Source of the DNA: Lachnospiraceae bacterium
GTDB taxonomy: Bacteria; Bacillota; Clostridia; Lachnospirales; Lachnospiraceae
Assembly (NCBI GenBank): GCA_017624835.1
Contig: JAGAMG010000043.1
Span: 1-64,000 of the forward strand
Direction of reading: 5' to 3'
Length of the DNA stretch: 64,000 nucleotides
The notes under the pieces are model-generated. The model had not been told where the DNA came from, did not search any database, and saw only the letters and a list, made by a program, of their open reading frames with translations. Numbering within the stretch: position 1 is the stretch's first letter; every line of letters starts with the position of its first letter. Shown here one piece after another: positions 1 to 64,000 of this stretch. A program made the position numbers and the translations under genes.

Positions 1-3000
1 CTTTGCCATACCCGCTTCATCAATAACACTTGTCTGCTGCAATTCAAGCTTACCGGTTGTCTCATTGTAGTAGAACAATTTTGCATTCAAATCAGTATAT
101 TCTTCTGTTAAATAGACGGAGAGCTCTGCTGTCAGACCAAATTCACCATCATATGCTAAATGAATCTGGCTATGGGGCATCTTACCCACAATCGTACTCA
201 TTACATTTTCAGGAATGTTATCCATTCCCACAGTTACCTTCAAATTAAGGTCAACCGGCTCCTCTGCTGTTATATTCCGTCCGTTAATTGTCCAACGAAT
301 ACCCTGCGCCATATCCAGAACGATATTGATATCCTTTTCTTTCATGCCTGTCAGCACATCGGCAGGTACTACTGTTTCGTCCTTCATGGTAATCGTTATC
401 GAATCCCCTGACTCTGCACTGGAAATACTTTCCTTTATCTTCACCCAATCAGCCTTTGTTTTCACAACAAAAGCTCTCACAACATCCGGTTTCACAGGAG
501 TTTCCAGACCAGTACCTGGTTTGGGCGTTGAACCGAGTTTGGACGTTGAACCTGCCACAAGGCTTGTTGTAATTGCAGGTTTGGTACTAACCCCAGAACT
601 TGTACCGGACACAGACTCTTCACCTGACTCAACATCTTCATCGGACTCGGTGCTTTCGACGGACTCAGGACTTACGCTGGGCGCTGGGTTTACACTGGGC
701 GCAGGGCTTACACTAGGCGCAGGGGTTACACTAGGTTCAGGGGTTGCACTGGGCTCGGGGCTTGTACCGGGCTCAGGGCTTGTTGGAGTTGCATCTAAAT
801 CTAATCGAATAGCATCATACATAAGTCCTGCATAAATCTTATAGTCATCTCCGCCATAGGAGGTTACATTATCTTCCTGGTATGCAGGCTTATCATGGGT
901 TAAGACAATTACATTCTCACCCTCCTTCAACATTGAAGCATCAAATTCAACCTTGCGTAAGTCATAGACATCATTTCCACAACATCTTCCTACGCTTCCA
1001 CTGACATCCAATTTCATCACATCTGAAATTTCCTGACCATTCAGGCTAACTTTCAGGGTTGCGGAACGACCTCCGGCAATTGCCAGCAATAATGTTCCCG
1101 TTCCTTCTTCATATGTCGTTTCACTGTCAAAACGAATCTTATACTCTGCAAGCTCATTTCCTCTCCATCTTGGATCGTTTTCTACTAATGGAGTTGCTTT
1201 TGACGCATCATATCTAACCTCTCCAATGGTTTCATCATAATAGAATGCTCCATCATAGTGTTCTTTTTGTCCAATTGTCTGGGAAGCAGGATGCATGAAA
1301 TACCAATCCTTGGTATAATCACTTTCTCCCACCTTATAGTCCACACCATTGGGGAATAGTGTATTAAACAGCAAATGTGCTCCCCAATATCTGTAAGGAG
1401 TACCGTAATAATATTCTTCTGAGGTTCTGTCAGGAATTCCGATTGTCCAAAGAGTCTCTCCATATACAGAGTCATCCCATACAATATTTCCTAAATCAAT
1501 ACTTGCACTATCTCCAATTACTATATTTTCCTGCTCGTACTCACCAATTACTCCGTTTACATTTATGTTTAATCTATAGGTACCGGGGATAATATTATCA
1601 ATTTCAAAGGTACCATCCTGCTGAATGGGTGCATAAAATTCATAGTAAATATTGTCCTTTTGCCAGGATACACTTCTCATATCCGAAAGAACCGCCCAAC
1701 CAATAGAGTCACACTCTGTATGATCATTCTTAATTTCCTTATTAATTTCACCATTCTTTACTGAAAAGGTGCCCTTTAAGCTGGCTCTGCTGTCTGCTAC
1801 ATATGCATCGGAATCCACCCATGTATAGGGCCATTTCTCCATTTCCTTTTGCGTCTGTGCCCATGCGTCCTCCCATGCCTCTTCCTTGGAATCTACAGAG
1901 GTATTGGGATACCATAATACCGGTCCGTATACCTTCTTAAAGCCTTCTTCTACCCAAGCTACTTGTGTTCCCATATGTGCAGTACTAAGGTGCCAATGTA
2001 CATAAAAGGTATTGGACTTGCCACCATGAACATCAATATCCTGTTTTAAATAGCCGCCACCGGCCCAATCCCTGCTGGGTGTAATCAGAGAAAGTCCTGC
2101 TTCCTCACTGTACGCACCACAGAGATAATGGTCATACTGATAGGTACAATTCTTATACTTGGTATATATGGTTCCATCATTTAATATATAAGTAGAATCA
2201 AACAACTGCTCCAAATCCGCAAAATCTCCGGGACCTGCAATTTCCTTCATAATTCCATCTTCCACACAGCTATAGGGAAGGGATTTAAAATCATATTTAA
2301 AGGCAAATCGTGATTGTTCAAGAGCAAATGTTCTCTCCGGGTCCGTACCTTCTGACCGATTAAAAATAGCATACATATACAAACCGGGCGTATCGTTTGT
2401 TAACACATATCGTAAATCAACATCAATAGGTAATTTCTGTCCACCCTGACCTTCCATTTCTACTGCTTTTACGGATATTTCACAAATACTATCCGATTGC
2501 TTTACAATCGTTCCTACGCCACCCTTAAAGGAGGTTTCCTGTTTTGCTGTACCCACATGTGCGCTATCCTTATAATTAAGCAGATAATAGCCCTTTCCAT
2601 TGGCACCGCAAAGCTCCTTACCATCACTAGTATAGAACTGCAATACATCTCCGGTTACCTTATCAATAACAACCATACAATAATCATTTTCGATGGTGTA
2701 GGTTGCCCCGTCCGTACTTTCGGTAACGGACACCTTGCCATCCTTTGTCCATGCATCGATTTCCGGTTCATAAGTAAAAGGCTCTTCATAACCATGCACC
2801 TTGACATTGTCCATATCAAGCTTTGCACCGGTCTCACTTATTTGAAAAGAGAATGCACCCACCTGTGCCTCAGCACCATGGTAATAGTTCAGAACCTCTG
2901 TTTTGCCCAATTCCTCTCCTGTTGCTTTATCTGCCACAGTAACCTGATAATTGTATTCCTTATTATTGATATCATAAATAAATGTTACCCACTTACTGCC

Positions 3001-4224
3001 GGCAATGTTCGCTATTGCGGTACTAACCTTGCTAGATCCATTATAGAAGTACACATCACCCTTCTTGTCAATTGCTCCGCGAACGGCCAATTTGCCACCG
3101 TTAATACTTGAAGAATAAGAATACAAACCAATATCCTCACTTGGACTTGCTGTATTCAATCTTAAATCATATTCCAGCTTCGCCTCCTTAGAGATATCAG
3201 GTATAACATATCCCATATATTTGGGTGCACCCATACTTGCATCAATGGAATAGTAATAATTATCTTCTTCCTTTGCAATTGTCAGATTACCTGTTCCGTC
3301 TCCAACCTCCCCCTTTGTACTCCACTTGGAGGGAATATATGCCCCCCCTTCATGTTCAGGATAATCAAAGACCTGCTCATAATAAACCTTGTATTCTCCT
3401 GTGGGAGACTCTTCCTCTATTTTTTCATCCTCTGTTTCTTCTTCCTTGGGTTCTTCTATCGGTTTGTCGTCCGGCTCGGCTACCGGCTCCTCAACCAACT
3501 CATACAATTCTATATTATCTAAATCAAACCAAACCGCGTCTTCAACGGTAAATGAAATAGCACCTGCCTGTGCTGCTTCTGCCTTATGAAAACTATAGGG
3601 CTCTGCCGTTTCCGCCACCACATCCCCTGAACTAACACTGGTTACCGCTAAATCATAGGTCTTATTTGTATTATCAATGTCATATCTAAAATGTACCCAG
3701 CCGGCATCCTTAATACTTCCCAATGTTTTGCCGGTACTGCCATTGTGGAATACTAACTCTCCTTTATCTGTAATTTTTCCTCGTATTGCAAGAGTTCCTC
3801 CATCCACTCTGCTCTCATAGGAAAACAATGAAATTTCTTTACTATTTGTGTCATCCGTCTTTTGTAAACGGAAATCAAACTCCAATATTGCATTTGCGGG
3901 AGTCTCACTTCCCCATATTTTTCCCATATATTTAGGACTACCTGCACTTGCATCAACAGAATAGTAATAATTATCTGCTTCTTTCAAAACCGCCAGATTA
4001 TCTCCTCCACTGCCTGTAGCAGGATTATCTCCTTTTTTTGTCCAATCAGCCGGAAAATAAGCTGTTCCCACACTATCCGGATACTCAAAATCCTCATTAT
4101 AATATGTTTTCTTTGTACTTCCTTCTGTGCTTGTATCTGTAGCCGCCTTAACTATTTGCACGTTGCCAGCAACCATAAGCAACACTAACAAACAAGAAAG
4201 AATCTTACCAACTCTTCTTTTCAT
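1..4224 (-). CDS. Secreted rhamnogalacturonan lyase (PL4-type), C-terminus outside window
   Basis: The frame is open from the ATG at 4224 to the left edge (at least 1408 residues, no stop). A GGAGAGGG ribosome binding site precedes the ATG and the N-terminus is a signal peptide. Residues about 40-235 and 280-480 are two copies of one beta-sandwich-like module, both carrying DNYYYS-x-DAS-x-G-x-PKYMG, joined by an acidic EEP-rich linker. A PL4-like catalytic region follows (about 484-860, with HGGKSNTFYVHWHLSTAHMG near 730-750), then an fn3_3-like module (about 870-905, IIPGTYRL), a carbohydrate-binding-like region (about 930-1135), a Pro/Ser/Thr linker (1144-1245) and an unrecognised module. 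PL4 enzymes cleave the rhamnose-galacturonate backbone by beta-elimination. A wall anchor may lie past the edge. The neighbouring importer and glycosidases agree with pectin use. Family call is from motifs and domain order. Confidence 0.82.
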   Translation of the reverse strand, partial: MKRRVGKILSCLLVLLMVAGNVQIVKAATDTSTEGSTKKTYYNEDFEYPDSVGTAYFPADWTKKGDNPATGSGGDNLAVLKEADNYYYSVDASAGSPKYMGKIWGSETPANAILEFDFRLQKTDDTNSKEISLFSYESRVDGGTLAIRGKITDKGELVFHNGSTGKTLGSIKDAGWVHFRYDIDNTNKTYDLAVTSVSSGDVVAETAEPYSFHKAEAAQAGAISFTVEDAVWFDLDNIELYELVEEPVAEPDDKPIEEPKEEETEDEKIEEESPTGEYKVYYEQVFDYPEHEGGAYIPSKWSTKGEVGDGTGNLTIAKEEDNYYYSIDASMGAPKYMGYVIPDISKEAKLEYDLRLNTASPSEDIGLYSYSSSINGGKLAVRGAIDKKGDVYFYNGSSKVSTAIANIAGSKWVTFIYDINNKEYNYQVTVADKATGEELGKTEVLNYYHGAEAQVGAFSFQISETGAKLDMDNVKVHGYEEPFTYEPEIDAWTKDGKVSVTESTDGATYTIENDYCMVVIDKVTGDVLQFYTSDGKELCGANGKGYYLLNYKDSAHVGTAKQETSFKGGVGTIVKQSDSICEISVKAVEMEGQGGQKLPIDVDLRYVLTNDTPGLYMYAIFNRSEGTDPERTFALEQSRFAFKYDFKSLPYSCVEDGIMKEIAGPGDFADLEQLFDSTYILNDGTIYTKYKNCTYQYDHYLCGAYSEEAGLSLITPSRDWAGGGYLKQDIDVHGGKSNTFYVHWHLSTAHMGTQVAWVEEGFKKVYGPVLWYPNTSVDSKEEAWEDAWAQTQKEMEKWPYTWVDSDAYVADSRASLKGTFSVKNGEINKEIKNDHTECDSIGWAVLSDMRSVSWQKDNIYYEFYAPIQQDGTFEIDNIIPGTYRLNINVNGVIGEYEQENIVIGDSASIDLGNIVWDDSVYGETLWTIGIPDRTSEEYYYGTPYRYWGAHLLFNTLFPNGVDYKVGESDYTKDWYFMHPASQTIGQKEHYDGAFYYDETIGEVRYDASKATPLVENDPRWRGNELAEYKIRFDSETTYEEGTGTLLLAIAGGRSATLKVSLNGQEISDVMKLDVSGSVGRCCGNDVYDLRKVEFDASMLKEGENVIVLTHDKPAYQEDNVTSYGGDDYKIYAGLMYDAIRLDLDATPTSPEPGTSPEPSATPEPSVTPAPSVSPAPSVNPAPSVSPESVESTESDEDVESGEESVSGTSSGVSTKPAITTSLVAGSTSKLGSTPKPGTGLETPVKPDVVRAFVVKTKADWVKIKESISSAESGDSITITMKDETVVPADVLTGMKEKDINIVLDMAQGIRWTINGRNITAEEPVDLNLKVTVGMDNIPENVMSTIVGKMPHSQIHLAYDGEFGLTAELSVYLTEEYTDLNAKLFYYNETTGKLELQQTSVIDEAGMAK
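672..785 (-). repeat. Short-period repeat encoding a Pro-Ser linker
   Basis: A degenerate 18-bp unit is repeated about six times inside the lyase gene and encodes hexapeptides of the type SPEPGT, TPEPSV and SPAPSV. This is a low-complexity linker between the carbohydrate-binding-like region and the C-terminal module. Repeat number is likely to vary between strains. Confidence 0.8.
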
Positions 4225-4265
4225 CGCTTTACCCTCTCCATTACATCTCTATATAGCTTCTCCAT

Positions 4266-4304
4266 TATAAAAGGGGCTGTAACCCTTAGCAGTTACAGCC
4301 CCTA
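4266..4304 (-). terminator. Rho-independent terminator after the ABC importer operon
   Basis: Arms at 4272-4283 and 4292-4303 form a 12-bp perfect stem (AGGGGCTGTAAC) with an 8-nt loop, followed on the minus strand by TTTTATAATGG. It lies between the solute-binding protein and the lyase. The TATAAT inside the T-run could also act as a -10 box for the lyase gene. Confidence 0.9.
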
Positions 4305-4327
4305 CACATCTCTAAGTATTATTTCAA

Positions 4328-6055
4328 TTACTGAAGGCGAGTGGATAAACCGTTGTTTAACATTTCAAGTCTGCCATCAATAACTGCCTGGTAACCAGCT
4401 TCTAAGTACTTCTGGCTCAGTTCATCATACAGAGCATCAAACTCTTCGGGCGCACACATTACTAACTGGTCACGATATTCAGGATATTCCTCTTCCTTTA
4501 AGGTAGTACCATACTCAGTTACTGCATCGATGGTAGCTGCGAACAGACAGTCACTGTTTGCATAACCTGCTTCATACAATTTGAGCTGACCATAGTAATT
4601 GTCAATGATATCCTGTGTAAAGTCTTCAGGCAGTCCCTGAGGAGCAATTGCAGCGATATCCTGCTCGATGGAACCAAAGCTCTTAGAAGCAGTAATAATC
4701 ATCCAGTAGTCAACATTGTTGTTGTGACCCTGCTGCTCTGCAAGACCTGCCTGATCACCAACTGCTACAGGGTTTCCATCCTTGCCAACGGTGTAGTTAA
4801 CGCCTTCAAGACCCCAGGTCATGGTAAACAGGTTCTCCTCCTGAGCCATCCACTCCATGTACATCATTGCAGCCTTAACTTCGTCTGCTGTAGCATCATT
4901 TGCAAAGCCTATCATAGCACCGAATACATTGTTAGGTCTGTAGGAATTAGAAGAACCCCAGGTCTCATCATAAGTAAATTCGCCACTACATACCGCTACA
5001 CCGAGATCAGCATCCGGATTGGTCTCATAGAAGGAGTTCAGTACGTTCATGGTAGAAGATACATAACCTGTCCAGGTAAATGCCTTACCATTGATGAAGT
5101 CTGCTTCCACTTCAGAAGCATCTCTCAAATAATACTCCTGATTTCTATAACCCTTATTGTAAAGTTCATTTTCCCACTTTAACAGATTCTTCTGTGCTTC
5201 AGTAGAAAGTGCAGAAATCTGATAGTCACCGGTAGTAGCCCAGATAACCTCATCCTGAGGATAGCTTCTGAAACCATAGTTCTGGTCAACACCCATACCG
5301 GATACCTTGGAACCGCTCAAGGGTGCCTCATGTCCATTCTCTACTAACTTAGCATAGAGCTCAAGTAACTCAGTGTTGGTCTGAGGATACTCGGTAAAAC
5401 CAGCTTCCTTCAACCAATCTTCACGATACCAAGTTACATAGGTATATGTGGTATTACCATAAGGTCTCATACCAAATAACAAATAATCCTCGCCACCAAG
5501 CTGGGTATAACCGGTTAAGCCGTTAGCTTCCATGTTTGCCCAATAGGTAGGAGCAACCGTCTTAAACTGTTCTACATCGTAAGCCTGCAGATAACCATCT
5601 GCCTGCCAGGTAGCCAGCTTATCATAGTCGTATTCCATACAGATAGTAGGAAGACTCTGTGATGCTGCTAACATAGCATAGTCAGTCATAACATCATTAC
5701 GGGTAATTCCAACATACTCAACAGTGATGTTGTACTTGTTACCAAAGTTCTCCTGTACCCAATTGGTCCAGTAGTTGTTCTCTACGTCAGAGCATCCGTT
5801 TCCGGAATCACCACGATCGTAAACAGGAATCTGCAGAGTTACATTCTCTGCGAAAGGCTGCCAGCCTTCGATACCAGCTACTGCGGGAGCTGCTGCTGCC
5901 TCGCTGGAAGCTGCAGGTGCTGCTGCACTGCTGGAAGCTGCAGGTGCATTGTTTGCTGCAGGTGCTTCTTCAGAGCCACCACAAGCAGTTAAACCCATAA
6001 CCATAGTACTTGCAAGTGCTACAGCTAATATTTTCTGAAGAGTATTCTTCTTCAT
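4328..6055 (-). CDS. Extracellular sugar-binding lipoprotein of ABC importer
   Basis: 575 residues. A type II signal peptide ends in the lipobox LTAC with lipid-attachment Cys25, then an Ala/Ser/Pro-rich tether to about residue 60, then a family-1 solute-binding fold resembling the large YtcQ/LplA-type binding proteins used with oligo-galacturonate or rhamnogalacturonide importers. It captures oligosaccharides outside the membrane for the two permeases encoded upstream on the same strand (62-bp gap). AAAGGAGG lies 8 bases before the ATG. No ATPase gene is present; this importer class commonly shares one housekeeping MsmX-type ATPase, and I infer that here. Substrate is inferred from the adjacent rhamnogalacturonan lyase and is not visible in the protein. 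Confidence 0.88.
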   Translation of the reverse strand: MKKNTLQKILAVALASTMVMGLTACGGSEEAPAANNAPAASSSAAAPAASSEAAAAPAVAGIEGWQPFAENVTLQIPVYDRGDSGNGCSDVENNYWTNWVQENFGNKYNITVEYVGITRNDVMTDYAMLAASQSLPTICMEYDYDKLATWQADGYLQAYDVEQFKTVAPTYWANMEANGLTGYTQLGGEDYLLFGMRPYGNTTYTYVTWYREDWLKEAGFTEYPQTNTELLELYAKLVENGHEAPLSGSKVSGMGVDQNYGFRSYPQDEVIWATTGDYQISALSTEAQKNLLKWENELYNKGYRNQEYYLRDASEVEADFINGKAFTWTGYVSSTMNVLNSFYETNPDADLGVAVCSGEFTYDETWGSSNSYRPNNVFGAMIGFANDATADEVKAAMMYMEWMAQEENLFTMTWGLEGVNYTVGKDGNPVAVGDQAGLAEQQGHNNNVDYWMIITASKSFGSIEQDIAAIAPQGLPEDFTQDIIDNYYGQLKLYEAGYANSDCLFAATIDAVTEYGTTLKEEEYPEYRDQLVMCAPEEFDALYDELSQKYLEAGYQAVIDGRLEMLNNGLSTRLQ

Positions 6056-6117
6056 AATGAAATCCTCCTTTAAAATAAGTTTATGTATAGTTTATAAAAA
6101 CCCGGTTTTCCGGGAAA

Positions 6118-7044
6118 CTACCCTTTAACAGCTCCAATCATAGTACCCTGTACGAAATACTTCTGTAAGAAAGGATAAATGATGATAATCGGTATGGTTA
6201 CAAACATAATACTTGCTGCCTGTAATACTTCAGGTGTGGACTGACTTACACCACCGGTATCTGCCAGGGATGCTGTCTGTGCCTCGGATGCAGATGCTAC
6301 CAACTGGTACAGCTTATACTGAATCATTTTCAGCTTGGAATCTCTGGTATAGTACATATTATCTGCATAAGAGTTCCAACGTCCTACTGCATAGAACAGG
6401 GACAATGTTGCAATAATAGGTTTGGACAAAGGTAAAATAATATGTCCTAAAATCTGGAAGTTGGTTGCTCCATCCAAAAATGCAGATTCCTCCAAGCTAT
6501 CAGGAATGGTACTCTGGAAGAAGTTCTTCATAATCAGCATGTTGTACGGAGAATAAATCAAAGGGAAAATCAATACCCATACTGTATCCAGAATGTTTAA
6601 ATCAAAGTACAACAAATACTGAGGAATAATACCTGCACTAAAGTACATGGGTACCATCAGGATAAAGGTAAAAAACTGTTTCCCTTTTAATCTCTTCTTA
6701 GAGAGAGGGTAAGCTGCACAGGTACATACCAGCATACCAAGAATGGTAAATATCAAGGTAATCACTACGGAGAAGCCCATGGAATAGGTCATGGAATCAT
6801 CTCCGAATACTCTGGCATATGCCTCAAAGGTAATGTCCTTAGGCCAGAAGTAAACGGATTTACCCATTACTGCTGCATTACCGGAAATGGACTTTGCTGC
6901 TACATGGATAAAAGGTAATACACAGGTAGCACATAACAGTACGACAACTGCCATCATGATAAAGTCACCAACACGGAACTTATTAATGGCACGTGCTCCG
7001 CCTGCTGCCACTGATTCTTCAGAAGTTTTCTTATTCTTACTCAA
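6118..7044 (-). CDS. Sugar ABC permease, LplC/YtcP type
   Basis: About 308 residues with six membrane segments and an inner-membrane permease fold. The EAA-type cytoplasmic loop is seen as ESAFLDGATNFQILGHIILP. It forms the transmembrane channel with the adjacent permease. Start choice: GGAGG directly abuts a GTG at 7053, leaving no spacing, while a TTG at 7044 has 8 bases, so TTG is preferred. The ribosome binding site begins right after the upstream permease stop, so the two are probably translationally coupled. The order permease-permease-binding protein is typical of Lachnospiraceae pectin loci. Function is certain at family level; substrate is inferred. Confidence 0.87.
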   Translation of the reverse strand: MSKNKKTSEESVAAGGARAINKFRVGDFIMMAVVVLLCATCVLPFIHVAAKSISGNAAVMGKSVYFWPKDITFEAYARVFGDDSMTYSMGFSVVITLIFTILGMLVCTCAAYPLSKKRLKGKQFFTFILMVPMYFSAGIIPQYLLYFDLNILDTVWVLIFPLIYSPYNMLIMKNFFQSTIPDSLEESAFLDGATNFQILGHIILPLSKPIIATLSLFYAVGRWNSYADNMYYTRDSKLKMIQYKLYQLVASASEAQTASLADTGGVSQSTPEVLQAASIMFVTIPIIIIYPFLQKYFVQGTMIGAVKG

Positions 7045-7056
7045 CCTGCTCACCTC

Positions 7057-7995
7057 CTATAACAATCCGTCTTCGCCAAGCTTCTTGGCAATTCTGTCGG
7101 ATAAAAGTACTAATATCAGACCAATCAGGGACTGGAACAAACCAACGGCGGTTGCCATACTGAACTTACCGTTTCCAATACCTTTGTTATATATGTACAC
7201 TGCCAACTGATACTGGAACTCTTTAACCTGAGTATTCTCAAATGCGGAAAGACGCTCCAAGTTACTTCCCATAACACGACCAAGGTTCATAATTAACAGG
7301 GTAACAATGGTACTCTTAATACCGGGAAGGGTAATATGCCACATACGTTTCCATCTGCCGGCACCGTCAATCATAGCTGCTTCATAAAGCTCTCCGTTAA
7401 TACCGGTAATGGCTGCCAGATACATGATGGTTCCCCATCCCATACCCTGCCATACACCAATCAGCAAGTAGGTTACTGCCCAGTGCCAAGGGGAATTCAG
7501 GAAAGGAATTCCTTCTTCAATGATACCTGCATTCAGTAATGCAATATTTACCAGACCGGATGAAGGTCTGAACATGGTCAAAGCCACACTACCGATGATA
7601 GCCCAGGAAAGGAAATGGGGTAAGTACAGAATGGTCTGAGATACCTTCTTGAATCTGGGATAACGAAGTTCATTCAAAATCAATGCCAATACGATTGGCA
7701 TCGGGAATGACACCAGCAAATCTCCTAAGTTGAATATGATTGAGTTTCGAAGTGCTCTGGTAAAATCCTTATCATTAAAGATTTTAATAAAGGTTCCCCA
7801 ACCTACCCACTCACTGCCTGCATAACCTTTCGCAGGCTTGTAATCCATAAATGCCATACGCAAACCCGGATATGCTGCGTAGTTGAAAAGAACTACCATT
7901 GCAATGGGGAAAAGGAGTAACAGATACAACTGCCAATCTCTTTTTAATGCGTTTCTCCAGGTAGTTTTGGTCCTTACCTCAATGTTCTTTTGCAT
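7057..7995 (-). CDS. Sugar ABC permease, LplB/YteP type
   Basis: 312 residues. A basic N-terminus (RNALKRDWQLY) precedes six predicted membrane helices; the EAA loop appears as YEAAMIDGAGRWKRMWHITLP near residues 205-225. It pairs with the second permease to import oligosaccharides delivered by the lipoprotein. GGAGG lies 9 bases upstream of the ATG. The 46-bp gap to the GH95-type gene upstream shows no terminator, so the glycosidase and importer are probably one transcript. Confidence 0.88.
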   Translation of the reverse strand: MQKNIEVRTKTTWRNALKRDWQLYLLLLFPIAMVVLFNYAAYPGLRMAFMDYKPAKGYAGSEWVGWGTFIKIFNDKDFTRALRNSIIFNLGDLLVSFPMPIVLALILNELRYPRFKKVSQTILYLPHFLSWAIIGSVALTMFRPSSGLVNIALLNAGIIEEGIPFLNSPWHWAVTYLLIGVWQGMGWGTIMYLAAITGINGELYEAAMIDGAGRWKRMWHITLPGIKSTIVTLLIMNLGRVMGSNLERLSAFENTQVKEFQYQLAVYIYNKGIGNGKFSMATAVGLFQSLIGLILVLLSDRIAKKLGEDGLL

Positions 7996-8041
7996 TCTCT
8001 TACTCCTCCGATTTCTTCTATCTTATTTCTTCTACGTTTCT

Positions 8042-10429
8042 TTAAAATCCTGTCTTTATCAGTAATTTGCCTTTTTCACCCATATGCAGCTTATACAGCT
8101 CGCCCTCCTTGAAGATATGGCAATCCTCCATAAGGAATTGATATTCACCCAACTCAGAAGGTAACTGTATATACATATCATGCTCGCGTAATGATGTTAA
8201 CGTAGCTGCAAAGTTCTTCTGCTCCATATCCCATACCATATCAATACAGCCATCAACATATCGGAAATCCTTGATACTTCCCTTTTGCAGTTCTTCCGAA
8301 AGTGCCGGTAAAAGCTTTACCAAATCCTCGGACACATACATTACCATTTCCTGTAATGCATTCACATATCCCATAATGGCATCCAATTGGATGGGGGGAT
8401 CTATACAAAGTGAAATATTCATTTTTCTCCAGTCGTTATGTAGTGTAAAAAAGTTATTGGTTAACGCAGACTTGGCAATATTGTTCAGGCACTGCATTGC
8501 GGACTCTCCATCTTCAAACCGGGCGTATATTGCAGACATATGCGCCAGAGACCAACAGGTCTGGGCATCAATTTCCCGCAAATCCACTGCTTTTCGGAAT
8601 GCCGGAAGCAGCTTCTCCTTATGTAATTTGTTCACCTCACTGCCGGGGAACACCGGATAAATGTGCGAAAGATGTCTGTGCGCATAACGCTCCTCAAAGC
8701 GGTCATCCTGCCATTCCTTAATTGCACCCGCTTCATTTATCTTGTATTCCGGAATGGATGCAATAATTTTCTTCCACAACTCCACTCTATCCTGATAAAG
8801 CTTCTGGTCTATGGCAATTTCACATAAGTTTCCAAAAAACTCCTTAACAATTGCCAAATCTATAGTAGAATTCACTGTTGTAGGCATAGGATGCGCCATC
8901 TGAATATGCTCCGGTGGCATAAAATTCTGGGGTGTATTCTCAGGAGATACGCTTGGATAAAAATGAATTCGTCCATCCGGATAAAATTCAATAAAATCTT
9001 CATAAAATGCTGCAACCTCTTCCAAATAGGGAAGCAGTTTTTCTCTCAGATACTGCTCATCCCTGGTATACCAATAATAGTTGCAGTAATGCTGTGCCAG
9101 CCATCCTGCTGCGCTTACCCAATTGACAATTACCGGAACAATCTGGTTTGGTGCTGCCACTCCGGGTGTCGTACCTGCCGGCATGCATATGCCCCGCATT
9201 CCAAACTGCTTTTTCGCATTATTCTGAAATACAGGAATTCTATCGGAATAGTATTGATACAAGCCTTTTTGGAAAGGTAGCAAATTTCCCGCATAGGTAT
9301 GCCAATAAATCATTTGTGTGTTCTCATTTGCCATATTATGGCTCCACATCAAGTGGTAATCACCTGCCCACAATCCATACAAAGGAAATGGATTGGACTG
9401 CTCAGAGGTTCCACAGATAAACAGATATCGTCCGTATTTCCACAGCTTTTCAATCAACTCAAGGGGCTGCTTGCCGGAATAAGCAGCTGCCAAGAGGTTT
9501 TCATTACAGTGATATTCTCCCTGATATCCCAATGAAAACTGTGCACTGTGATACCATTTTCCATGCTCTTGTCTATGCTCCTCCAGCAAGGCTTCGTAAT
9601 CCCCATCTACCGTTGTCAATTCCTTTTTGAGCTTTGCTATAACCAGCTCTTTATTCTCCGGTTTTTCCTTAACAAACACCTTGATAAGCACCTGAATGTC
9701 ACTACTGTCTTTCACTCGAATGCCAATGGGAGTATTTTCCATTTCTCCCTTTCCCGGAAGAATCCTTACCACTGCACCATAGCCGGTTCCATCCTGATTC
9801 TCAGCGGTATACACAAGGAAAGGAGCTGCAATCTCTATCTTTTTCGTTTGGATTACATGCTGCGCGTATTTTTCCGCACTATCAGAGCCCTCGTTTTGAT
9901 GCATATCCACGGAAAAAAGGATATTTAAATCCGGTTGGGAGGAAGTAACTCGTTTTACTACCATATTGCTGGTTCTGGAAACAAACAGATAGGAGCTACG
10001 CTTAGAAGCATCATCCTCCCATTCACTTCCCACTTCTCCTGAATCCATGTGAATTCCTCGGATGTAATTTTCAAATCCCTTATTAGGCTGTATCTGCATC
10101 AGCAAATCCGCTATGGGAAGCTGACTTTCCAGCTCTGTTTTATAATTATTCTTTTTTAGCTCATTAACTACTTCCCAGCTTGCTTCCCGGAATTCTTCCC
10201 TGTCCATCATCTCACGCTGGCGGCGAAACGCCTGACTTACATCTGGAAGCGCATCTTCTTTGCCACCATGCCATAAATCATGATGCTGAATCATCGTGAT
10301 CTCTTCTTTTACGCCTCCGTACACGCAAGCTCCTATGATACCATTTCCTGCCGGTAGACCTTCCCTCCACAAATCATGCCACCAGGTAGAAGGATATCTC
10401 ATAAACAATGTATCTTTATCAATTCTCAT
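8042..10429 (-). CDS. GH95-type glycoside hydrolase, cytoplasmic
   Basis: 795 residues, close to the usual length of GH95 catalytic proteins, with no signal peptide. Family features: the N-terminal LPAGNGIIGACVYGG and DLWHGG segments; NENTQMIYW near residue 367 (the NxN pair); SPEN near 494; HRHLSHIYPVFPG near 583; and IQLDAIMG near 682 in place of the usual FQIDGNFG that carries the general-base Asp. Catalytic positions seem retained. GH95 includes alpha-L-fucosidases and alpha-L-galactosidases, both found in pectin side chains; which sugar is cut cannot be read here. A GGGAG ribosome binding site precedes the ATG. It is the first gene before the importer and probably trims imported oligomers. 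Confidence 0.78.
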   Translation of the reverse strand: MRIDKDTLFMRYPSTWWHDLWREGLPAGNGIIGACVYGGVKEEITMIQHHDLWHGGKEDALPDVSQAFRRQREMMDREEFREASWEVVNELKKNNYKTELESQLPIADLLMQIQPNKGFENYIRGIHMDSGEVGSEWEDDASKRSSYLFVSRTSNMVVKRVTSSQPDLNILFSVDMHQNEGSDSAEKYAQHVIQTKKIEIAAPFLVYTAENQDGTGYGAVVRILPGKGEMENTPIGIRVKDSSDIQVLIKVFVKEKPENKELVIAKLKKELTTVDGDYEALLEEHRQEHGKWYHSAQFSLGYQGEYHCNENLLAAAYSGKQPLELIEKLWKYGRYLFICGTSEQSNPFPLYGLWAGDYHLMWSHNMANENTQMIYWHTYAGNLLPFQKGLYQYYSDRIPVFQNNAKKQFGMRGICMPAGTTPGVAAPNQIVPVIVNWVSAAGWLAQHYCNYYWYTRDEQYLREKLLPYLEEVAAFYEDFIEFYPDGRIHFYPSVSPENTPQNFMPPEHIQMAHPMPTTVNSTIDLAIVKEFFGNLCEIAIDQKLYQDRVELWKKIIASIPEYKINEAGAIKEWQDDRFEERYAHRHLSHIYPVFPGSEVNKLHKEKLLPAFRKAVDLREIDAQTCWSLAHMSAIYARFEDGESAMQCLNNIAKSALTNNFFTLHNDWRKMNISLCIDPPIQLDAIMGYVNALQEMVMYVSEDLVKLLPALSEELQKGSIKDFRYVDGCIDMVWDMEQKNFAATLTSLREHDMYIQLPSELGEYQFLMEDCHIFKEGELYKLHMGEKGKLLIKTGF

Positions 10430-10457
10430 TGCCGTTCTCCCTTTCTTTTACTAAATT

Positions 10458-10523
10458 CATTATAAAATTCTTATTCAAAATAAGATATGTACAAAAGAAA
10501 CTTTATTTATGATAAAAAGAGAC
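10458..10523 (-). promoter_or_regulatory. Direct repeat copy A with TATAAT, probable GH95/importer promoter
   Basis: 66 bp, about 85 percent identical to 10657-10722. Read on the minus strand it contains the core TACATATCTTATTT and ends in TTTTATAATG, with TATAAT at 10459-10464, about 30 bases from the GH95 start. No good -35 box lies 17 bases upstream, which suggests an activator-dependent promoter whose binding site is the conserved upstream part. Confidence 0.6.
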
Positions 10524-10558
10524 CTGTCACTAATAGAATTAGAATAGCAAAGCAAAAA

Positions 10559-10592
10559 CCTGCCAGAACTTGTACCCAAGTCTGACAGGCTT
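10559..10592 (-). terminator. Terminator after the GH51 arabinofuranosidase
   Basis: Arms CCTGTCAGACTT and AAGTTCTGGCAGG enclose the loop GGGTAC; on the minus strand TTTTTGC follows. The plus strand also has a short T-run after the stem, so it may work both ways. Confidence 0.8.
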
Positions 10593-10656
10593 TTGCATAA
10601 CTTTTATTTTTAAAGGGGGAGATATTAGAAAGCTACCTTTCTTCTCCTACAAGCAT

Positions 10657-10722
10657 CATTATAAAACCCTTGCCCCAAATAAGATATGTATAAAAGAAAC
10701 TTTCTTTATGACGAAAAGAGAC
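10657..10722 (-). promoter_or_regulatory. Direct repeat copy B, second promoter-like element
   Basis: Matches copy A at about 56 of 66 positions, in the same orientation, including the terminal TTTTATAATG. It sits between the GH51 stop and the terminator, so a transcript from it would have to pass the terminator at 10559-10592 to reach the GH95 gene. It could be a regulated upstream promoter with a leader, or a duplicated binding site. Confidence 0.5.
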
Positions 10723-10734
10723 TCCCCCTTTTAT

Positions 10735-12228
10735 TTATATTTCCACTTCCAAATGAAGCACACTGCATGCAGGAATGGTAAAGGTTATCTTATTACCATC
10801 AACTTTTACACCATCAAAATTTTCCGTATGTACTGCATCCGGCTCTTCAAAGGTATTATGAGCCTTCATGCCACCGGTAAGGATGGTTCCCTTTACGGAT
10901 TTCACAGCTGTTTCTGTAAATACCGCTTCGATGTCAGAAGCCTCATCCAAGGAAAGGTTGGTCAGAGTCACATGGAGCTTGCCATCCACACCAAGGGATA
11001 CAGATTCGGTCAGGTTGGGCACCTTGAATTCATCCATACCAATTTCCTTTGTTTCAATGGTGGACTCTACCAATTCTGCATCCTGATGTGCCTTGTACAT
11101 ATTAAATACATGCCAAGTAGGAGTTTTAACCATCTTCTCACCCTCAGTCAGAATTACTGCCTGAAGCACATTTACCATCTGAGCAATATTTGCCATCTTT
11201 ACACGGTCACAATTCTTGTTAAAGAGGTTCAGGTTAATACCTGCCACCAAAGCATCACGCATGGTGTTCTGCTGATATAGAAATCCGGGATTGGTGCCTG
11301 GCTCCACATCATACCAGGTACCCCATTCATCAATAATCATACCTATTTTCTTTTCCGGGTCATACTGATCCATAATGGCACCATGACGCTTAATTAAGTT
11401 TTCCATAAATAAAGTTCTGTTCAGGGTAGCATACCAGCCCTTTTCATCAAAATCCGTAGAAGAACCTTTCTTTCCCCAATCTCCTGTGGGCAGAGTATAA
11501 TAATGCAGGGACAGACCATCCATGTAGCCATTACCATGGTCGAAGGTGGTCTCCAGCACCTTTTCTGTCCAATGATAATCTCCTGCATTGGCTCCGCAGG
11601 CAATCTTGGAAATAGGCGCATTAGGATTGTAATTACGCACATAGGTCTGGTATCTGCGGTACATATCCCCATAAAACTCAGGACGCATATTACCACCACA
11701 ACCCCAGTTTTCATTACCTACACCAAAGTAATCCACCTTCCAGGGCTCTTCATGACCATTTTCCTTACGCAAATCTGCCATGGGCGAAACACCTTCAAAG
11801 GTCATGTACTCCACCCATTCACTCATTTCCTGCACAGTGCCGCTACCCATATTGCCATTGATATAGGTTTTACAGCCAAGCTGTTTACACAGCTCCATAA
11901 ATTCATGGGTACCAAAGCTATTATCTTCAACCACACCACCCCAATGGGTATTAATCATTTTCTTACGATTTTCCTTGGGACCAATACCATCCTTCCAGTG
12001 ATATTCATCCGCAAAACAGCCGCCGGGCCAACGAAGCACGGGCACCTGAATTTCCTTTAATGCCTCCACCACATCGGTACGCATACCGTTTACATTGGGA
12101 ATCTCGGAATTCTCTCCTACATAGATTCCTTCATAAATACAGCGTCCCAGATGCTCTGAGAAATGTCCCTGCAATTCAGGATTCAAATGTCCTTTTTTTA
12201 CCTTGGGATTTACATACAGCTTTGCCAT
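10735..12228 (-). CDS. abfA: Alpha-N-arabinofuranosidase, GH51 (intracellular type)
   Basis: 497 residues, standard for the short cytoplasmic GH51 enzymes; no signal peptide. The TIM barrel carries [15 protein letters not shown] near the start, the acid/base in GVGNENWG (Glu173) and the nucleophile in IIDEWGTWY (Glu301); both glutamates are present. A C-terminal beta-sandwich follows (about 385-497). It releases terminal L-arabinose from arabino-oligosaccharides by a retaining mechanism. AGGAG lies just upstream of the ATG. It is preceded by a strong promoter overlapped by a motif shared with the neighbouring dehydrogenase promoter, so local control by the winged-helix regulator at 13.5 kb is likely. 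It contrasts with the decayed long GH51 gene at 40-42 kb. Confidence 0.95.
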
Positions 12229-12337
12229 GTTTTTTCTCCTTTTCTTGTGATTTTATTGTTAACAATATTACTTTAAAATTTATAAAACTTTTTATTTCAT
12301 TTTGCACTTAACTTTTAAACTTTACACTTATATTTAT

Positions 12338-12366
12338 AGTCTATGATATCTTCATGAAATTGTCAA
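12338..12366 (-). promoter_or_regulatory. SigmaA-type promoter of the GH51 gene
   Basis: On the minus strand TTGACA (12361-12366), a 17-bp spacer and TAGACT (12338-12343), about 110 bases before the ATG. The spacer contains the shared motif TGATATCTTCA read on the plus strand. Confidence 0.75.
12344..12354. promoter_or_regulatory. Putative operator copy 1 (TGATATCTTCA) in the GH51 promoter spacer
   Basis: 11-bp motif on the plus strand, identical to 13347-13357 and nearly identical to 12385-12396. Its location between -35 and -10 is that of a repressor site. The candidate binder is the winged-helix regulator at 13522. Confidence 0.5.
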
Positions 12367-12384
12367 TTAAAATCACAGCTTTAC

Positions 12385-12396
12385 TGATATCTTTCA
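12385..12396. promoter_or_regulatory. Putative operator copy 2 (TGATATCTTTCA)
   Basis: One-base-longer variant of the motif, centred 41 bp from copy 1 and just upstream of the GH51 -35 box. The spacing of about four helical turns would place both copies on the same DNA face. Confidence 0.4.
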
Positions 12397-12415
12397 CCCC
12401 AAACATTACGAACCC

Positions 12416-12450
12416 TAAAAAAGAGCTGCAGCATTTCGCCACAGCTCTCA
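12416..12450 (-). terminator. Terminator of the dehydrogenase gene
   Basis: The stem GAGCTGTGGC / GCTGCAGCTC closes a short GAAAT loop, followed on the minus strand by TTTTTTAGGG. It separates the dehydrogenase from the GH51 promoter. Confidence 0.85.
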
Positions 12451-12480
12451 AACAATATCTCATTCTGCTTCTTTTTCCGA

Positions 12481-13281
12481 TTATGGTCTCTGTCCCAGAC
12501 CACCCTCTAAGGTTAAAGTTTCACCTGTCATAAACTTGAAATCAGGGGATGCCAATTGTACGCATACTCTTCCGATTTCTGTTTCCACATTTCCGAAATG
12601 TCCTGCGGGAGGCATATGTACATTCTTTTCAAATGCCTCAGGATAAGCATTCTGGAACTGTTCCAGCTGTGCTGTCCATGCCAGAGGACAAATAATATTT
12701 ACATTGATGCCGTCCTTTGCCCATTCGGTAGCAGCCACACGGCTAAGTCCACGGATACCTTCCTTTGCCGCCGCATATGCACACTGTCCGAAATTACCGA
12801 AAAGTCCTGCACCGGAAGCAAAGTTAATAACACTTCCCTTGGTTTCCTTCAGATAAGGATAGCATGCCTTCATATAATAAAATGCTGCATAAAGACCGGA
12901 ATAAAGAGCCAGATTAAACTGCTCTGTGGTATGGTCAGCAAGGGTTACACCGGAAGCAGAAGCCTGGGCATTATTAATCAGCACATCAATTCTTCCAAAG
13001 GTGTCAATAGTCTGCTTAATTACATTATTTACAGTAGCTTCATTATCTGCACCGGCATTCACATCTGCCTGTACAATTAATACCTTAATGCCATAAAGTC
13101 TTTCCAATTCTTCCTTTGCTTCTTCCAGCTTCTTTACATTTCTTCCTGTGATTACTAAGTTGGCACCTTCTTTTGCATATGCTGTAGCAATACCATATCC
13201 AATGGAACCACATTCACCATTTTGAAGTACCGCGCGTCCTGCACCTGTAATAATTGCTGTTTTTCCTGTTAAAAATCCCAT
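12481..13281 (-). CDS. Short-chain dehydrogenase/reductase
   Basis: 266 residues, normal SDR length. The N-terminal nucleotide-binding loop is TGAGRAV...GSIGYGIA, an enlarged form of TGxxxGxG that recalls FabI-like enzymes. NNAQAS corresponds to the NNAG element and FASGAG...YAAAK holds the catalytic Ser-Tyr-Lys. It oxidises or reduces a small alcohol/carbonyl with NAD(P)H; the substrate cannot be read. AGGAG lies 8 bases before the ATG. It is divergent from the winged-helix regulator, and its promoter region shares a motif with the GH51 promoter, so a role in sugar or sugar-acid metabolism is a fair inference. Confidence 0.85.
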   Translation of the reverse strand: MGFLTGKTAIITGAGRAVLQNGECGSIGYGIATAYAKEGANLVITGRNVKKLEEAKEELERLYGIKVLIVQADVNAGADNEATVNNVIKQTIDTFGRIDVLINNAQASASGVTLADHTTEQFNLALYSGLYAAFYYMKACYPYLKETKGSVINFASGAGLFGNFGQCAYAAAKEGIRGLSRVAATEWAKDGINVNIICPLAWTAQLEQFQNAYPEAFEKNVHMPPAGHFGNVETEIGRVCVQLASPDFKFMTGETLTLEGGLGQRP

Positions 13282-13346
13282 AATCCATTCTCCTTTACTC
13301 CCGATTTTCTAAAAGCCTTGCTTTATATCCCTATTATATTGAAAAT

Positions 13347-13357
13347 TGATATCTTCA
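13347..13357. promoter_or_regulatory. Putative operator copy 3 (TGATATCTTCA)
   Basis: Identical 11-bp motif in the divergent region between the dehydrogenase and regulator genes. It lies within an imperfect inverted repeat TTGAA-N10-TTCAA, a layout compatible with a dimeric winged-helix protein. Confidence 0.5.
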
Positions 13358-13521
13358 AAATAACCAAAATAAAAATAAATTTGGATACCAGTATACAATG
13401 CTAATTTTATTTATTTCACTTTATACTTTAACAAATGCCATTCTTATAGTATACTTAAAAGCAGAGCAATCCATAAATCATAAAATAAATTCTTATCCTA
13501 AGGGAAAACGGAGATTGAACA

Positions 13522-14430
13522 ATGCTATATTTATCCTCTTTTAATGAAGCAGACAAGGTATTAAAAGCCTTAAGCGCGCCCATGCGTATTGAAATCATGA
13601 AGCTTATCTACGATACTCCGGGAATGAGCATGAATGATTTAGCCCAAACTTTGGGCTTAACCAACAGTGCCATTTCCATGCATGTAAGCAAGCTCTTGGA
13701 AGCAGAACTGGTACAAATTGAAACCACCTCCGGCAAAAGAGGAACTATGAAGCTGGTAAGCCCCAGCCATGAACGGCTTGTCATCGACATGGCTCCACAA
13801 AAGGAAGAGGCTCATTTTTATCAGGACGACATCAAAATCGGTTACTTTACCTCTTGCAATATTGCCCCCACCTGTGGACTTGCCACTCCCGAGGGTATAG
13901 TAGGTGCCCTGGATGACAGTAAAGCTTTTACTTTTCCTGAACATTTTAATGCTGAAATTCTTTGGTTTGCCAGTGGCTATGTAGAATATGGTCTGCCCAA
14001 TCATCTGCAACCCGGTCAGACCCTGAAGGAGCTTCAGATTTCCTTTGAAATTTCTTCCGAATACCCGGGATTTAACGAAGATTACCCATCGGATATCCAT
14101 TTTTTTATTAACAAGCTTCCCTTAGGTATCTGGGTCAGCCCCGGGGACTATGGTGCCAGAAAGGGGTATGTGGCTCCTGCCTGGTGGCCTGACACACTAA
14201 ACCAATATGGACTTTTAAAGACCCTGATTATCAATTCCCAAGGTACCTTTATGGATGGGGGACAGAAGCTGTCCAATGTGACAATACAGGACTTACAGAT
14301 AAATTATAACAGCACTATTACTTTCCGTATCGAAGTTCCCAAAGACACAGCTAATTGCGGTGGTTGTACCTTATTTGGAGAACATTTCGGAGACTACAAC
14401 CAGTCTATCCGTATGAAAACATTCTATTAA
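13522..14430 (+). CDS. ArsR-type winged-helix regulator with large C-terminal domain
   Basis: 302 residues. Residues about 5-90 are an ArsR-like winged helix (ALSAPMRIEIMKLI, then the recognition region LGLTNSAISMHVSKL). Residues 95-302 are a separate Trp/Gly-rich domain with five Cys that I cannot assign (FTSCNIAPTCGLATPEG near 110, NCGGCTLFGEHFGD near 285). Classical metal-sensing ArsR proteins are only about 100 residues, so this is a different branch; I infer the long domain senses a ligand, possibly sugar-derived. GGAG lies 8 bases before the ATG. The divergent dehydrogenase and nearby GH51 promoter are likely targets through the TGATATCTTCA sites. Confidence 0.8.
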   Translation: MLYLSSFNEADKVLKALSAPMRIEIMKLIYDTPGMSMNDLAQTLGLTNSAISMHVSKLLEAELVQIETTSGKRGTMKLVSPSHERLVIDMAPQKEEAHFYQDDIKIGYFTSCNIAPTCGLATPEGIVGALDDSKAFTFPEHFNAEILWFASGYVEYGLPNHLQPGQTLKELQISFEISSEYPGFNEDYPSDIHFFINKLPLGIWVSPGDYGARKGYVAPAWWPDTLNQYGLLKTLIINSQGTFMDGGQKLSNVTIQDLQINYNSTITFRIEVPKDTANCGGCTLFGEHFGDYNQSIRMKTFY

Positions 14431-14433
14431 AAA

Positions 14434-14498
14434 AAGACATCTATCACACAATCTTCACTTCCGAACTTCTTCTGTGAATATTTGTGTATAGATGTCTT
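14434..14498. terminator. Bidirectional terminator between regulator and DegV gene
   Basis: A long interrupted stem starts AAGACATCTAT and returns as ATAGATGTCTT, with A-rich and T-rich flanks on both sides. It serves the two convergent genes. Confidence 0.85.
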
Positions 14499-14502
14499 CT
14501 CT

Positions 14503-15351
14503 TTATTTTCTGGCAAATAATATTCCAAAGGTTCCCGGACCACAGTTACAGGTAATAGTTGCAGATGCTGTATTAATAATAATTTTTTTAAATTTAATTA
14601 TCTTTTGCACTTCTTCTTTTAAAAAATTCACATATTCATAGGAACAGCCTACACTAACCAAAAATGCCACATTGGTATCTATGGTTTCCGGATTTTTCAA
14701 CATCCTTTTAATGTAGGTCTTTGCATATCTTTTTTGATTACCTATGCATATACCGGATGCCCCCATCCTACTGTCCCTAACCTGCAAAATAGGATGCAAA
14801 GAAAAAGTTTCACACAGGGTAGCAATTCTCTTGCTTATCTGTCCGTTGATATATAGGTGTGCTGTGGAATCTACCACAAAGCTGGTACAAACCTTTTCCC
14901 GAAGCATTTCCACTTCCTTCAAAATCAATTCATAATCTGCTCCGGCTTTTGCCATTTCTGCAGCAGTCAACACCAACAAGCTCATTCCGCCGGACAGCTG
15001 TGCCGAATCTACCACATAAACATTTTCCAGATATCCTGCCGCCTTACTTGCCGCCTCAAAGGATTCACTCAGATATCTTGCAATACAGATATGAATAATT
15101 GGACCATCATGATTTCTTCTGATTTTCTCAAAATACCCACGATATTCTTCCATGGAAGCACTACTGCTGTGTGCTTTTTTTCCCTGTGCCAAGTATTCCA
15201 CCATATTTTCTGCATTTACTTCAATAATATCCTGAAATCGTCCTTCCTCTGTTTTCACATAGAAGTACATCACACTAAGTTCTAAATCCTCCCACATCTT
15301 TCTGGGAAGATCACAAACACAGTCTACAGAAATCAACACTCTATTCGCCAT
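14503..15351 (-). CDS. DegV family fatty-acid-binding protein
   Basis: 282 residues, standard DegV length. The family N-terminus is seen (ISVDCVCDLP, in place of the usual D-S-x-x-D-L), the middle has SSSASMEEY and VYVVDSAQLSGGMSLLV, and the end NTASATITCNCGPGTFGI matches the usual xxHxGPGxxG region with Cys instead of His. DegV proteins bind fatty acids; FakB members present them to the kinase FakA. No FakA gene is adjacent. Start: AAGGAGG is 6 bases before the ATG at 15351, better than the ATG at 15357. It overlaps the end of the hybrid kinase by 11 bp, so it is co-translated with a signalling operon. Confidence 0.88.
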   Translation of the reverse strand: MANRVLISVDCVCDLPRKMWEDLELSVMYFYVKTEEGRFQDIIEVNAENMVEYLAQGKKAHSSSASMEEYRGYFEKIRRNHDGPIIHICIARYLSESFEAASKAAGYLENVYVVDSAQLSGGMSLLVLTAAEMAKAGADYELILKEVEMLREKVCTSFVVDSTAHLYINGQISKRIATLCETFSLHPILQVRDSRMGASGICIGNQKRYAKTYIKRMLKNPETIDTNVAFLVSVGCSYEYVNFLKEEVQKIIKFKKIIINTASATITCNCGPGTFGILFARK

Positions 15352-17461
15352 TGCCATCCTCCTTATAGACCAACATTTCCTTAGGCAGCCAACGCTTCAA
15401 AATACGTTCCATGGAACCCATTTCTATAGGCTTTGCCAGGAAATCCTGAAATCCTTCATCCAAAAACATTTCCCGGGCACCGTTAACTGCATTTGCTGTC
15501 AATGCAATAATCGGTACCTGTTGGTAATATTCTCCCTGCATGGCTCTGATATGATGAACCGTTTCCACACCATCCATTTCCGGCATCATATGATCCATAA
15601 ATATCAAATCAAACTGCTGACTCTGCAAAACCCGAAGTGCCTCCACACCGCTATCCACCGTGCGCACGGACATCTTGTAGGGCTTTAATAAACCTATGGC
15701 AACCTTCAGGTTCATCATATTATCATCCACTACCAAAATATTGGCATTCGGTGCTTCAAAGTTCTGACGCTTCATTTTTTCTGTGCCTACGTTAAAGGAC
15801 AGTCTGTCTCCATTAATGGCATTTCCCACCGGTAAGACATAAAAAGGCTTATAAATATTACGTACTCCTTCACCCAATTTGATGCGATTCTTATGATCCT
15901 GCACCACAATAACATCCATTTCCTTTGCCAGCATATCAAAATACGCTTTATCTTCCAAGTATTCTTCTCTGGCAAGGAATATATGGGTATATCCCTTACG
16001 GGATTCCAATTCCTGTTTTGTCTTTTCTAAATTAGGGCAATAGCAGAATTTAATATCAAAACCTTTGGCAATATTATGTACTACTTTATAGTAATACTCT
16101 GCTACAAAGGCATGCTGATACTTCTTCATTCCAATATAAGCAAGAACTTTTACCTTATGCTTATTTTTAATCTCAATAATAGGTTCCGGCTCCATAATTC
16201 TCTGAGGAATTACTACAGTAAATTCCGTCCCCTTGCCATATTCACTTTCTACTTTAATAAATCCACCCATCTGGGTTATCAGCTGTTTGGAAATGGCAAG
16301 TCCAAGTCCCGTACCTTCAATAGAACGGTTTTTCTTGGTATCCACCTGACTAAAGCTGCGGAAAATCTTTTGCAGATTTTCTTCTTTGATACCGATTCCA
16401 CTATCCTTTACAATAAATACAAGGTTTACACCATATTCCTCCGGGCGGGCATATATCTTAAACAATACACCGCCCTCTCGGGTGAACTTAATGGCATTGG
16501 TCAATAAGTTAATTAATACCTGACGGATTCTGATTTCATCCCCATAAAGCTTATCCGGAATGTCGGCATCACAATCCACAATAAACTCAATATCCTTTTC
16601 CCCTTTTCTTGCCACCGCCATATTAATTACATCATTCAATAGGGAGGAAAGCTGATAGGAATCCTCAATTAACTCCATCTTTCCTGATTCAATCTTGGAA
16701 AAGTCAAGCAAATCATTGATAATTCCAAGCAGATTCTTACCGGAAATATAAATATTATTGGCATTGTCCCTAATGTCATCAGAAATATCATCATTCAATA
16801 TCAATTCGCACATACCCATAATGGAGTTCATGGGCGTTCTGATTTCATGACTCATATTTGCCAAAAAGTCACTTTTGGAACGATTGGCTTCATATGCCTG
16901 AGATAACAGATGCTCCTGTTCACGATGATATCGAAAAATCCGATAATGGATAATGAAACACATAAAGGTCTGTAATATGTAAACAATTGGGAACCTTAGC
17001 AAATAGGAATCCAAATACTGATATCCTATTTCTTGTAATGGTGTCCACATATAAACTATGGTGACTAGCATTAAACAAAAGCTCAGCATGCTCCCATAAT
17101 ACAGCCCCAAAAAATACATGCATACTGCCGGCACTAAAAGTAACCAAATAGAACTGTAACCATGCTCTCCGCCATCCACAACAAAATAGACAGACATCAA
17201 TATAATGACAATCATCATATTATAAATCATATATTGAACTTTGTTTTTAAAAAAGAAAGAGGCACTTAGAAAAAACCACAGGGCAATGCCACCCAGTACA
17301 CATGCCATGGGCATATTTCCCACAGTATAATTAACCAGACACATGGTCATACAAATACCGGCAAAAGTCAACCAGGCAAGCTGAAGCGGCTGCCTCTCCA
17401 CCTCTCCCACTTCTTCTTTAAAGTTCCGTATTTTTTCTCGTGGATTAATTAATTTTCCCAT
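15341..17461 (-). CDS. Membrane hybrid histidine kinase with pseudo-receiver and receiver
   Basis: 706 residues from the ATG at 17461 (AGGAGG 6 bases upstream). About six membrane helices (residues 30-180) without an extracellular sensor domain; HisKA with phospho-acceptor His205 in MSHEIRTPM; HATPase with NLLTNAIKFT and GTGLGLAIS; a receiver-like segment (about 434-557) with no phospho-acceptor Asp (THIFLAREEYLE at the expected place); then a true receiver with Asp623 in FMDHMMPEMDG. No HPt domain, unlike its neighbour. It probably passes phosphate through the HPt of the kinase at 18.5-21.6 kb; that is inference. Third of four genes in one minus-strand operon. Confidence 0.9.
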   Translation of the reverse strand: MGKLINPREKIRNFKEEVGEVERQPLQLAWLTFAGICMTMCLVNYTVGNMPMACVLGGIALWFFLSASFFFKNKVQYMIYNMMIVIILMSVYFVVDGGEHGYSSIWLLLVPAVCMYFLGLYYGSMLSFCLMLVTIVYMWTPLQEIGYQYLDSYLLRFPIVYILQTFMCFIIHYRIFRYHREQEHLLSQAYEANRSKSDFLANMSHEIRTPMNSIMGMCELILNDDISDDIRDNANNIYISGKNLLGIINDLLDFSKIESGKMELIEDSYQLSSLLNDVINMAVARKGEKDIEFIVDCDADIPDKLYGDEIRIRQVLINLLTNAIKFTREGGVLFKIYARPEEYGVNLVFIVKDSGIGIKEENLQKIFRSFSQVDTKKNRSIEGTGLGLAISKQLITQMGGFIKVESEYGKGTEFTVVIPQRIMEPEPIIEIKNKHKVKVLAYIGMKKYQHAFVAEYYYKVVHNIAKGFDIKFCYCPNLEKTKQELESRKGYTHIFLAREEYLEDKAYFDMLAKEMDVIVVQDHKNRIKLGEGVRNIYKPFYVLPVGNAINGDRLSFNVGTEKMKRQNFEAPNANILVVDDNMMNLKVAIGLLKPYKMSVRTVDSGVEALRVLQSQQFDLIFMDHMMPEMDGVETVHHIRAMQGEYYQQVPIIALTANAVNGAREMFLDEGFQDFLAKPIEMGSMERILKRWLPKEMLVYKEDGNGE

Positions 17462-17500
17462 TTTCATCCTCCTACCGTCAGACCTGTAAAATACACCCTT

Positions 17501-18562
17501 TTACTCTCGCATCTGACGCATTAGCTTTTCCAACTCATCCGAATCCTGAAAAAAGCAATCCAAAAGTACCGGCTCATAATATTCCCCTCTGCCCTCCAGC
17601 ATAATTTCCCTGGCCTTTTCCATGCTCATGCCCTGCTTATACTGTCTCTTTGCCACCAAAGCATCAAACACATCTGCAACAGCCATAATTCTGGCTTCCA
17701 GAGGAATTTCCTTTTCCTTTAAGCCCTTGGGATATCCCTTGCCATTCCATTTTTCATGATGATAATTAGCTACATTAGAAGCGATTACCACAAACTCCGG
17801 TTCTGCAAGACGACTCATATTTTCCCGAATCAATCTGCCCCCCTCCTCCGCATGAAGCTTCATAATCGTGTATTCCTCATCGGACAAGGCTCCCGGCTTT
17901 CTTAAAATACTATCCGGTACCGTAATTTTACCAATATCATGCATAGGTGCTGCCTGCTTTAGATAATTTACAAAGTCCACAGTCAGCTCTTCCCTGTAGA
18001 TATTGTTTTCTATCATTTTTTTCACCAGATACTCTGTATAAATACTGGAATGCTTTACATGCTCACCTGTGGTACCATCCCTGCTTTCAATCAGGTTTGC
18101 CATAGTGATAATGATATCCTGCTGCAATTGGGTAATTTTTTCCAACTGCTGCTGTACCATCAGCTCCAAGCTACGCCTGTAATCCTCCAGTTCCACGGTA
18201 CGCCTCACACGACGTTGCATAATGGCGGGGATAAAGGGCTTTCCGATATAATCCACTGCTCCCACATTAAAACAGGCCTCTTCTGTCTCCGGTGTTCTGT
18301 CCGCAGTCAGAAAAATAACGGGAATCTTGCACCACTTAGGATTTTCCTGCAATAGCTTCATTACCTCAAAACCATCCATCTCCGGCATTTGAATATCCAA
18401 AAGGATTACCACGGGTTCATTTTTTTCCAGATACTGAAAAGCCATTTTTCCGGAATTTACTACCGCCACTCTATACTCCTCTGCCAATACCTTTTGCGCC
18501 ATCAGCAAATTTGTCTTATCATCATCCACTACTAAAATTGTTTTTTTGTCATTCTGCAACAA
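17501..18562 (-). CDS. Receiver-HD-GYP response regulator (c-di-GMP phosphodiesterase)
   Basis: About 353 residues. The N-terminal receiver has VVDDDK and the acceptor Asp in LLDIQMPEMDG; a coiled linker (about 125-150) leads to an HD-GYP domain with HD in MHDIGK and GYP in NGKGYPKG. HD-GYP enzymes hydrolyse cyclic di-GMP. It overlaps the end of the upstream kinase by 14 bp. No ATG fits: the frame opens with two TTG codons (18562 and 18559) just after GGAG, so a TTG start coupled to termination of the upstream gene is most likely. It lies between two hybrid kinases and is the obvious output protein of both. Confidence 0.9.
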   Translation of the reverse strand: MLQNDKKTILVVDDDKTNLLMAQKVLAEEYRVAVVNSGKMAFQYLEKNEPVVILLDIQMPEMDGFEVMKLLQENPKWCKIPVIFLTADRTPETEEACFNVGAVDYIGKPFIPAIMQRRVRRTVELEDYRRSLELMVQQQLEKITQLQQDIIITMANLIESRDGTTGEHVKHSSIYTEYLVKKMIENNIYREELTVDFVNYLKQAAPMHDIGKITVPDSILRKPGALSDEEYTIMKLHAEEGGRLIRENMSRLAEPEFVVIASNVANYHHEKWNGKGYPKGLKEKEIPLEARIMAVADVFDALVAKRQYKQGMSMEKAREIMLEGRGEYYEPVLLDCFFQDSDELEKLMRQMRE

Positions 18563-21500
18563 CTCCGTTCATCCAGGTTTCCAACAGTTCCTCTGCTCCT
18601 GCATAGTCAAATCCATCAATTGCCTCCTGAAGTCCTGCAAGCATTTCCTGCACCTTCTCCGGCTCCAAACCTTCCATGGTCTGAGTCTTCATTTGCTGGA
18701 TTTTCTCTTCTGAAGCGCTCATTTCATAATTTCTGATTAATTCCAACAGTTGCCTGCATTGCTCCATGTATTCCTCCTGAGATAACTCAGTCAATTGACT
18801 ATCGGCTACTGTCTCTGTCACAACCTCTTCTCCTGCATTTTCCTGCAACATATCTGCTGCTTCCTGCAATACTTCCTTAAGACTCTGATAGAAGGACTCC
18901 CAATTTCTGATAATCCAATCCTCCTTCTCTTCCTTGCCTGCCATCTCATGATTTTTAGCCTCATCGGAAAAGCTTCTGGCACCTACATTCAAAGAAGTAC
19001 TCTTTAAAGCATGGGCTGTTACAGCATAATTCTTCCAATCCTTTTCTGCAAAGTATTTTTCCAATATCTCCACATAACGCAGTCCCTGCTTATAATAGGC
19101 ATCCAGCAAATCAAAGTACATTTCTTCATCCCCATTACAATAGGACATGCCCAGCTTCATACTGATTTGTCTGCCATGCTCCTGTATGGGAAGCTCCTCT
19201 GCCATTACAAGATTTTCTCTGGAAGATACAGGCTCTTTTTTCTCATCTTCCACTGCATCCGCAGGTAATATCAAATTCTCAGGAAGAAACTTCCTTAACG
19301 CATTCTCCAGCTTATCCGGTGAAATAGGCTTGGATAAATATTCTGCAAAGCCCTCTGACAAATACATTTCCCGGCTTCCTGCCACCGCATTGGCTGTCAG
19401 CACAATTACAGGTGTCCTATGATTCTTTCCGTTTTCCTGCTGACGAATCAGTCTTAAGGTTTCTATTCCATCCGGCTCCGGCATCATATGATCCATTAGA
19501 ATAATGTCATATGCATTTTCCTTACAAAGTTCCAGACAGTCCGTACCCGATAATACTGTATCCAATTGCACCTGCGTTCTCTTTAAGAAACCTTTCACAA
19601 CGGCATGGTTCATTTCATTGTCATCCACTGCAAGAATTCTTGCATGAGGTGCCACAAAACCACTTTGATATTTTTCTAACTGTTCCTTTTCTTCCCTAAA
19701 CGCTTCTGTTCTCATTCCTACCGGCGTTGCATCAATCACTTTTTGAGGAAGTACAACTGTAAATAAGGAGCCCTTTCCGTATATACTGCGTACTTTAATC
19801 TCGCCTTCCATTTCCTCAACAAGCGTCTTGATTAAATTCAAACCAAGACCGGTTCCCTCAATATTTTGATACTTCTTTTCCTCCAAACGAGAAAAGCTTT
19901 CAAAGATTTTGGATAAATCCTTTTCCTGAATTCCCACTCCCGTATCTGCCACCGCAATCCGAAGGAAAAATTCCCCCTCATCACTGCTATCGCCGCTTAC
20001 AGAAAAAGTAACTGTTCCTTTTTCCGTATATTTTACAGCATTACTAAGCAGATTACTGATAATCTGTTTAATTCTGACTTCATCACCATAGAGATAGGAG
20101 GGCAGCTTTTCATCCACATTTACCACTACCTCCAAAAACTTCTTCTCCGCTCTTGCCTGTATCATATGTACTTCATCATTTACCAATGAGGCAAGCTGGT
20201 ACACGTTTTCTGTAAGATTCAAGTGACCGGATTCCATTCTGGAAAAATCTAAAATATCATTTACCAATGCCAATAAAGTACGCCCCGCAGACTGGGCATT
20301 TTTTATGTAAGTCTCCAATTCCTTGTCTTGATTTTCCCTTGCAATCATTTCATTCATACCAATCAATGTATTGATGGGGGTACGAATTTCGTGGGACATC
20401 TTGGCAAGAAAGCTTACCTTTGAGGCATTATCGGACAGAGCACTCTGCATCTGCCTATCCATGTTCATAACATCTTTACCGGTTTTTGAGGCTGCCATTA
20501 TCAGTAAGAAAATCATACCAAGACAGATAAGACTTCCGCTCATTTGTCCATTGTTTAAATAAACCTTTACAATTTCTGCAATGGCACTGATCATTAATAC
20601 TCCCAAACCGATTGCTACATACTTATAGGATTCAATCCGCTTTTCTTTGATATCAATACCTGTTGTAATAACCCCTAATATAATCACCACTAAAATAGAA
20701 CCATGCATGAACAAAATATTTTCAAAAAAGTCTCGAATATTCAGCACCTGCAAGACAGTACATATAATAAAATCCAAAAGTACCATCCAATAAATAACAT
20801 AATACCAGACTCTGTAACGATACTCCTGTATATCATTAATATAAGCAATAAAAGGCAGGGGTAATAACATCAGGCAAAAATATGCCAAATTGGAAACCAC
20901 TGTTACATCCGGGAAGATTAACTGTCGTAATCTGTTTTCCGAAAGCACCCAGATGGCTACCATTAAGATTCCCCATCCCAAATAGTCCAGCATAATCTTT
21001 TTTTCACTACGGAATTTAATCACATTACTAAATACGATACAGGTTATAGCAAGCACTACCATTAAAAACGCGATTAAACATTCCGGTGCATACTGTCTGG
21101 CAACATCATCCCAAATCGCCAGTCTGTCCCCATAATACACCTGATTGGCAGTACCTGCATAAATAGAGTTACTGGAAAATTCCACCCGAAGAATCTTTCC
21201 TGCATCCTCTGTGTATACCTTGGTAAACACATACGCACTGGCACTGGTTTTTCCAAATGTTCTGGTCTCCTTGGTAGAATATTCCCGACGTAGCTCCTCA
21301 TTTATATAGATTCTCATATCCTGCTGGGAGCTGCGGAAACAAAGCCAATTTCCTTCCTCTATTTTCTCCGGCAACACAGCTTCTAAAACAACCGTCTCTC
21401 CACGTTTCGCATCCAGATTATTGGGTACGGAAACCTGCTTACGGGTATTATCTGCATAGACTCTTTCCCAAGCAACATTCAGTACACTGCCCTCCTGTAT

Positions 21501-21620
21501 CATGTGCTCTGAATTCTCATAAGAGGATATGGTACCAAACACCAAATATACCATAACTCCCATAAATAATATATAAAACAGCCAGCGCATACCGGCCTGT
21601 GCCCGTCTCTCTTTTCCCAT
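18549..21620 (-). CDS. Hybrid histidine kinase with extracellular domain, 7TM region, receiver and HPt
   Basis: 1023 residues. One N-terminal helix, an extracellular beta-rich domain (about 35-180, 7TMR-DISM-like), seven membrane segments (185-395), HisKA with His410 in MSHEIRTPI, HATPase (NLLSNAVKYT, GTGLGLNLI), receiver with Asp710 in LMDHMMPEPDG, and HPt with His870 in TAHALKS, followed by a coiled C-terminal tail. All four phosphorelay sites sit on one chain, so it can pass phosphate via HPt to the HD-GYP regulator. GGAGG is 7 bases before the ATG. The 5-prime region contains the structured tandem repeats at 21652-21899. The extracellular ligand is unknown; carbohydrates are a common guess for this sensor type. 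Confidence 0.92.
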   Translation of the reverse strand: MGKERRAQAGMRWLFYILFMGVMVYLVFGTISSYENSEHMIQEGSVLNVAWERVYADNTRKQVSVPNNLDAKRGETVVLEAVLPEKIEEGNWLCFRSSQQDMRIYINEELRREYSTKETRTFGKTSASAYVFTKVYTEDAGKILRVEFSSNSIYAGTANQVYYGDRLAIWDDVARQYAPECLIAFLMVVLAITCIVFSNVIKFRSEKKIMLDYLGWGILMVAIWVLSENRLRQLIFPDVTVVSNLAYFCLMLLPLPFIAYINDIQEYRYRVWYYVIYWMVLLDFIICTVLQVLNIRDFFENILFMHGSILVVIILGVITTGIDIKEKRIESYKYVAIGLGVLMISAIAEIVKVYLNNGQMSGSLICLGMIFLLIMAASKTGKDVMNMDRQMQSALSDNASKVSFLAKMSHEIRTPINTLIGMNEMIARENQDKELETYIKNAQSAGRTLLALVNDILDFSRMESGHLNLTENVYQLASLVNDEVHMIQARAEKKFLEVVVNVDEKLPSYLYGDEVRIKQIISNLLSNAVKYTEKGTVTFSVSGDSSDEGEFFLRIAVADTGVGIQEKDLSKIFESFSRLEEKKYQNIEGTGLGLNLIKTLVEEMEGEIKVRSIYGKGSLFTVVLPQKVIDATPVGMRTEAFREEKEQLEKYQSGFVAPHARILAVDDNEMNHAVVKGFLKRTQVQLDTVLSGTDCLELCKENAYDIILMDHMMPEPDGIETLRLIRQQENGKNHRTPVIVLTANAVAGSREMYLSEGFAEYLSKPISPDKLENALRKFLPENLILPADAVEDEKKEPVSSRENLVMAEELPIQEHGRQISMKLGMSYCNGDEEMYFDLLDAYYKQGLRYVEILEKYFAEKDWKNYAVTAHALKSTSLNVGARSFSDEAKNHEMAGKEEKEDWIIRNWESFYQSLKEVLQEAADMLQENAGEEVVTETVADSQLTELSQEEYMEQCRQLLELIRNYEMSASEEKIQQMKTQTMEGLEPEKVQEMLAGLQEAIDGFDYAGAEELLETWMNGVVAE

Positions 21621-21651
21621 ACTCGTCCCTCCATGTGAGTGGTGCGTGTTG

Positions 21652-21899
21652 CTTGATTTTCTTCTTGCGTATTATCAACTCGCAAGCTCGTGCTTCGCAC
21701 TCATTGTCTGCTTTGCAGACTGCTTGCTCGTTATCGCGTTGAAAATCAAATGCCGCTGTGCGGCGCTTGATTTTCTTCTCGCGTACATTCATACTCGCAA
21801 GCTCGTGCTTCGCACTCATTGTCTGCTTCGCAGACTGCTTGCTCGTTATCGCGTTGAAAATCAAATGCCGCTACGCGGCGCTTGATTTTCTTCTCGCGT
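21652..21899 (-). repeat. Tandem structured repeat, two 114/115-bp units plus a partial third
   Basis: Units begin at 21652, 21766 and 21881 (the third is cut after about 19 bp). Read on the minus strand, the sense of the downstream kinase gene, each full unit folds as P1, a hairpin of GAAAATCAA and TTGATTTTC capped by GCCGC-NNN-GCGGC; then P2, GCAAGC/GCTTGC, enclosing P3 (GTCTGC-NAA-GCAGAC) and P4 (GTGC-GAA-GCAC). In unit 1 the parts are P1 21741-21775, P2 21722-21727 with 21682-21687, P3 21706-21720 and P4 21690-21700. The array ends 31 bp before the kinase start codon. Small ORFs crossing it follow the repeat and are not credible genes. Confidence 0.9.
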
Positions 21900-21965
21900 A
21901 TATTTTAACATATTTCGACATAATTATCTATATTTTACGGTGCAGAAAGATGGAAAAAACAATAT

Positions 21966-22009
21966 AAAAACAGTGCCTTACGCTTATAAAAAGCTTAAGA
22001 CACTGTTTC
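21966..22009 (-). terminator. Terminator of the isomerase operon
   Basis: Near-perfect stem AAACAGTGTCTTAAGC / GCGTAAGGCACTGTTT with an A/T loop, followed on the minus strand by TTATATTG. It closes the xylulokinase-DUF4867-isomerase operon. Confidence 0.85.
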
Positions 22010-22041
22010 ACATTCATTTTTGATTATCAAATTGCTCCAAC

Positions 22042-23526
22042 TTATGCAAAAGGATTCTCAGTAGGATACATCATACCCTTAGGCTGGTTGAAGTTCAAAT
22101 CCTCTACGGGTACACCGATGTACTTGAATACCTCATATAAAGCCTTTCCATAGTGACCAAATGCAACTGCACCATGATGAGGATAGTTCTTCTCAATCAA
22201 TACATGGCGATAGAAGCGTCCCATTTCAGGAATAGCGAATACACCGATACCACCAAAGGACTTGGTTGCTACAGGCAGAACCTCGCCCTGTGCAATATAA
22301 GCACGCAGCTTGCAGTCAGCAGTGGACTGTAAACGATAGAAGGTAATATCGCCGGGAACAATATCTCCCTCCAAAGTACCCTGGGTAACTTCCTCGGGAA
22401 GATTTCTAGCCATAATCTTCTGATACTTCATACTGCATGCCGCCAGCTTCTTAGAGTTGGTATTACCACAGTGGAAGCCCATGAAGGTATCATTGTGGGT
22501 GTAATTATATTTACCCTCAATGGATTCCTTATACATATCAGCAGGAACGGTGTTGTTAATATCAAGTAAAGTAACGATATCCGCACTTACTGCTGCACCG
22601 ATGAACTCACTTAAGCATCCGTAAATATCAACCTCACAGGATACAGGGATTCCCATACCGGTGAGACGGCTGTTTACATAGCAGGGCACAAATCCAAACT
22701 GGGTCTGGAATGCAGGCCAGCACTTACCGGCAATTGCCACATACTCTCTATAGCCTCTGTGCTCCTCAACCCAGTCAAGAAGAGTTAATTCGTACTGAGC
22801 CAGCTTAGGAAGTACCTCAGGCTTCATATTACCTGCGCCAAGCTCCTCTTCCATTTCCTTAATCTTTGCAGGAATTCTTTCATCACCATCATGCTTCTTG
22901 AAGGCTTCAAATAAATCCAATTCGGAATTTTCTTCGATTTCAACGCCCAAATCATAAAGGGGCTTAATAGGTGCATTACATGCAAGGAAGTTCAAAGGTC
23001 TGGGACCAAAGGAAATAATCTTCAGATTCTTAAGACCAACGATTGCTCTTGCAATAGGCACAAACTCATTAATCATATCTGCACATTCAGCAGCGGTTCC
23101 TACCGGATTCTCAGGGATATATGCCTTTACATTACGCAGCTTTAAGTTGTAGCTTGCATTCAGCATACCACAGTAAGCATCGCCACGACCATCCAATAAA
23201 TCAGCCTGACTCTCTTCTGCTGCTGCAATATACATTGCGGGACCATCAAAATGCTTAGCCAGCAAGGTTTCGGAAATTTCAGGACCGAAGTTTCCAAGGT
23301 ACACGCAGAGTGCATTACAGCCTGCTGCCTTAATATCCTCTAATGCCTGTACCATATGAATTTCACTTTCTACGATACATACAGGGCACTCATAAATATT
23401 GTCCATGCCGTATTTTGCAGCGTAAGCCTCTACCAGAGCCTTTCTTCTGTTTACAGATAAGCTTTCAGGGAAACAGTCACGGCTTACTGCTACGATACCG
23501 ATTTTTACCTGGGGTAAATTGTTCAT
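22042..23526 (-). CDS. L-fucose/L-arabinose isomerase family protein
   Basis: 494 residues from the ATG at 23526 (AAGGAGG 8 bases upstream); the longer frame to 23583 has no ribosome binding site. The sequence looks like the FucI/AraA superfamily: alpha/beta N-terminal domains (VKIGIVAVSRDCFPES) and a C-terminal barrel domain with metal- and substrate-site candidates in MGFHCGNTNSKKLA and YPHHGAVAFGHYG. Such enzymes interconvert aldoses and ketoses with Mn2+. It does not closely resemble classical AraA or classical FucI, so the sugar (L-arabinose, L-fucose, D-arabinose or xylose) is open. It is last in an operon behind a xylulokinase-like kinase, which favours a pentose. Confidence 0.8.
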   Translation of the reverse strand: MNNLPQVKIGIVAVSRDCFPESLSVNRRKALVEAYAAKYGMDNIYECPVCIVESEIHMVQALEDIKAAGCNALCVYLGNFGPEISETLLAKHFDGPAMYIAAAEESQADLLDGRGDAYCGMLNASYNLKLRNVKAYIPENPVGTAAECADMINEFVPIARAIVGLKNLKIISFGPRPLNFLACNAPIKPLYDLGVEIEENSELDLFEAFKKHDGDERIPAKIKEMEEELGAGNMKPEVLPKLAQYELTLLDWVEEHRGYREYVAIAGKCWPAFQTQFGFVPCYVNSRLTGMGIPVSCEVDIYGCLSEFIGAAVSADIVTLLDINNTVPADMYKESIEGKYNYTHNDTFMGFHCGNTNSKKLAACSMKYQKIMARNLPEEVTQGTLEGDIVPGDITFYRLQSTADCKLRAYIAQGEVLPVATKSFGGIGVFAIPEMGRFYRHVLIEKNYPHHGAVAFGHYGKALYEVFKYIGVPVEDLNFNQPKGMMYPTENPFA

Positions 23527-23629
23527 TGTATAAATCCTCCTTATTATGTAACATTTTATAATATTATGTTCTTTTATTTCCACTTACTTGTTATTGCTTA
23601 TTTTAGGTACTACTTGTTTTTACATTTCT

Positions 23630-24271
23630 TTACTCGTTTACATCAAGATTCTTGCCCTTAAGTCCAAGGAACGCACCTTCATCCAAGCCACCCTCGGGAT
23701 GACCAATCAGCCATTTATTGACAGCAGTAAGCAATGCATCCTCACTATCAGCCTTGCCATCCGTTACCTTAGCATGAGCCCCCTGCAAATCATAATTGGT
23801 ACCCTTAGGAAGCACGATTGCTACTTGGAAGCCCTTTCCATCCAATGCACAGGGAGCATAGTGCATACTGGTTGCAAAAATCTCCACACCACAGCCTGCG
23901 GGCAAAAGGAATGCTTCCACCTTGGAAGTATCATAGGTAAAATCCTCTTCCACATCCGCCAAAAGCCCTAACAATAATACCGCATCGGTAGCTGCAATGT
24001 TAAGCTCTGAATCGCGATGATATTCCAACGCATTGAGCTTGGAATTGTGTCCATTACAATAACCAATCTGAATGGGCATTTCTCCATAGCATACCTTAGA
24101 AAGCTGCGCCATAACAGGCAGTGCCTCCAATTCCGCCACTGCCGGCTGATACTCCACACCTTCCGGCAAGGGAGTTGACTTAAGAGTTTCCACCAAGTCG
24201 GATAAATCAACATTGGTAATGACTCTGCCATACTTGCGGAATGCCGGGTCATTAACAGATAATATTTTCAT
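23630..24271 (-). CDS. DUF4867-like protein, cupin-like, in sugar isomerase operon
   Basis: 213 residues, soluble. It resembles the DUF4867 family that I associate with sugar isomerase/kinase operons in Bacillota; I cannot give a biochemical function. Visible features are GYCNGHNSKLNALEYHRDSE near 70-90, with His and Glu residues like a metal-binding cupin, DAVLLLGLLADVEEDF, and EIFATSMHYAPC near 130-140. The position between kinase and isomerase suggests a role in sugar handling, for example as a mutarotase or sugar-binding protein, but that is inference. The gap to the kinase upstream is 90 bp with no terminator. Confidence 0.65.
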   Translation of the reverse strand: MKILSVNDPAFRKYGRVITNVDLSDLVETLKSTPLPEGVEYQPAVAELEALPVMAQLSKVCYGEMPIQIGYCNGHNSKLNALEYHRDSELNIAATDAVLLLGLLADVEEDFTYDTSKVEAFLLPAGCGVEIFATSMHYAPCALDGKGFQVAIVLPKGTNYDLQGAHAKVTDGKADSEDALLTAVNKWLIGHPEGGLDEGAFLGLKGKNLDVNE

Positions 24272-24361
24272 ACCAAACTTCTCCTTTATATTTTAATCTT
24301 TCTATATAGAATATGCAACCAAATTTGTACGTTCTATACCTTTGAAATACCTTACTAAGCT

Positions 24362-25834
24362 TTACTTTGTAATAATATCATAAAGGGGCTTGCAGGCAGG
24401 ATAAATCTCCTTAAACTGTGCATATCGTTCTTCATATTTCGCAACAAGCTCTGCCTCAGGCTCTACGGTATCCACTACCTTAACCATTTTGGCTGCAATC
24501 TCTTCCACGCTTGCATATTCCCCACAGGCTACTGCTGCCAGCATGGCACCGCCAAGGGCAGGTCCTTCTTCACTTTCAATCACATCCACTTTCAAGTTCA
24601 GCACATTGGCAATCATTTTCTTCCATAAAGGACTCTTTGCACCGCCACCACAAATCTTTGTACGTTCTAAGTTAATACCAAGGGATTTTGCAACCTCTAA
24701 GGAGTCGCGAAGGGCAAATGCCACACCCTCCAATACCGCCTGAGTCATATCCTCTCTGGTAGTATCCATGGTCATACCAATAAAGGTACCTCTGGCATTG
24801 GGATTGTTGTGTGGCGAACGCTCTCCCATCAAATAAGGCAGGAAGTATACATGGTTCTCTCCCAGCTTATCAATATTCTTCTGCTCCGCTGCATAGTCCT
24901 TGGTACCAATAATTTCATCCATCCACCATTTATTACAGGAAGCCGCGCTGAGCATACATCCCATTAAATGATAATGTCCATCGGCATGAGCAAAGGAATG
25001 CAGGGCATTAAATTTATCCACTCCAAAATTGTAGGAGGAAATAAAGATGGTTCCGCTGGTTCCCAGAGAAATATTACACATATTATCTCCAACAGTACCT
25101 GTTCCCACAGCTGCTGCCGCATTATCTCCGGCACCGGCTGCCACCACTACATTCTCCGGAATCTCCAATTCCTTTGCAATGGCAGGAAGCACCGTTCCCA
25201 CTGCCTCGTAGCTTTCATAGCATTTTGCAAGCTGGGAGGGCTTTACTCCGCAGATATCGCACATTTCCTGTGACCAGCATCTATTCTTTACATCAAACAA
25301 AAGCATGCCGGAAGCATCGGATACGTCCGTGCAATGCACACCGGTCAGCTTGTATGCGATATAATCCTTGGGAAGCATAATCTTTTCTATTTTGGCAAAA
25401 TTTTCCGGTTCTTTATTCTTTACCCACAAAATCTTAGGCGCAGTAAAGCCTGTAAAGGAAATATTTGCTGTATATTCAGAAAGCTTTTCCTTGCCGATTA
25501 CATTATTTAAATAATCACATTCTTCATAGGTTCTTCCGTCATTCCACAAAAGCGCGGGACGTATTACATTGTCCTCCTTATCTAGGATTACCAGACCGTG
25601 CATCTGTCCGCCAAAGCTGATACCTGCCACCTGACTCTTATCCGCATCTGCAAGCAGCTCCTTTAACCCTGCCATGGTCTGTTCATACCAATCCTCCGGC
25701 TTTTGTTCCGACCACCCGGGATTGGGGAAATAAAGAGGATATTCCTTTGATACAATATTTAATATTTTTCCTTCACTGTCCATTAACAGTAGCTTGACAG
25801 CAGATGTTCCTAAATCAATACCTATATACAGCAT
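24362..25834 (-). CDS. xylB: Xylulokinase-like FGGY kinase
   Basis: 490 residues from the ATG at 25834, with AAGGAGG 6 bases upstream; the longer frame to 25867 runs into the leader. FGGY features: YIGIDLGTSAVKLLLMD, SFGGQMHGLV (family xISGQMHG region), WNDGRT, ISLGTSGTIF, and ICGGGAKSPLWKKMIANV near the C-terminus. It phosphorylates a ketopentose with ATP, most likely D-xylulose or L-ribulose. First gene of the operon with DUF4867 and the isomerase, divergent from a LacI-type regulator. Confidence 0.88.
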   Translation of the reverse strand: MLYIGIDLGTSAVKLLLMDSEGKILNIVSKEYPLYFPNPGWSEQKPEDWYEQTMAGLKELLADADKSQVAGISFGGQMHGLVILDKEDNVIRPALLWNDGRTYEECDYLNNVIGKEKLSEYTANISFTGFTAPKILWVKNKEPENFAKIEKIMLPKDYIAYKLTGVHCTDVSDASGMLLFDVKNRCWSQEMCDICGVKPSQLAKCYESYEAVGTVLPAIAKELEIPENVVVAAGAGDNAAAAVGTGTVGDNMCNISLGTSGTIFISSYNFGVDKFNALHSFAHADGHYHLMGCMLSAASCNKWWMDEIIGTKDYAAEQKNIDKLGENHVYFLPYLMGERSPHNNPNARGTFIGMTMDTTREDMTQAVLEGVAFALRDSLEVAKSLGINLERTKICGGGAKSPLWKKMIANVLNLKVDVIESEEGPALGGAMLAAVACGEYASVEEIAAKMVKVVDTVEPEAELVAKYEERYAQFKEIYPACKPLYDIITK

Positions 25835-25876
25835 ACGATACCTCCTTGTACAGTCGTGCTCGTGCACGCTATCTTT

Positions 25877-25905
25877 ACTATAACTTCTCTGAGAAAAAAA
25901 ATCAA
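25877..25905 (-). promoter_or_regulatory. Promoter of the xylulokinase operon
   Basis: On the minus strand TTGATT (25900-25905), 17-bp spacer, TATAGT (25877-25882). Downstream, before the ribosome binding site, repeated CGTGC/GCACG half-sites (about 25848-25862) could be an operator for the divergent LacI-type protein. Confidence 0.65.
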
Positions 25906-26064
25906 TAGTCCCTTTCCAGAAATCTCATTTTCATTAAATTGCAACATTTCAAGGAATTGTTTCTAGTAAAAATGCCAATTGGGAACTGTTTGACTTGTCA
26001 CTAAAATTATGTTAGGGTTTTTATATTATTGAAAACGCAAAGAGAGCATGATGTGGAGGTACAC

Positions 26065-27084
26065 ATGGCTACTATTAAAGAAATTGCAGCATTGGCAGGA
26101 GTATCCCGAGGTACTGTAGACCGGGTTTTAAATAACCGTGGCTCCGTAAATCCTGCCACCGCACAAAAGATACAGGAAATTGCAAATGCATTGGATTATA
26201 AACCCAACCGAGCCGGATTGGTTCTGGCTGCCCAAAAGAAAAAACTCAAGTTGGGTGTGATTCTTTTTTCTACGGACAATCCCTTTTTCTTGGATGTATT
26301 AGCGGGTATCAAAGAAAAAGCCGAGGAGCTTGCCGGCTATAACTGTACGGTTATTATCAAGCAGGTAGCCTTTGGCGTTGAGGAGCAGTTAAAAGCAGTG
26401 GAGGAGCTGCTTGCCCAGGAGGTAAACGGCATTGCCCTGTCTCCTTACAATGATGACCGCATCCGCAAATGTATCAATGAACTTTTTGAACAAGGCATTC
26501 CGGTGGTTACCTTTAATACGGATATTGAAAATTCCAAGCGCCTTGCTTATGTGGGAAGCCACTACAAAAAAAGCGGGGAAACTGCTGCAGGATTGTTGCA
26601 GCTGATGACCCATGGAGAGGTAAATATCGGTATTATTACCGGTTCCTCCAATATTCTCTGTCACACTGAACGCATTGCCGGCTTTTCAGAATCCCTAAAG
26701 CCTTATAATGACCGCATCCGCATTATCGATATTGCAGAAACTCATGACGATGAATTTGAAAGCTATGAAAAGACCTCAGCGCTTTTAAAAAAGCATCCTG
26801 AAATCAACGCCCTTTACTTTGCCGCCGGTGGTGTCTATGGTGGATGTCGAAGTGTCACCGCATTGGGACTTAAGGACAAGCTACGCATTATTGCTTATGA
26901 TATGGTACCTACCACAAAAGCACTTTTAGAGGATGGAACTATATCTGCAACCATCTGCCAATTGCCCAAGGTACAGGGAAGCAAACCTCTCTCCCTTTTA
27001 TTTGCCTATCTGACTACAGGAGAGTTACCGGAAAAGGAATTCAATTATGTAGCAGTGGATATTCGCATTAAAGAAAATCTGTAA
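26065..27084 (+). CDS. LacI family sugar-responsive regulator
   Basis: 339 residues from the ATG at 26065 (GGAGG 5 bases upstream); a longer in-frame start at 26029 lacks a site. The N-terminal helix-turn-helix is ATIKEIAALAGVSRGTVDRVLNN in outline, followed by a hinge helix and a periplasmic-binding-protein fold that resembles ribose-type binding proteins (LGVILFSTDNPFFLDVLAGI, VVTFNTDIENS, IGIITGSS, IIAYDMVPTTKALLEDG). It most likely represses the divergent xylulokinase operon until a sugar binds. The effector cannot be read, but the hydrophilic PBP-type pocket fits a free monosaccharide. Confidence 0.88.
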   Translation: MATIKEIAALAGVSRGTVDRVLNNRGSVNPATAQKIQEIANALDYKPNRAGLVLAAQKKKLKLGVILFSTDNPFFLDVLAGIKEKAEELAGYNCTVIIKQVAFGVEEQLKAVEELLAQEVNGIALSPYNDDRIRKCINELFEQGIPVVTFNTDIENSKRLAYVGSHYKKSGETAAGLLQLMTHGEVNIGIITGSSNILCHTERIAGFSESLKPYNDRIRIIDIAETHDDEFESYEKTSALLKKHPEINALYFAAGGVYGGCRSVTALGLKDKLRIIAYDMVPTTKALLEDGTISATICQLPKVQGSKPLSLLFAYLTTGELPEKEFNYVAVDIRIKENL

Positions 27085-27111
27085 AAAATGTAAAATATTG
27101 TTGCGACACTC

Positions 27112-27140
27112 TTGTCATTTACAAGATATGGTAGTATAAT
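27112..27140 (+). promoter_or_regulatory. SigmaA-type promoter of the tocopherol-cyclase-like gene
   Basis: TTGTCA (27112-27117), 17-bp spacer, perfect TATAAT (27135-27140). A small CTAC-GAAAT-GTAG hairpin followed by seven T lies 15-35 bp downstream; its stem is probably too short to attenuate. Confidence 0.8.
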
Positions 27141-27216
27141 GAATGAAGTTGCTACGAAATGTAGTTTTTTTATACTATTTATACTCATGTGGGGCATGAG
27201 GGGAGCGGGATAACAA

Positions 27217-28350
27217 ATGAATCTTTCTGATTACAAAAGAAATGCATATATGTTGCGTGGTTCCATGACAAAACGCGGATATGTACGCTGGTGGCATTCC
27301 TTCACCGGTGTTTGTTCCGCAACCCAGGAAACACGCACTTTTTTTGTGGAGTATTTTGTAATTAATCCCGGATTAGGTCAGGAGCAGCCCATTTTAGGAC
27401 AACATCCCTATTTTAAAAAACGAGGAATGAAGCCATCCTATGTAATGGTAAAAGCCGGTGTGTTCCCCAATGAACAGGGGGAAGGCGGCAAAGAGCTCCA
27501 CGCTTTTTATCCCATCAGCTCCATGAAGGTAGCAAATGACCCTTTTTATGTACAGATTGAAGACTGTTCCTTTAGTGAGACCAAGCTTTCCGGTTATGTG
27601 GATGTATCCTTTAACGAAGCCAGGCATCGTTCTCTTATGACGGATGTGGGCTACATGGAATGGGATTTGGAAATGAACAAGGTAATTTCCTGTCATACAG
27701 GAGCTATTGCAAATCGCTTTTTCACAGCCCTGAATGCTTTGGAAAGCTTTTGGCACGGAGAAGGTATTCGCACCCAGTTTCGTGGCACTGTAACTTTGGA
27801 TAATACCACCTATGAAGTTAAAGAAGATACCTGTCATGGTTATGCGGACAAGCATTGGGGACGGAATTTCAACAGTCCCTGGCTACAATTTGCTTCCAGC
27901 CACCTGATAAGCGAACGCACGGGCAAAGCATTAAAGCACTCCGCCCTTGCAATCGACGGCAATAACCCGAGACTTTTGTTTCTACCCCTTAAGCGTAAGC
28001 TCATGATACAGCTTACCTATACGGGTGAGGATTTTGAATATAATTTTGCAAAACCCGGTCTCCTGTCCCGTTGTAAATGGAAGGTAAAGGAAACCAACAA
28101 GCGTTACATTTGGCGCATTAAAGCGCAGAACAAAACCTCCGTCATCAAGATTTCCTGTAGCTGTATGAAGGAGCAAATGATGCCCCTTAGCTACGAGTCC
28201 CCTGATGCTATTGTACGCAAGAAACCATTATTGGCCGGCGGAGCAGGTTTAGGTGTTATTGAAATCTACCGCAGGGCTCCCGAGGGTCTGGAGTTAATAG
28301 ACCGCCTTACCATTGCCAATGGCTTCTGTGAATTTCAAAAGAAAGCATAA
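27217..28350 (+). CDS. Tocopherol cyclase-like lipocalin-fold protein
   Basis: 377 residues, soluble. Motifs recall the tocopherol cyclase-like family: RGYVRWWHSFTG near 20, WHGEGIRTQF near 178, and GYADKHWGRNFNSPWLQFAS near 210, the equivalent of the family Y-x-E-K-N-W-G-x-x-F-P-x-x-W segment. Plant and cyanobacterial members cyclise quinol precursors. Bacillota lack tocopherol, so the true ligand here is unknown, perhaps a lipid or quinone-like molecule. It has its own strong promoter and a terminator and stands as a single gene. The ribosome binding site AGGGGAG lies about 12 bases before the ATG, rather far. Confidence 0.7.
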   Translation: MNLSDYKRNAYMLRGSMTKRGYVRWWHSFTGVCSATQETRTFFVEYFVINPGLGQEQPILGQHPYFKKRGMKPSYVMVKAGVFPNEQGEGGKELHAFYPISSMKVANDPFYVQIEDCSFSETKLSGYVDVSFNEARHRSLMTDVGYMEWDLEMNKVISCHTGAIANRFFTALNALESFWHGEGIRTQFRGTVTLDNTTYEVKEDTCHGYADKHWGRNFNSPWLQFASSHLISERTGKALKHSALAIDGNNPRLLFLPLKRKLMIQLTYTGEDFEYNFAKPGLLSRCKWKVKETNKRYIWRIKAQNKTSVIKISCSCMKEQMMPLSYESPDAIVRKKPLLAGGAGLGVIEIYRRAPEGLELIDRLTIANGFCEFQKKA

Positions 28351-28365
28351 AATAATGATAAAAAC

Positions 28366-28420
28366 AAGACTGTATCCGGGATATTTCTCACATCTGAGTC
28401 AAAGCCCCGAATACAGTCTT
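28366..28420. terminator. Bidirectional terminator
   Basis: Stem AAGACTGTATCCGGG / CCCGAATACAGTCTT with one mismatch; TTATTATA follows on the plus strand and GTTTTTATC on the minus strand. It serves the cyclase-like gene and the Rrf2 gene. Confidence 0.88.
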
Positions 28421-28423
28421 TTA

Positions 28424-28864
28424 TTATATACTATAATTCCAATTTTCCAGCCGCTGCTTACGGCGTTCCAGCAAATCTCCGATGGTTACATGATCCACCA
28501 CCTGATTTACCGCTTCATACAATTCCTTCCACACTCCAAGGGTTTCGCAGGTATCACATCTTTCACAGGAATCCACTCCGTTTTCCAAACAGGTAACCGG
28601 TGCCAGCGAGCCTTCTGTGAGGCGCAATATCATACCCACAGTGTACTCCTCCGGTGTCTTAGCCAATCGATAGCCCCCCTGGGCTCCTCGTACACTTTTG
28701 ACATAGCCGGCTTTATTTAAGATTGCAATAATCTGCTCCAGATATTTCTCAGAAATACCCTGTCTACCCGCAATTTCTTTTACCTTGATACATTCTCCCC
28801 TGTCATTACTTGCCAAATCAAGCATAACACGGACGGCATATCTGCCCCTTGTTGAGATTTTCAT
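28424..28864 (-). CDS. Rrf2 family regulator, CymR-like by context
   Basis: 146 residues, typical Rrf2 length. N-terminal winged helix (KISTRGRYAVRVMLDLA, QGISEKYLEQIIAIL) and dimerisation helix. Cys25 matches the position of the redox-sensing Cys described for staphylococcal CymR; in addition Cys92, 100, 103 and 106 form C-x7-C-x2-C-x2-C, and the first aligns with IscR Cys92, so an iron-sulfur or zinc cluster is possible. CymR represses cysteine and methionine uptake and synthesis genes together with CysK. Here the gene is last behind cysK-metNIQ (8 bp after metQ), which strongly suggests that role. Whether it senses Fe-S or thiol state is open. Confidence 0.85.
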   Translation of the reverse strand: MKISTRGRYAVRVMLDLASNDRGECIKVKEIAGRQGISEKYLEQIIAILNKAGYVKSVRGAQGGYRLAKTPEEYTVGMILRLTEGSLAPVTCLENGVDSCERCDTCETLGVWKELYEAVNQVVDHVTIGDLLERRKQRLENWNYSI

Positions 28865-28872
28865 AGTTCCTC

Positions 28873-29685
28873 CTAGTTAAAAGGAATAGCACCACCATTA
28901 TAATTTTCGGTAATGTAAGTCTTAATTGCATCGGATGTCAATACATCAATTAATGCTTTGGTCTTCTCAGTTCCTTCATTGCCTTCCTTTACCGCAATGA
29001 TATTTACATAAGCAGCAATTGCCTCGGACTGGTTGGTTTCGCAAAGAATGGCATCCTCTGCTGCACTGTAGCCCGCTTCCATTGCATAATTACCATTCAT
29101 AATACCAAAGGTTACTTCCGGAAGGGTTCTGGGAATCTGTGCAGCTTCCAATTCAACAAACTCAATATTGTGAGGATTCTCAACAATATCATTGATGGTT
29201 GCAGTCAAGCCTGCCCCCTCTTTCAGAGTGATATAACCATTTTCCTGTAACAAAAGCAAGGCTCTTGCCTCATTGGTAGTATCATTGGGAACTGCCACGG
29301 TTGCACCGTCAATCTTTGCTAAATCGGATTCCTTTCCGGGATACAGACCAAAGGGCTCATAATGAATACCACCGGCATTTACCAGATGGGTTCCTTTTTC
29401 CTCATTGAAGCTGTTCAAGTAAGAAATGTGCTGGAAGTAATTGGCATCAAAATCACCTGCTTCCACTACTTCGTTGGGCTGTACATAATCGTTGTAAACC
29501 TGGATTTCCAAGGTGTAGCCCTGCTCAGCCAAAAGGGGCTTTGCCTGCTCCAAAATCTCAGCGTGGGGTACAGCGGTTGCTGCTACCTTAATGGTCTTTG
29601 CATCGGTTTCCTTGCTGCCGCATCCCGCAAAAGCTGCAACGCTCAGTGCTGCAACAGCAACCAAAGCTAATACTTTCTTTTTCAT
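28873..29685 (-). CDS. metQ: MetQ-type substrate-binding lipoprotein
   Basis: 270 residues from the ATG at 29685 (AAGGAGGAG upstream); the longer frame to 29712 lacks a site. Lipoprotein signal with lipobox AFAGC, then the NLPA fold: KVAATAVPHAEILEQ, DANYFQHISYL, and YEPFGLYPGK. It binds methionine or a related sulfur amino acid outside the membrane and delivers it to MetI/MetN. cysK and a CymR-like regulator in the same cluster would also fit cystine or cysteine as substrate. Confidence 0.9.
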   Translation of the reverse strand: MKKKVLALVAVAALSVAAFAGCGSKETDAKTIKVAATAVPHAEILEQAKPLLAEQGYTLEIQVYNDYVQPNEVVEAGDFDANYFQHISYLNSFNEEKGTHLVNAGGIHYEPFGLYPGKESDLAKIDGATVAVPNDTTNEARALLLLQENGYITLKEGAGLTATINDIVENPHNIEFVELEAAQIPRTLPEVTFGIMNGNYAMEAGYSAAEDAILCETNQSEAIAAYVNIIAVKEGNEGTEKTKALIDVLTSDAIKTYITENYNGGAIPFN

Positions 29686-29739
29686 AATATTTCTCCTCCT
29701 TAATTTATGCATAATACGGCTTATTAAGCCATTAATGCC

Positions 29740-30402
29740 CTACTTCATGCGCTTGTCCAGCTTCTTGGACAGCTTCATGCCGATAATCTGTAATACCTGT
29801 ACCAATAATACTAACAGCACCACAGTTACCATCATAATATCAGTCTGATAACGGTAATATCCATAGCGGATTGCAATATCACCCAAGCCGCCACCGCCAA
29901 CAGCACCTGCCATGGCAGAATAACCCAAAATGGTACCCAAAGCAATGGTAGCCCCCACAATCAGGGAAGTACGGGATTCTGCCAACATAACCTTCCAGAT
30001 AATGGTCCAAATATTAGCTCCCATACTCTGCGCTGCCTCAATCACACCGGGGTCAACCTCCAAAAGGGAGGATTCCACCATACGGGCAATAAAAGGCGCA
30101 GCCGCAAGGGTCAGGGGCACAATGGTTGCTGTAGGTCCATAGCTCTGCCCAACAATCACACGGGTCAGGGGAATTACCATAATCAGCAAAATAATAAAAG
30201 GTATACTTCTTACAATATTTACAATAATATCCAACACCTTGTAGATTACTTTATTGGGACGAAGTCCGTCCTTGGCAGTAATTACCAAAGCAATTCCCAT
30301 GGGAAGTCCCAATATATATGCCAACAACGTGGAAACCACAGTCATATAAAGTGTTACAAAGGTGCCTTCTACAAGCATCATAATCGTTGCATTATCCCAC
30401 AT
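29740..30402 (-). CDS. metI: Methionine-type ABC permease
   Basis: 220 residues with five or six membrane helices. The EAA loop is EAAQSMGANIWTIIWKVML near residues 120-140; the N-terminus TFVTLYMTVVSTLLAYILG is typical of MetI. It overlaps the end of metN by 11 bp, showing translational coupling. It forms the channel of the MetNIQ importer. Confidence 0.92.
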   Translation of the reverse strand: MWDNATIMMLVEGTFVTLYMTVVSTLLAYILGLPMGIALVITAKDGLRPNKVIYKVLDIIVNIVRSIPFIILLIMVIPLTRVIVGQSYGPTATIVPLTLAAAPFIARMVESSLLEVDPGVIEAAQSMGANIWTIIWKVMLAESRTSLIVGATIALGTILGYSAMAGAVGGGGLGDIAIRYGYYRYQTDIMMVTVVLLVLLVQVLQIIGMKLSKKLDKRMK

Positions 30403-31402
30403 AAGAATCCAGCTCCTCCACCTCTAATTTTCTATCCTTCAGATAGTGAATCATCTTATTGCCGATGGCCTCATCCTCCGGTAACTGTAATATCATCTGC
30501 CCATGGGCAATTCCGTTAATATCCTTGGTATCTGCCAAAAGGATATTGACCGGTGCTTTGCACTCCAGCACCATATTGGCAATCACAGGCTCAAAGGAAG
30601 AATTCTCGCTAAATACAATACGAATACAGCGTTTACCCTGCATTTCCGTAGCCTTGGGGTTTACCATAAATACCAGCTTTTTGGCCGCCGCAGTCTTGGG
30701 ATGGGAGAAAACCTGCTCCACCGTACCATGCTCTGCCAATTCGCCGGCATCAATTATGGCTACATGGGAACAAATTTCCTGCACTACCGCCATTTCATGG
30801 GTAATAATCACAATAGTAATGCCATACTTCTGATTGATTTCCTGCAATAATTTCAAAATCGCCTTGGTAGTTGTGGGATCAAGGGCACTGGTAGCCTCAT
30901 CGCAAAGTAAAATCTTAGGATTATTGGCAAGTGCTCTTGCAATCGCTACACGCTGCTTCTGTCCGCCGGACAGCTGTGCAGGATAGCTTTTTGCCTTATC
31001 CGCCAAACCTACGATTTCCAAAAGCTCCATGGCACGTTCCTTGGCTTCTGCTCTGCTCTTTCCTACAATTTCCATGGGAAAGCATACATTATCCAATACA
31101 TTTCTCTGCATCAGCAAATTAAAATGCTGGAAAATCATTGCAATTTCCGTGCGAACCTTTCTCAGTTCATCCTCTTTTAAGGCAGATAAATCCTTATCCT
31201 CAACCACTACCGTTCCTGTGGTGGGCTTTTCCAAAAAATTTAAGCACCTTACCAAAGTTGACTTTCCTGCACCACTCATACCGATAATGCCATAAATATC
31301 GCCCTTGTGAATGTCAAGGTTGATTCCCTTTAAGGCCTCTACCTGATTTTCTTTTCCAATAAATGTTTTTGAAACGTTTTTAATCTGAATAATGGGTTCC
31401 AT
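30392..31402 (-). CDS. metN: Methionine-type ABC importer ATPase with NIL domain
   Basis: 336 residues. Walker A GMSGAGKST, Q-loop, signature LSGGQKQR, Walker B ILLCDEATSALDP, H-loop ITHEM; residues about 255-336 are the C-terminal NIL regulatory domain that inhibits transport when substrate is abundant. AGGAGG lies 8 bases before the ATG. The 5-prime region between cysK and metN carries the repeat array at 31427-31703, ending only 24 bp before the start codon. Confidence 0.94.
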   Translation of the reverse strand: MEPIIQIKNVSKTFIGKENQVEALKGINLDIHKGDIYGIIGMSGAGKSTLVRCLNFLEKPTTGTVVVEDKDLSALKEDELRKVRTEIAMIFQHFNLLMQRNVLDNVCFPMEIVGKSRAEAKERAMELLEIVGLADKAKSYPAQLSGGQKQRVAIARALANNPKILLCDEATSALDPTTTKAILKLLQEINQKYGITIVIITHEMAVVQEICSHVAIIDAGELAEHGTVEQVFSHPKTAAAKKLVFMVNPKATEMQGKRCIRIVFSENSSFEPVIANMVLECKAPVNILLADTKDINGIAHGQMILQLPEDEAIGNKMIHYLKDRKLEVEELDSYVG

Positions 31403-31426
31403 TATTGCACCCTCCTGTTTATTCCG

Positions 31427-31703
31427 GGGCAGAGCCTCCTGCCTACTACGGGCAGAGCCTTCTGCCTACTACGGGCAGAGCCTCGAAAAAACTTCGTTTT
31501 TCCTCGGTCGCTTCGCTCGCCAAATCCTCTGTCAAATATCTGCATGCGCAAGCGCTGCATCTATTTGGCAGCCCTTCTGCCGTCTACGGGCAGAGCCTCG
31601 AAAAAACTTCGTTTTTCCTCGGTCGCTTCGCTCGCCAAATCCTCTGTCAAATATCTGCATGCGCAAGCGCTGCATCTATTTGGCAGAGCACTTGGCTCTG
31701 CCC
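31427..31703 (-). repeat. Tandem structured repeat between cysK and metN
   Basis: A 99-bp segment (31473-31571) is repeated without change at 31588-31686, period 115. Two shorter 23-bp units starting GGGCAGAGCC lie at 31427 and 31450. On the minus strand (metN sense) each long unit holds CAAATA...TATTTG with GCGC-TT-GCGC at its tip, a GCGAAGC mini-hairpin, and AAAAAC-GAA-GTTTTT. GGGCAGAGCC and its complement GGCTCTGCCC bracket the array. It fills the 325-bp gap. No promoter or terminator with a T-run was recognised, so metNIQ is probably read from cysK through the array. Confidence 0.9.
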
Positions 31704-31727
31704 TATTCGGATATTCTACCACACTAT

Positions 31728-32666
31728 TTAGCTTTCTGTAAACATCGGGGTGGAAAGATATCTGTCTCCTGAGTCGGGTAATAATGCCACAATTGTTTTG
31801 CCTGCATTTTCAGGACGTTTGGCAAGCCGGGTTGCCGCGTGGAGCGCAGCACCGGAAGTAATGCCTACCAATACCCCTTCCTTTTGTGCCATTAATCTGC
31901 CTGCCTCATAGGCATCCTCTGTGGTAACCGTGATAATTTCATCATAAACCTGAGTATCCAATATAGAAGGAACAAAGCCGGCTCCAATTCCCTGAAGCTT
32001 GTGGGGACCTGCCTGACCACCGGACAAAACGGGAGAATCCGCAGGCTCCACTGCCACTATTTTAATTTCCGGATTCTTGGATTTCAGATACGTACCAATA
32101 CCCGTAAGGGTTCCTCCCGTACCCACACCTGCTACAAAGATATCAACCTGCCCATCCGTATCTTCCCAAATTTCCGGTCCCGTAGTTGCCACATGGGCTG
32201 CCGGATTGGCGGTATTATCAAACTGTCCCAAAATAACTGCACCGGGGATACTCTTTTCCAATTCCTGTGCCTTTTCAATAGCACCATTCATCCCTTTGGC
32301 ACCATCTGTCAGCACTAGTTCTGCTCCATATGCCTTTAACAAAGTCCTTCTCTCCATACTCATGGTTTCCGGCAATGTCAGAATGGTACGATATCCCTTA
32401 ACAGCCGCCACACATGCCAGACCGATTCCGGTATTACCGGAGGTAGGCTCTATGATGGTTGCACCGGGCTTCAAAATCCCTTTTTTCTCTGCATCCTCCA
32501 CCATTGCCAATGCCACTCTGTCCTTTACACTACCTGCTGGATTCAAATATTCCAGCTTAGCAAGCAGCTCTACCCCATCCACTGCCTGTTCTTTCATATA
32601 ATTATTTACTTTCAATAAGGGAGTATGCCCAATCAACTGTGTTGCCTGCGTAAAAATCCTACTCAT
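31728..32666 (-). CDS. cysK: Cysteine synthase (O-acetylserine sulfhydrylase)
   Basis: 312 residues, standard CysK length. PLP lysine in [11 protein letters not shown], substrate loop [10 protein letters not shown], phosphate-binding [10 protein letters not shown], and C-terminal [12 protein letters not shown]. It makes L-cysteine from O-acetylserine and sulfide with PLP; in B. subtilis it also serves as corepressor partner of CymR, which fits the regulator downstream. GAGGAGG is just upstream of the ATG. First gene of the probable cysK-metNIQ-cymR unit. Confidence 0.95.
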
Positions 32667-32723
32667 ATAACTCCTCCTCGCATCCTTATGCTGTTTCTAC
32701 TATCAAAAGATGTTCTTTCATTT

Positions 32724-32740
32724 CCTACTAACTTGATAGG
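32724..32740. promoter_or_regulatory. Inverted repeat upstream of cysK, candidate Rrf2/CymR operator
   Basis: CCTACTAACTTGATAGG has half-sites CCTA and TAGG separated by 9 bp, about 60 bp before the cysK start. The minus strand carries TACAAT (32751-32756) just upstream, so a protein bound here would block transcription. Assignment to the local Rrf2 protein is inference. Confidence 0.4.
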
Positions 32741-32842
32741 TTTATTATGAATTGTATCTTACTACGCCCCACAAAAGATGTCAATATCCCTTTGGAAAAA
32801 ATACCCTTTTCATTTCTCCAAGGAATATGTATAATGTAACCA

Positions 32843-33178
32843 GCGCAAAAGAAAAACAAGCGCCGCAAAGCGGCATTTGTTTTTCTTGCGCGGTTAACGA
32901 GCAAACGGACTGCGAAGCAGGCCAAAGAGCGCGTAGCGCGGGTTTGCGAGTCTCAACAAGTACACCATTCACCGACCCCAAGCCCCACAACGCATGCAAA
33001 CAGAGCGTAGCGCGGGTTTGCGAGTCTCAACAAGTACACCATTCACCGACTCCAAGCCCCACAACGCATGCAAACAGCGCGTAGCGCGCATTTGCGAGTT
33101 CCCAACAACCACCTTCACGCGCATCCAAGCCCCACAACGCATGCAAACAGCGCGTAGCGCGCATTTGCGAGTTCGCAA
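32843..33178 (+). repeat. Structured repeat array in the aroA leader
   Basis: The first unit holds P1 (32843-32891: GCGCAA and GAAAAACAA arms capped by GCCGC-AAA-GCGGC), P2 GCAAAC (32901-32906) with GTTTGC (32942-32947), P3 around CTGC-GAA-GCAG (32907-32923) and P4 GCGC-GTA-GCGC (32929-32939): the same order as the 21.7-kb element. Three shorter units of 73-74 bp follow, each keeping only a GCAAA.../...TTTGC hairpin over GCG-TA-GCGC. The array ends about 41 bp before the aroA start and, with the cysK promoter region, fills the 555-bp gap 32667-33221. Reading frames through it are not genes. Confidence 0.88.
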
Positions 33179-33221
33179 CAGACATATCAAAATAACAATA
33201 ATACAACAGGAAATAACAAAA

Positions 33222-34589
33222 ATGCAAACATCAACCTACCCCGTCCCAACCATATACGATACACTAACAGCTTCCCCCAGCGAATCCCACCATGCCCCTC
33301 TTCATATCCAGGTTCCCGGCTCCAAAAGCATAACCAACCGTGCCCTGCTACTTGCCACCTTGGCAGAGGGAATGTCCACCCTGCGGGGCGTACTATTCAG
33401 TGACGATTCCAGACATTTCCTGAAATGCATTCAGGATTTAGGCTTCACCACCACAGTGGATGAAACAAACAAAGTCATTACCGTAACCGGTCATGGTGGA
33501 GCTGTTCCCTTGTCCGAAGCCCATCAATACGTGGGCAGTGCCGGAACAGCAGCACGTTTTCTCACTGCCTATCTGGGGATTTCCAACGGCACCTACCATA
33601 TGGATGCTTCAGACCAAATGCGCAAACGCCCCATGGCTCCTTTACTTTCATCCTTACAGGAATTAGGCTGTGAAGTAACCTATGGGCAATCTGCCCCCCA
33701 TACCGGTGGATATTCCCCAACCCGTGAAGGCTACTTTCCCTTCACACTCCGCAGTCACGGCTTTGGCAAAGACTCCATTACCATAAATATTGACCACAGC
33801 AGCCAGTTTTTAAGTGCTCTGCTGATTGCCTCCTGTCTGTCCAAACAAGACTTTACCGTACATACAGAGGGTACCCACGGCATGGCATATATTGAAATGA
33901 CCTGCAAAATGATGGAACAATTTGGTGTTTCTGTAGAAAAAACGGACGATACCACCTTTGTGACCAAGAAAGGGCAATCCTATCAGGCTCTGGATTATCA
34001 GATTGAACCGGATGTATCTGCTGCTTGTTATTTTTATGCTATGGCACCATTATTACATGTACCCGTATTGGTAGAGCATGTACATTTTGATTCCCTGCAG
34101 GGAGATGTGGCATTTATCCATATTTTAGAACAAATGGGCTGTACCGCTCAGGATACCGAAAAAGGCATCCTGGTAACGCCTCCTGAAACTTTAGTATTTC
34201 ATGGGGTAACTGTGGATATGTCCGCCTGCTCCGACCAGGCAATTACTTTAGCAGCCATTGCTCCCTTTGCAGACAGTCCCACCACCATTACCGGCATCGG
34301 TCACATCCGTTTTCAGGAAAGCAACCGTATCAAGGCAATTGTTACGGAGCTTGGTAAAATGGGCATTCGCTGCGAGGAAACAGAAAGCAGTATTACCATC
34401 CATCCCGGGACTCCTAAGGCATCCCTTGTGGACACCTACGATGACCACCGCATGGCAATGGGCTTTTCATTAATCGGTTTGCGTTGCCCCGGTATTGTCA
34501 TTGATAATCCCGGATGTTGCGGCAAAACCTTTGAAAATTACTTTAAGGTATTGGAACAAACCATTAACATCTTAGTAAACAATATCTAA
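33222..34589 (+). CDS. aroA: 5-enolpyruvylshikimate-3-phosphate synthase
   Basis: 455 residues from the ATG at 33222, about 25 residues longer than usual at the N-terminus. An upstream in-frame extension (from 32994) is encoded by the repeat array and is rejected. Motifs: PGSKSITNRALLLATLAEG, GSAGTAARFLTA, DASDQMRKRPMAPLL, QFLSALLIA, and DDHRMAMGFSL near the end. It joins phosphoenolpyruvate and shikimate-3-phosphate in the shikimate pathway. No other aro gene is adjacent. A weak AGGAAA ribosome binding site precedes the ATG, and the structured leader may affect expression. No clear terminator follows in the plus direction. Confidence 0.94.
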   Translation: MQTSTYPVPTIYDTLTASPSESHHAPLHIQVPGSKSITNRALLLATLAEGMSTLRGVLFSDDSRHFLKCIQDLGFTTTVDETNKVITVTGHGGAVPLSEAHQYVGSAGTAARFLTAYLGISNGTYHMDASDQMRKRPMAPLLSSLQELGCEVTYGQSAPHTGGYSPTREGYFPFTLRSHGFGKDSITINIDHSSQFLSALLIASCLSKQDFTVHTEGTHGMAYIEMTCKMMEQFGVSVEKTDDTTFVTKKGQSYQALDYQIEPDVSAACYFYAMAPLLHVPVLVEHVHFDSLQGDVAFIHILEQMGCTAQDTEKGILVTPPETLVFHGVTVDMSACSDQAITLAAIAPFADSPTTITGIGHIRFQESNRIKAIVTELGKMGIRCEETESSITIHPGTPKASLVDTYDDHRMAMGFSLIGLRCPGIVIDNPGCCGKTFENYFKVLEQTINILVNNI

Positions 34590-34635
34590 AACTTATCCAT
34601 TCGCAGCAAGCCGACAGTCTCAAACACTCTGTACC

Positions 34636-34682
34636 AAAAAGGCGCGTTACCGCCCTGCCCCAAGGGCAATCAGTAACGCGCC
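34636..34682 (-). terminator. Terminator overlapping the 3-prime end of the lspA-type gene
   Basis: Stem GGCGCGTTAC (34673-34682) with GTAACGCGCC (34641-34650) and an inner GCCC/GGGC pairing, followed on the minus strand by TTTTTGG. The first arm is coding sequence for the last residues and the second arm starts at the stop codon. Confidence 0.8.
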
Positions 34683-35105
34683 TATCATAATGCAAAAATC
34701 GGAAACATTAAACACAATTTTTCTAAGTCCCTTCCATTTCACATTAAAGCTCACATAATCCACTACATATTTTCGTTTTAACCGGTCATAGGTATTGCTA
34801 AATCCGCCTCCCAATAACAGGGATAAGCCCACACGAAGCAAATGATTTCCATGCTGCCCGAAGCTTAATATGAAAAACATCAAGGCACAAACCACCAACA
34901 GCGCAGAAAATACTGCCACTACAGGACGCCTTTTTTCTCCAAAATTGAGCACCATCCCCTTATTATGATGTCTGCGAAGCAAAAGCATTCCTCCTGCAAG
35001 CTTCCGCTCACTGCCTTCCACCACATTTTTTTCAATCTGATTTTTTATCCACAAATCCCCAAAGAAAATTCCTGCAATAATTCCAATACATATGCCGATT
35101 ATCAT
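34647..35105 (-). CDS. lspA: Signal peptidase II-like membrane protease
   Basis: 152 residues, four predicted membrane helices. The catalytic Asp pair of LspA is present: Asp107 in GGFSNTYDR and Asp136 in FNVSDF, with VVDYVSF between. LspA removes lipoprotein signal peptides after lipidation. It starts 3 bp after the stop of an XRE-type membrane regulator, so it is co-expressed with it and not with the usual rluD or ileS neighbours. It may be a second, regulated paralogue; whether a housekeeping copy exists elsewhere cannot be seen. The terminator folds over its own stop codon. Confidence 0.85.
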   Translation of the reverse strand: MIIGICIGIIAGIFFGDLWIKNQIEKNVVEGSERKLAGGMLLLRRHHNKGMVLNFGEKRRPVVAVFSALLVVCALMFFILSFGQHGNHLLRVGLSLLLGGGFSNTYDRLKRKYVVDYVSFNVKWKGLRKIVFNVSDFCIMIGALLIALGAGR

Positions 35106-35108
35106 ATC

Positions 35109-36113
35109 TTATACTTCCTTACGTTTTCCTGCAACTACCGCTCTTAAAATACCCATCAAAGCAGCAAACAACACACCTGCAATGGGCCATACAATCCAGG
35201 AAATCCCCCAATTATTCTGAGTAAAGCTGATGCCCAAATATATGGCTGTGGCAATACACCAATATACTCCGGGTACAAATCCCATACTACGCTCAAAATC
35301 CTTATTTAAGGACTTTTTCTCCTCAGTAAAATCGCCCTCCTGAAGAAGCTTCTGGTAGCTGCCATAAATCACGCCGGACCACACAAAGAACCATACTGCA
35401 AAAGCTATCAATGCCAGCAAAACACCCACGCAGACTACCACCGGGAAACCGTCACCAACAATACTTCCTGTTACAATCAGGGGAGCCACACCTAAAATAC
35501 AGCTTACTACGCCAATTGTAATGCAGGTATAAAAAGGCTTCTCAAAATCCTTTTTCTTTTTTTGTACAATACCGGCAACACCATATTGCAGAGAAATAAT
35601 TTCTTTTTCCAAATAAGTATATTTCCCCATTCGAAGTCCGCTGATTATCATAACAGCCACTGCAATGGCAATCATCGTTAAAAGAGTCCCCATACCAATG
35701 GCTCCTGCCATTTCTTCTGACAAAGCAGCCACCTTATAATCGGAAACACCTCCTAATATAATAAGAGGAATGGGGGACAAGACACAAAGGGACACTGCCG
35801 GTGCCAGCTTCTTTGCAAAGTTTCTGCTTTCTTCCATATATTCATTGGCCAGTTCCACGGACACGCTATGTACCTCCTGGGGCTCATCATCCGTTTCCGA
35901 ATAAGTCACAATCTCCATTTCATCCTTTAATAAGTAATCCGTGCTGACACCGAAGAGGGAACTCATCTTTATAATCTTATCCAAATCAGGAATGGATGCA
36001 CCGCTCTCCCATTTGGATACGGATTGTCTGGATATGCCAAGCTGATCTGCCAGCTCCTCCTGAGACCACCCGCTTTTCTTACGAAGATTCATTATTTTTT
36101 CTGCTAAAATCAT
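35109..36113 (-). CDS. XRE-family regulator with C-terminal membrane domain
   Basis: 334 residues. Residues 5-65 are an XRE helix-turn-helix (LRKKSGWSQEELADQLGISR in part, QSVSKWESG); residues about 100-325 contain six or seven membrane helices separated by a KKKK basic loop near 185. This layout suggests a DNA-binding protein tethered to the membrane that senses envelope state. It is followed at once by the LspA-like gene. The upstream region carries repeated GTTG/CAAC half-sites, likely its own operator. Target genes beyond this pair are unknown. Confidence 0.82.
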   Translation of the reverse strand: MILAEKIMNLRKKSGWSQEELADQLGISRQSVSKWESGASIPDLDKIIKMSSLFGVSTDYLLKDEMEIVTYSETDDEPQEVHSVSVELANEYMEESRNFAKKLAPAVSLCVLSPIPLIILGGVSDYKVAALSEEMAGAIGMGTLLTMIAIAVAVMIISGLRMGKYTYLEKEIISLQYGVAGIVQKKKKDFEKPFYTCITIGVVSCILGVAPLIVTGSIVGDGFPVVVCVGVLLALIAFAVWFFVWSGVIYGSYQKLLQEGDFTEEKKSLNKDFERSMGFVPGVYWCIATAIYLGISFTQNNWGISWIVWPIAGVLFAALMGILRAVVAGKRKEV

Positions 36114-36234
36114 TTGTTCTTCTTTCCTTTCTACAATTCCTTATATTTGTTTTTAATCTGTGTTCCTTTTGACAGGCTCTGTGCGATACAGCTCCTGCAC
36201 ACGATATCGTTGTAGAAATCCTAGCAAAATTCAC

Positions 36235-36296
36235 GGTTGACAACCACCAATTGCGCTGTAAAATTTGTCAACTATTGGTTGCAACTACCGGTTGCC
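36235..36296. promoter_or_regulatory. Cluster of GTTG/CAAC inverted repeats between XRE gene and chemoreceptor
   Basis: GGTTGACAACC (36235-36245), TTGTCAAC (36265-36272), GGTTGCAACT (36278-36287) and CCGGTTGCC (36288-36296) lie within 62 bp. The first three are GTTG-N0/1-CAA palindromes or near-palindromes. They sit 120-180 bp upstream of the XRE gene in a 393-bp intergenic stretch (36114-36506), a likely autoregulatory operator. The rest of the gap is A/T-rich and should hold the chemoreceptor promoter, which I cannot place exactly. Confidence 0.5.
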
Positions 36297-36506
36297 ATAC
36301 CTGTTTCAAGCATTTTTATTCTAAATTATTCTTTTCTTAGAGTCAATATAATGTGGTTTTTATTCTTACATGTACAAGATTTTCTTTTTTTGCAGAAAAA
36401 GTGAATTTCACAACATGAATTTTCTGACTTTTCCTTGTTTTATTTTTTAAATTATGTTAAAATATTATCACTTCAAGAAACTACATAAGATTAAGGAGTG
36501 ATGGAC

Positions 36507-38219
36507 ATGAAGAAAAAAATATCGTTCTCTATTAAAGCAAAACTCTTGTCAATGATACTGATTCCCCCTATTATCCTAAGTGTAACACTTACCTACATGG
36601 CTACCACTAATATAAAAGCAGGTATGCAGGATGAAGCATTTAACGGATTGAGAGGTATGGCTCATTCCATTCAGCAGATTTATTCCTCTATTGATGCAGG
36701 CGACTACACTGCTGATGCAAACGGAAATGTAATGAAGGGGGCTTTACAGATTTCCGGTAATTATGCCATTGTAGATAATTTGAAAGCATCAACTCATTAT
36801 GATGTAACCATCTTTTATGGGGACACTCGTGTGACCACCTCTTTAACGGACGCTTCCGGCAATCGTCTGGTGGGTACTCAGGCCTCTGAAGTTGTAATTC
36901 AAAATGTTTTAAATGGCGGAAATGAATATTCCGACCCTGCCGTTGTAATTAATAATACCCCTTACTATGGTTACTATGTACCCATTACTCAGAACGGTTC
37001 TGTAGTAGGTATGGCATTTGCAGGTGCTCCCAGTACCGAGGTAAATGCTTTTATCCAGCAAAAAACTACTGCGATTGTAACTATTTGTATAACCGTATTA
37101 GCAGTTATTGTTGTATTAGGTTTTATATTTGCAATGTCCATGGCAAAGGCTATCCAAAAAGCTGAAAGCGTTATTTCTGAAATGGGCAAAGGTAATTTGA
37201 AAGTAACCGTAGATGAAAAAACTAAGAAACGTGGTGATGAATTAGGTTCCATGACCCGTGAAATGGAAAACTTCATCCATCAGTTATCCGGTGTAATTAC
37301 CAATATCAAACAGTCCTCCAGTGTTCTGTTTACCTCCGGTACTTCCTTGGAAGAAATGGCTACCCAAAGCAGCAATACCACTGATGAAATCAGTAAGGCT
37401 GTAGAAGGTGTCAGCCGAGGTGCCAACAGTCAGGCAGAAGAAACCGAAACTGCTTCCCGTAGTGTGGAAGAAATGGGTGATGTTATTACAGAAATCGTAG
37501 GAAGCGTAGATCATTTAGGACAGGCCTCCCTTGATATGAAGGATGCCAGCGATGCTTCCACAGAAATTATTATTGAGCTTAGTGAGTCCAATGATAAAAC
37601 CACTGCTGCAATCGGCAAGATTGGGGAACAGGTTTACTCCACCAATAATTCCGTACAGGAAATCCAGAAGGCTGTGGAAATCATTACCTCCATTGCAGAA
37701 GAAACCAATCTGCTTTCCTTAAATGCAAGTATTGAGGCTGCAAGAGCAGGCGAGCACGGCAGAGGCTTCGCAGTAGTTGCTTCCCAGATTCAGAAGCTGG
37801 CAGAGGAATCCAACCGTTCCGCATTGGAAATCACACAGATTATCAATGGTCTGTTAAAGGAATCCGAAACCACCGTTCAGGTTATGGATGAAGTAAATAT
37901 TATTGTCAAAGAACAGCAGGTCAAATTGGAGCAGACCAAGGAAAAATTCAAGCAGGTTGCTGCCGGTGTTGATTCCACCAGAAATGAGACCGAATTAATT
38001 CAGAAGCAAACCGCAATCTGCGACAATGCTCGTGGACAGATTATTGATGTTATCGCTAACCTCTCCGCTATTTCTGAAGAAAATGCTGCAAGCACCGAAG
38101 AAACCACTGCTGCTATGGAAGAATTAAATGCAATGCTGAACCTTTTGGCAGAATCCTCCAAGGAACTGCTTGAGCTGGCTACAGAACTGGATAAGAGCAT
38201 GGAATTCTTCAATATATAA
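36507..38219 (+). CDS. Methyl-accepting chemotaxis protein with Cache-type sensor
   Basis: 570 residues from the ATG at 36507, with AAGGAG 8 bases upstream; the GTG (36498) and ATG (36501) lie too near that site. Membrane helices at about 12-35 and 190-212 flank an extracellular single-Cache-like domain (about 40-185). A HAMP domain follows (to about 265), then a signalling coil with the hairpin tip [28 protein letters not shown]. It senses an extracellular ligand and signals to CheA. No other chemotaxis gene is nearby; orphan receptors are common in motile Lachnospiraceae. Confidence 0.92.
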
Positions 38220-38250
38220 GCACCTTTGTCGCCGCTAGGCGCACTTACAT

Positions 38251-38280
38251 AAAAAGCTGCCTCCCGCGAGGCAGCTTTTT
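38251..38280. terminator. Bidirectional terminator
   Basis: Perfect stem AAAAAGCTGCCTC / GAGGCAGCTTTTT with a 4-base loop, between the convergent chemoreceptor and dipeptidase genes. Confidence 0.95.
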
Positions 38281-38290
38281 CATGTCTTTA

Positions 38291-39034
38291 TTAAAGTTTA
38301 TCCCTTATCTTTTGGCACTCATTACAAATCTCCATTTCAGAAATCTCATACACTCCTGCATAAATAGCCGGTTTACCTGTCTTGTCCGACCAAAGCCTAT
38401 CCCCATAATTAAAATGCCACCACTCGGAAGCGATACCTGTAAATCCGGCTTCCAGCATAGCCCTACGTAATATTCTGCGGTTTTTCCGTATTTGTTCCAC
38501 TTTCACAGGCTCTGCCACCGCAGCCTCATTCTTTTCCAGGGCATCCTCTTCATAATAGGCCGCATAGGCTTTGGGAGAAATTGAGTCAAATTCCGTACCC
38601 ATATCCAACTCCTGCCCCTGTGCATCAAGCAAAGTCACATCCACTGCCCCACCTGTAGTATGGGTAGGAAGATAGGTTCTGTCAGGATTCGGAAGTGCAA
38701 TATATTCTGTTATAATAGCTCTCTGCTCCTCCTCGGAAGCATTTTCCAAATGAAACTGCTCAATAATTTGCTTCCTATATACATAGTATAATTCTTCCTG
38801 AAGCTTAAAGGGTCTCCATGCATCCCAGATTCTAAGTGTATACCCCTCCGGTAACAGTGACTGTGCCTTTAACAGCCTTTCATAAACCGACTTACGCACA
38901 AAACACCTGCTCTCACTCCACTTCATTCCCAATAGCGGATATTGCATTTTAATATCAATTCCTGACTTTGGCAATACTTCTACAAAGGGTTCCTTGTTAA
39001 ACCGGGGGGAATTTTTCCTATTATTGTTTTCCAT
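38291..39034 (-). CDS. D-alanyl-D-alanine dipeptidase (VanX/DdpX type)
   Basis: 247 residues, a cytoplasmic-type M15D peptidase with no signal peptide. Zinc and catalytic residues are visible: HTTGGAVDVTL (His and Asp ligands of the S/T-x-H-x-x-G-x-x-x-D motif) and SEWWHFNYGD (catalytic Glu, His ligand); RIWDAWRP holds the stabilising Arg. It hydrolyses free D-Ala-D-Ala, giving vancomycin resistance only together with VanH/VanA, which are absent here, so recycling of cell-wall dipeptide is more likely. It starts 4 bp after the stop of the dus gene and is coupled to it. Confidence 0.88.
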   Translation of the reverse strand: MENNNRKNSPRFNKEPFVEVLPKSGIDIKMQYPLLGMKWSESRCFVRKSVYERLLKAQSLLPEGYTLRIWDAWRPFKLQEELYYVYRKQIIEQFHLENASEEEQRAIITEYIALPNPDRTYLPTHTTGGAVDVTLLDAQGQELDMGTEFDSISPKAYAAYYEEDALEKNEAAVAEPVKVEQIRKNRRILRRAMLEAGFTGIASEWWHFNYGDRLWSDKTGKPAIYAGVYEISEMEICNECQKIRDKL

Positions 39035-39038
39035 TCTC

Positions 39039-40007
39039 TCATTGTACTCCTCGAAACATAGCCTTCACATAGCTTTCATACTCTGCACAGGAATTTATCT
39101 TTCTCAGCTTCTTTTCATGCTTTGCAGCATCAGGGAAGCTGTGAACCATATAATGCCACAGTTCCTTCATTTTAAACAAAATATTTCTGTCACCAAACTG
39201 GATTGCCTGATAGCCTGCATACACTTCATCATGAAAGGCCTGTAACCGTTGATAATCCCCCGTAACCAAACCACTCTTGCCAGCCTCAACAGCCCTATTT
39301 GCCTCAGCCTCTTTTATCTGCGTAACTAAGCCCGGATTGGCAATAACCCCCCGTCCCAGCATCACACTTTCCAGCTCAGGAAAGGTGTCTTGCAGTCGAA
39401 AATAATCCTCCACAGTAAAAATATCTCCATTATAGCACACAGGATTTTTACTTTCCTTAAGCGCCATACCAAAGGCTTCCCAATTGGGGCTATTCTTATA
39501 AAAATCCTCTCTCACTCTGGCGTGAACAATTAATTTCTCCAAGGGATACTTGTTATAAATTTTCAGCAAATCCTCCCATTCCTCAGGCTTCTCCATTCCA
39601 AGTCTTGTCTTAATGGATATTTTTACTTCTGACTTTTCAAAAATTTCTGATAAAAATTTATCCAGACGCATGGGGTCTTCCAGCATTCCTGCCCCCTTTG
39701 CCTTGGTAGTCACAGTACCGGAGGGACAACCTGCATTCAGATTAATTTCTCCATATCCCAAGTCCTTTAGTTTTTTTGCCGCACGCAAAAAATCCTCCGA
39801 AGAATTGGTAAGCACTTGGGGTATTACCCTAATCCCCTCATTGTTTAATGGTGAAATCTCCTGTTTTTCCTTATGATTAAATTCCTTTTCCTTATGAAGA
39901 GAGAGAAAAGGCGTATAATACCTGTCAACTTTACCAAAATGATGAGCATAGGCATTTCTGTATATGTAAGTGGTAATCCCTTCCAAGGGTGCTAATTCAA
40001 AAATCAT
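39039..40007 (-). CDS. dus: tRNA-dihydrouridine synthase
   Basis: 322 residues from the ATG at 40007. A longer start at 40034 has no ribosome binding site, and the family N-terminus APLEGIT fits the shorter form. FMN barrel with the catalytic Cys in LNAGCPSGTVTTKAKGAGML near residue 90, VHARVREDFY near 165, and VMLGRGVIANPGL near 220. It reduces uridine in tRNA D-loops using NADPH. It lies downstream of the decayed GH51 gene and upstream of the dipeptidase. Confidence 0.9.
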   Translation of the reverse strand: MIFELAPLEGITTYIYRNAYAHHFGKVDRYYTPFLSLHKEKEFNHKEKQEISPLNNEGIRVIPQVLTNSSEDFLRAAKKLKDLGYGEINLNAGCPSGTVTTKAKGAGMLEDPMRLDKFLSEIFEKSEVKISIKTRLGMEKPEEWEDLLKIYNKYPLEKLIVHARVREDFYKNSPNWEAFGMALKESKNPVCYNGDIFTVEDYFRLQDTFPELESVMLGRGVIANPGLVTQIKEAEANRAVEAGKSGLVTGDYQRLQAFHDEVYAGYQAIQFGDRNILFKMKELWHYMVHSFPDAAKHEKKLRKINSCAEYESYVKAMFRGVQ

Positions 40008-40078
40008 TCTTTCAGCAAACCTTTCTTCTTGCATCGATATTCAAATCCACATCCAACTTTATGTAGCAGAAAACAGTA

Positions 40079-42441
40079 TCAGGAAAATAGTAATACTGTT
40101 ACCGAATGTGGCGCAAAGGTATAAAGCAGACTATTCTCCACAACCTCTGCCTCCTGTTGTACCGGCACTACCCTATCGGGATGTTCAAAGGTATTTTCTG
40201 CGGTCAAGGCAGGTGCAGTTAAGCTTATAATATCTACAGCATGCTTCTGTGTGGCTGCATTTTCTACCCTGTTGCAATCAGTAGTCTCTTTTGTTTCTGC
40301 CAGACAAATTTTTGTTTCTTTTGCCTCTCCCGTCAGATTTACCACCTTTAAAATGGTTTTCTTCGTCTGTTCATCCACACTGGCAGCTATATATAATTCT
40401 TCTAACTCCGGCAATCTATCCACAATATCATTGTAAATTTCGCCATTAACAAAGGTTCGGATATGACGTCCGCAAACCTCCAGACGCAGACGGTATTCCA
40501 TATCCTCCACATGGAAGATTCTATGGGAAATAGCTGAACCTCTGCCATTGAAATTTCTGTCAGATTACAATCCCAATTATCCCAGCCGCCAAATTCCCAT
40601 AAAATCGAATTGTCGGAATCCTTCTTTCCAAAATAGATTTTCAGTCCCTTCCTGCCCGCACTTCGTTTAAACGAAAACTCAAGGGAATAATTATCACAGG
40701 CAGCTTCCGTCAAATAATTCTCCACATTCTCCTTATCCACCATGAAATCAGGTAGCTTGCGACTCTCTCCTGTTGCCGTATTGGTAAAGGTAATATCCCA
40801 AATCCTACCTTCCACATCATTTCCCATAATGGTAATATCGCCATGAAGTGCCGGGTTATCCGTCAAAACAATCACCTCGTCCAAATCGGAAGTACTGTAT
40901 GCCACTTCAGCCGTTCCCTGATTGCTCATAAACAGCTTCTGTACATAATAATTAGGGGTTTTCAGTATGCGATGATTGTCAAACCACAGCATGTCCGGTT
41001 TCCAGTTTACATAATCCACATTACACAGCATGGGGGCATAACATGCCAATGCCACCGCCTTTGCCTTTTCTAAATGAGTCATATAAGCTGCTTCCACCAG
41101 CGCATTATAAAAGGTATTTCCCCAGGACGCATATCCCCCCAAAAACACCTTAGGACCCTTCTCATCAAAATCATCATAATGATGCATATTTGCCAAAAAC
41201 CACTCAGGGGAAGAATAGTAATGCTCGTCCACCAAATCTGAGCCATATTTGCGAGCAGAATTCCAACCATCCTCATAGCCTTCTCCCACGGAAAACGGTC
41301 CGGCTGTATTAATCAGCTTTATTTCCGGATATTTGGCACGAATAGCATTATGAAAATAGGGATATCTTTCAAAAAAGCCCTCACCGATTTCCTCGTTTCC
41401 GATTCCCAGATACTCCAAGCCAAAGGACTCGGGATGTCCCATCCCGGCTCGAACGGCCCCCCATTTGCTATCTGCTGTTCCGTTGGCAAATTCCACTAAA
41501 TCAAGAGCTTCCTGTACCCATTCCTGCAAATCCTCCATGGGCACGCCCTCCCCCTTGTGAGGATTAAACCCCCCCGGCAATACCGGCAGGGGTTTTGCTC
41601 CTATTTCCTCGCAAAAGCAGAAATACTCATAATATCCTAATCCCAAGGTCTGATTATAACGCCAATTATTTCTCCAAGTGGGGCGTTCCTCCACAGGTCC
41701 CAAGGTTCTGCGCCAACGATACATGGAATTTCTATCCTTGTCATTTAAGCTTCCGTCATGCACCAGACAACCTCCCGGGAAACGCATAAACTTAGGCTTC
41801 ATTTCCTGCAGAGCCTCTGCAATATCCCTGCGAAGCCCGCCCTTTTTGCCTAGAAAGGTATCCTGCGGAAACAGGGATACCATATCCAAATCATACACAC
41901 CCTCTTCAAAAGTAAGTACCAAGCGACCTTCATAGGTAGTCTCAGTAGCAGTTAGTACAAGCTCATATTTATACCAATCACCTACATCACTGAGTTCCTT
42001 TTCCTTTCCAACCATTAATGCAGCTTCTGCACACAATTTACCCTCATCTGTTCTGACTGCTATTGTGATTTTTGCAGAGATTGTAGTTCTCAAATAAACA
42101 GAAAAATCATAATTCTTTCCGGCTTCCACATAAATGCCTGAATTATACCCCTGATTCCTAATGCAGCTACCCTTTTTTGCCTCTACATGCAGATAATGGG
42201 TATTTTCTTTATTTAAAGGATTTCCGGTTTCAACACTCCAAACAAGATTATCCGATTTTTCCCATGCTGTCAGACTATGGTATTCCGGTTTATCCACTTC
42301 ACAAAATTCAAAGGAACGGTTCTGTACCAGCTCCCCATACAAACCACCATCCGCTGCATGATTAATATCCTCAAAGAAAAGACCATATAAATCCCCTAAT
42401 TCTTTATAGCCTTCCTGCTGATATATGGTAATTGTTTTCAT
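40079..42441 (-). pseudogene. Long GH51-type arabinofuranosidase, nucleophile lost and frameshifted
   Basis: The main frame (42441 to about 40550) encodes about 630 residues: start region LYGLFFEDINHAADGGLYGE, a CBM-like insert (about 80-190), MRFPGGC, acid/base Glu350 in GIGNEE. At residue 436, where long GH51 enzymes carry the nucleophile Glu in V-F-x-[GS]-E-Y-A, the codon is GGA, giving VFLGGYAS. After NLTEIS (about 40546-40556) the homologous sequence continues in another frame (NGRGSAISHR, LEVCGRHIRTFVNG) to the stop at 40079, so one base is missing or two are extra. Two independent lesions indicate decay, although sequencing error could explain the frameshift alone. A good GGAGGAG site is retained. 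The intact short GH51 at 10.7 kb may substitute. Confidence 0.85.
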
Positions 42442-42453
42442 AATAAGCTCCTC

Positions 42454-42888
42454 CTAAAATCCAAATTTTGAGGTAAATGATTTTAAAGTCGCACTATACT
42501 TTTCCAGTGTTTCTGCTGCCTCATTGATATTTTCCAAGGCTTCGCTTAATTCCTCCGTATCCAGACCTGCAATTGCCTCATTGATAGCATCCACGTCCAA
42601 CTGCTCCAACTGGGCTGCTATCTGAATCCAATCCACCGCACCTACTGTTTCCTCCAGCATTCCTACTGCATCATTAATTGCTTTGAAGTCCACAGCGGAA
42701 ATCTCTTCCACAACCGGCTCTAGCTGTTCCACATACCCCGATACGGTACGATATGCCACAAATCCTCCTGCCAAAATTCCCATCATACAAAAGCAGGTAA
42801 TCAGGGTAATGATTCGGTTAATTAAAATTCCTCTTTGCAGTTTTTCCAAAACTGCCTCTGTATTTGTTTTCTCCTGTGTGTTTACCAT
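42454..42888 (-). CDS. Small membrane-anchored coiled-coil protein, unknown
   Basis: 144 residues from the ATG at 42888 (GGAGG 7 bases upstream). One membrane helix at about 25-48 (INRIITLITCFCMMGILAGG), then an acidic helical region (about 60-140) made of repeated AINDAVG, AINEAIAG and ALENINEAAE segments that should form a coiled coil outside or at the membrane. I do not recognise a family. It ends 12 bp before the decayed GH51 gene, so the two were probably an operon. Confidence 0.7.
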   Translation of the reverse strand: MVNTQEKTNTEAVLEKLQRGILINRIITLITCFCMMGILAGGFVAYRTVSGYVEQLEPVVEEISAVDFKAINDAVGMLEETVGAVDWIQIAAQLEQLDVDAINEAIAGLDTEELSEALENINEAAETLEKYSATLKSFTSKFGF

Positions 42889-42974
42889 ATCCAATCCTCC
42901 TGTATCTTATTTCTTCTATCTTTAATCTCGTATCTCTTTTTTTATTCCTGTTTTCTTCTTTTAGCGCATTTCTT

Positions 42975-43415
42975 TTAGCTGTCCGTGCATCCGTCCAGTA
43001 ATTTATGCAAAATACGATGCAATGTTAATGCCTCTTCCGGCTCCAGCTTCATACAAGCTCCCATTTGCCTAGGTATTTTTACAGCCTTTTGTTTCAATTC
43101 CTCTCCAACCTCCGTCAGCGTTACCAGTAAAACACGCTCATCCTCCTTGGATCGTTCTCTGTGAAGATAACCCTTTTGTTCCAGTTTTTTCAAAACCGGC
43201 GTCAAGGTTCCAGAATCCAAATACAAAAGCTCCCCCAATTGCTTTACACTGATTTCTTCCTGCTCCCATAATACCAGCATGGCAATATATTGGGTATAGG
43301 TCAAATCAAATTCATCCAGATAGGGCTTATACATCCTTACTACCTCTTTGGCGCAGGCATATAGCGGAAAACATAATTGATTACATAATTTTAATTCTTC
43401 AAATTCTTGTGCCAT
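42975..43415 (-). CDS. ohrR: OhrR-type organic peroxide sensor (MarR family)
   Basis: 146 residues from the ATG at 43415, almost the same length as B. subtilis OhrR. The longer frame to 43466 is rejected. The reactive Cys15 is at the same position as in B. subtilis ([12 protein letters not shown]); winged helix [20 protein letters not shown] and [13 protein letters not shown] match the family closely. Two more Cys (11, 21) lie nearby. Oxidation of Cys15 by organic hydroperoxides releases DNA. No ohrA gene is adjacent; an operator-like match in its own promoter is repeated before the peroxidase operon at 57.8 kb, which is the likely target. Confidence 0.9.
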
Positions 43416-43441
43416 ATTTTTCTCCTTTGCACGAAACACTA

Positions 43442-43463
43442 CATTGTACACAATTAAATTTAC
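43442..43463 (-). promoter_or_regulatory. OhrR operator-like site in the ohrR promoter
   Basis: Plus strand CATTGTACACAATTAAATT, ending TTACC; it differs from the site at 57791-57809 at one of 19 positions. On the minus strand TACAAT (43443-43448) forms the -10 box. The core CAATTAAATT resembles known B. subtilis OhrR operators. Confidence 0.7.
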
Positions 43464-43650
43464 CATTTTTCCTATTTCAGTGCAAGGGATAGTTTTTTAT
43501 GTGCAATATGTAGAACAATTACATTTTTCATGCGCTTTTTGCATAAAATTTTTACTTATACGCCAAAAATATTGTAAATTTTTGCGCATTATTGTAAAAT
43601 TAACTTATATTTTATTGCATAATAAAAAATCAGGCAAAGGAGTGTTTATC

Positions 43651-45336
43651 ATGGGGAAAGATTATGTAAACCTAAAAGTTGAGGCGAAACTAAAAAAAGC
43701 CTTTACATCTATTTTAAGGATGTTTATTGCAGCTATTTTTGTGCCAATTTTGGCAAGTTTTCTTGTTGTAAGCTCGTTCAGTAAATTTTATTCAGATGCC
43801 TACACCAATACAGTGGCACAGTTGCAAATCCAACGCGATATCCAGATGGTAGGAAAGCTTGTTTTGTTATCCGTTACCACTCAGGACAGTGCAGAAGCTG
43901 CAAAATATGTAAACGTTGCCAGCGGCAAAATGGAAGGTATTTCTGCCAATGTAGCAACCTTACAGGAAGCCTTTTCCGACCCTGATGTTACTGCCCGGCT
44001 GGCAACGGAAATTGATGGATTAAAAGCCGTTATTGCAACCTTGGGAGAACAAATAACCGCTCAGGAACTGGCTGCGGCTGTAAATACTTTTGACACTGAT
44101 TTTTATAGCAAATCAGAAGCGGTTAATACAATTTTAAACGAAATCGGAACCACTTCCGATGCCAATGCCCTTAAGGAAATCAATATTTCCACCTACCTGG
44201 CAATCGGCAGTATTATTGCAATGATAATACTTGGTATTATTAATGTACTTTTTGCAACCAGGATTTCCAAGGCTCTGACCAATATTATCATAACTCCCAT
44301 TAAGGAGCTTAGAAATGCCATGTCTGAAATGAGACAGGGAAATTTGGATATTAAGGTAGAATATCAGTCTCAGGATGAATTTGGCGAATTGGCTGCTGAT
44401 TTTAACCAATCCACACAGATTCTTCATGTTATTGTTGAAGATGCGGGAGAGCTCCTTGGCGAAATGGCTGAGGGTAATTTCAATATCAATACCCGGCATG
44501 AGGCTCAGTATGTAGGCAGCTTCCGCGCCTTAATCGAAAGCATGCGTAAGCTGAACAGACAATTAGACAACACATTAAGACATATTAATGATGTATCAGA
44601 GCAGGTAGCTGTGGGCTCCGGCCAGTTAGCCGACAGCTCCCAGGCTTTGGCGGAAGGTGCCACAGACCAAGCAGCTTCCATTGAAGAATTATCTGCAAAC
44701 ATTGAAAATGTTAGCAATATTGCTGCCGGAAGTGCAGAAGGCGCCCAGCAGGCTGCCAATCAGATTGCCGATGCTGCCCGCGAAGCAGAAAAGAGCCGCG
44801 AGGAAATTAATGAGCTTACCGCTGCCATGGAGCGCATTACTGAAACCTCCAGAGAAATCGAAAATATTATCGGTGCCATTGAGGAAATTGCTTCCCAGAC
44901 CAACCTCTTGTCCTTAAATGCTTCTATTGAAGCAGCTCGTGCCGGTGAAGCAGGACGAGGCTTTGCGGTGGTTGCCGACCAGATTGGCAAGCTGGCGGCT
45001 GACAGTGCTCAGTCCGCTGTTACCACAAGAGAATTAATTGAAAAATCTCTCCAAGAAATTGAAAAAGGAAACGAAATCACACAGCATACCGCCGAAACAA
45101 TCGGTACTGTACTCGCAAGCATGACCAGCTTTGCCGGTGCCGCTACCTCCTCCGCAGAGGAATCCCGTTCTCAGGCAGAGCTGTTAAAGCAGGTTGAATT
45201 AGGAATTGAACAAATTTCTACCGTTGTTCAAAACAACTCCGCATCTGCTGAAGAAACCTCCGCTGTCAGCGAGGAGCTTTCTGCACAGGCGGAATCCTTA
45301 AAGGATTTAGTCGGACGCTTTACATTACGTGAATAA
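43651..45336 (+). CDS. Methyl-accepting chemotaxis protein with four-helix-bundle-type sensor
   Basis: 561 residues from the ATG at 43651 (AAAGGAG upstream); a frame open to 43444 is rejected because it crosses the ohrR promoter. Membrane helices at about 22-45 and 185-205 flank an extracellular helical sensor (about 50-180). Then HAMP-like segments ([22 protein letters not shown]) and the signalling coil with tip [20 protein letters not shown] in outline. Probable receptor for taxis; ligand unknown. Orphan gene with its own terminator. Confidence 0.92.
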
Positions 45337-45368
45337 ACATAGTCAAAGTTCTTTTGATAAAGCGCTAA

Positions 45369-45406
45369 AAAGAGGCTATGCATCATATTTGATGTGTAGC
45401 CTCTTA
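45369..45406. terminator. Bidirectional terminator
   Basis: 16-bp stem AAGAGGCTATGCATCA / TGATGTGTAGCCTCTT (one G-T pair), with A-rich and T-rich flanks, between the convergent chemoreceptor and membrane protein genes. Confidence 0.92.
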
Positions 45407-45463
45407 ATTCTTTCTTTTATTTCTTTCCCTTCACTCTGCAAAGGTTCTTTGTCATTTGTCGCT

Positions 45464-47248
45464 CTATTGTTCTACATTCTTTTTCTTAATTTTACAGGGG
45501 TGCTGTAATTCCACTGCCAATAATACCGGTGCTGATACAATTAAAGGATACATATACCTTACTAAAGAACAGGGACCTAACAGGATGGTTCCGTAATATG
45601 CCAAGAGTAACATTGATACAGTTACCACTTTCCAATTCTTTGACAACAGTGCATGCAATACACATACAGCCAACATCCAAAAATAGAATGCCGGAGCAAA
45701 AAGTGTTGCCAAAAAAGGAATCTCCTGACAGGTATTCAGCGTAAACAAATCCTCAAAAATATTTTCCAGCCAAGGGAACAGACTATAGTGCTCTACTCCA
45801 TAGCCCTTTGCTACACTTGTAATCAAATAGCCCTTTCGTTCCTCAGGATTGGTTCCATACACATAAGCATGGCTGACATCATCCAAAAAGATATTTCCCT
45901 GATTAATATACAAGGATGCATCTATGGACACACCGGAAAATTGCTTAAACAGCTTCCACCATACATTCAAGAAATGCTTTTCCTGTCCTTCGATTTGGAT
46001 ACGCCCCTTAGCAATATCCACTGTAGATAAAACATAATCACCGGTGGATATTCCCAATGCATCAATTTCAGCCACCATTTCCGGAGTCATCTCAGAACTG
46101 CAAAATGCATAGCATCTTGCAATCTGAGAAATGGGCATGGACATCATTTCATTGATGGAGCCGGGTTTTGCGTCCACAGCCTTTATCATTACCATATTAG
46201 ATAACTGTCCGATTGCAAATATTGCGATAACAACAGCAATACCCATGCGCATTCCATACTTTTCCAGCTTATTAATGAAAAGAAAACCGATAAATACCAC
46301 TGCCCATACTGCTAATGCATACTTGGCATTATTTCTGAATAAAAAGACCAAGATACCGGATGCTGCCAACATGCAACATTTAGGAATACTTTGTCTGAAT
46401 TTTTCCTCTTCCAAGAACCGCAATACTAATACTGCAAACAAGAGCACAAACACGGAAAACAAGGTATCCTTTGTAGCACTGATTGCCAATAAGGAATTAA
46501 TTGGCCAGATTGCAAAAAACAAAAGGATAGCTATCCGCAATATCCGCTTTACTCTCTTGGTATATAAATACCACAATACATAAGCTAATACCAAAGCACA
46601 TATTACCATTTGCACAATCGTATAAATTGCCACTCCTGTAGTATAGCTTCCCAGCTTTTCTCCAAGCAGATAAAAGAATTTCAACATCAGAGTATGTATC
46701 AGCGGATGATGAGTGGTATACTCTGCATTCTTTACCATGGTAATCTGTATGTGTACATCATAGGCAAAGATTCCCGGATAATACGCCAGAAATCCCGGTA
46801 TCCATGCCACAAAAAGAATCACAAAATAGCTCCAATAATATTTTTTAAACAGTCCATAATCTACTGTTTCTTCTTTTTGGGTAAACAGCTTTTCATAAAT
46901 CCTCGTCACTAAATATGATACTGCTGAAAATCCGGTTACTCCACAGGCAAAAATATTCCAGGTATAATATTCAAAAACACCATCGCCACCGCTTGTCCTA
47001 AGTAAAAAACCAATAATCCCCACACAGGTAACAACAAAGGAAAAGAGCAGCACCCAGAGATTCCACTGATAAGTGCGCCAATACAGGTAGCATCCGCTTA
47101 CAACCAGACAACCGATTACTGTAATAATAAACATGGATTCGGACTTTTGCAACATTCCAATATCACATAATTGTTCTATAAAAAAGTATCCGCATAGGAA
47201 AGAAATTACAAGCAATATCCATTTCTGTTTTTCCACATCCAACTTCAT
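45464..47248 (-). CDS. Polytopic membrane protein, DUF6020-like, probable cell-surface glycosyltransferase
   Basis: 594 residues with about 12-13 membrane helices. Motifs shared with the next gene: FLAYYPGIFAYDVHIQ, a Pro-rich HHPLIHTLML loop, SATKDTLFS, LFRNNAKYALA, and a C-terminal GPCSLVRYMYPL. The layout resembles the DUF6020/GT-C type, multi-pass enzymes that use lipid-linked sugars; the donor and acceptor are unknown. It follows a second copy and a GT2 dolichol-phosphate-mannose-like enzyme that would supply the lipid-linked sugar. The 3-bp gap to its paralogue indicates one operon. Confidence 0.72.
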   Translation of the reverse strand: MKLDVEKQKWILLVISFLCGYFFIEQLCDIGMLQKSESMFIITVIGCLVVSGCYLYWRTYQWNLWVLLFSFVVTCVGIIGFLLRTSGGDGVFEYYTWNIFACGVTGFSAVSYLVTRIYEKLFTQKEETVDYGLFKKYYWSYFVILFVAWIPGFLAYYPGIFAYDVHIQITMVKNAEYTTHHPLIHTLMLKFFYLLGEKLGSYTTGVAIYTIVQMVICALVLAYVLWYLYTKRVKRILRIAILLFFAIWPINSLLAISATKDTLFSVFVLLFAVLVLRFLEEEKFRQSIPKCCMLAASGILVFLFRNNAKYALAVWAVVFIGFLFINKLEKYGMRMGIAVVIAIFAIGQLSNMVMIKAVDAKPGSINEMMSMPISQIARCYAFCSSEMTPEMVAEIDALGISTGDYVLSTVDIAKGRIQIEGQEKHFLNVWWKLFKQFSGVSIDASLYINQGNIFLDDVSHAYVYGTNPEERKGYLITSVAKGYGVEHYSLFPWLENIFEDLFTLNTCQEIPFLATLFAPAFYFWMLAVCVLHALLSKNWKVVTVSMLLLAYYGTILLGPCSLVRYMYPLIVSAPVLLAVELQHPCKIKKKNVEQ

Positions 47249-47251
47249 GCT

Positions 47252-49135
47252 CTATTTCTCCTCCGCCTTCATATCGTCTGCATCATTTTGACATGCTAAT
47301 ACGCCCAGCATCAGCGGAATGATTACAATAATGGGCAACACATATCGCACCTGTACAACAGGACCTAAAAACATAGTCATCAAATAAACCAAGGGAAGCA
47401 GGGTTACTAATATTTTCTTTTTATGCTTCATATAGAAGGATGCAATTACAGTTAACAGTAATGCCCAACAATAGAAGCAGGGCTTAAAGAAATTAGAAAT
47501 TACCGTCCAATCATAAAAGCAATTGGCACTTACCAATTCTTCCAAAGCGCTCTCCAATGCCGGAAATTTGGAAACATGAGCGATTCCTTGGGGAATTTCC
47601 TCGGAGGTGGAAGAGGTATATGTGGACAACGCACCCATTCTTCCTTCCAGACCGGAGCCAAATACCTCCGCCCAGGTTACATCATCCCAAAACCAATAAC
47701 CACTGTTTAATATCAGGAAAGCATCCAGATATTCATTGGGATATTTCAGACCAATTTTAACCCAATCTATCAACATCTGCGAAATACTGGGTGCCCATGT
47801 ATCATTATATACAAATACTCCTACATAACTCTTTACCGGATCCGATAAAGCCGGATTGTATCTTTGCCAAAACTCCTGAGGAACATATTTATCCAAAAGT
47901 GCAAAGGTCTCCGGATCCATTTCATCCCCATGATAATAACCAACTCTTGCCATGGTCTGCAAGGGAACACTCCACATTTCAACCTTGCTTCCCCGCCCTT
48001 CAGTACCGATGACAATTTGCATTCCTTCCAGACCCACCTTACCACCGATTACCAACAGCAGACAGACAATTAAAATGCGCAGTCTTTGTTTCTTTGCTCC
48101 CAAGATAAGGTAAACAAACATAAACACAGCTACCGCATAAATGGCATTATTTCTAAAGAGCATCATCACAATACCCTCTAACACCCACAAAATATCCATT
48201 ACCTTCTGCTTGTGTTCATCACACAAAAAGGTTCTTTCCACAAACAAACTGATAAATACAAGGAAAAGTGCTGAAAACAACACGTCTTTGGTAGCACCAA
48301 CGGATAATACGGAAATAAAAGGAAAGAGTCCGTAAAACAGCACCATTGCCACAACCGGCCATTTCTTTTTTACCAGACGATACACTGTCACACAGGAATA
48401 ACCGCAGGCTGCCGCAAACACCAGCATCTGAAAAATACTGTAAAATGCCATACCTATTTCATAGCTGCCAAACACCTTACCAATCTGAAAAGCCACCCAG
48501 ATTAACCAGGTATGGGCAAGGGGCTGATAGCTGTTAAACCACACAAAGCCCTTTGCCGCCTCTATGGACTGTCTGTGAAAATCATATGCCATAACTGCCG
48601 GATAATAAGCCAGAAATACCGGTATCCAGCAAACAAAAACCGCTGCCATGGCACTGAGGAATACATTTCTGCTTTTCCATGTCTTAGCAGACTGCACCGG
48701 TGAAATATTCTGTAGCTTTTCAATTCCCATAAATAAATAATTGGTAAAAGGAAATACACAAATACTTAAAGCCAGACTTCTAAGCACAATCCATACCTTG
48801 CCCCTAAAGCCACTCTCCGTCATCATGGTCATTCGAAGCTGATATCCCATAACCATAACTACCGCAAATAAAAACGCCACTCCGAAAGCATATAGGATAC
48901 GTTTTCTGCGCGACTTTTTATCTTTCAATTCACTGATATTCTTTGCAGTATGCTGTAGCATCACAAATACCACGGCATATACAAATAGGGAAATAATTCC
49001 GTTGGAAAAGTAATTTGCTGTAAACAGTGTACTTAAATAGGTGATTCCATATACACCGAACCACGCCAATACCAGCATTAGACCTATGTACAGCTTATCT
49101 TGTTGCTTTTTTATTGTTTCTGTTATGTTCTTCAT
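47252..49135 (-). CDS. Polytopic membrane protein, DUF6020-like paralogue
   Basis: 627 residues, about 13 membrane helices. It shares with the downstream paralogue FLAYYPAVMAYDFHRQ, YQPLAHTWLIW, VGATKDVLFSALFL, LFRNNAIYAVAVF and GPVVQVRYVLPI. The conserved Asp in the first loop (AYD) is a catalytic candidate, as in other GT-C enzymes where an Asp near the first extracellular loop is used. The pair probably arose by tandem duplication and may add two related sugars to a surface polymer or act as a heterodimer. Starts 21 bp after the GT2 gene. Confidence 0.72.
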   Translation of the reverse strand: MKNITETIKKQQDKLYIGLMLVLAWFGVYGITYLSTLFTANYFSNGIISLFVYAVVFVMLQHTAKNISELKDKKSRRKRILYAFGVAFLFAVVMVMGYQLRMTMMTESGFRGKVWIVLRSLALSICVFPFTNYLFMGIEKLQNISPVQSAKTWKSRNVFLSAMAAVFVCWIPVFLAYYPAVMAYDFHRQSIEAAKGFVWFNSYQPLAHTWLIWVAFQIGKVFGSYEIGMAFYSIFQMLVFAAACGYSCVTVYRLVKKKWPVVAMVLFYGLFPFISVLSVGATKDVLFSALFLVFISLFVERTFLCDEHKQKVMDILWVLEGIVMMLFRNNAIYAVAVFMFVYLILGAKKQRLRILIVCLLLVIGGKVGLEGMQIVIGTEGRGSKVEMWSVPLQTMARVGYYHGDEMDPETFALLDKYVPQEFWQRYNPALSDPVKSYVGVFVYNDTWAPSISQMLIDWVKIGLKYPNEYLDAFLILNSGYWFWDDVTWAEVFGSGLEGRMGALSTYTSSTSEEIPQGIAHVSKFPALESALEELVSANCFYDWTVISNFFKPCFYCWALLLTVIASFYMKHKKKILVTLLPLVYLMTMFLGPVVQVRYVLPIIVIIPLMLGVLACQNDADDMKAEEK

Positions 49136-49156
49136 AAATTTATCCTTGGCGGAACC

Positions 49157-50095
49157 TTAAATGCCCGCAGCCTTTTCCCTCTCTTCCATACAGTTTAAAC
49201 GATATTCAAATTCCCTTCTTTCCTTAGCTGCAATTTCTGACAAAATCATACCGGAGAAAAAGGACTGTATGGCTGCCAGTGCCAAAAATCCACTGACAAT
49301 CAATGTAGGGAATTTGGGCACCAGACCGGTTTGCAGATATTCCATAAATACAGGCGTAAACAATGCTGCAGCAAGTACCATCAGTAATAAACTGATTACA
49401 CCAAAAAAGCCAAAGGGCTTGTAATTCTTAAATAACTGTACAATCTTATATAATACCTTAATACCATCCTTATAGGTATTCAGCTTGGACTCACTTCCTG
49501 CCGGTCTGTCACGATAGTCCACTATTACATTCTCCACCTGCATCTTATAATTTACTGCATGGATAGTCATTTCTGTCTCAATCTCAAAGCCTGCAGAAAT
49601 CACAGGGAAGGTCTTTACAAACTTATAATTAAAAGCACGATACCCTGTCATAATATCCTTGATATCAGAACGGAACAACCAATTAATACTGCTGCGTACA
49701 AGGCTGTTTCCAAAATTGTGAAAAGGACGCTTATTTTCCGTAAAATAGGTGGAAGAAAGCCTGTCCCCCACTACCATATCTGCCTGATAAGTCAGAACCT
49801 TGTCCACCATTTCAGGTGCATTTTCCAAAGGATAGGTATCATCACCATCAATCATCAGATAACATTGTGCATCTATTTCACGAAACATACGGCGAATCAC
49901 ATTACCCTTGCCCTGCTTGTACTCATGGCGCACTACTGCCCCTGCTGCCTTTGCAATTTCAACTGTCTTGTCCGTAGAATTATTATCATATACATAAATC
50001 ACTGCCTCCGGCAAGGTTGCCTTTGCATCCCTTACTACCTTACCGATGGTCTTTTCTTCATTATAACATGGTATCAAAACCGCTATTTTATCCAT
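49157..50095 (-). CDS. GT2 glycosyltransferase, polyprenyl-phosphate sugar type
   Basis: 312 residues from the ATG at 50095 (GGAGG 8 bases upstream). GT-A domain with VLIPCYNEEKTIGKVV, the nucleotide-binding YDNNSTD, and the DxD motif MIDGDDTYP near residue 90; two C-terminal membrane helices (about 225-285) as in GtrB/DPM1-like proteins. It transfers a sugar from a nucleotide donor to undecaprenyl phosphate on the inner membrane face. The two following membrane proteins would then use this lipid-linked sugar outside. First gene of the three-gene operon. Confidence 0.85.
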   Translation of the reverse strand: MDKIAVLIPCYNEEKTIGKVVRDAKATLPEAVIYVYDNNSTDKTVEIAKAAGAVVRHEYKQGKGNVIRRMFREIDAQCYLMIDGDDTYPLENAPEMVDKVLTYQADMVVGDRLSSTYFTENKRPFHNFGNSLVRSSINWLFRSDIKDIMTGYRAFNYKFVKTFPVISAGFEIETEMTIHAVNYKMQVENVIVDYRDRPAGSESKLNTYKDGIKVLYKIVQLFKNYKPFGFFGVISLLLMVLAAALFTPVFMEYLQTGLVPKFPTLIVSGFLALAAIQSFFSGMILSEIAAKERREFEYRLNCMEEREKAAGI

Positions 50096-50123
50096 TTGCA
50101 TTTCCTCCAAATATTCTATATAG

Positions 50124-50152
50124 ATTATAAGGAATTCGTCCGGTAAAGTAAA
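50124..50152 (-). promoter_or_regulatory. Promoter of the glycosyltransferase operon
   Basis: On the minus strand TTTACT (50147-50152), 17-bp spacer, perfect TATAAT (50124-50129), about 30 bp before the start codon. Confidence 0.7.
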
Positions 50153-50171
50153 GGGATTTAGGTATAAAGTT

Positions 50172-51002
50172 TTAGTCTATACGATGTTTTCCCGCTTTGA
50201 AATCAATTATCAATAGGACAATGGCACAAATAATAACAGCCGCAAAATCCAGCATATCCCATAAATCAAAAACAGGAATATTCAAAATTTTATAAAGCAA
50301 TAAGTTAATTAGTATGCACATAGGGATTGTAAGTAGCAGCGAAAGAGCACCTGCAAGCCACTTTCGCCCTTTCAGCTTACGAAACAAGGCGAAGACACTC
50401 CATAAATATAGGATTACAATAGGGGCAACGCCGCCACCTACATACATAAATAAATCTACGCCTTCTACCAAAATACTCAGCACATACAAAAAAGGAATTG
50501 TAAAAAGACTTACTGCTGTTAGTGACCATGCGATTCCTTTTCTATCCCATTTAATCATTGGAAACAACACAAACCATGCATATATAATCGCACTGGTTGG
50601 AAAGAGCGACCAAGATAATCTTTCGGTAATTGCAAGGTCACATATGCTACACACTATTATGCCTAGTAAAAGTACAGCTGAGAACAGAATGGCAAATAAA
50701 TTCTGCCATGATTTCATTCGATTCTTTGCAGATTTGTCTGCATATTGTATGGCGTTATCAATATTTACTGTATCATTCTCCATATTCAACTTGCTCTTCT
50801 CGCCGTTTAACAGTTCCTCTACGGTTATTCCAAGTACAGCTGCAAGCTCCGGTAATAATGTAATATCAGGACAACTTACTCCTCTTTCCCATTTTGACAC
50901 CGCCTTGTCAGTAACATTTAATTTTGCAGCTAACTCCTTCTGTGTCATTTGCTTTGCTTTTCGCAATTCCACAATGAATAGTCCCATCTTTTGATTGTCC
51001 AT
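50172..51002 (-). CDS. XRE-family regulator with C-terminal membrane domain
   Basis: 276 residues. Helix-turn-helix at about 8-65 (MTQKELAAKLNVTDKAVSKW in part) followed by VEELLNGEKS, then six membrane helices from about 100 to 270. This HTH plus multi-helix membrane layout is common in Bacillota and of unknown general role; the soluble end probably controls nearby genes in response to a membrane event. It is not closely similar to the other XRE membrane regulator at 35-36 kb. GAGAGGA lies 6 bases before the ATG. Confidence 0.8.
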   Translation of the reverse strand: MDNQKMGLFIVELRKAKQMTQKELAAKLNVTDKAVSKWERGVSCPDITLLPELAAVLGITVEELLNGEKSKLNMENDTVNIDNAIQYADKSAKNRMKSWQNLFAILFSAVLLLGIIVCSICDLAITERLSWSLFPTSAIIYAWFVLFPMIKWDRKGIAWSLTAVSLFTIPFLYVLSILVEGVDLFMYVGGGVAPIVILYLWSVFALFRKLKGRKWLAGALSLLLTIPMCILINLLLYKILNIPVFDLWDMLDFAAVIICAIVLLIIDFKAGKHRID

Positions 51003-51096
51003 AACAAATCCTCTCTTTCAGTGGCTATGCCTTTTATTTTAACTGAAAGTACCATATTTTCATAGAGGATTACACTCTACTGTTGGTTTACTTGCA

Positions 51097-51582
51097 CTAT
51101 TTCCAATATTCCAGCAGTTTCTCATCAATCTCCGCTATCCGTTCTTTTCCCATAACCTGACTATAAAAAGCAAGCTTCTCCACCTCTTCTTTGTCCTCTC
51201 GCTTTTGTATCATTGCATTCAGCATTTCCTCTGGCAGGGAAACTCCATACAAGGCTCCATATTCTTCATGCCACTCCGGGTTAAAATATCCCGGCGCCAT
51301 CTTGAAATGCATCAAACCAAGATAAGTATATTCCACATCCTTTAGCCCAAGTTCCTCGTAGCCCTCTCTGATAATACAATCTCTGACTGATTCCCCCTCT
51401 TCTTTACAGCCGCCAAAAATCTCCCAATTCTTCCGCCAATGATTCCATCCCATAAGGTATTCCTTGCCGATTTTCACAACCAGCAGAGCATGATTTACCG
51501 GAGTGTAGATTTGCTCAGCCTGCATTTCCTCTACCGGAATTATCTCTAATAATTCGTTACCTTTTCTGTCTTTGATTATCAC
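51097..51582 (-). CDS. NUDIX hydrolase
   Basis: 161 residues starting at GTG 51582, with AGGAGG 9 bases upstream. A longer open frame reaches 51723 but crosses a tandem repeat of period 83 (not a multiple of three) and lacks conservation, so it is rejected. NUDIX box: GGCKEEGESVRDCIIREGYE then ELGL, matching G-x5-E-x7-R-E-x2-E-E-x-G. These enzymes hydrolyse nucleoside diphosphates linked to another group; the N-terminus (IIKDRKGNELLEIIPVEEM) recalls IPP-isomerase or 8-oxo-dGTP types, but the substrate is not readable. Single gene. Confidence 0.85.
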   Translation of the reverse strand: MIIKDRKGNELLEIIPVEEMQAEQIYTPVNHALLVVKIGKEYLMGWNHWRKNWEIFGGCKEEGESVRDCIIREGYEELGLKDVEYTYLGLMHFKMAPGYFNPEWHEEYGALYGVSLPEEMLNAMIQKREDKEEVEKLAFYSQVMGKERIAEIDEKLLEYWK

Positions 51583-51604
51583 TTCATTTGACCTCCTTTC
51601 TTGT

Positions 51605-51803
51605 GGGCAGTACAGAACATATTTCCGGCTCCATGCCCATTTTGCTAGCTTCTTGGCGCCTACCTCTTGGATTCCCTTCACTTTCTTGGGCAGTACAGAA
51701 CACATTTCCAGCTCCATGCCCATTTTGCTGGCTTCTTAACGCCTGCTTCTTGGCTTTCCTACGCTTTTGTGGGCAGCACAGAGCATTTTTCCGGCTCCAT
51801 GCC
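51605..51803 (-). repeat. Three-copy 83-bp tandem repeat upstream of the NUDIX gene
   Basis: Units start at 51605, 51688 and 51771 (period 83; the third is partial). On the minus strand each begins GGGCATGGAGC and returns GCTCTG/TTCTG...TGCCC, forming a hairpin of about 34 nt, then a spacer with AAGAAGC. The array ends 22 bp before the NUDIX start codon. The 445-bp gap 51583-52027 also holds the terminator at 51829-51870 and a short tandem repeat at 51942-52001. Confidence 0.85.
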
Positions 51804-51828
51804 CACTTAATTGCCAAATGTTATCCCA

Positions 51829-51870
51829 CAAAAAAACGCCTGTTAAGGAAATTATTTTCCCTAACAAGCG
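51829..51870 (-). terminator. Terminator of the GH43-like gene
   Basis: Stem CGCTTGTTAGGGAAA / TTTCCTTAACAGGCG with two mismatches and loop ATAA, followed on the minus strand by TTTTTTTG. Confidence 0.88.
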
Positions 51871-51941
51871 TGGATCAGACCTTTCGTCTAATATCTATTT
51901 GATGATAGCATGCAAATATAGCATTTGTCAATGAACTGTAT

Positions 51942-52001
51942 GCAATATAACATCTCTGTATGCTGTATATCATCTCTATATGCAACATACAACCTCTATA
52001 C
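51942..52001. repeat. Three-copy 20-bp tandem repeat
   Basis: Units GCAATATAACATCTCTGTAT, GCTGTATATCATCTCTATAT and GCAACATACAACCTCTATAC follow one another exactly every 20 bp, between the GH43-like stop codon and its terminator. Function unknown; 20 bp is about two helical turns. Confidence 0.7.
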
Positions 52002-52027
52002 TGCTTTACATAAACTTAACCCTGCCT

Positions 52028-52975
52028 CTACATCTCCGCCCAACTCACCTGTGCATTTCTATCGCAATACAATTCTCCATCCTTTACAATCAACTCTGCC
52101 ACCTGTACTACAGCCTTGTTCCGGTCTCGTACTGGAAGATTGGCATTTTTTGCTTTTTCCTCTTCCAGCTCGCAGGCAAAAGGATGGCAGAAATAGAAAA
52201 GATAGGCTCTTCCATCGCGGACTACCACATCCGCATGATGTCCCAAGCCTTGGTCCATGAGTCTGGTTCCTGACTGCTCCAAAATGTTGCTGCAGCGTGT
52301 CCAATGAGTAAAGTCTTCGGAACGGTATACCGCAAGTCCCTTCCAAAAGTCAGAAATCATCCATTTGATACCGCCCAATTCAAATACATTGGTTCCCTCC
52401 TGGGCGCAATCGGACACTTCCTCTCCCACTACCTCCCAATGGTATAAATCCTTACTGATTGCTGCATAGGTTCTGCTGTCCTTTGCTTCATCCTTGTACC
52501 ACATTTTGTAAACATGGGGCTCCACCTCATAAACACAGGCATCAATTACTCTATGAGAATTTAAGTCTATCTTTCCAATAAATTCCCAATCCCACAAATT
52601 AGAAGAAGTGTAATGTAACATTTCTCTGGGATAATTCCAATCGGTTGGGATTCCCGTAATATAGGACAGATACATATGATAACATCCTTCTGCCCAAATA
52701 ATTTCCGGTGCCCAAAAGGTATTATGCCCTCTTTCAATATTCAGTCCTTCCAAAATACCGCGGTAGAGCCACTTACTGCCATCTGCACTTACCGCTACGC
52801 CGATATCGGTACCATGTACCCAGGATACACCAACTGCCACGTCATTTGCACGTCTTTGGGTATAGAACAAATACCACATTTTTTCCTCTTCATTCCAAAT
52901 CACTGTAGGGTCCGTGGGACAATCATAAATGGGGTCACGGAAAAGAGGTGTCGGTAAAATAATTTCTTTTTTCAT
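52028..52975 (-). CDS. GH43-like five-bladed beta-propeller glycosidase
   Basis: 315 residues from the ATG at 52975 (GAAAGGA 9 bases upstream); a frame to 53014 is rejected. No signal peptide. Blade-type repeats run throughout; DCPTDPTVIWNEEEKMWYL near 25 supplies the Asp base candidate, FWAPEIIW near 95 and VIDACVYEVE near 150 the other acidic residues, and GHHADVVV near 260 is the usual metal/His region. GH43 members are arabinanases, arabinofuranosidases or xylosidases; GH32/GH117-like propellers are alternatives. The pectin-sugar theme of the window favours an arabinose- or galactose-cleaving enzyme, but the substrate is inferred. Confidence 0.65.
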   Translation of the reverse strand: MKKEIILPTPLFRDPIYDCPTDPTVIWNEEEKMWYLFYTQRRANDVAVGVSWVHGTDIGVAVSADGSKWLYRGILEGLNIERGHNTFWAPEIIWAEGCYHMYLSYITGIPTDWNYPREMLHYTSSNLWDWEFIGKIDLNSHRVIDACVYEVEPHVYKMWYKDEAKDSRTYAAISKDLYHWEVVGEEVSDCAQEGTNVFELGGIKWMISDFWKGLAVYRSEDFTHWTRCSNILEQSGTRLMDQGLGHHADVVVRDGRAYLFYFCHPFACELEEEKAKNANLPVRDRNKAVVQVAELIVKDGELYCDRNAQVSWAEM

Positions 52976-53052
52976 TTTGTGGATTCCTTTCTGACTATCT
53001 TTATATATTTTCACTGCTTTGCTATAACGTTCCAGTATTACATACTTCCTAT

Positions 53053-55152
53053 CTAAAACCTTATCAGCTTTGCCCGAAATTGAATCCGTCTTGTCTGGGG
53101 AAGATTCTCAAAGGCAATCTCATAGGTTTGGCTCTTTTCATCCACGGCTACAATTTTCCCCTCCCCAAAGACTCCGTGAAGCACGGTTTCTCCAACCTGA
53201 AAATTCGCTTTGGGAAGCATCATCGCAGGCTCATGAGGTGCACCGATTTTACTGTTACCGATACAATCCAGCAATTTTGCATCTATATTACTAAGGAAGC
53301 TGGATTGTATGGCATCAAAGGAGCCGCCCTTGGTTTCATAGCTACTCAAGTACAATTGCTTCTTTGCACGGGTAATTGCCACATAAAACAAACGTCGTTC
53401 CTCTTCCAGTTCATCCGCATTTTTCAACCTGTTGCTGGGGAATTGCCCATCCACCAAGCCATTCACAAATACGGTATCAAATTCCAGTCCCTTGGCAGTA
53501 TGAATGGTCATAATTTTGACCAAATCCTTCTCCGTATCATCATCCTGAGCTGAAAAAAGTGCAAAATGCGCCAACAAGTCTTCCAAGGAAAGCCGTTCCA
53601 TATTTTCCTCTTCCAAGGCTGCGATAGCAGTAATAAATTCTGCCACATTATCGATTTTATTCTGATTTACATCCTGCTGTAGTTCCTGCCGATATCCGCA
53701 ATCAAGTACCTTATTTACCAAATCCTTGCAGGAATAATTGATATAAGTTCTGTGAAGAACCCGGATATCATCATAGTACTTCAACACATCCTGTTTCTTT
53801 ACAAGCCCAGAACGAATCTGCTCTCCCAAGGCATCCAGCAGGGAAAGATTTTTCTGCTTGGCGTATGCCTTTAGCGCCTCCATGGCTTTCTTGCCAAAGC
53901 CCCTGCGAGGTCTTTGGATGGTCCGGACAAAATCCAAGTCATTTCCTGCATATACCATTCTCAGATAAGCCAATACGGTTTTAATTTCCTCAGAGCTGTA
54001 AAACTGCGCCCCATTTAAAATCTTGTAAGGAAGCTTTTTCCGGATAAACATTTCCTCCAAGGCTCTTGTCTGGGAGGATGCCCTCACCAAAATGGTATGG
54101 TCACCATATTTCTTCCCCTGCTCCACTGCTCCCTTTATGGTATCGGCAATCCATAGTGCTTCTTCACTTTCTGTTTTTAAATTGTTATAAACAGGCTTTG
54201 TACCGGAAGGATTATTGGTAAACATTCTCTTGACAAGCCTATGCTGATTGGCGCCAATCAGGGAATTGGCTGCATCTATAATTTCCGGAGTACTTCTGAA
54301 ATTTTCACTTAAATAAAAATCCTTTACATTAGGATAGGATTTATTGAAGTCCACCATGTAATCCACTTTGGAGCCACGCCAACCGTAGATACATTGGTCA
54401 TCATCCCCTACCACCGTAAGGTTCTGGAATTTACCACTTAAAAGTTTTAACAATAATTCCTGCTTATCATTTACATCCTGATATTCATCACAGAGAATAT
54501 ATTGGCATTTGTCCTGCCAAGTTTCCAGGGCTTCCTTGTAGTGGGTTAATATGTAAATGGCAAAGTTAATAATATCCTCAAAATCAAGAACATAGTTGTC
54601 CCGCTGTTTTAAAAGATAATGATAGTACACCCTGTCCACATCCTCTAACGCCCCTGCCATTTTCTCCAATAAGGCGGATTTTTCCGTACCAATCATATAT
54701 TGGATATAATCCAGCTTTAATTTGCGCTTACCGATTTCCTCCATATAATTCCGGGCAGCAAAATCCTTTAAGGACAGGTGAAGCTCCTCTGCCACTTCTC
54801 TGATAAGGTCTATCTGACCACTTTTATCAAGTATGGTAAATGTCTTAGGATAGGACAATCTGTGGATTTCTTCCTTTAAAATCTTATTACAATAGCCGTG
54901 AAAGGTTCCTGTAAAGCAGGTTGCCTCATCCCCAATCATCTGTTTTAGCCGATGAGTCATGGAAGCGGCGGCTTTATTGGTAAAGGTAAGAGCCACTATG
55001 GAGGATGGATCCACATAAAGCTCCGTTATCAGATAGGCGATACGATGGGTAATGGAAAAGGTCTTCCCGGAACCCGGAACTGCACCGCAACGAATATATC
55101 CTTCTGTAGTTGTAATAATCTCCTGTTGTTCTTTTGTAGCCTCTGTAAACAT
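53053..55152 (-). CDS. UvrD/PcrA-type superfamily 1 DNA helicase
   Basis: 699 residues, slightly short for PcrA. Motifs in order: Q-motif TKEQQEII, Walker A GAVPGSGKT, TFTNKAA, Walker B CDEYQDVN, GDDDQCIYGWRGS, FRS, TIHTAKGLEFDTVFV and VAITRAKKQLYL. The C-terminal 50 residues form a Tudor-like domain (VGETVLHGVFGEGKIVAV) as in PcrA, where it contacts RNA polymerase. It unwinds DNA 3-prime to 5-prime in repair or at stalled transcription. A separate housekeeping PcrA may exist elsewhere. Single gene with its own A/T-rich upstream region. Confidence 0.92.
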   Translation of the reverse strand: MFTEATKEQQEIITTTEGYIRCGAVPGSGKTFSITHRIAYLITELYVDPSSIVALTFTNKAAASMTHRLKQMIGDEATCFTGTFHGYCNKILKEEIHRLSYPKTFTILDKSGQIDLIREVAEELHLSLKDFAARNYMEEIGKRKLKLDYIQYMIGTEKSALLEKMAGALEDVDRVYYHYLLKQRDNYVLDFEDIINFAIYILTHYKEALETWQDKCQYILCDEYQDVNDKQELLLKLLSGKFQNLTVVGDDDQCIYGWRGSKVDYMVDFNKSYPNVKDFYLSENFRSTPEIIDAANSLIGANQHRLVKRMFTNNPSGTKPVYNNLKTESEEALWIADTIKGAVEQGKKYGDHTILVRASSQTRALEEMFIRKKLPYKILNGAQFYSSEEIKTVLAYLRMVYAGNDLDFVRTIQRPRRGFGKKAMEALKAYAKQKNLSLLDALGEQIRSGLVKKQDVLKYYDDIRVLHRTYINYSCKDLVNKVLDCGYRQELQQDVNQNKIDNVAEFITAIAALEEENMERLSLEDLLAHFALFSAQDDDTEKDLVKIMTIHTAKGLEFDTVFVNGLVDGQFPSNRLKNADELEEERRLFYVAITRAKKQLYLSSYETKGGSFDAIQSSFLSNIDAKLLDCIGNSKIGAPHEPAMMLPKANFQVGETVLHGVFGEGKIVAVDEKSQTYEIAFENLPQTRRIQFRAKLIRF

Positions 55153-55311
55153 ATTCCTATACCTGATTCTCCGTATATTTAAATACTATTTGCAATTTCA
55201 TTCTGACGATTTATCTTTTGAATTATAATAAAGATATTACCTACTTACATATATTAAAACATATGTTCGTCAATAAATCTATAGTAAATATCAAAATCTC
55301 ATGATAAAATA

Positions 55312-55355
55312 ATTCCAACCTTAACATACCATTAAGATAATGTTAAGGTTGGAAT
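55312..55355. promoter_or_regulatory. Perfect 16-bp inverted repeat upstream of the CPBP gene
   Basis: Arms ATTCCAACCTTAACAT and its complement are separated by 12 bp. There is no T-run on the plus strand, but TTATTTTATC follows on the minus strand. It could be an operator for the CPBP gene 49 bp downstream, or a terminator for antisense transcripts arriving from the peroxidase operon, which has no other visible terminator. Confidence 0.6.
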
Positions 55356-55403
55356 CACAATGCAGAAAGATTATCTTGCTATCCTACAGTATGGAGGCTT
55401 GCT

Positions 55404-56237
55404 ATGAATAAAATAAGTAATTTTTTCGTTGAACTGAAACAAAAACATGTCCTTATCTTTTCCGTTATACTCATTATAGGCATTAAACTGCTTAGTATGG
55501 CAATTAAACTAATATTATCCGCTTTAGGAATTAAATTTGGGCATACAAATTTTGATTATATGCTATCCGAAATACTCCTCTTAACAACTATCCTTTTCAC
55601 TGCCGCACTTTGCAGGCAGACACAGATACTACACTGCCGTACAAAGGGACTTTTCAAGGGCTTATGGTCAGGAATGATATTTTTTGTTTTGGCAGTAATC
55701 GGATTTTTGCGTTTCACAGTAATTACAACAGCCCAAGGGGATACTTATAAATCCACACCTGAAATCATTGCCTTCCTTCTGTTCGTACTATTAGTGGGAC
55801 TTGCAGAAGAAATTTTATTCCGCGGAATTATTGCAGACAGCATATTAGCATGTTTTGGCAAAAACATCCGCGGAATTTGGCTCTCCGTATTTTTAGGTGG
55901 CACCTTCTTTGGCTTATCCCATATTACCAATATCTTATCCGGTCAATCTGTCGAAGAAAGTATCATTCAGGCAATTTGCGTAAGTATGACCGGCATGCTC
56001 CTTACTGCAATTTATGTACGCCACAAAAATATATATGCAGTAGCCATACTACATGCAACTCTGGACTTCTTTACCATGCTGGAAAACGGATTATTGGCAG
56101 ATTATTCCATCACCCCTTCCGCTGCGGATATTGATTTTTGGCCCACATTACGACAGGGCCTAATCAGTCAGAGCATGTTTTTGATTGTGGCAGTTTTTGT
56201 ACTTCGCCCGAAAATACTCAAGAAGCTGGTATCCTAA
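55404..56237 (+). CDS. CPBP family intramembrane metalloprotease
   Basis: 277 residues with seven or eight membrane helices. Catalytic motifs: EEILFRG (Glu-Glu-x3-Arg) near 137, FGLSHI near 173 and ILHATLDF near 213, giving the Glu and His zinc ligands. The family includes Rce1-like prenyl proteases and bacteriocin-maturation or self-immunity proteins; no bacteriocin gene is seen nearby. GGAGG lies 6 bases before the ATG. Its TAA directly abuts the TAA of the convergent peroxidase gene, with no base between. Confidence 0.87.
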   Translation: MNKISNFFVELKQKHVLIFSVILIIGIKLLSMAIKLILSALGIKFGHTNFDYMLSEILLLTTILFTAALCRQTQILHCRTKGLFKGLWSGMIFFVLAVIGFLRFTVITTAQGDTYKSTPEIIAFLLFVLLVGLAEEILFRGIIADSILACFGKNIRGIWLSVFLGGTFFGLSHITNILSGQSVEESIIQAICVSMTGMLLTAIYVRHKNIYAVAILHATLDFFTMLENGLLADYSITPSAADIDFWPTLRQGLISQSMFLIVAVFVLRPKILKKLVS

Positions 56238-56777
56238 TTACAGACATTCTTCGATTTTTGCTTTCAACTTTTTCATATCGGTGGGCTCAAATCGAGCAAC
56301 AATCTCACCATTTCTGTTAATCAGGAATTTGGTAAAATTCCATTTTATCTTGCCATTGTTTTTATAATCCTTATCCGTTTTCTTTACCACTCCTGAGAGC
56401 ATCACTCCCATAGGAGACATACCAAAACCTTCAAAGGTTGTATTATCAGTAAGCCATTTAAAAAGGGGAATCGCATTTTCACCATTTACATCCACCTTAG
56501 CAAACTGTGGGAAAGTAATCCCATAGCGTCCGGTACAAAAGGAATGAATTTCTTCATCATCGCCGGGTGCCTGCTCTCCAAACTGATTGCATGGAAAATC
56601 AAGAATTTCAAGACCTTTGTCCTTAAATTCGTCATAGATATCCTGCAATTCATCATACTGAGGAGTAAAACCACAACCGGTTGCAGTATTTACCACAAGC
56701 AATACCTTACCCTTATAGTCAGAAAGTGAAACCCCACCGCCATCCTGTGCCTTAACTTTAAAATCATAAATGTTCAT
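56238..56777 (-). CDS. Glutathione peroxidase family protein 1
   Basis: 179 residues, typical GPx/BtuE length. Peroxidatic Cys35 in NTATGCGFTPQY, Gln in FPCNQFGEQAPG, Trp in WNFTKFLI. It reduces hydrogen or organic peroxides; bacterial Cys-type members mostly use thioredoxin as reductant. It is last in an operon with a TSCPD protein and a second GPx; the operon promoter contains an OhrR-like operator. The stop codon abuts that of the convergent CPBP gene and no terminator separates them. Confidence 0.92.
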   Translation of the reverse strand: MNIYDFKVKAQDGGGVSLSDYKGKVLLVVNTATGCGFTPQYDELQDIYDEFKDKGLEILDFPCNQFGEQAPGDDEEIHSFCTGRYGITFPQFAKVDVNGENAIPLFKWLTDNTTFEGFGMSPMGVMLSGVVKKTDKDYKNNGKIKWNFTKFLINRNGEIVARFEPTDMKKLKAKIEECL

Positions 56778-56844
56778 TGTAAACCTCCTGAAATATAATC
56801 TATAATTGTTAATTTATTCATTATTGCTATAATACATCTACTCT

Positions 56845-57102
56845 TTATGCTTTCGCTGCCTCATATGCCTCCCTAACCGCCAGTGCCAATTGATCCGCAC
56901 AAGAAGTAGGTCTTCTTCCGCAGGTAATGCCTTTACATTTTTCTTCAATCTGTTCCACGGTCCAGCCGTCCACCAAAATAGGAATGGTTTTCAGATTGCC
57001 ATTGCATCCACCGGTAAAAACAATATTTCTAACAACGTTGCCATCAATCTCCAGCTTAATATTGGTAGAGCAGGTATTTTGTGTCTGATAATTGTATTCC
57101 AT
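56845..57102 (-). CDS. TSCPD domain protein (TIGR03905-like)
   Basis: 85 residues from the ATG at 57102 (AAAGGTGG upstream); the frame to 57114 is not needed. Cys at positions 10, 33, 55, 61 and 67, including GGCNGNLK and the name-giving TSCAD segment, with TCGRRPTSC between. The TSCPD domain also ends class II ribonucleotide reductases; stand-alone copies are widespread in Clostridia with unknown role. Placement between two peroxidases suggests a thiol- or metal-linked redox function. Confidence 0.82.
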   Translation of the reverse strand: MEYNYQTQNTCSTNIKLEIDGNVVRNIVFTGGCNGNLKTIPILVDGWTVEQIEEKCKGITCGRRPTSCADQLALAVREAYEAAKA

Positions 57103-57153
57103 AATTTTTTCCACCTTTCTGCGTTTTCAAACGCTCTGTCCAGCTTTTTCCCT

Positions 57154-57699
57154 TTATAATAGTTCCTTTATGCCCGCTTCCACAGATTCCATATCTGCGG
57201 TAGGCTCAAAACGTGCAACTACGTTTCCCTCTCTATCAATCAAAAACTTTGTAAAATTCCACTTGATATCAGGCTCATTCCAATATTGGGGATTGCTTCT
57301 TTCCAGTTTGCTTTCAATGATGGAAGTCAATGGATGATTGGAGGCAAATCCTGCAAACTTTTTTTCATTCTGCAAATAACGAAACAACGGTAATGCTTTT
57401 TCACCATTTACATCTACTTTGGCGAATCTGGGAAAAGTAATGCCGTATCTGGAATCACAAAAGCTTGCAATTTCCTCATCACTTCCCGGTGCCTGATTGC
57501 CGAATTGGTTACAGGGAAAATCAAGGATTTCCAACCCCTGTTCCTCATATTTTTCGTAGATATCCTGCAAGTCATCATACTGTGGAGTAAATCCACATTC
57601 TGTAGCAGTATTCACTACTAATATCACCTTGCCTGCATACTCACTCATATTTACTGCTACGCCCATTGCATCCTTTGCTTCAAAATCATAAAATCCCAT
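57154..57699 (-). CDS. Glutathione peroxidase family protein 2
   Basis: 181 residues, clearly a paralogue of the gene at 56238. Peroxidatic Cys35 in NTATECGFTPQY, FPCNQFGNQAPG and WNFTKFLIDREGNVVARFEP. It is the promoter-proximal gene of the peroxidase operon. A consensus-like promoter with an OhrR-type operator in the spacer lies about 93 bp upstream. Likely role: detoxifying organic or lipid peroxides when OhrR is oxidised. Substrate split between the two paralogues is unknown. Confidence 0.92.
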   Translation of the reverse strand: MGFYDFEAKDAMGVAVNMSEYAGKVILVVNTATECGFTPQYDDLQDIYEKYEEQGLEILDFPCNQFGNQAPGSDEEIASFCDSRYGITFPRFAKVDVNGEKALPLFRYLQNEKKFAGFASNHPLTSIIESKLERSNPQYWNEPDIKWNFTKFLIDREGNVVARFEPTADMESVEAGIKELL

Positions 57700-57790
57700 T
57701 GTCTTCCTCTCCTTTTTCCTTCATTATTCTTTTGGCTTTTCTTTTTACATTGCTTCCTTTTTAATTGCACTCAATCATTTTGTGTAATTG

Positions 57791-57820
57791 CATTGTACGC
57801 AATTAAATTGTATTTGTCAA
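57791..57820 (-). promoter_or_regulatory. Promoter of the peroxidase operon with OhrR-like operator
   Basis: On the minus strand TTGACA (57815-57820), 17-bp spacer, TACAAT (57792-57797). The spacer contains CAATTTAATTG, a palindrome around one base, like the known OhrR binding core. The 19 bp from 57791 match the ohrR promoter site except one base. Confidence 0.8.
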
Positions 57821-57903
57821 TACTTTTTATACAAAAAAATACTCCCTCCTGAATTAACAGTTTTTCATTTCAACTGTCCATCCAAAAGAGAGCTAAAATA
57901 TTC

Positions 57904-58488
57904 TTAGAATATACCCTTAATAAATATTTCAAATCCTATAAAAATTAGAATTACACCACCAAACAGGGATGCTTTATTAGAAATCTTGGTTCCTACCTTT
58001 TTACCTATGATAAGTCCTGCTAAACAAATAAAGAATGTCACAAAGGCAATAATCAAGGCACATACAATTGCCATAATCAGCCCATATTCCGCAATGGTAA
58101 ATCCAACGGACAGGGCATCTATTGAGGTAGCAACTCCCTGTACCAGAAGTGCCATCAAATCTACCTTATTATCCTCAGTCTCACTTTCCTCGTTTTTGAT
58201 TCCTTCCTTTAACATTTTGCCACCAATAAAACCAAGCAGCATCAAGGCAATCCAAGGAATAAATTTTTCAAATGCCTGAAAATACTGCACAATGGTATGA
58301 ACACATATCCATCCAATCATGGGCATCAATGCCTGAAAGAAAGCAAATACCCCTGCAATACCGCACATCTTTTTGTTTTTCATTTCCGGTTCATTCAAAC
58401 CGTTTGCAAGGGATACTGAAAAAGCATCCATGGCAAGCCCCACTCCCAGCAAAATGCTGTTAAAGAAAAATAATAAGTTCCATTCCAT
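57904..58488 (-). CDS. mntP: Manganese efflux pump MntP
   Basis: 194 residues with six membrane helices; two DUF204 repeats with conserved Asp pairs in GVGLAMDAFSVSLANG (first) and GVATSIDALSVGFTIA (second). MntP exports Mn2+. The 41-bp gap to the gene upstream leaves no room for a yybP-ykoY riboswitch, so control must come from the upstream operon. The ribosome binding site GGAGG precedes the ATG. Confidence 0.92.
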   Translation of the reverse strand: MEWNLLFFFNSILLGVGLAMDAFSVSLANGLNEPEMKNKKMCGIAGVFAFFQALMPMIGWICVHTIVQYFQAFEKFIPWIALMLLGFIGGKMLKEGIKNEESETEDNKVDLMALLVQGVATSIDALSVGFTIAEYGLIMAIVCALIIAFVTFFICLAGLIIGKKVGTKISNKASLFGGVILIFIGFEIFIKGIF

Positions 58489-58529
58489 CCTATGTTCCTC
58501 CGAAAATTATAACCACACCTCTTATTTTA

Positions 58530-59558
58530 TTAAGGAAGTGTTACTCCGTATTCCTCTCCCTGCTGCCGCAAAAAAAGCAAAAAATCGTCTTTATTTTCCT
58601 TTGTAACCTTTACTCCAAAGCCTTGGGCAAGCAATTCCTCATTGTGCCAATCCTGATACATCACATCCATCATCAGCTTTGTTGTCTCCACATTAAAATG
58701 GCTGGGCTCATAATAATTTGCATCATTTGTGGTAATCTCTGAAAAACTGCTAAAATTATAAAATTCTGTAACCTCCGACAAGGCTTCCAAAAAATCAAGA
58801 TATCCATTTTCTGCACTGTTGGCATAGGTTTTATAATACAAGGGATTGGTAGCAATGCGTAAGTTAATATCATATTCCTCACATAATTCTATCAACTCCC
58901 GAATTTCTCCCATGCATTCCTCCAACCGGAGAGAATAATACTCTGCCCAAAACCCTCCATGACCTGTACCATCAAAATCAACCGCAATATCTGTACGTTC
59001 CATTCCGGATTCCCGAAAACGCCGGGTATATGCGGAATCTTCCTCCTGATAATTCAGAATAACCTGAAGTGCTTCCAAATTGGTAATTACATCACAGTAT
59101 TTCCTGTAAAATTCCAGATGGGATAAAAAACCGCCTGTAGGATAAGGCACCCGATACAGCATCTCTTCATGTAGTGCGGGATTTACAAAACAGCTAATGT
59201 CATCCATCAAGATCAAAACATTTTCAGGTACAAAATCATTTTTGATTAATACCTTTAAGGTATTCAAATGCTCTGCCGGAACTGCCTCTGATGAGCTCAT
59301 ATTGTAATATTTTCCATCCGGCAAACTTGCCACATCCACAAAGCCCGCTCTGGAGGAACCAAACACCAGCGAATCAAATTCATCCGAATGTTTGAGCAGA
59401 TACTTGGTTTTGATAAAATTCTTATTTGCTTCCACACCATTATCCACCGGGTACTCATAATGGAATACATTGTAGGGGTCGATTATCACACTGACAGAAA
59501 CAATAATTCCCAACAGCAATAAGGCAAATATGGATATTTTTAATAAATATTTCTTCAT
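58530..59558 (-). CDS. SGNH-like membrane-anchored protein, partner of MBOAT acyltransferase
   Basis: 342 residues from the ATG at 59558 (AGAGG 5 bases upstream). One N-terminal membrane helix (about 5-27), then an extracellular domain. VFGSSRAGFVD near 67 looks like the Ser block and YYEPSHFNVETT near 285 the Asp/Glu-His block of AlgJ/DltD-type SGNH proteins. With MBOAT proteins these acylate (often O-acetylate) surface polymers. It starts 9 bp after the MBOAT stop, so the two are one unit. Polymer unknown; the GT operon at 45-50 kb is a possible source. Confidence 0.75.
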   Translation of the reverse strand: MKKYLLKISIFALLLLGIIVSVSVIIDPYNVFHYEYPVDNGVEANKNFIKTKYLLKHSDEFDSLVFGSSRAGFVDVASLPDGKYYNMSSSEAVPAEHLNTLKVLIKNDFVPENVLILMDDISCFVNPALHEEMLYRVPYPTGGFLSHLEFYRKYCDVITNLEALQVILNYQEEDSAYTRRFRESGMERTDIAVDFDGTGHGGFWAEYYSLRLEECMGEIRELIELCEEYDINLRIATNPLYYKTYANSAENGYLDFLEALSEVTEFYNFSSFSEITTNDANYYEPSHFNVETTKLMMDVMYQDWHNEELLAQGFGVKVTKENKDDFLLFLRQQGEEYGVTLP

Positions 59559-59566
59559 AACCACCT

Positions 59567-61057
59567 CTAGAAATTAAAATAAATAAACTGCTGGGATACC
59601 CCACCATGCATGCACAATACCAAAACCACTAAAGCAGCTCCCGTATAAATTCCCCACCGAATAACAGCAGGCAATTTATTCATGGAAGCAAGCATATCTG
59701 CCTTTTGGTTAAAATAGTCAAATATCAAAATAAAACAGGTAGCACCACCCACCTTAATCAGTCCCATGGTATCCATTGCCATCCTCTGTAAGGCTACAGA
59801 TACATTCCAATCCGTAAACATATTTCTAACCATATACCATGCATCCGATATCGAGTTCGCCCTAAAGAACATCCATGCGTAGCTAACCACGCAGAAGGTA
59901 ATCAAAGTGCATAATAAGGTACGCATCCTCTGCCAAGGAGAAATATCTATATTTGAAAATTGACCTTCGCTTTCCTGTTGTAAATTTTCCTTCGGGTGTA
60001 CTTTATCCCAGGCTTCCCCCATTGTCTTTTCTACAACCTGCACCACACCATGGATACCTCCCCAAAGCACAAAGGTCCAATCAGCTCCATGCCACAATCC
60101 GCTTACCAAAAAGGTTATCACAAGATTCAGACTTCTTCTCCATTTAGACACACGATTGCCTCCCAGAGAAATATATACATAATCCCGAAACCAAGTGGAC
60201 AAAGAGATATGCCATCTGCTCCAGAACTCTTTAATAGAGGTTGCAAAATAAGGACTTTTAAAATTAATAGTAAGGTCAAAGCCAAGCATCTTTGCCAATC
60301 CGATTGCCATATCCGAATATCCGGAAAAATCAAAATAAATCTGGAAGGTATAGACAAGGGTAGCCAACGCAAAAACAATACCTGTATGCTCATAAACATT
60401 ATCAAACACCACATCCACATATTTTGATAATTGGTCTGCCACCACAATCTTTTTGATAAGTCCCCATAACAGCAATCTGGAACCATATACCACCTTGTCA
60501 TAGTCAAACTGCTTTTCCACCTCTAACTGAGGAATGAAATTTCCCGCTCTCTCAATAGGACCTGAGGAAATATTTGGGAAAAAAGAGACAAAGACAGCAT
60601 ATTTTCCCAAATGATGCTCTGCTGAAATTTTCCCCCGATAAATATCTGTCAGATAGCCCACAATCTGAAATGTGTAGAAGGAAATGCCCACTGGCATAAC
60701 CAATTTTATTGTGGTTTTCCACATGGGAATCGAAAGTCCCTGTAAAATTTCTTCCAAAGAATGAAATGTAAAAGCAGCATACTTAAAAATAAACAACAAA
60801 AGCAGCGGAGTTCCCAACCCCGCTGCAAAAAGAAGCTTCTTCTTTCTTGTATCCCCTTGCTTTTCCATACCCAATCCCACGAAATAGGATATTAAAATAG
60901 TAAAGAAAAGAAGCAGTAAATATTTCACATCAAAGGAAAAAAAGAAGTAGATATTTGCTGCCAATAGAACCATCCACCTGAATTTATGCGGTATGATCCA
61001 ATACACCAAAAAAACCACTGTCATAAAAATTGCAAATGCAAGTGTATTAAATAGCAT
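59567..61057 (-). CDS. MBOAT family O-acyltransferase
   Basis: 496 residues from the ATG at 61057 (GAGG 6 bases upstream). About 11 membrane helices; catalytic His in SGLWHGADWTF near 328 with a second His in WGGIHG; WHISLSTWFRDYVYISLGGN is the cytoplasmic substrate loop. AlgI/DltB-like members move acyl groups across the membrane for transfer to surface polysaccharides by an SGNH partner, here the next gene. The start region overlaps the stop of the NifX-type gene closely, so expression is coupled. Confidence 0.9.
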   Translation of the reverse strand: MLFNTLAFAIFMTVVFLVYWIIPHKFRWMVLLAANIYFFFSFDVKYLLLLFFTILISYFVGLGMEKQGDTRKKKLLFAAGLGTPLLLLFIFKYAAFTFHSLEEILQGLSIPMWKTTIKLVMPVGISFYTFQIVGYLTDIYRGKISAEHHLGKYAVFVSFFPNISSGPIERAGNFIPQLEVEKQFDYDKVVYGSRLLLWGLIKKIVVADQLSKYVDVVFDNVYEHTGIVFALATLVYTFQIYFDFSGYSDMAIGLAKMLGFDLTINFKSPYFATSIKEFWSRWHISLSTWFRDYVYISLGGNRVSKWRRSLNLVITFLVSGLWHGADWTFVLWGGIHGVVQVVEKTMGEAWDKVHPKENLQQESEGQFSNIDISPWQRMRTLLCTLITFCVVSYAWMFFRANSISDAWYMVRNMFTDWNVSVALQRMAMDTMGLIKVGGATCFILIFDYFNQKADMLASMNKLPAVIRWGIYTGAALVVLVLCMHGGVSQQFIYFNF

Positions 61058-61068
61058 GTTGTCCCTCA

Positions 61069-61470
61069 CTAGTGATTACAGGAATGTGAACCACAGCCTC
61101 CGCTTCCACAATTTCCATGATGCTCATGCTCTTCTCCATGATGATTACATTTTACATCAGGATTAAACTCCAGGCTATTTTGTAATAATGCTTCCACTGC
61201 CTTATCAGCCTCTCCTGCCACACCACCATAAGGCTTGATGCCAGCCTCAGCCAACGCTACCTGTGCACCGCCGCCGATACCGCCACAAATCAACACATCC
61301 ACCTTATTATCGGACAATAGAACTGCTAAGGCACCATGACCGCTGCCATTGGTATCAAGAACCTGAGCCGAAACCACTTTCCCATCCTCTACCTCATAAA
61401 TTTTAAATTGTTCTGTGTGTCCGAAATGCTGAAAAATCATTCCATCTTCATAGGTTACTGCAATACGCAT
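61069..61470 (-). CDS. NifX/NafY-type (dinitrogenase cofactor biosynthesis domain) protein
   Basis: 133 residues. The domain (about 1-95) has the family start RIAVTYEDGMIFQHFGHTEQ in part and VLICGGIGGGAQVALAEAGI. The tail (about 105-133) is very rich in His, Cys and Gly (HHGEEHEHHGNCGSGGCGSH) and should bind metal. In nitrogen fixers this domain carries iron-molybdenum cofactor; stand-alone copies in Clostridia are common without nitrogenase and their role is not settled. No nif gene is nearby. AAGGAGG precedes the ATG. Confidence 0.85.
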   Translation of the reverse strand: MRIAVTYEDGMIFQHFGHTEQFKIYEVEDGKVVSAQVLDTNGSGHGALAVLLSDNKVDVLICGGIGGGAQVALAEAGIKPYGGVAGEADKAVEALLQNSLEFNPDVKCNHHGEEHEHHGNCGSGGCGSHSCNH

Positions 61471-61519
61471 ATTTTTCCCTCCTTAAAGCCTTTACTGAAA
61501 AATAGTATATCACATTTTT

Positions 61520-62191
61520 CTATAATTTTGCTACATAAATCATATCAACCACGGATGTCACCAGTATAATTGCCAATGACAATATCATGGATGCCATTCC
61601 CCCAAGCAAAATACTCTCCACTACAATAAGCAAGCCTGCTATCATAAAAGTAATCCCGGCAAAATGATTTGCCTTTTTCCAGATTTCATCATCACTCAGA
61701 GTTTTGGCTGTTCGAAAGCCCACAACTGCATTCTGCTTTGCTTTGGGCATATAATTTCCTAACACAATCAATAGAATTCCCAACATCATTCCAGTAATCA
61801 TGTTAAAATCAACAGAAGCTACCGTAGCTCCTTTTATGGCTTCCGTATAAGCTGCCATAGTTGCCACGATTTGAATCCCTAACATCAAAAGATTGGTTGC
61901 TACCGCTGCTACCCGGATAACCTTTATATTATTTTCCGCTTCTACCTTTTCCTTCTCACTCTTGCTTTTGGAAGCCTTCTTCTGAAAGAAGTATATCATA
62001 CCCTGCCAGAAAAAGGAAAACAATAATAGTAAAATGGGAAAAATAAAATTCTCATTTTTTGAACCCCATCTATCAATATTCCCCTGTATATCATAATGCA
62101 TGGGAATCCTGTCCGGCAAAAAAGGATGCGCTACACAGGTTGCCAAAAAAGCAATTACTACAATACTCCAAAAAGCTTTATTATTTTTCAT
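61520..62191 (-). CDS. sdpI: SdpI-like membrane protein (DUF1648/SdpI)
   Basis: 223 residues from the ATG at 62191 (GGAGG 8 bases upstream). Six or more membrane helices; N-terminal DUF1648 region FLPDRIPMHYDIQGNIDRWG and C-terminal SdpI region with AVVGFRTAKTLSDDEIWKKA. In B. subtilis SdpI gives immunity to the SdpC toxin and signals to SdpR. It overlaps the sdpR-type gene by 11 bp, so they are coupled. No sdpC-like toxin gene is seen in the window, so it may protect against toxins from neighbours. Confidence 0.88.
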   Translation of the reverse strand: MKNNKAFWSIVVIAFLATCVAHPFLPDRIPMHYDIQGNIDRWGSKNENFIFPILLLLFSFFWQGMIYFFQKKASKSKSEKEKVEAENNIKVIRVAAVATNLLMLGIQIVATMAAYTEAIKGATVASVDFNMITGMMLGILLIVLGNYMPKAKQNAVVGFRTAKTLSDDEIWKKANHFAGITFMIAGLLIVVESILLGGMASMILSLAIILVTSVVDMIYVAKL

Positions 62192-62456
62192 TTCCATTCC
62201 CTCCAAACTGCTGTAACCACATGATAATTTCATCAAAAACTGTGGTATTAATCTCGTACCAGATAAAGTTTTTGTCCTTATATTCCAGCACAAATTCTGC
62301 CTTTTTCAGCAATTTTAAATGATAGGATAATGCAGCGGGAGTCATCCCAACAGCTTCTGCAATACTTCCGGCAGTCATTCTTTCTTTTTTTAATAATTGT
62401 AAAATCTCCCTGCGCACAGGGTCTGAAAGAACCTTTAGGGTATCACCGATGCTCAT
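62181..62456 (-). CDS. sdpR: SdpR-type ArsR family autorepressor
   Basis: 91 residues: a lone ArsR winged helix (KVLSDPVRREILQLL, MTPAALSYHLKLLKKAEFV, KDKNFIWYEINTTVF) without metal-binding Cys. SdpR of B. subtilis represses its own operon and is sequestered at the membrane by toxin-bound SdpI; I infer the same here. GGAGG lies 5 bases before the ATG. Two operators with the same core bracket its promoter. Confidence 0.88.
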   Translation of the reverse strand: MSIGDTLKVLSDPVRREILQLLKKERMTAGSIAEAVGMTPAALSYHLKLLKKAEFVLEYKDKNFIWYEINTTVFDEIIMWLQQFGGNGNEK

Positions 62457-62472
62457 GTTGTCCTCCTACGCA

Positions 62473-62514
62473 TGTTAGTATCTATTTAAAATTTTCTTTA
62501 AATAGATACTAACA
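62473..62514. promoter_or_regulatory. SdpR operator 1: perfect 18-bp inverted repeat
   Basis: TGTTAGTATCTATTTAAA (62473-62490) and its exact complement (62497-62514) with a 6-bp spacer. Core CTATTTAAA-N6-TTTAAATAG. It covers the -10 region of the sdpR promoter. Confidence 0.8.
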
Positions 62515-62535
62515 CATGGAAACGCGAAAAGTCAA
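62506..62535 (-). promoter_or_regulatory. Promoter of the sdpR-sdpI operon
   Basis: On the minus strand TTGACT (62530-62535), 18-bp spacer, TAGTAT (62506-62511). The -10 box lies inside operator 1 and the -35 box touches operator 2, a layout that gives tight repression. Confidence 0.6.
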
Positions 62536-62566
62536 TAGCTATTTAAAAATATTTTTAAATAGCTAT
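62535..62566. promoter_or_regulatory. SdpR operator 2: perfect 32-bp palindrome
   Basis: ATAGCTATTTAAAAAT (62535-62550) is followed directly by its exact complement (62551-62566). It contains the same CTATTTAAA-N6-TTTAAATAG core as operator 1. Core centres are 57 bp apart. It begins 8 bp from the stop of the permease gene, so it could also help end that transcript. Confidence 0.75.
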
Positions 62567-62573
62567 GAGGATT

Positions 62574-64000
62574 TTATAATTTGGACGCTAAAATTGTCTC
62601 AATAATATTTTGGTTTTTCATTTTCCTTACTGAAGCATGTATTGTTCCCCAAATAATCAAGAATACCGCTAGAAATACTACTACCATCGCGAGCCATGGA
62701 ATAGAAAATCCAATTGGCATAATCTGAATCATTGTATAATTCAGTAAGAAAATAAGGATTAATCCAATGGGTAATCCGTAAATCAATGCCTTGCCCACAC
62801 AAATCAGACTTTCCAGATTCAGCATCTTCTCTAAATCTTTCCTGGTCATACCAATACTTTGCAATACCGCAAATTCCCTTGCTCTCATTTGTACATTGGC
62901 AGATATGGTACTGATAACATTCATCATTCCAATCACAGTCAGCATGATTACAAAGCTGTAAAGAAATACAGTTGCAATCATAATTGCAATATTCATCACT
63001 TTGGCATAGTCATCGGTGCGGTACACGCGGGTGGAGTAGCCCAATTCCACATATTCATCGGATACTCCCCCCGGGAAATATTTTTCAAGCACTTCCTCGG
63101 CATATTCCATATACCCTTCCTCATCCTCCGGGGAAGACATCCATGAATACCCTCTCACGGTAACATCCGGCATAACAATGCGAATCGGATTCATATTCAG
63201 GAAAAAGAAATCCTCGGGAATTTCTTCTGTGGTAAGCATTCCCTCTATAATCACTTCCTCCGCTGTTCCATCCGCTTTCTCAAGCAGGATGGTTTCCATG
63301 TTCTCCGCAAAGGGAACAATTCTTTTTTCCCTCCCCCTGTCATTGTAGGTATAGCTGTTTAGCAGAATCACTGCTCCCTTTTTTACACCTGCGGCATCAC
63401 ACAATTCCTGATAGGTTTTGTCATCCATGGACAAAATTTCCACCTCAAATTCGTTCCAATCTGCCAACTCCCATTCCTGCACAGCCAAAGCTTCCTTCAT
63501 ATCCTCGGTCAACATTTCCCGGGACAGCATGGCAAAATAAGTATCATAATCATTTCCGTAAGCAATAAAATCCTTATCCGTATATGCCTTTAATTTCTCC
63601 GTAATTTGCGCTGCTGTAGCTGCGGTAATGGGATTCAGGCTCCTGTATTCCCTTCTGCCGGTATCAGGATTTACTCTACCCTCACGATTAGAAACATAAT
63701 CCACAATTATAGTCTGCTTCGCATCAAAATTTAAGTACTCCTCTGCCCGTCTGGCAATATCCTGCAAACCACTGAGCACAATAAACAGCACAATACTGAT
63801 GGACAACACCGTAATGGCTGATTTGGTTTTATGACGATTCCGTCTCACATTGGTAAATGCAAGCCCTCCTTCAATACTACCCAAAAGCAAGCTGCTTTTC
63901 TCTTTTTCCTTTCGGGTTAATGAAAAACCGGTCATTTCCACCTGCTTCATACATTCCAGCGCAGCCTTCTTTCCCGCCCTGCTGGCAGGCCGATAGGCAG
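62574..64000 (-). CDS. FtsX/MacB-type ABC permease, N-terminus outside window
   Basis: The frame is open to the right edge: at least 475 residues are visible, and the ATG at 63950 is internal because coding-like sequence (AYRPASRAGKKAALEC) continues upstream. Visible parts: a membrane helix (KSAITVLSISIVLFIVLSGL) preceded by LAFTNVRRNRHKTKS, a large extracellular domain (about 250 residues, acidic), and three C-terminal helices with REFAVLQSIGMTRKDLEKML, the typical FtsX cytoplasmic loop. This is the second half of a two-FtsX-domain permease such as BceB-type peptide-antibiotic or lipoprotein transporters. The partner ATPase should lie beyond the edge. Confidence 0.85.
   Translation of the reverse strand, partial: AYRPASRAGKKAALECMKQVEMTGFSLTRKEKEKSSLLLGSIEGGLAFTNVRRNRHKTKSAITVLSISIVLFIVLSGLQDIARRAEEYLNFDAKQTIIVDYVSNREGRVNPDTGRREYRSLNPITAATAAQITEKLKAYTDKDFIAYGNDYDTYFAMLSREMLTEDMKEALAVQEWELADWNEFEVEILSMDDKTYQELCDAAGVKKGAVILLNSYTYNDRGREKRIVPFAENMETILLEKADGTAEEVIIEGMLTTEEIPEDFFFLNMNPIRIVMPDVTVRGYSWMSSPEDEEGYMEYAEEVLEKYFPGGVSDEYVELGYSTRVYRTDDYAKVMNIAIMIATVFLYSFVIMLTVIGMMNVISTISANVQMRAREFAVLQSIGMTRKDLEKMLNLESLICVGKALIYGLPIGLILIFLLNYTMIQIMPIGFSIPWLAMVVVFLAVFLIIWGTIHASVRKMKNQNIIETILASKL

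Follow-up and report, generated by a model that had tools for sequence, protein, structure and literature searches.

What is a multi-hairpin sequence doing at two distant places in one Lachnospiraceae genome, and where does each copy begin? The window analysed here, a stretch of 64,000 nt, carries the same order of helices at both loci, as an initial annotation made from the sequence alone had described: a long hairpin, P1, is followed by a stem, P2, that encloses two further hairpins, P3 and P4. A unit of about 110 bp is common to the two loci. The minus-strand locus (21652-21899) consists of two full units and a remnant of about 20 nt of a third, and the plus-strand locus (32842-32952) of a single unit, after which decayed partial copies continue up to 33180. 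The nearly constant placement and orientation of this element at predicted transcription starts, described below, suggests a form of mobile DNA with active gene starts as its landing sites.

Structure of the two loci

At the minus-strand locus an extended -10 box, TGTTAAAAT (21902..21910), recognised from the sequence and by the -10 test applied across all sites, lies immediately before unit 1 (21792..21899), which matches the covariance model with 130.7 bits. P1 of this unit (21850..21898) has a CGCG foot, a conserved G.T/C.A step and a GCCGC-GTA-GCGGC tip. P2 (21793..21846) contains a tandem G.A step (ACGAGC..GCGAGT) and surrounds P3, GTCTGC-GAA-GCAGAC, and P4, GTGC-GAA-GCAC; the fold and the pair counts define both parts. 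Unit 2 (21677..21784) scores 129.4 bits, and the third unit is represented by the 5' arm of P1 alone (21651..21670), within a tandem repeat called at 21651-21904. The gene downstream, on the same strand (18549..21620, 1023 aa), has a weak, sub-threshold match to 7TMR-DISM_7TM in its first 400 residues.

At the plus-strand locus the sequence and the -10 test place a TATAAT box at 32830..32835. Between it and the predicted +1 stands the outer P1 foot, TAACC (32837..32841), which is complementary to the GGTTA that ends the 3' arm of P1. The unit itself (32842..32952) matches the model with 99.8 bits. The decayed repeats that follow (32953..33180) consist of P4 and the 3' side of P2 with a period of about 74 bp; the array as called spans 32923-33180 and overlaps the end of the unit. 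Downstream on the same strand lies a gene for EPSP synthase (aroA, 33222..34589), identified by Pfam.

Compared with dinucleotide shuffles, the 248-nt tandem element is strongly folded (z -7.5 as RNA and -6.1 as DNA, none of 200 shuffles being as good), and the second locus has a fold z of -4.8. The paired changes in P1, P2 and P4 to which the initial annotation had pointed are real. Among 16 units from the window's genome, 96.1% of cells are paired and nine pairs have a two-sided change; of five measures, four are higher than in any of 500 shuffles, the exception being the number of further pair types (12, against 14.9 in shuffles). The tandem G.A step and P3 are near-invariant within this genome. 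Extended to many copies, as had been proposed, the test gives strong covariation. In an alignment of 107 units taken from 92 sources, two-sided changes occur at 33 of 37 pairs and in 547 cells (131 in shuffles), 97.1% of cells are paired, and the covariation value of 0.407 compares with 0.126 in shuffles. None of 500 shuffles reaches the observed value in any of the five measures; the alignment was fitted to the covariance model and is thus biased towards it. Structures slid along the same set score below 0.04 in every case. The covariation is also strong in the transcribed helices, P2 to P4. The multi-hairpin fold is therefore conserved, as claimed; the further step, that covariation speaks for selection on the fold, does not follow from covariation alone, since template switching in the course of DNA replication can also make and mend stems, with the same pattern as a result, according to passages of PMC8794818. 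In yeast, arm-matching mutations have been tied to transcription and to RNA-DNA hybrids, as a passage of PMC3820800 describes.

Several features of the element point to folding as DNA. G.T pairs make up 1.0% of its standard pairs, against 6.3% in 33 tRNAs from the same loci. GNA and GNNA loops are stable in DNA, whereas GNRA is the rule for RNA, and GCGAAGC mini-hairpins are in use in the literature. The loops of the element fit the DNA-type rules: of 245 three-base loops, 206 have the form GNA, and GNYA tetraloops (19) are as frequent as GNRA tetraloops (20). The pairing also reaches further than had been noticed, into promoter bases which lie before the predicted start and should stay out of the transcript. 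Over its outer 10 nt the 3' arm of P1 agrees with the 10 bases immediately before the predicted +1 better at its own site (5.14) than when arms are swapped (3.78, maximum 4.07; n=92; the swaps ignore kinship). The arm also matches variant -10 boxes that end in TGAT or TACT, although the test on these ends picked the register by pairing, which favours the own arm and makes the swap control with free register the fairer one. At 68 of 105 sites the P1 foot is paired fully to its end.

Placement at promoters and stop codons

The point overlooked in the initial annotation was position: the element starts at the -10 box, or at a stop codon, before its gene. At 43 of 68 sites the 20 nt that precede the element contain an exact TATAAT, and nine other 20-nt bins out to -200 contain 0-2 each among 67-68 sites. 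In a larger set a -10 box stands at the P1 foot in 92 of 105 sites with a locatable foot. It is of the extended TGN form in 63 of these 92, and in 89 of them the foot lies between -4 and +2 nt from the end of the -10 box, within a search range of -5 to +21. Its register varies (-4, 0, +1), and at 32 of the 92 sites it overlaps the last four bases of the box. The letters of the foot vary as well (TAA in 47 of 105, GTA in 15, TGA in 11). Transcription usually starts about 7 nt past the -10 box, and the starts at element sites are predicted in our analysis. The other 13 sites have no -10 box by the rule used; nine of them have a stop codon between -4 and +8 of the foot, compared with 12 of the 92 sites that have a box, and four have no nearby stop codon either. 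A gene on the same strand follows at 98 of 107 sites (script count), with a median distance of 64 nt from element to gene start. Selection could maintain this position.

At two genes the promoters are older than the element. Among 30 glnN loci, 21 have a TTGACC-spaced promoter, one of them being the filled copy of the window's own genome, and the model finds the element at only two of the 30 gene starts. For hprK, 50 of 78 loci have an extended -10 box upstream, compared with 6.1 when the sequence is shuffled, and the element is found at one of 80 hprK loci (the best 80 of 588 candidates). The element thus does not show the conserved association with one gene class that marks a cis-regulatory RNA or riboswitch; Pfam places 20 proteins, each from a different site, in unrelated families that form no coherent set. 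Names such as glnN, aroA, dnaK, dnaG, cmk, murC and rlmN are based on Pfam, and those which we take to be hprK, pgcA, dhfr, grpE, uvrC and araA/B/D were assigned by eye or from operon position. One copy (L277, in genome G277) follows the stop codon of an araA-like gene and precedes an apparent terminator, and an apparent terminator also follows the copy at L090. A comparison with empty sites at the end of araA was of little use because the downstream sequence differs among genomes.

Dispersal and relation to known elements

A model search of the source genome and its relatives, one of the checks that had been called for, reveals a repeat dispersed through genus and family. The window's genome has 25 matches; 65 of 101 genomes of the same genus and 29 of 200 of the family contain the element, the window's genome being counted in both. 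A sample of 391 genomes from the class gave four hits, all within the Lachnospiraceae, and the phages and plasmids searched gave no match. For 49 of 94 units the closest copy at another locus is in the same genome, compared with a share of 0.07 (maximum 0.17) with shuffled labels; concerted evolution could account for part of this similarity. Three pairs of copies are 97-99% identical over the first ~113 nt, and their 50-nt upstream flanks only 8-18%; some near-identical pairs differ in the -10 hexamer (TACAAT or TATGAT against TATAAT). In genome G196 about 45 nt of flank upstream, -10 box included, are common to three copies (L087, L099 and one at L100), and a second TATAAT occurs in the first 20 nt past the element at 9 of 68 sites, so the copied unit may sometimes include a -10 box of its own. 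L302 and L310 represent a single site shared by two species (0.97 identical), and the sites are thus partly non-independent. A second repeat in the window (31427-31690) is not a further dispersed family, having two matches in the genome, itself included.

The second TATAAT boxes look like the starts of decayed tandem units. They had suggested a target-site duplication of the -10 box, which we reject, since own flanks hardly exceed swapped ones: over 90 single-unit sites the longest direct repeat averages 4.87 nt, against 4.59 (maximum 4.88) with swapped flanks, with repeats of 8 or more at 8 sites. By this measure the element lacks the target-site duplication of a classical MITE. Terminal inversion (4.93, against 4.24 shuffled, maximum 4.46; n=105) amounts to a trace of about 5 nt at most. 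The initial annotation had also advised looking for a RAYT in the same genome. No Y1 transposase (PF01797) was found there, the genome being 85% complete, nor in 10 others of 20 high-copy genomes, among them G096, G177, G196 and G217, which are 99-100% complete; the remaining nine have one. Mobilisation by RAYT or IS200 was rejected on these absences, and reverse transcriptase as a present requirement because nine of the 20 have no PF00078 (RVT_1) domain.

The initial annotation's statement that it knew of no described element with this architecture holds for Rfam 15, which gives no match at the gathering score in the window or on the elements at 20 scanned loci, and we found no description among the matches listed from open-licence PubMed Central papers. 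One of the closest known systems is Clostridiales-1 RNA (RF01699), likewise a dispersed multi-copy structured element and present in the same genomes (12 of 16 searched, 11 over the cut-off). It is similar in that a stem with a tandem G.A step (aUGAGcA..UgCGAAu) comes after a long hairpin. It differs in an extra helix that closes the whole, a length of 166 positions and other hairpins. Its model matches the window element with at best 20.4 bits, the gathering cut-off being 48; with all matches below the cut-off, the two are sub-threshold relatives only. Six of ten Clostridiales-1 copies have TATAAT with at most one mismatch (one exact) in the preceding 20 nt, other bins having 0-2, and may therefore share the promoter anchoring.

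Known small repeats (REP, ERIC, BOX, MITEs) are intergenic and follow looser positional rules. REP/BIME sequences with their RAYT and the PATEs of IS200/IS605 are short dispersed hairpin repeats whose hairpins suit single-stranded DNA and whose foot pairs with target-like flank. The present element is likewise short, dispersed and hairpin-bearing, with a foot paired to flanking bases, but it has four helices per unit, is anchored to promoters and codirectional with the gene, and occurs without Y1 in 11 of 20 genomes. Ty3, a yeast retrotransposon with a retroviral-type integrase, inserts at the transcription start sites of Pol III, and our element similarly lies at transcription starts, although nine of the 20 high-copy genomes have no reverse-transcriptase domain. 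Passages of PMC3942029 offer Ty3 as an analogy for the promoter-targeting transposons TnGBS, ISLre2 and ISKra4, which encode a DDE transposase, have terminal inverted repeats and integrate some 15-17 bp before the -35 box. The element in contrast lies downstream of the -10 box and is geneless, and neither a target duplication nor clear terminal repeats were detected; at 89 of 92 promoter sites its foot stands between -4 and +2 nt from where the -10 box ends, away from the insertion point of this group (p-MULT).

Explanations and meaning

The explanation that we favour, with slightly better than even confidence, is a non-autonomous DNA repeat of the Lachnospiraceae that copies itself in one orientation to the transcription starts of existing promoters and becomes an mRNA leader. 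Its dispersal, position and orientation, the pre-existing promoters at two genes, the relatedness within genomes and the match of the foot upstream of the predicted start are computed results. The target would be the start of an existing sigma70-type promoter, with the left foot where the -10 box ends, or less frequently the sequence directly past a stop codon. The form that folds would be single-stranded DNA of the coding (non-template) strand, uncovered by promoter opening or by an R-loop, and this strand may be used for insertion; hairpin-templated template switching could then fit the P1 3' arm to the local promoter or stop-codon sequence. After arrival the element would be transcribed with the mRNA, as its 5' leader or as a spacer between cistrons or at the 3' end.

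We consider it unlikely that the element is a selected RNA leader, with a 5'-terminal structure to protect the mRNA or to bind a general regulator. It would sit at +1 because it works only at the extreme 5' end, and at stop codons because the first untranslated RNA begins there. Copies in tandem, their location nearly always before genes (median 64 nt to the start), the covariation of the transcribed P2 to P4 and the near-invariance of the G.A step and P3 in the window's genome agree with such a leader. The incoherent genes downstream (by Pfam, 20 proteins from 20 sites), the many hprK and glnN loci that do without the element, the copies that precede apparent terminators (L277 and L090), the rarity of G.T pairs and the match of the P1 foot to bases expected to stay untranscribed all speak against it. 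A further reading is a promoter switch made of DNA: P1, whose foot would contain the -10 box, would control promoter opening by extruding as a cruciform or as a hairpin of the non-template strand. In its favour, the P1 foot overlaps the last four bases of the -10 box at 32 of 92 sites and matches variant -10 boxes. The register of the foot is not constant, however, the stop-codon sites have no promoter by the rule used, and GC-rich hairpin tips disfavour spontaneous extrusion; we regard a switch of this kind as highly improbable. We give hardly more credence to an old, functionless palindrome without special insertion, its pairing kept by template switching and its place at +1 left by purging elsewhere. 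The few G.T pairs and many two-sided changes fit it, as do the making and repair of stems by template switching (in passages of PMC8794818) and, in yeast, the link of arm-matching mutations with transcription and RNA-DNA hybrids (in a passage of PMC3820800). But a foot so exactly at the -10 box (89 of 92 promoter sites within -4 to +2) is hard to obtain by purging, a poor explanation because copies 10-30 nt deeper in the leader should be equally harmless.

Returning to the self-copying repeat, we propose more tentatively that it may be a new kind of mobile DNA, in which a single-stranded coding-strand fold would enter the open transcription bubble, or exposed DNA behind stop codons, copy the last -10 bases of the target into its own stem and thereby serve as the 5' leader of the host gene while sparing the promoter, with no recognised transposase. 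Bacteria would then have their own equivalent of the retroelements that seek start sites.

Across many genera, dozens of unrelated genes have this element in one orientation from the -10 box onward; at the two genes tested it was added to promoters already present. Covariation in such repeats may reflect DNA template switching and not RNA function, which calls for caution. If the element is selected, it would be a widespread, uncharacterised mRNA leader of a major gut family. If insertion is targeted, some factor in these bacteria recognises open promoters and adds DNA to them; transcription, R-loops and DNA mobility would then be linked, and the repeat would be a natural source of new 5' leaders.

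A covarying repeat unit and its distribution

The two distant loci in which the initial annotation saw a multi-branched fold kept by paired base changes carry one common unit of about 110 bp, in which a long hairpin, P1, is followed by a stem, P2, around P3 and P4. The sequence, tandem repeat calls and the covariance model put two complete units plus a remnant at 21652-21899 (minus strand), and one unit at 32842-32952 (plus strand), followed there by decayed partial copies. Folding of the element far exceeds that of dinucleotide shuffles. P2 contains a symmetric tandem G.A step (ACGAGC..GCGAGT), P1 a near-constant G.T and C.A step, and P3 is near-invariant across the copies of the window genome (GCA_017624835.1). 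The covarying fold was borne out in an alignment of 107 units: 97.1% of cells are paired and two-sided changes occur at 33 of 37 pairs, counts that lean towards the model since the alignment was fitted to it. Shuffling reduced the number of cells with two-sided changes from 547 to 131; covariation scored 0.407, versus 0.126 for shuffles and less than 0.04 for structures slid by 1-3 columns. For the 16 units of the window genome alone, four of five covariation measures lay above all shuffles; the count of further pair types did not. The fold of the element is real.

The element is a dispersed repeat, found at 19 places in the window genome by BLAST and matched 25 times there by a 16-unit covariance model. 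With the window genome counted, the model matched 29 of 200 genomes (28 of 199 genera) in a family sample and 65 of 101 genomes in a genus sample, the maximum per genome being 25 matches; a class sample of 391 genomes gave only 4 matches at E 1e-6, all within Lachnospiraceae. The nearest relatives of the window genome as judged by HprK are Lachnospiraceae, including Acetatifactor sp. and Lachnospiraceae bacterium 28-4.

The initial annotation knew of no described element with this architecture, and the element has no threshold-level match in Rfam. The nearest family, Clostridiales-1, shares a tandem G.A stem with it but has a different overall plan; extracts of its 2010 description present it as a candidate RNA that was not classed as cis-regulatory (PMC2864571). 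Clostridiales-1 is itself dispersed, occurring in 12 of 16 searched genomes, with as many as 33 matches in a genome (G112, G087, G177, G029). Since a near-TATAAT lies within 20 nt before 6 of 10 of its copies, one of them exact (L352-L357 among the loci), promoter anchoring may extend beyond the element. The initial annotation had also raised a REP-associated tyrosine transposase; the window genome yielded no Y1 transposase, nor did 11 of 20 high-copy genomes, and in 9 of 20 no reverse-transcriptase domain was found. No target-site duplication of the element was seen, its terminal inverted repeats amount to a trace at most, and a phage and plasmid search gave no match to it. The closest precedents for promoter targeting are TnGBS and ISLre2 which, in extracts of the published account, work at the other side of the promoter and carry their own transposase, unlike the element (PMC3942029).

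Position at -10 boxes and stop codons

The stretches analysed (60, plus 16 from the window genome and 40 more, all rescored with the model) are part of all model matches and were picked by model score, save a few glnN and araA/araD loci picked for synteny. In a first set of 68 sites scoring at least 50 bits, 43 have an exact TATAAT within 20 nt before the element, and each of nine further 20-nt bins holds 0-2; with one mismatch allowed the count is 55 of 68, where 1000 letter shuffles averaged 12.9 and never exceeded 22. The final set holds 107 distinct sites, at 105 of which the P1 foot (the base opposite the last one of the P1 3' arm) could be located, the other two having no anchor. Within a search range of 5 nt inward and 21 nt upstream from the foot, and with one mismatch at most, a -10 box is present at 92 of the 105 sites; 63 of these boxes are extended (TGN), and at 89 the foot falls from four bases inside the box to two bases past it. 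A stop codon of the upstream frame lies at -4 to +8 of the foot in 9 of the 13 sites without a -10, compared with 12 of the 92 sites with one. Four of the 13 have neither. L079, also among the 13, has TATAAA, which falls outside the counting rule.

A same-strand gene follows the element at 98 of 107 sites, by script, at a median distance of 64 nt. Among the exceptions, L113 and L291 have less than 50 nt of sequence beyond the element, L311 has no reading frame within the available downstream sequence, L079, L084 and L102 have a visible same-strand frame that the rule passed over, and L090 has an apparent terminator after the element; the remaining ones are L123 and L128. The downstream genes are unrelated, with Pfam matches to glutamine synthetase III, Orn/Lys/Arg decarboxylase, EF-G-like GTPase, EPSP synthase, Hsp70, cytidylate kinase, Mur ligase, RlmN, primase, ParA-like ATPase and others; of 20 proteins searched, three had no match and two further only one below cut-off. 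The element begins at the stop codon ahead of araD in one genome (G274), an operon case, and directly after the araA stop codon, ahead of an apparent terminator, in another (G277), a 3' case.

Other repeats were also observed. A second tandem hairpin repeat (a 115-bp unit twice, plus 23-bp repeats) lies at 31427-31690 of the window, ahead of the minus-strand gene 30392-31402; it too has a box before it, here TAGAAT, and one further short match only (34 bases) in the window genome. Tandem repeats also lie at 664-783 (18/36-bp period), 5891-5947 (27-bp) and 51603-51805 (83-bp). In G029, L133 and L134 hold a larger repeat with a ATGAGCAATC..GATTGCGAAT three-way module inside a longer recurring flank, weakly matching at some places both the element's model (R1) and Clostridiales-1. 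By eye, L129, L131 and L135 (G112, G144) are reduced tandem relatives whose P1 likewise begins after the -10, with a shorter second stem and an extra hairpin; L129 and L131 have the outer P1 foot in the first unit only.

Spread within genomes and the age of the promoters

Identities among copies indicate that the element spreads within genomes. For 49 of 94 units the nearest copy at another locus is one from the same genome, where label shuffling gave a share of 0.067 on average and 0.170 at most. Compared across genomes, elements at hprK or pgcA share 0.64-0.73 identity, and most are closer, at 0.87-0.92, to another copy from their own genome (L119, with its closest copy in another genome, is the exception). 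Copy pairs 97-99% identical over the first ~113 nt sit behind different genes; in three such pairs, identity between the 50-nt upstream flanks came to 8-18%, and within some pairs the -10 hexamers differ. By contrast, three G196 copies (L087, L099, L100) have about 45 nt of common flank upstream of the -10, resembling a truncated unit. The -10 may thus at times be part of what moves, and arrays in G196 may hold several -10 boxes. By eye, L299, L301, L303, L304, L308, L088 and L120 show a full unit and then a half unit that stops at the P1 loop or close to it, as though a following tandem copy had been lost between GCGAAGC repeats.

Where testable, at glnN and hprK, the promoters pre-date the element. 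Ahead of glnN, the window genome carries TTGACC-N18-TAAAATGT, two and a half units of the element and, last, a short leader of native sequence. Of 30 glnN loci fetched from the genus, 21 (the window genome's and 20 others) have a TTGACC-spaced promoter, at a distance of over 200 nt from the start codon in L341 and L343; by the model, only two of the 30, in the window genome and in G281, carry the element at the start of glnN. L342 of this set has a weak model match elsewhere, and a TwoAYGGAY RNA (RF01731, 109 bits) lies near the glnN locus at L018:5734-5899. Among the best 80 of 588 hprK candidates the element is present at one locus, and the extended -10 is kept at 50 of 78 usable loci versus 6.1 after shuffling.

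Pairing in DNA or RNA

Transcription usually starts about 7 bases past the -10; with starts so predicted, rather than mapped, the outer part of P1 would be untranscribed. When the outermost ten bases of the P1 3' arm are compared with the ten that precede the predicted start (+1), the match is better within a copy (mean score 5.14) than between swapped copies (mean 3.78, maximum 4.07 in 1000, n=92, the swaps ignoring relatedness). Rare -10 variants have a matching P1 arm, and pairing runs right to the end of the foot at 68 of 105 sites. G.T accounts for 37 of 3693 standard element pairs (1.0%, one constant G.T column excluded) and for 45 of 710 pairs (6.3%) in 33 tRNAs from the same loci. Hairpin loops have three bases in 245 of 330 cases, 206 of them GNA, while four-base loops comprise 20 GNRA, 19 GNYA and 26 of other types; GNA and GNNA are the rule of stable DNA hairpins.

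The main rival explanation makes the element a selected RNA leader. Foot matching, the rarity of G.T and the loop types favour pairing at the level of DNA, via selection or template switching, and P2-P4 may have an added RNA function. In extracts of published work, template switching can create and repair stems (PMC8794818), and arm-matching template-switch mutations in a yeast assay need high transcription (PMC3820800). We lean slightly towards a DNA-hairpin repeat that would enter open promoters by targeting, its stem being matched to the target sequence afterwards by template switching. The safest statement is anatomical: this is a multi-hairpin dispersed repeat, its anchor being either the end of the -10 or a stop codon, co-oriented with transcription and restricted to the family in the samples searched.
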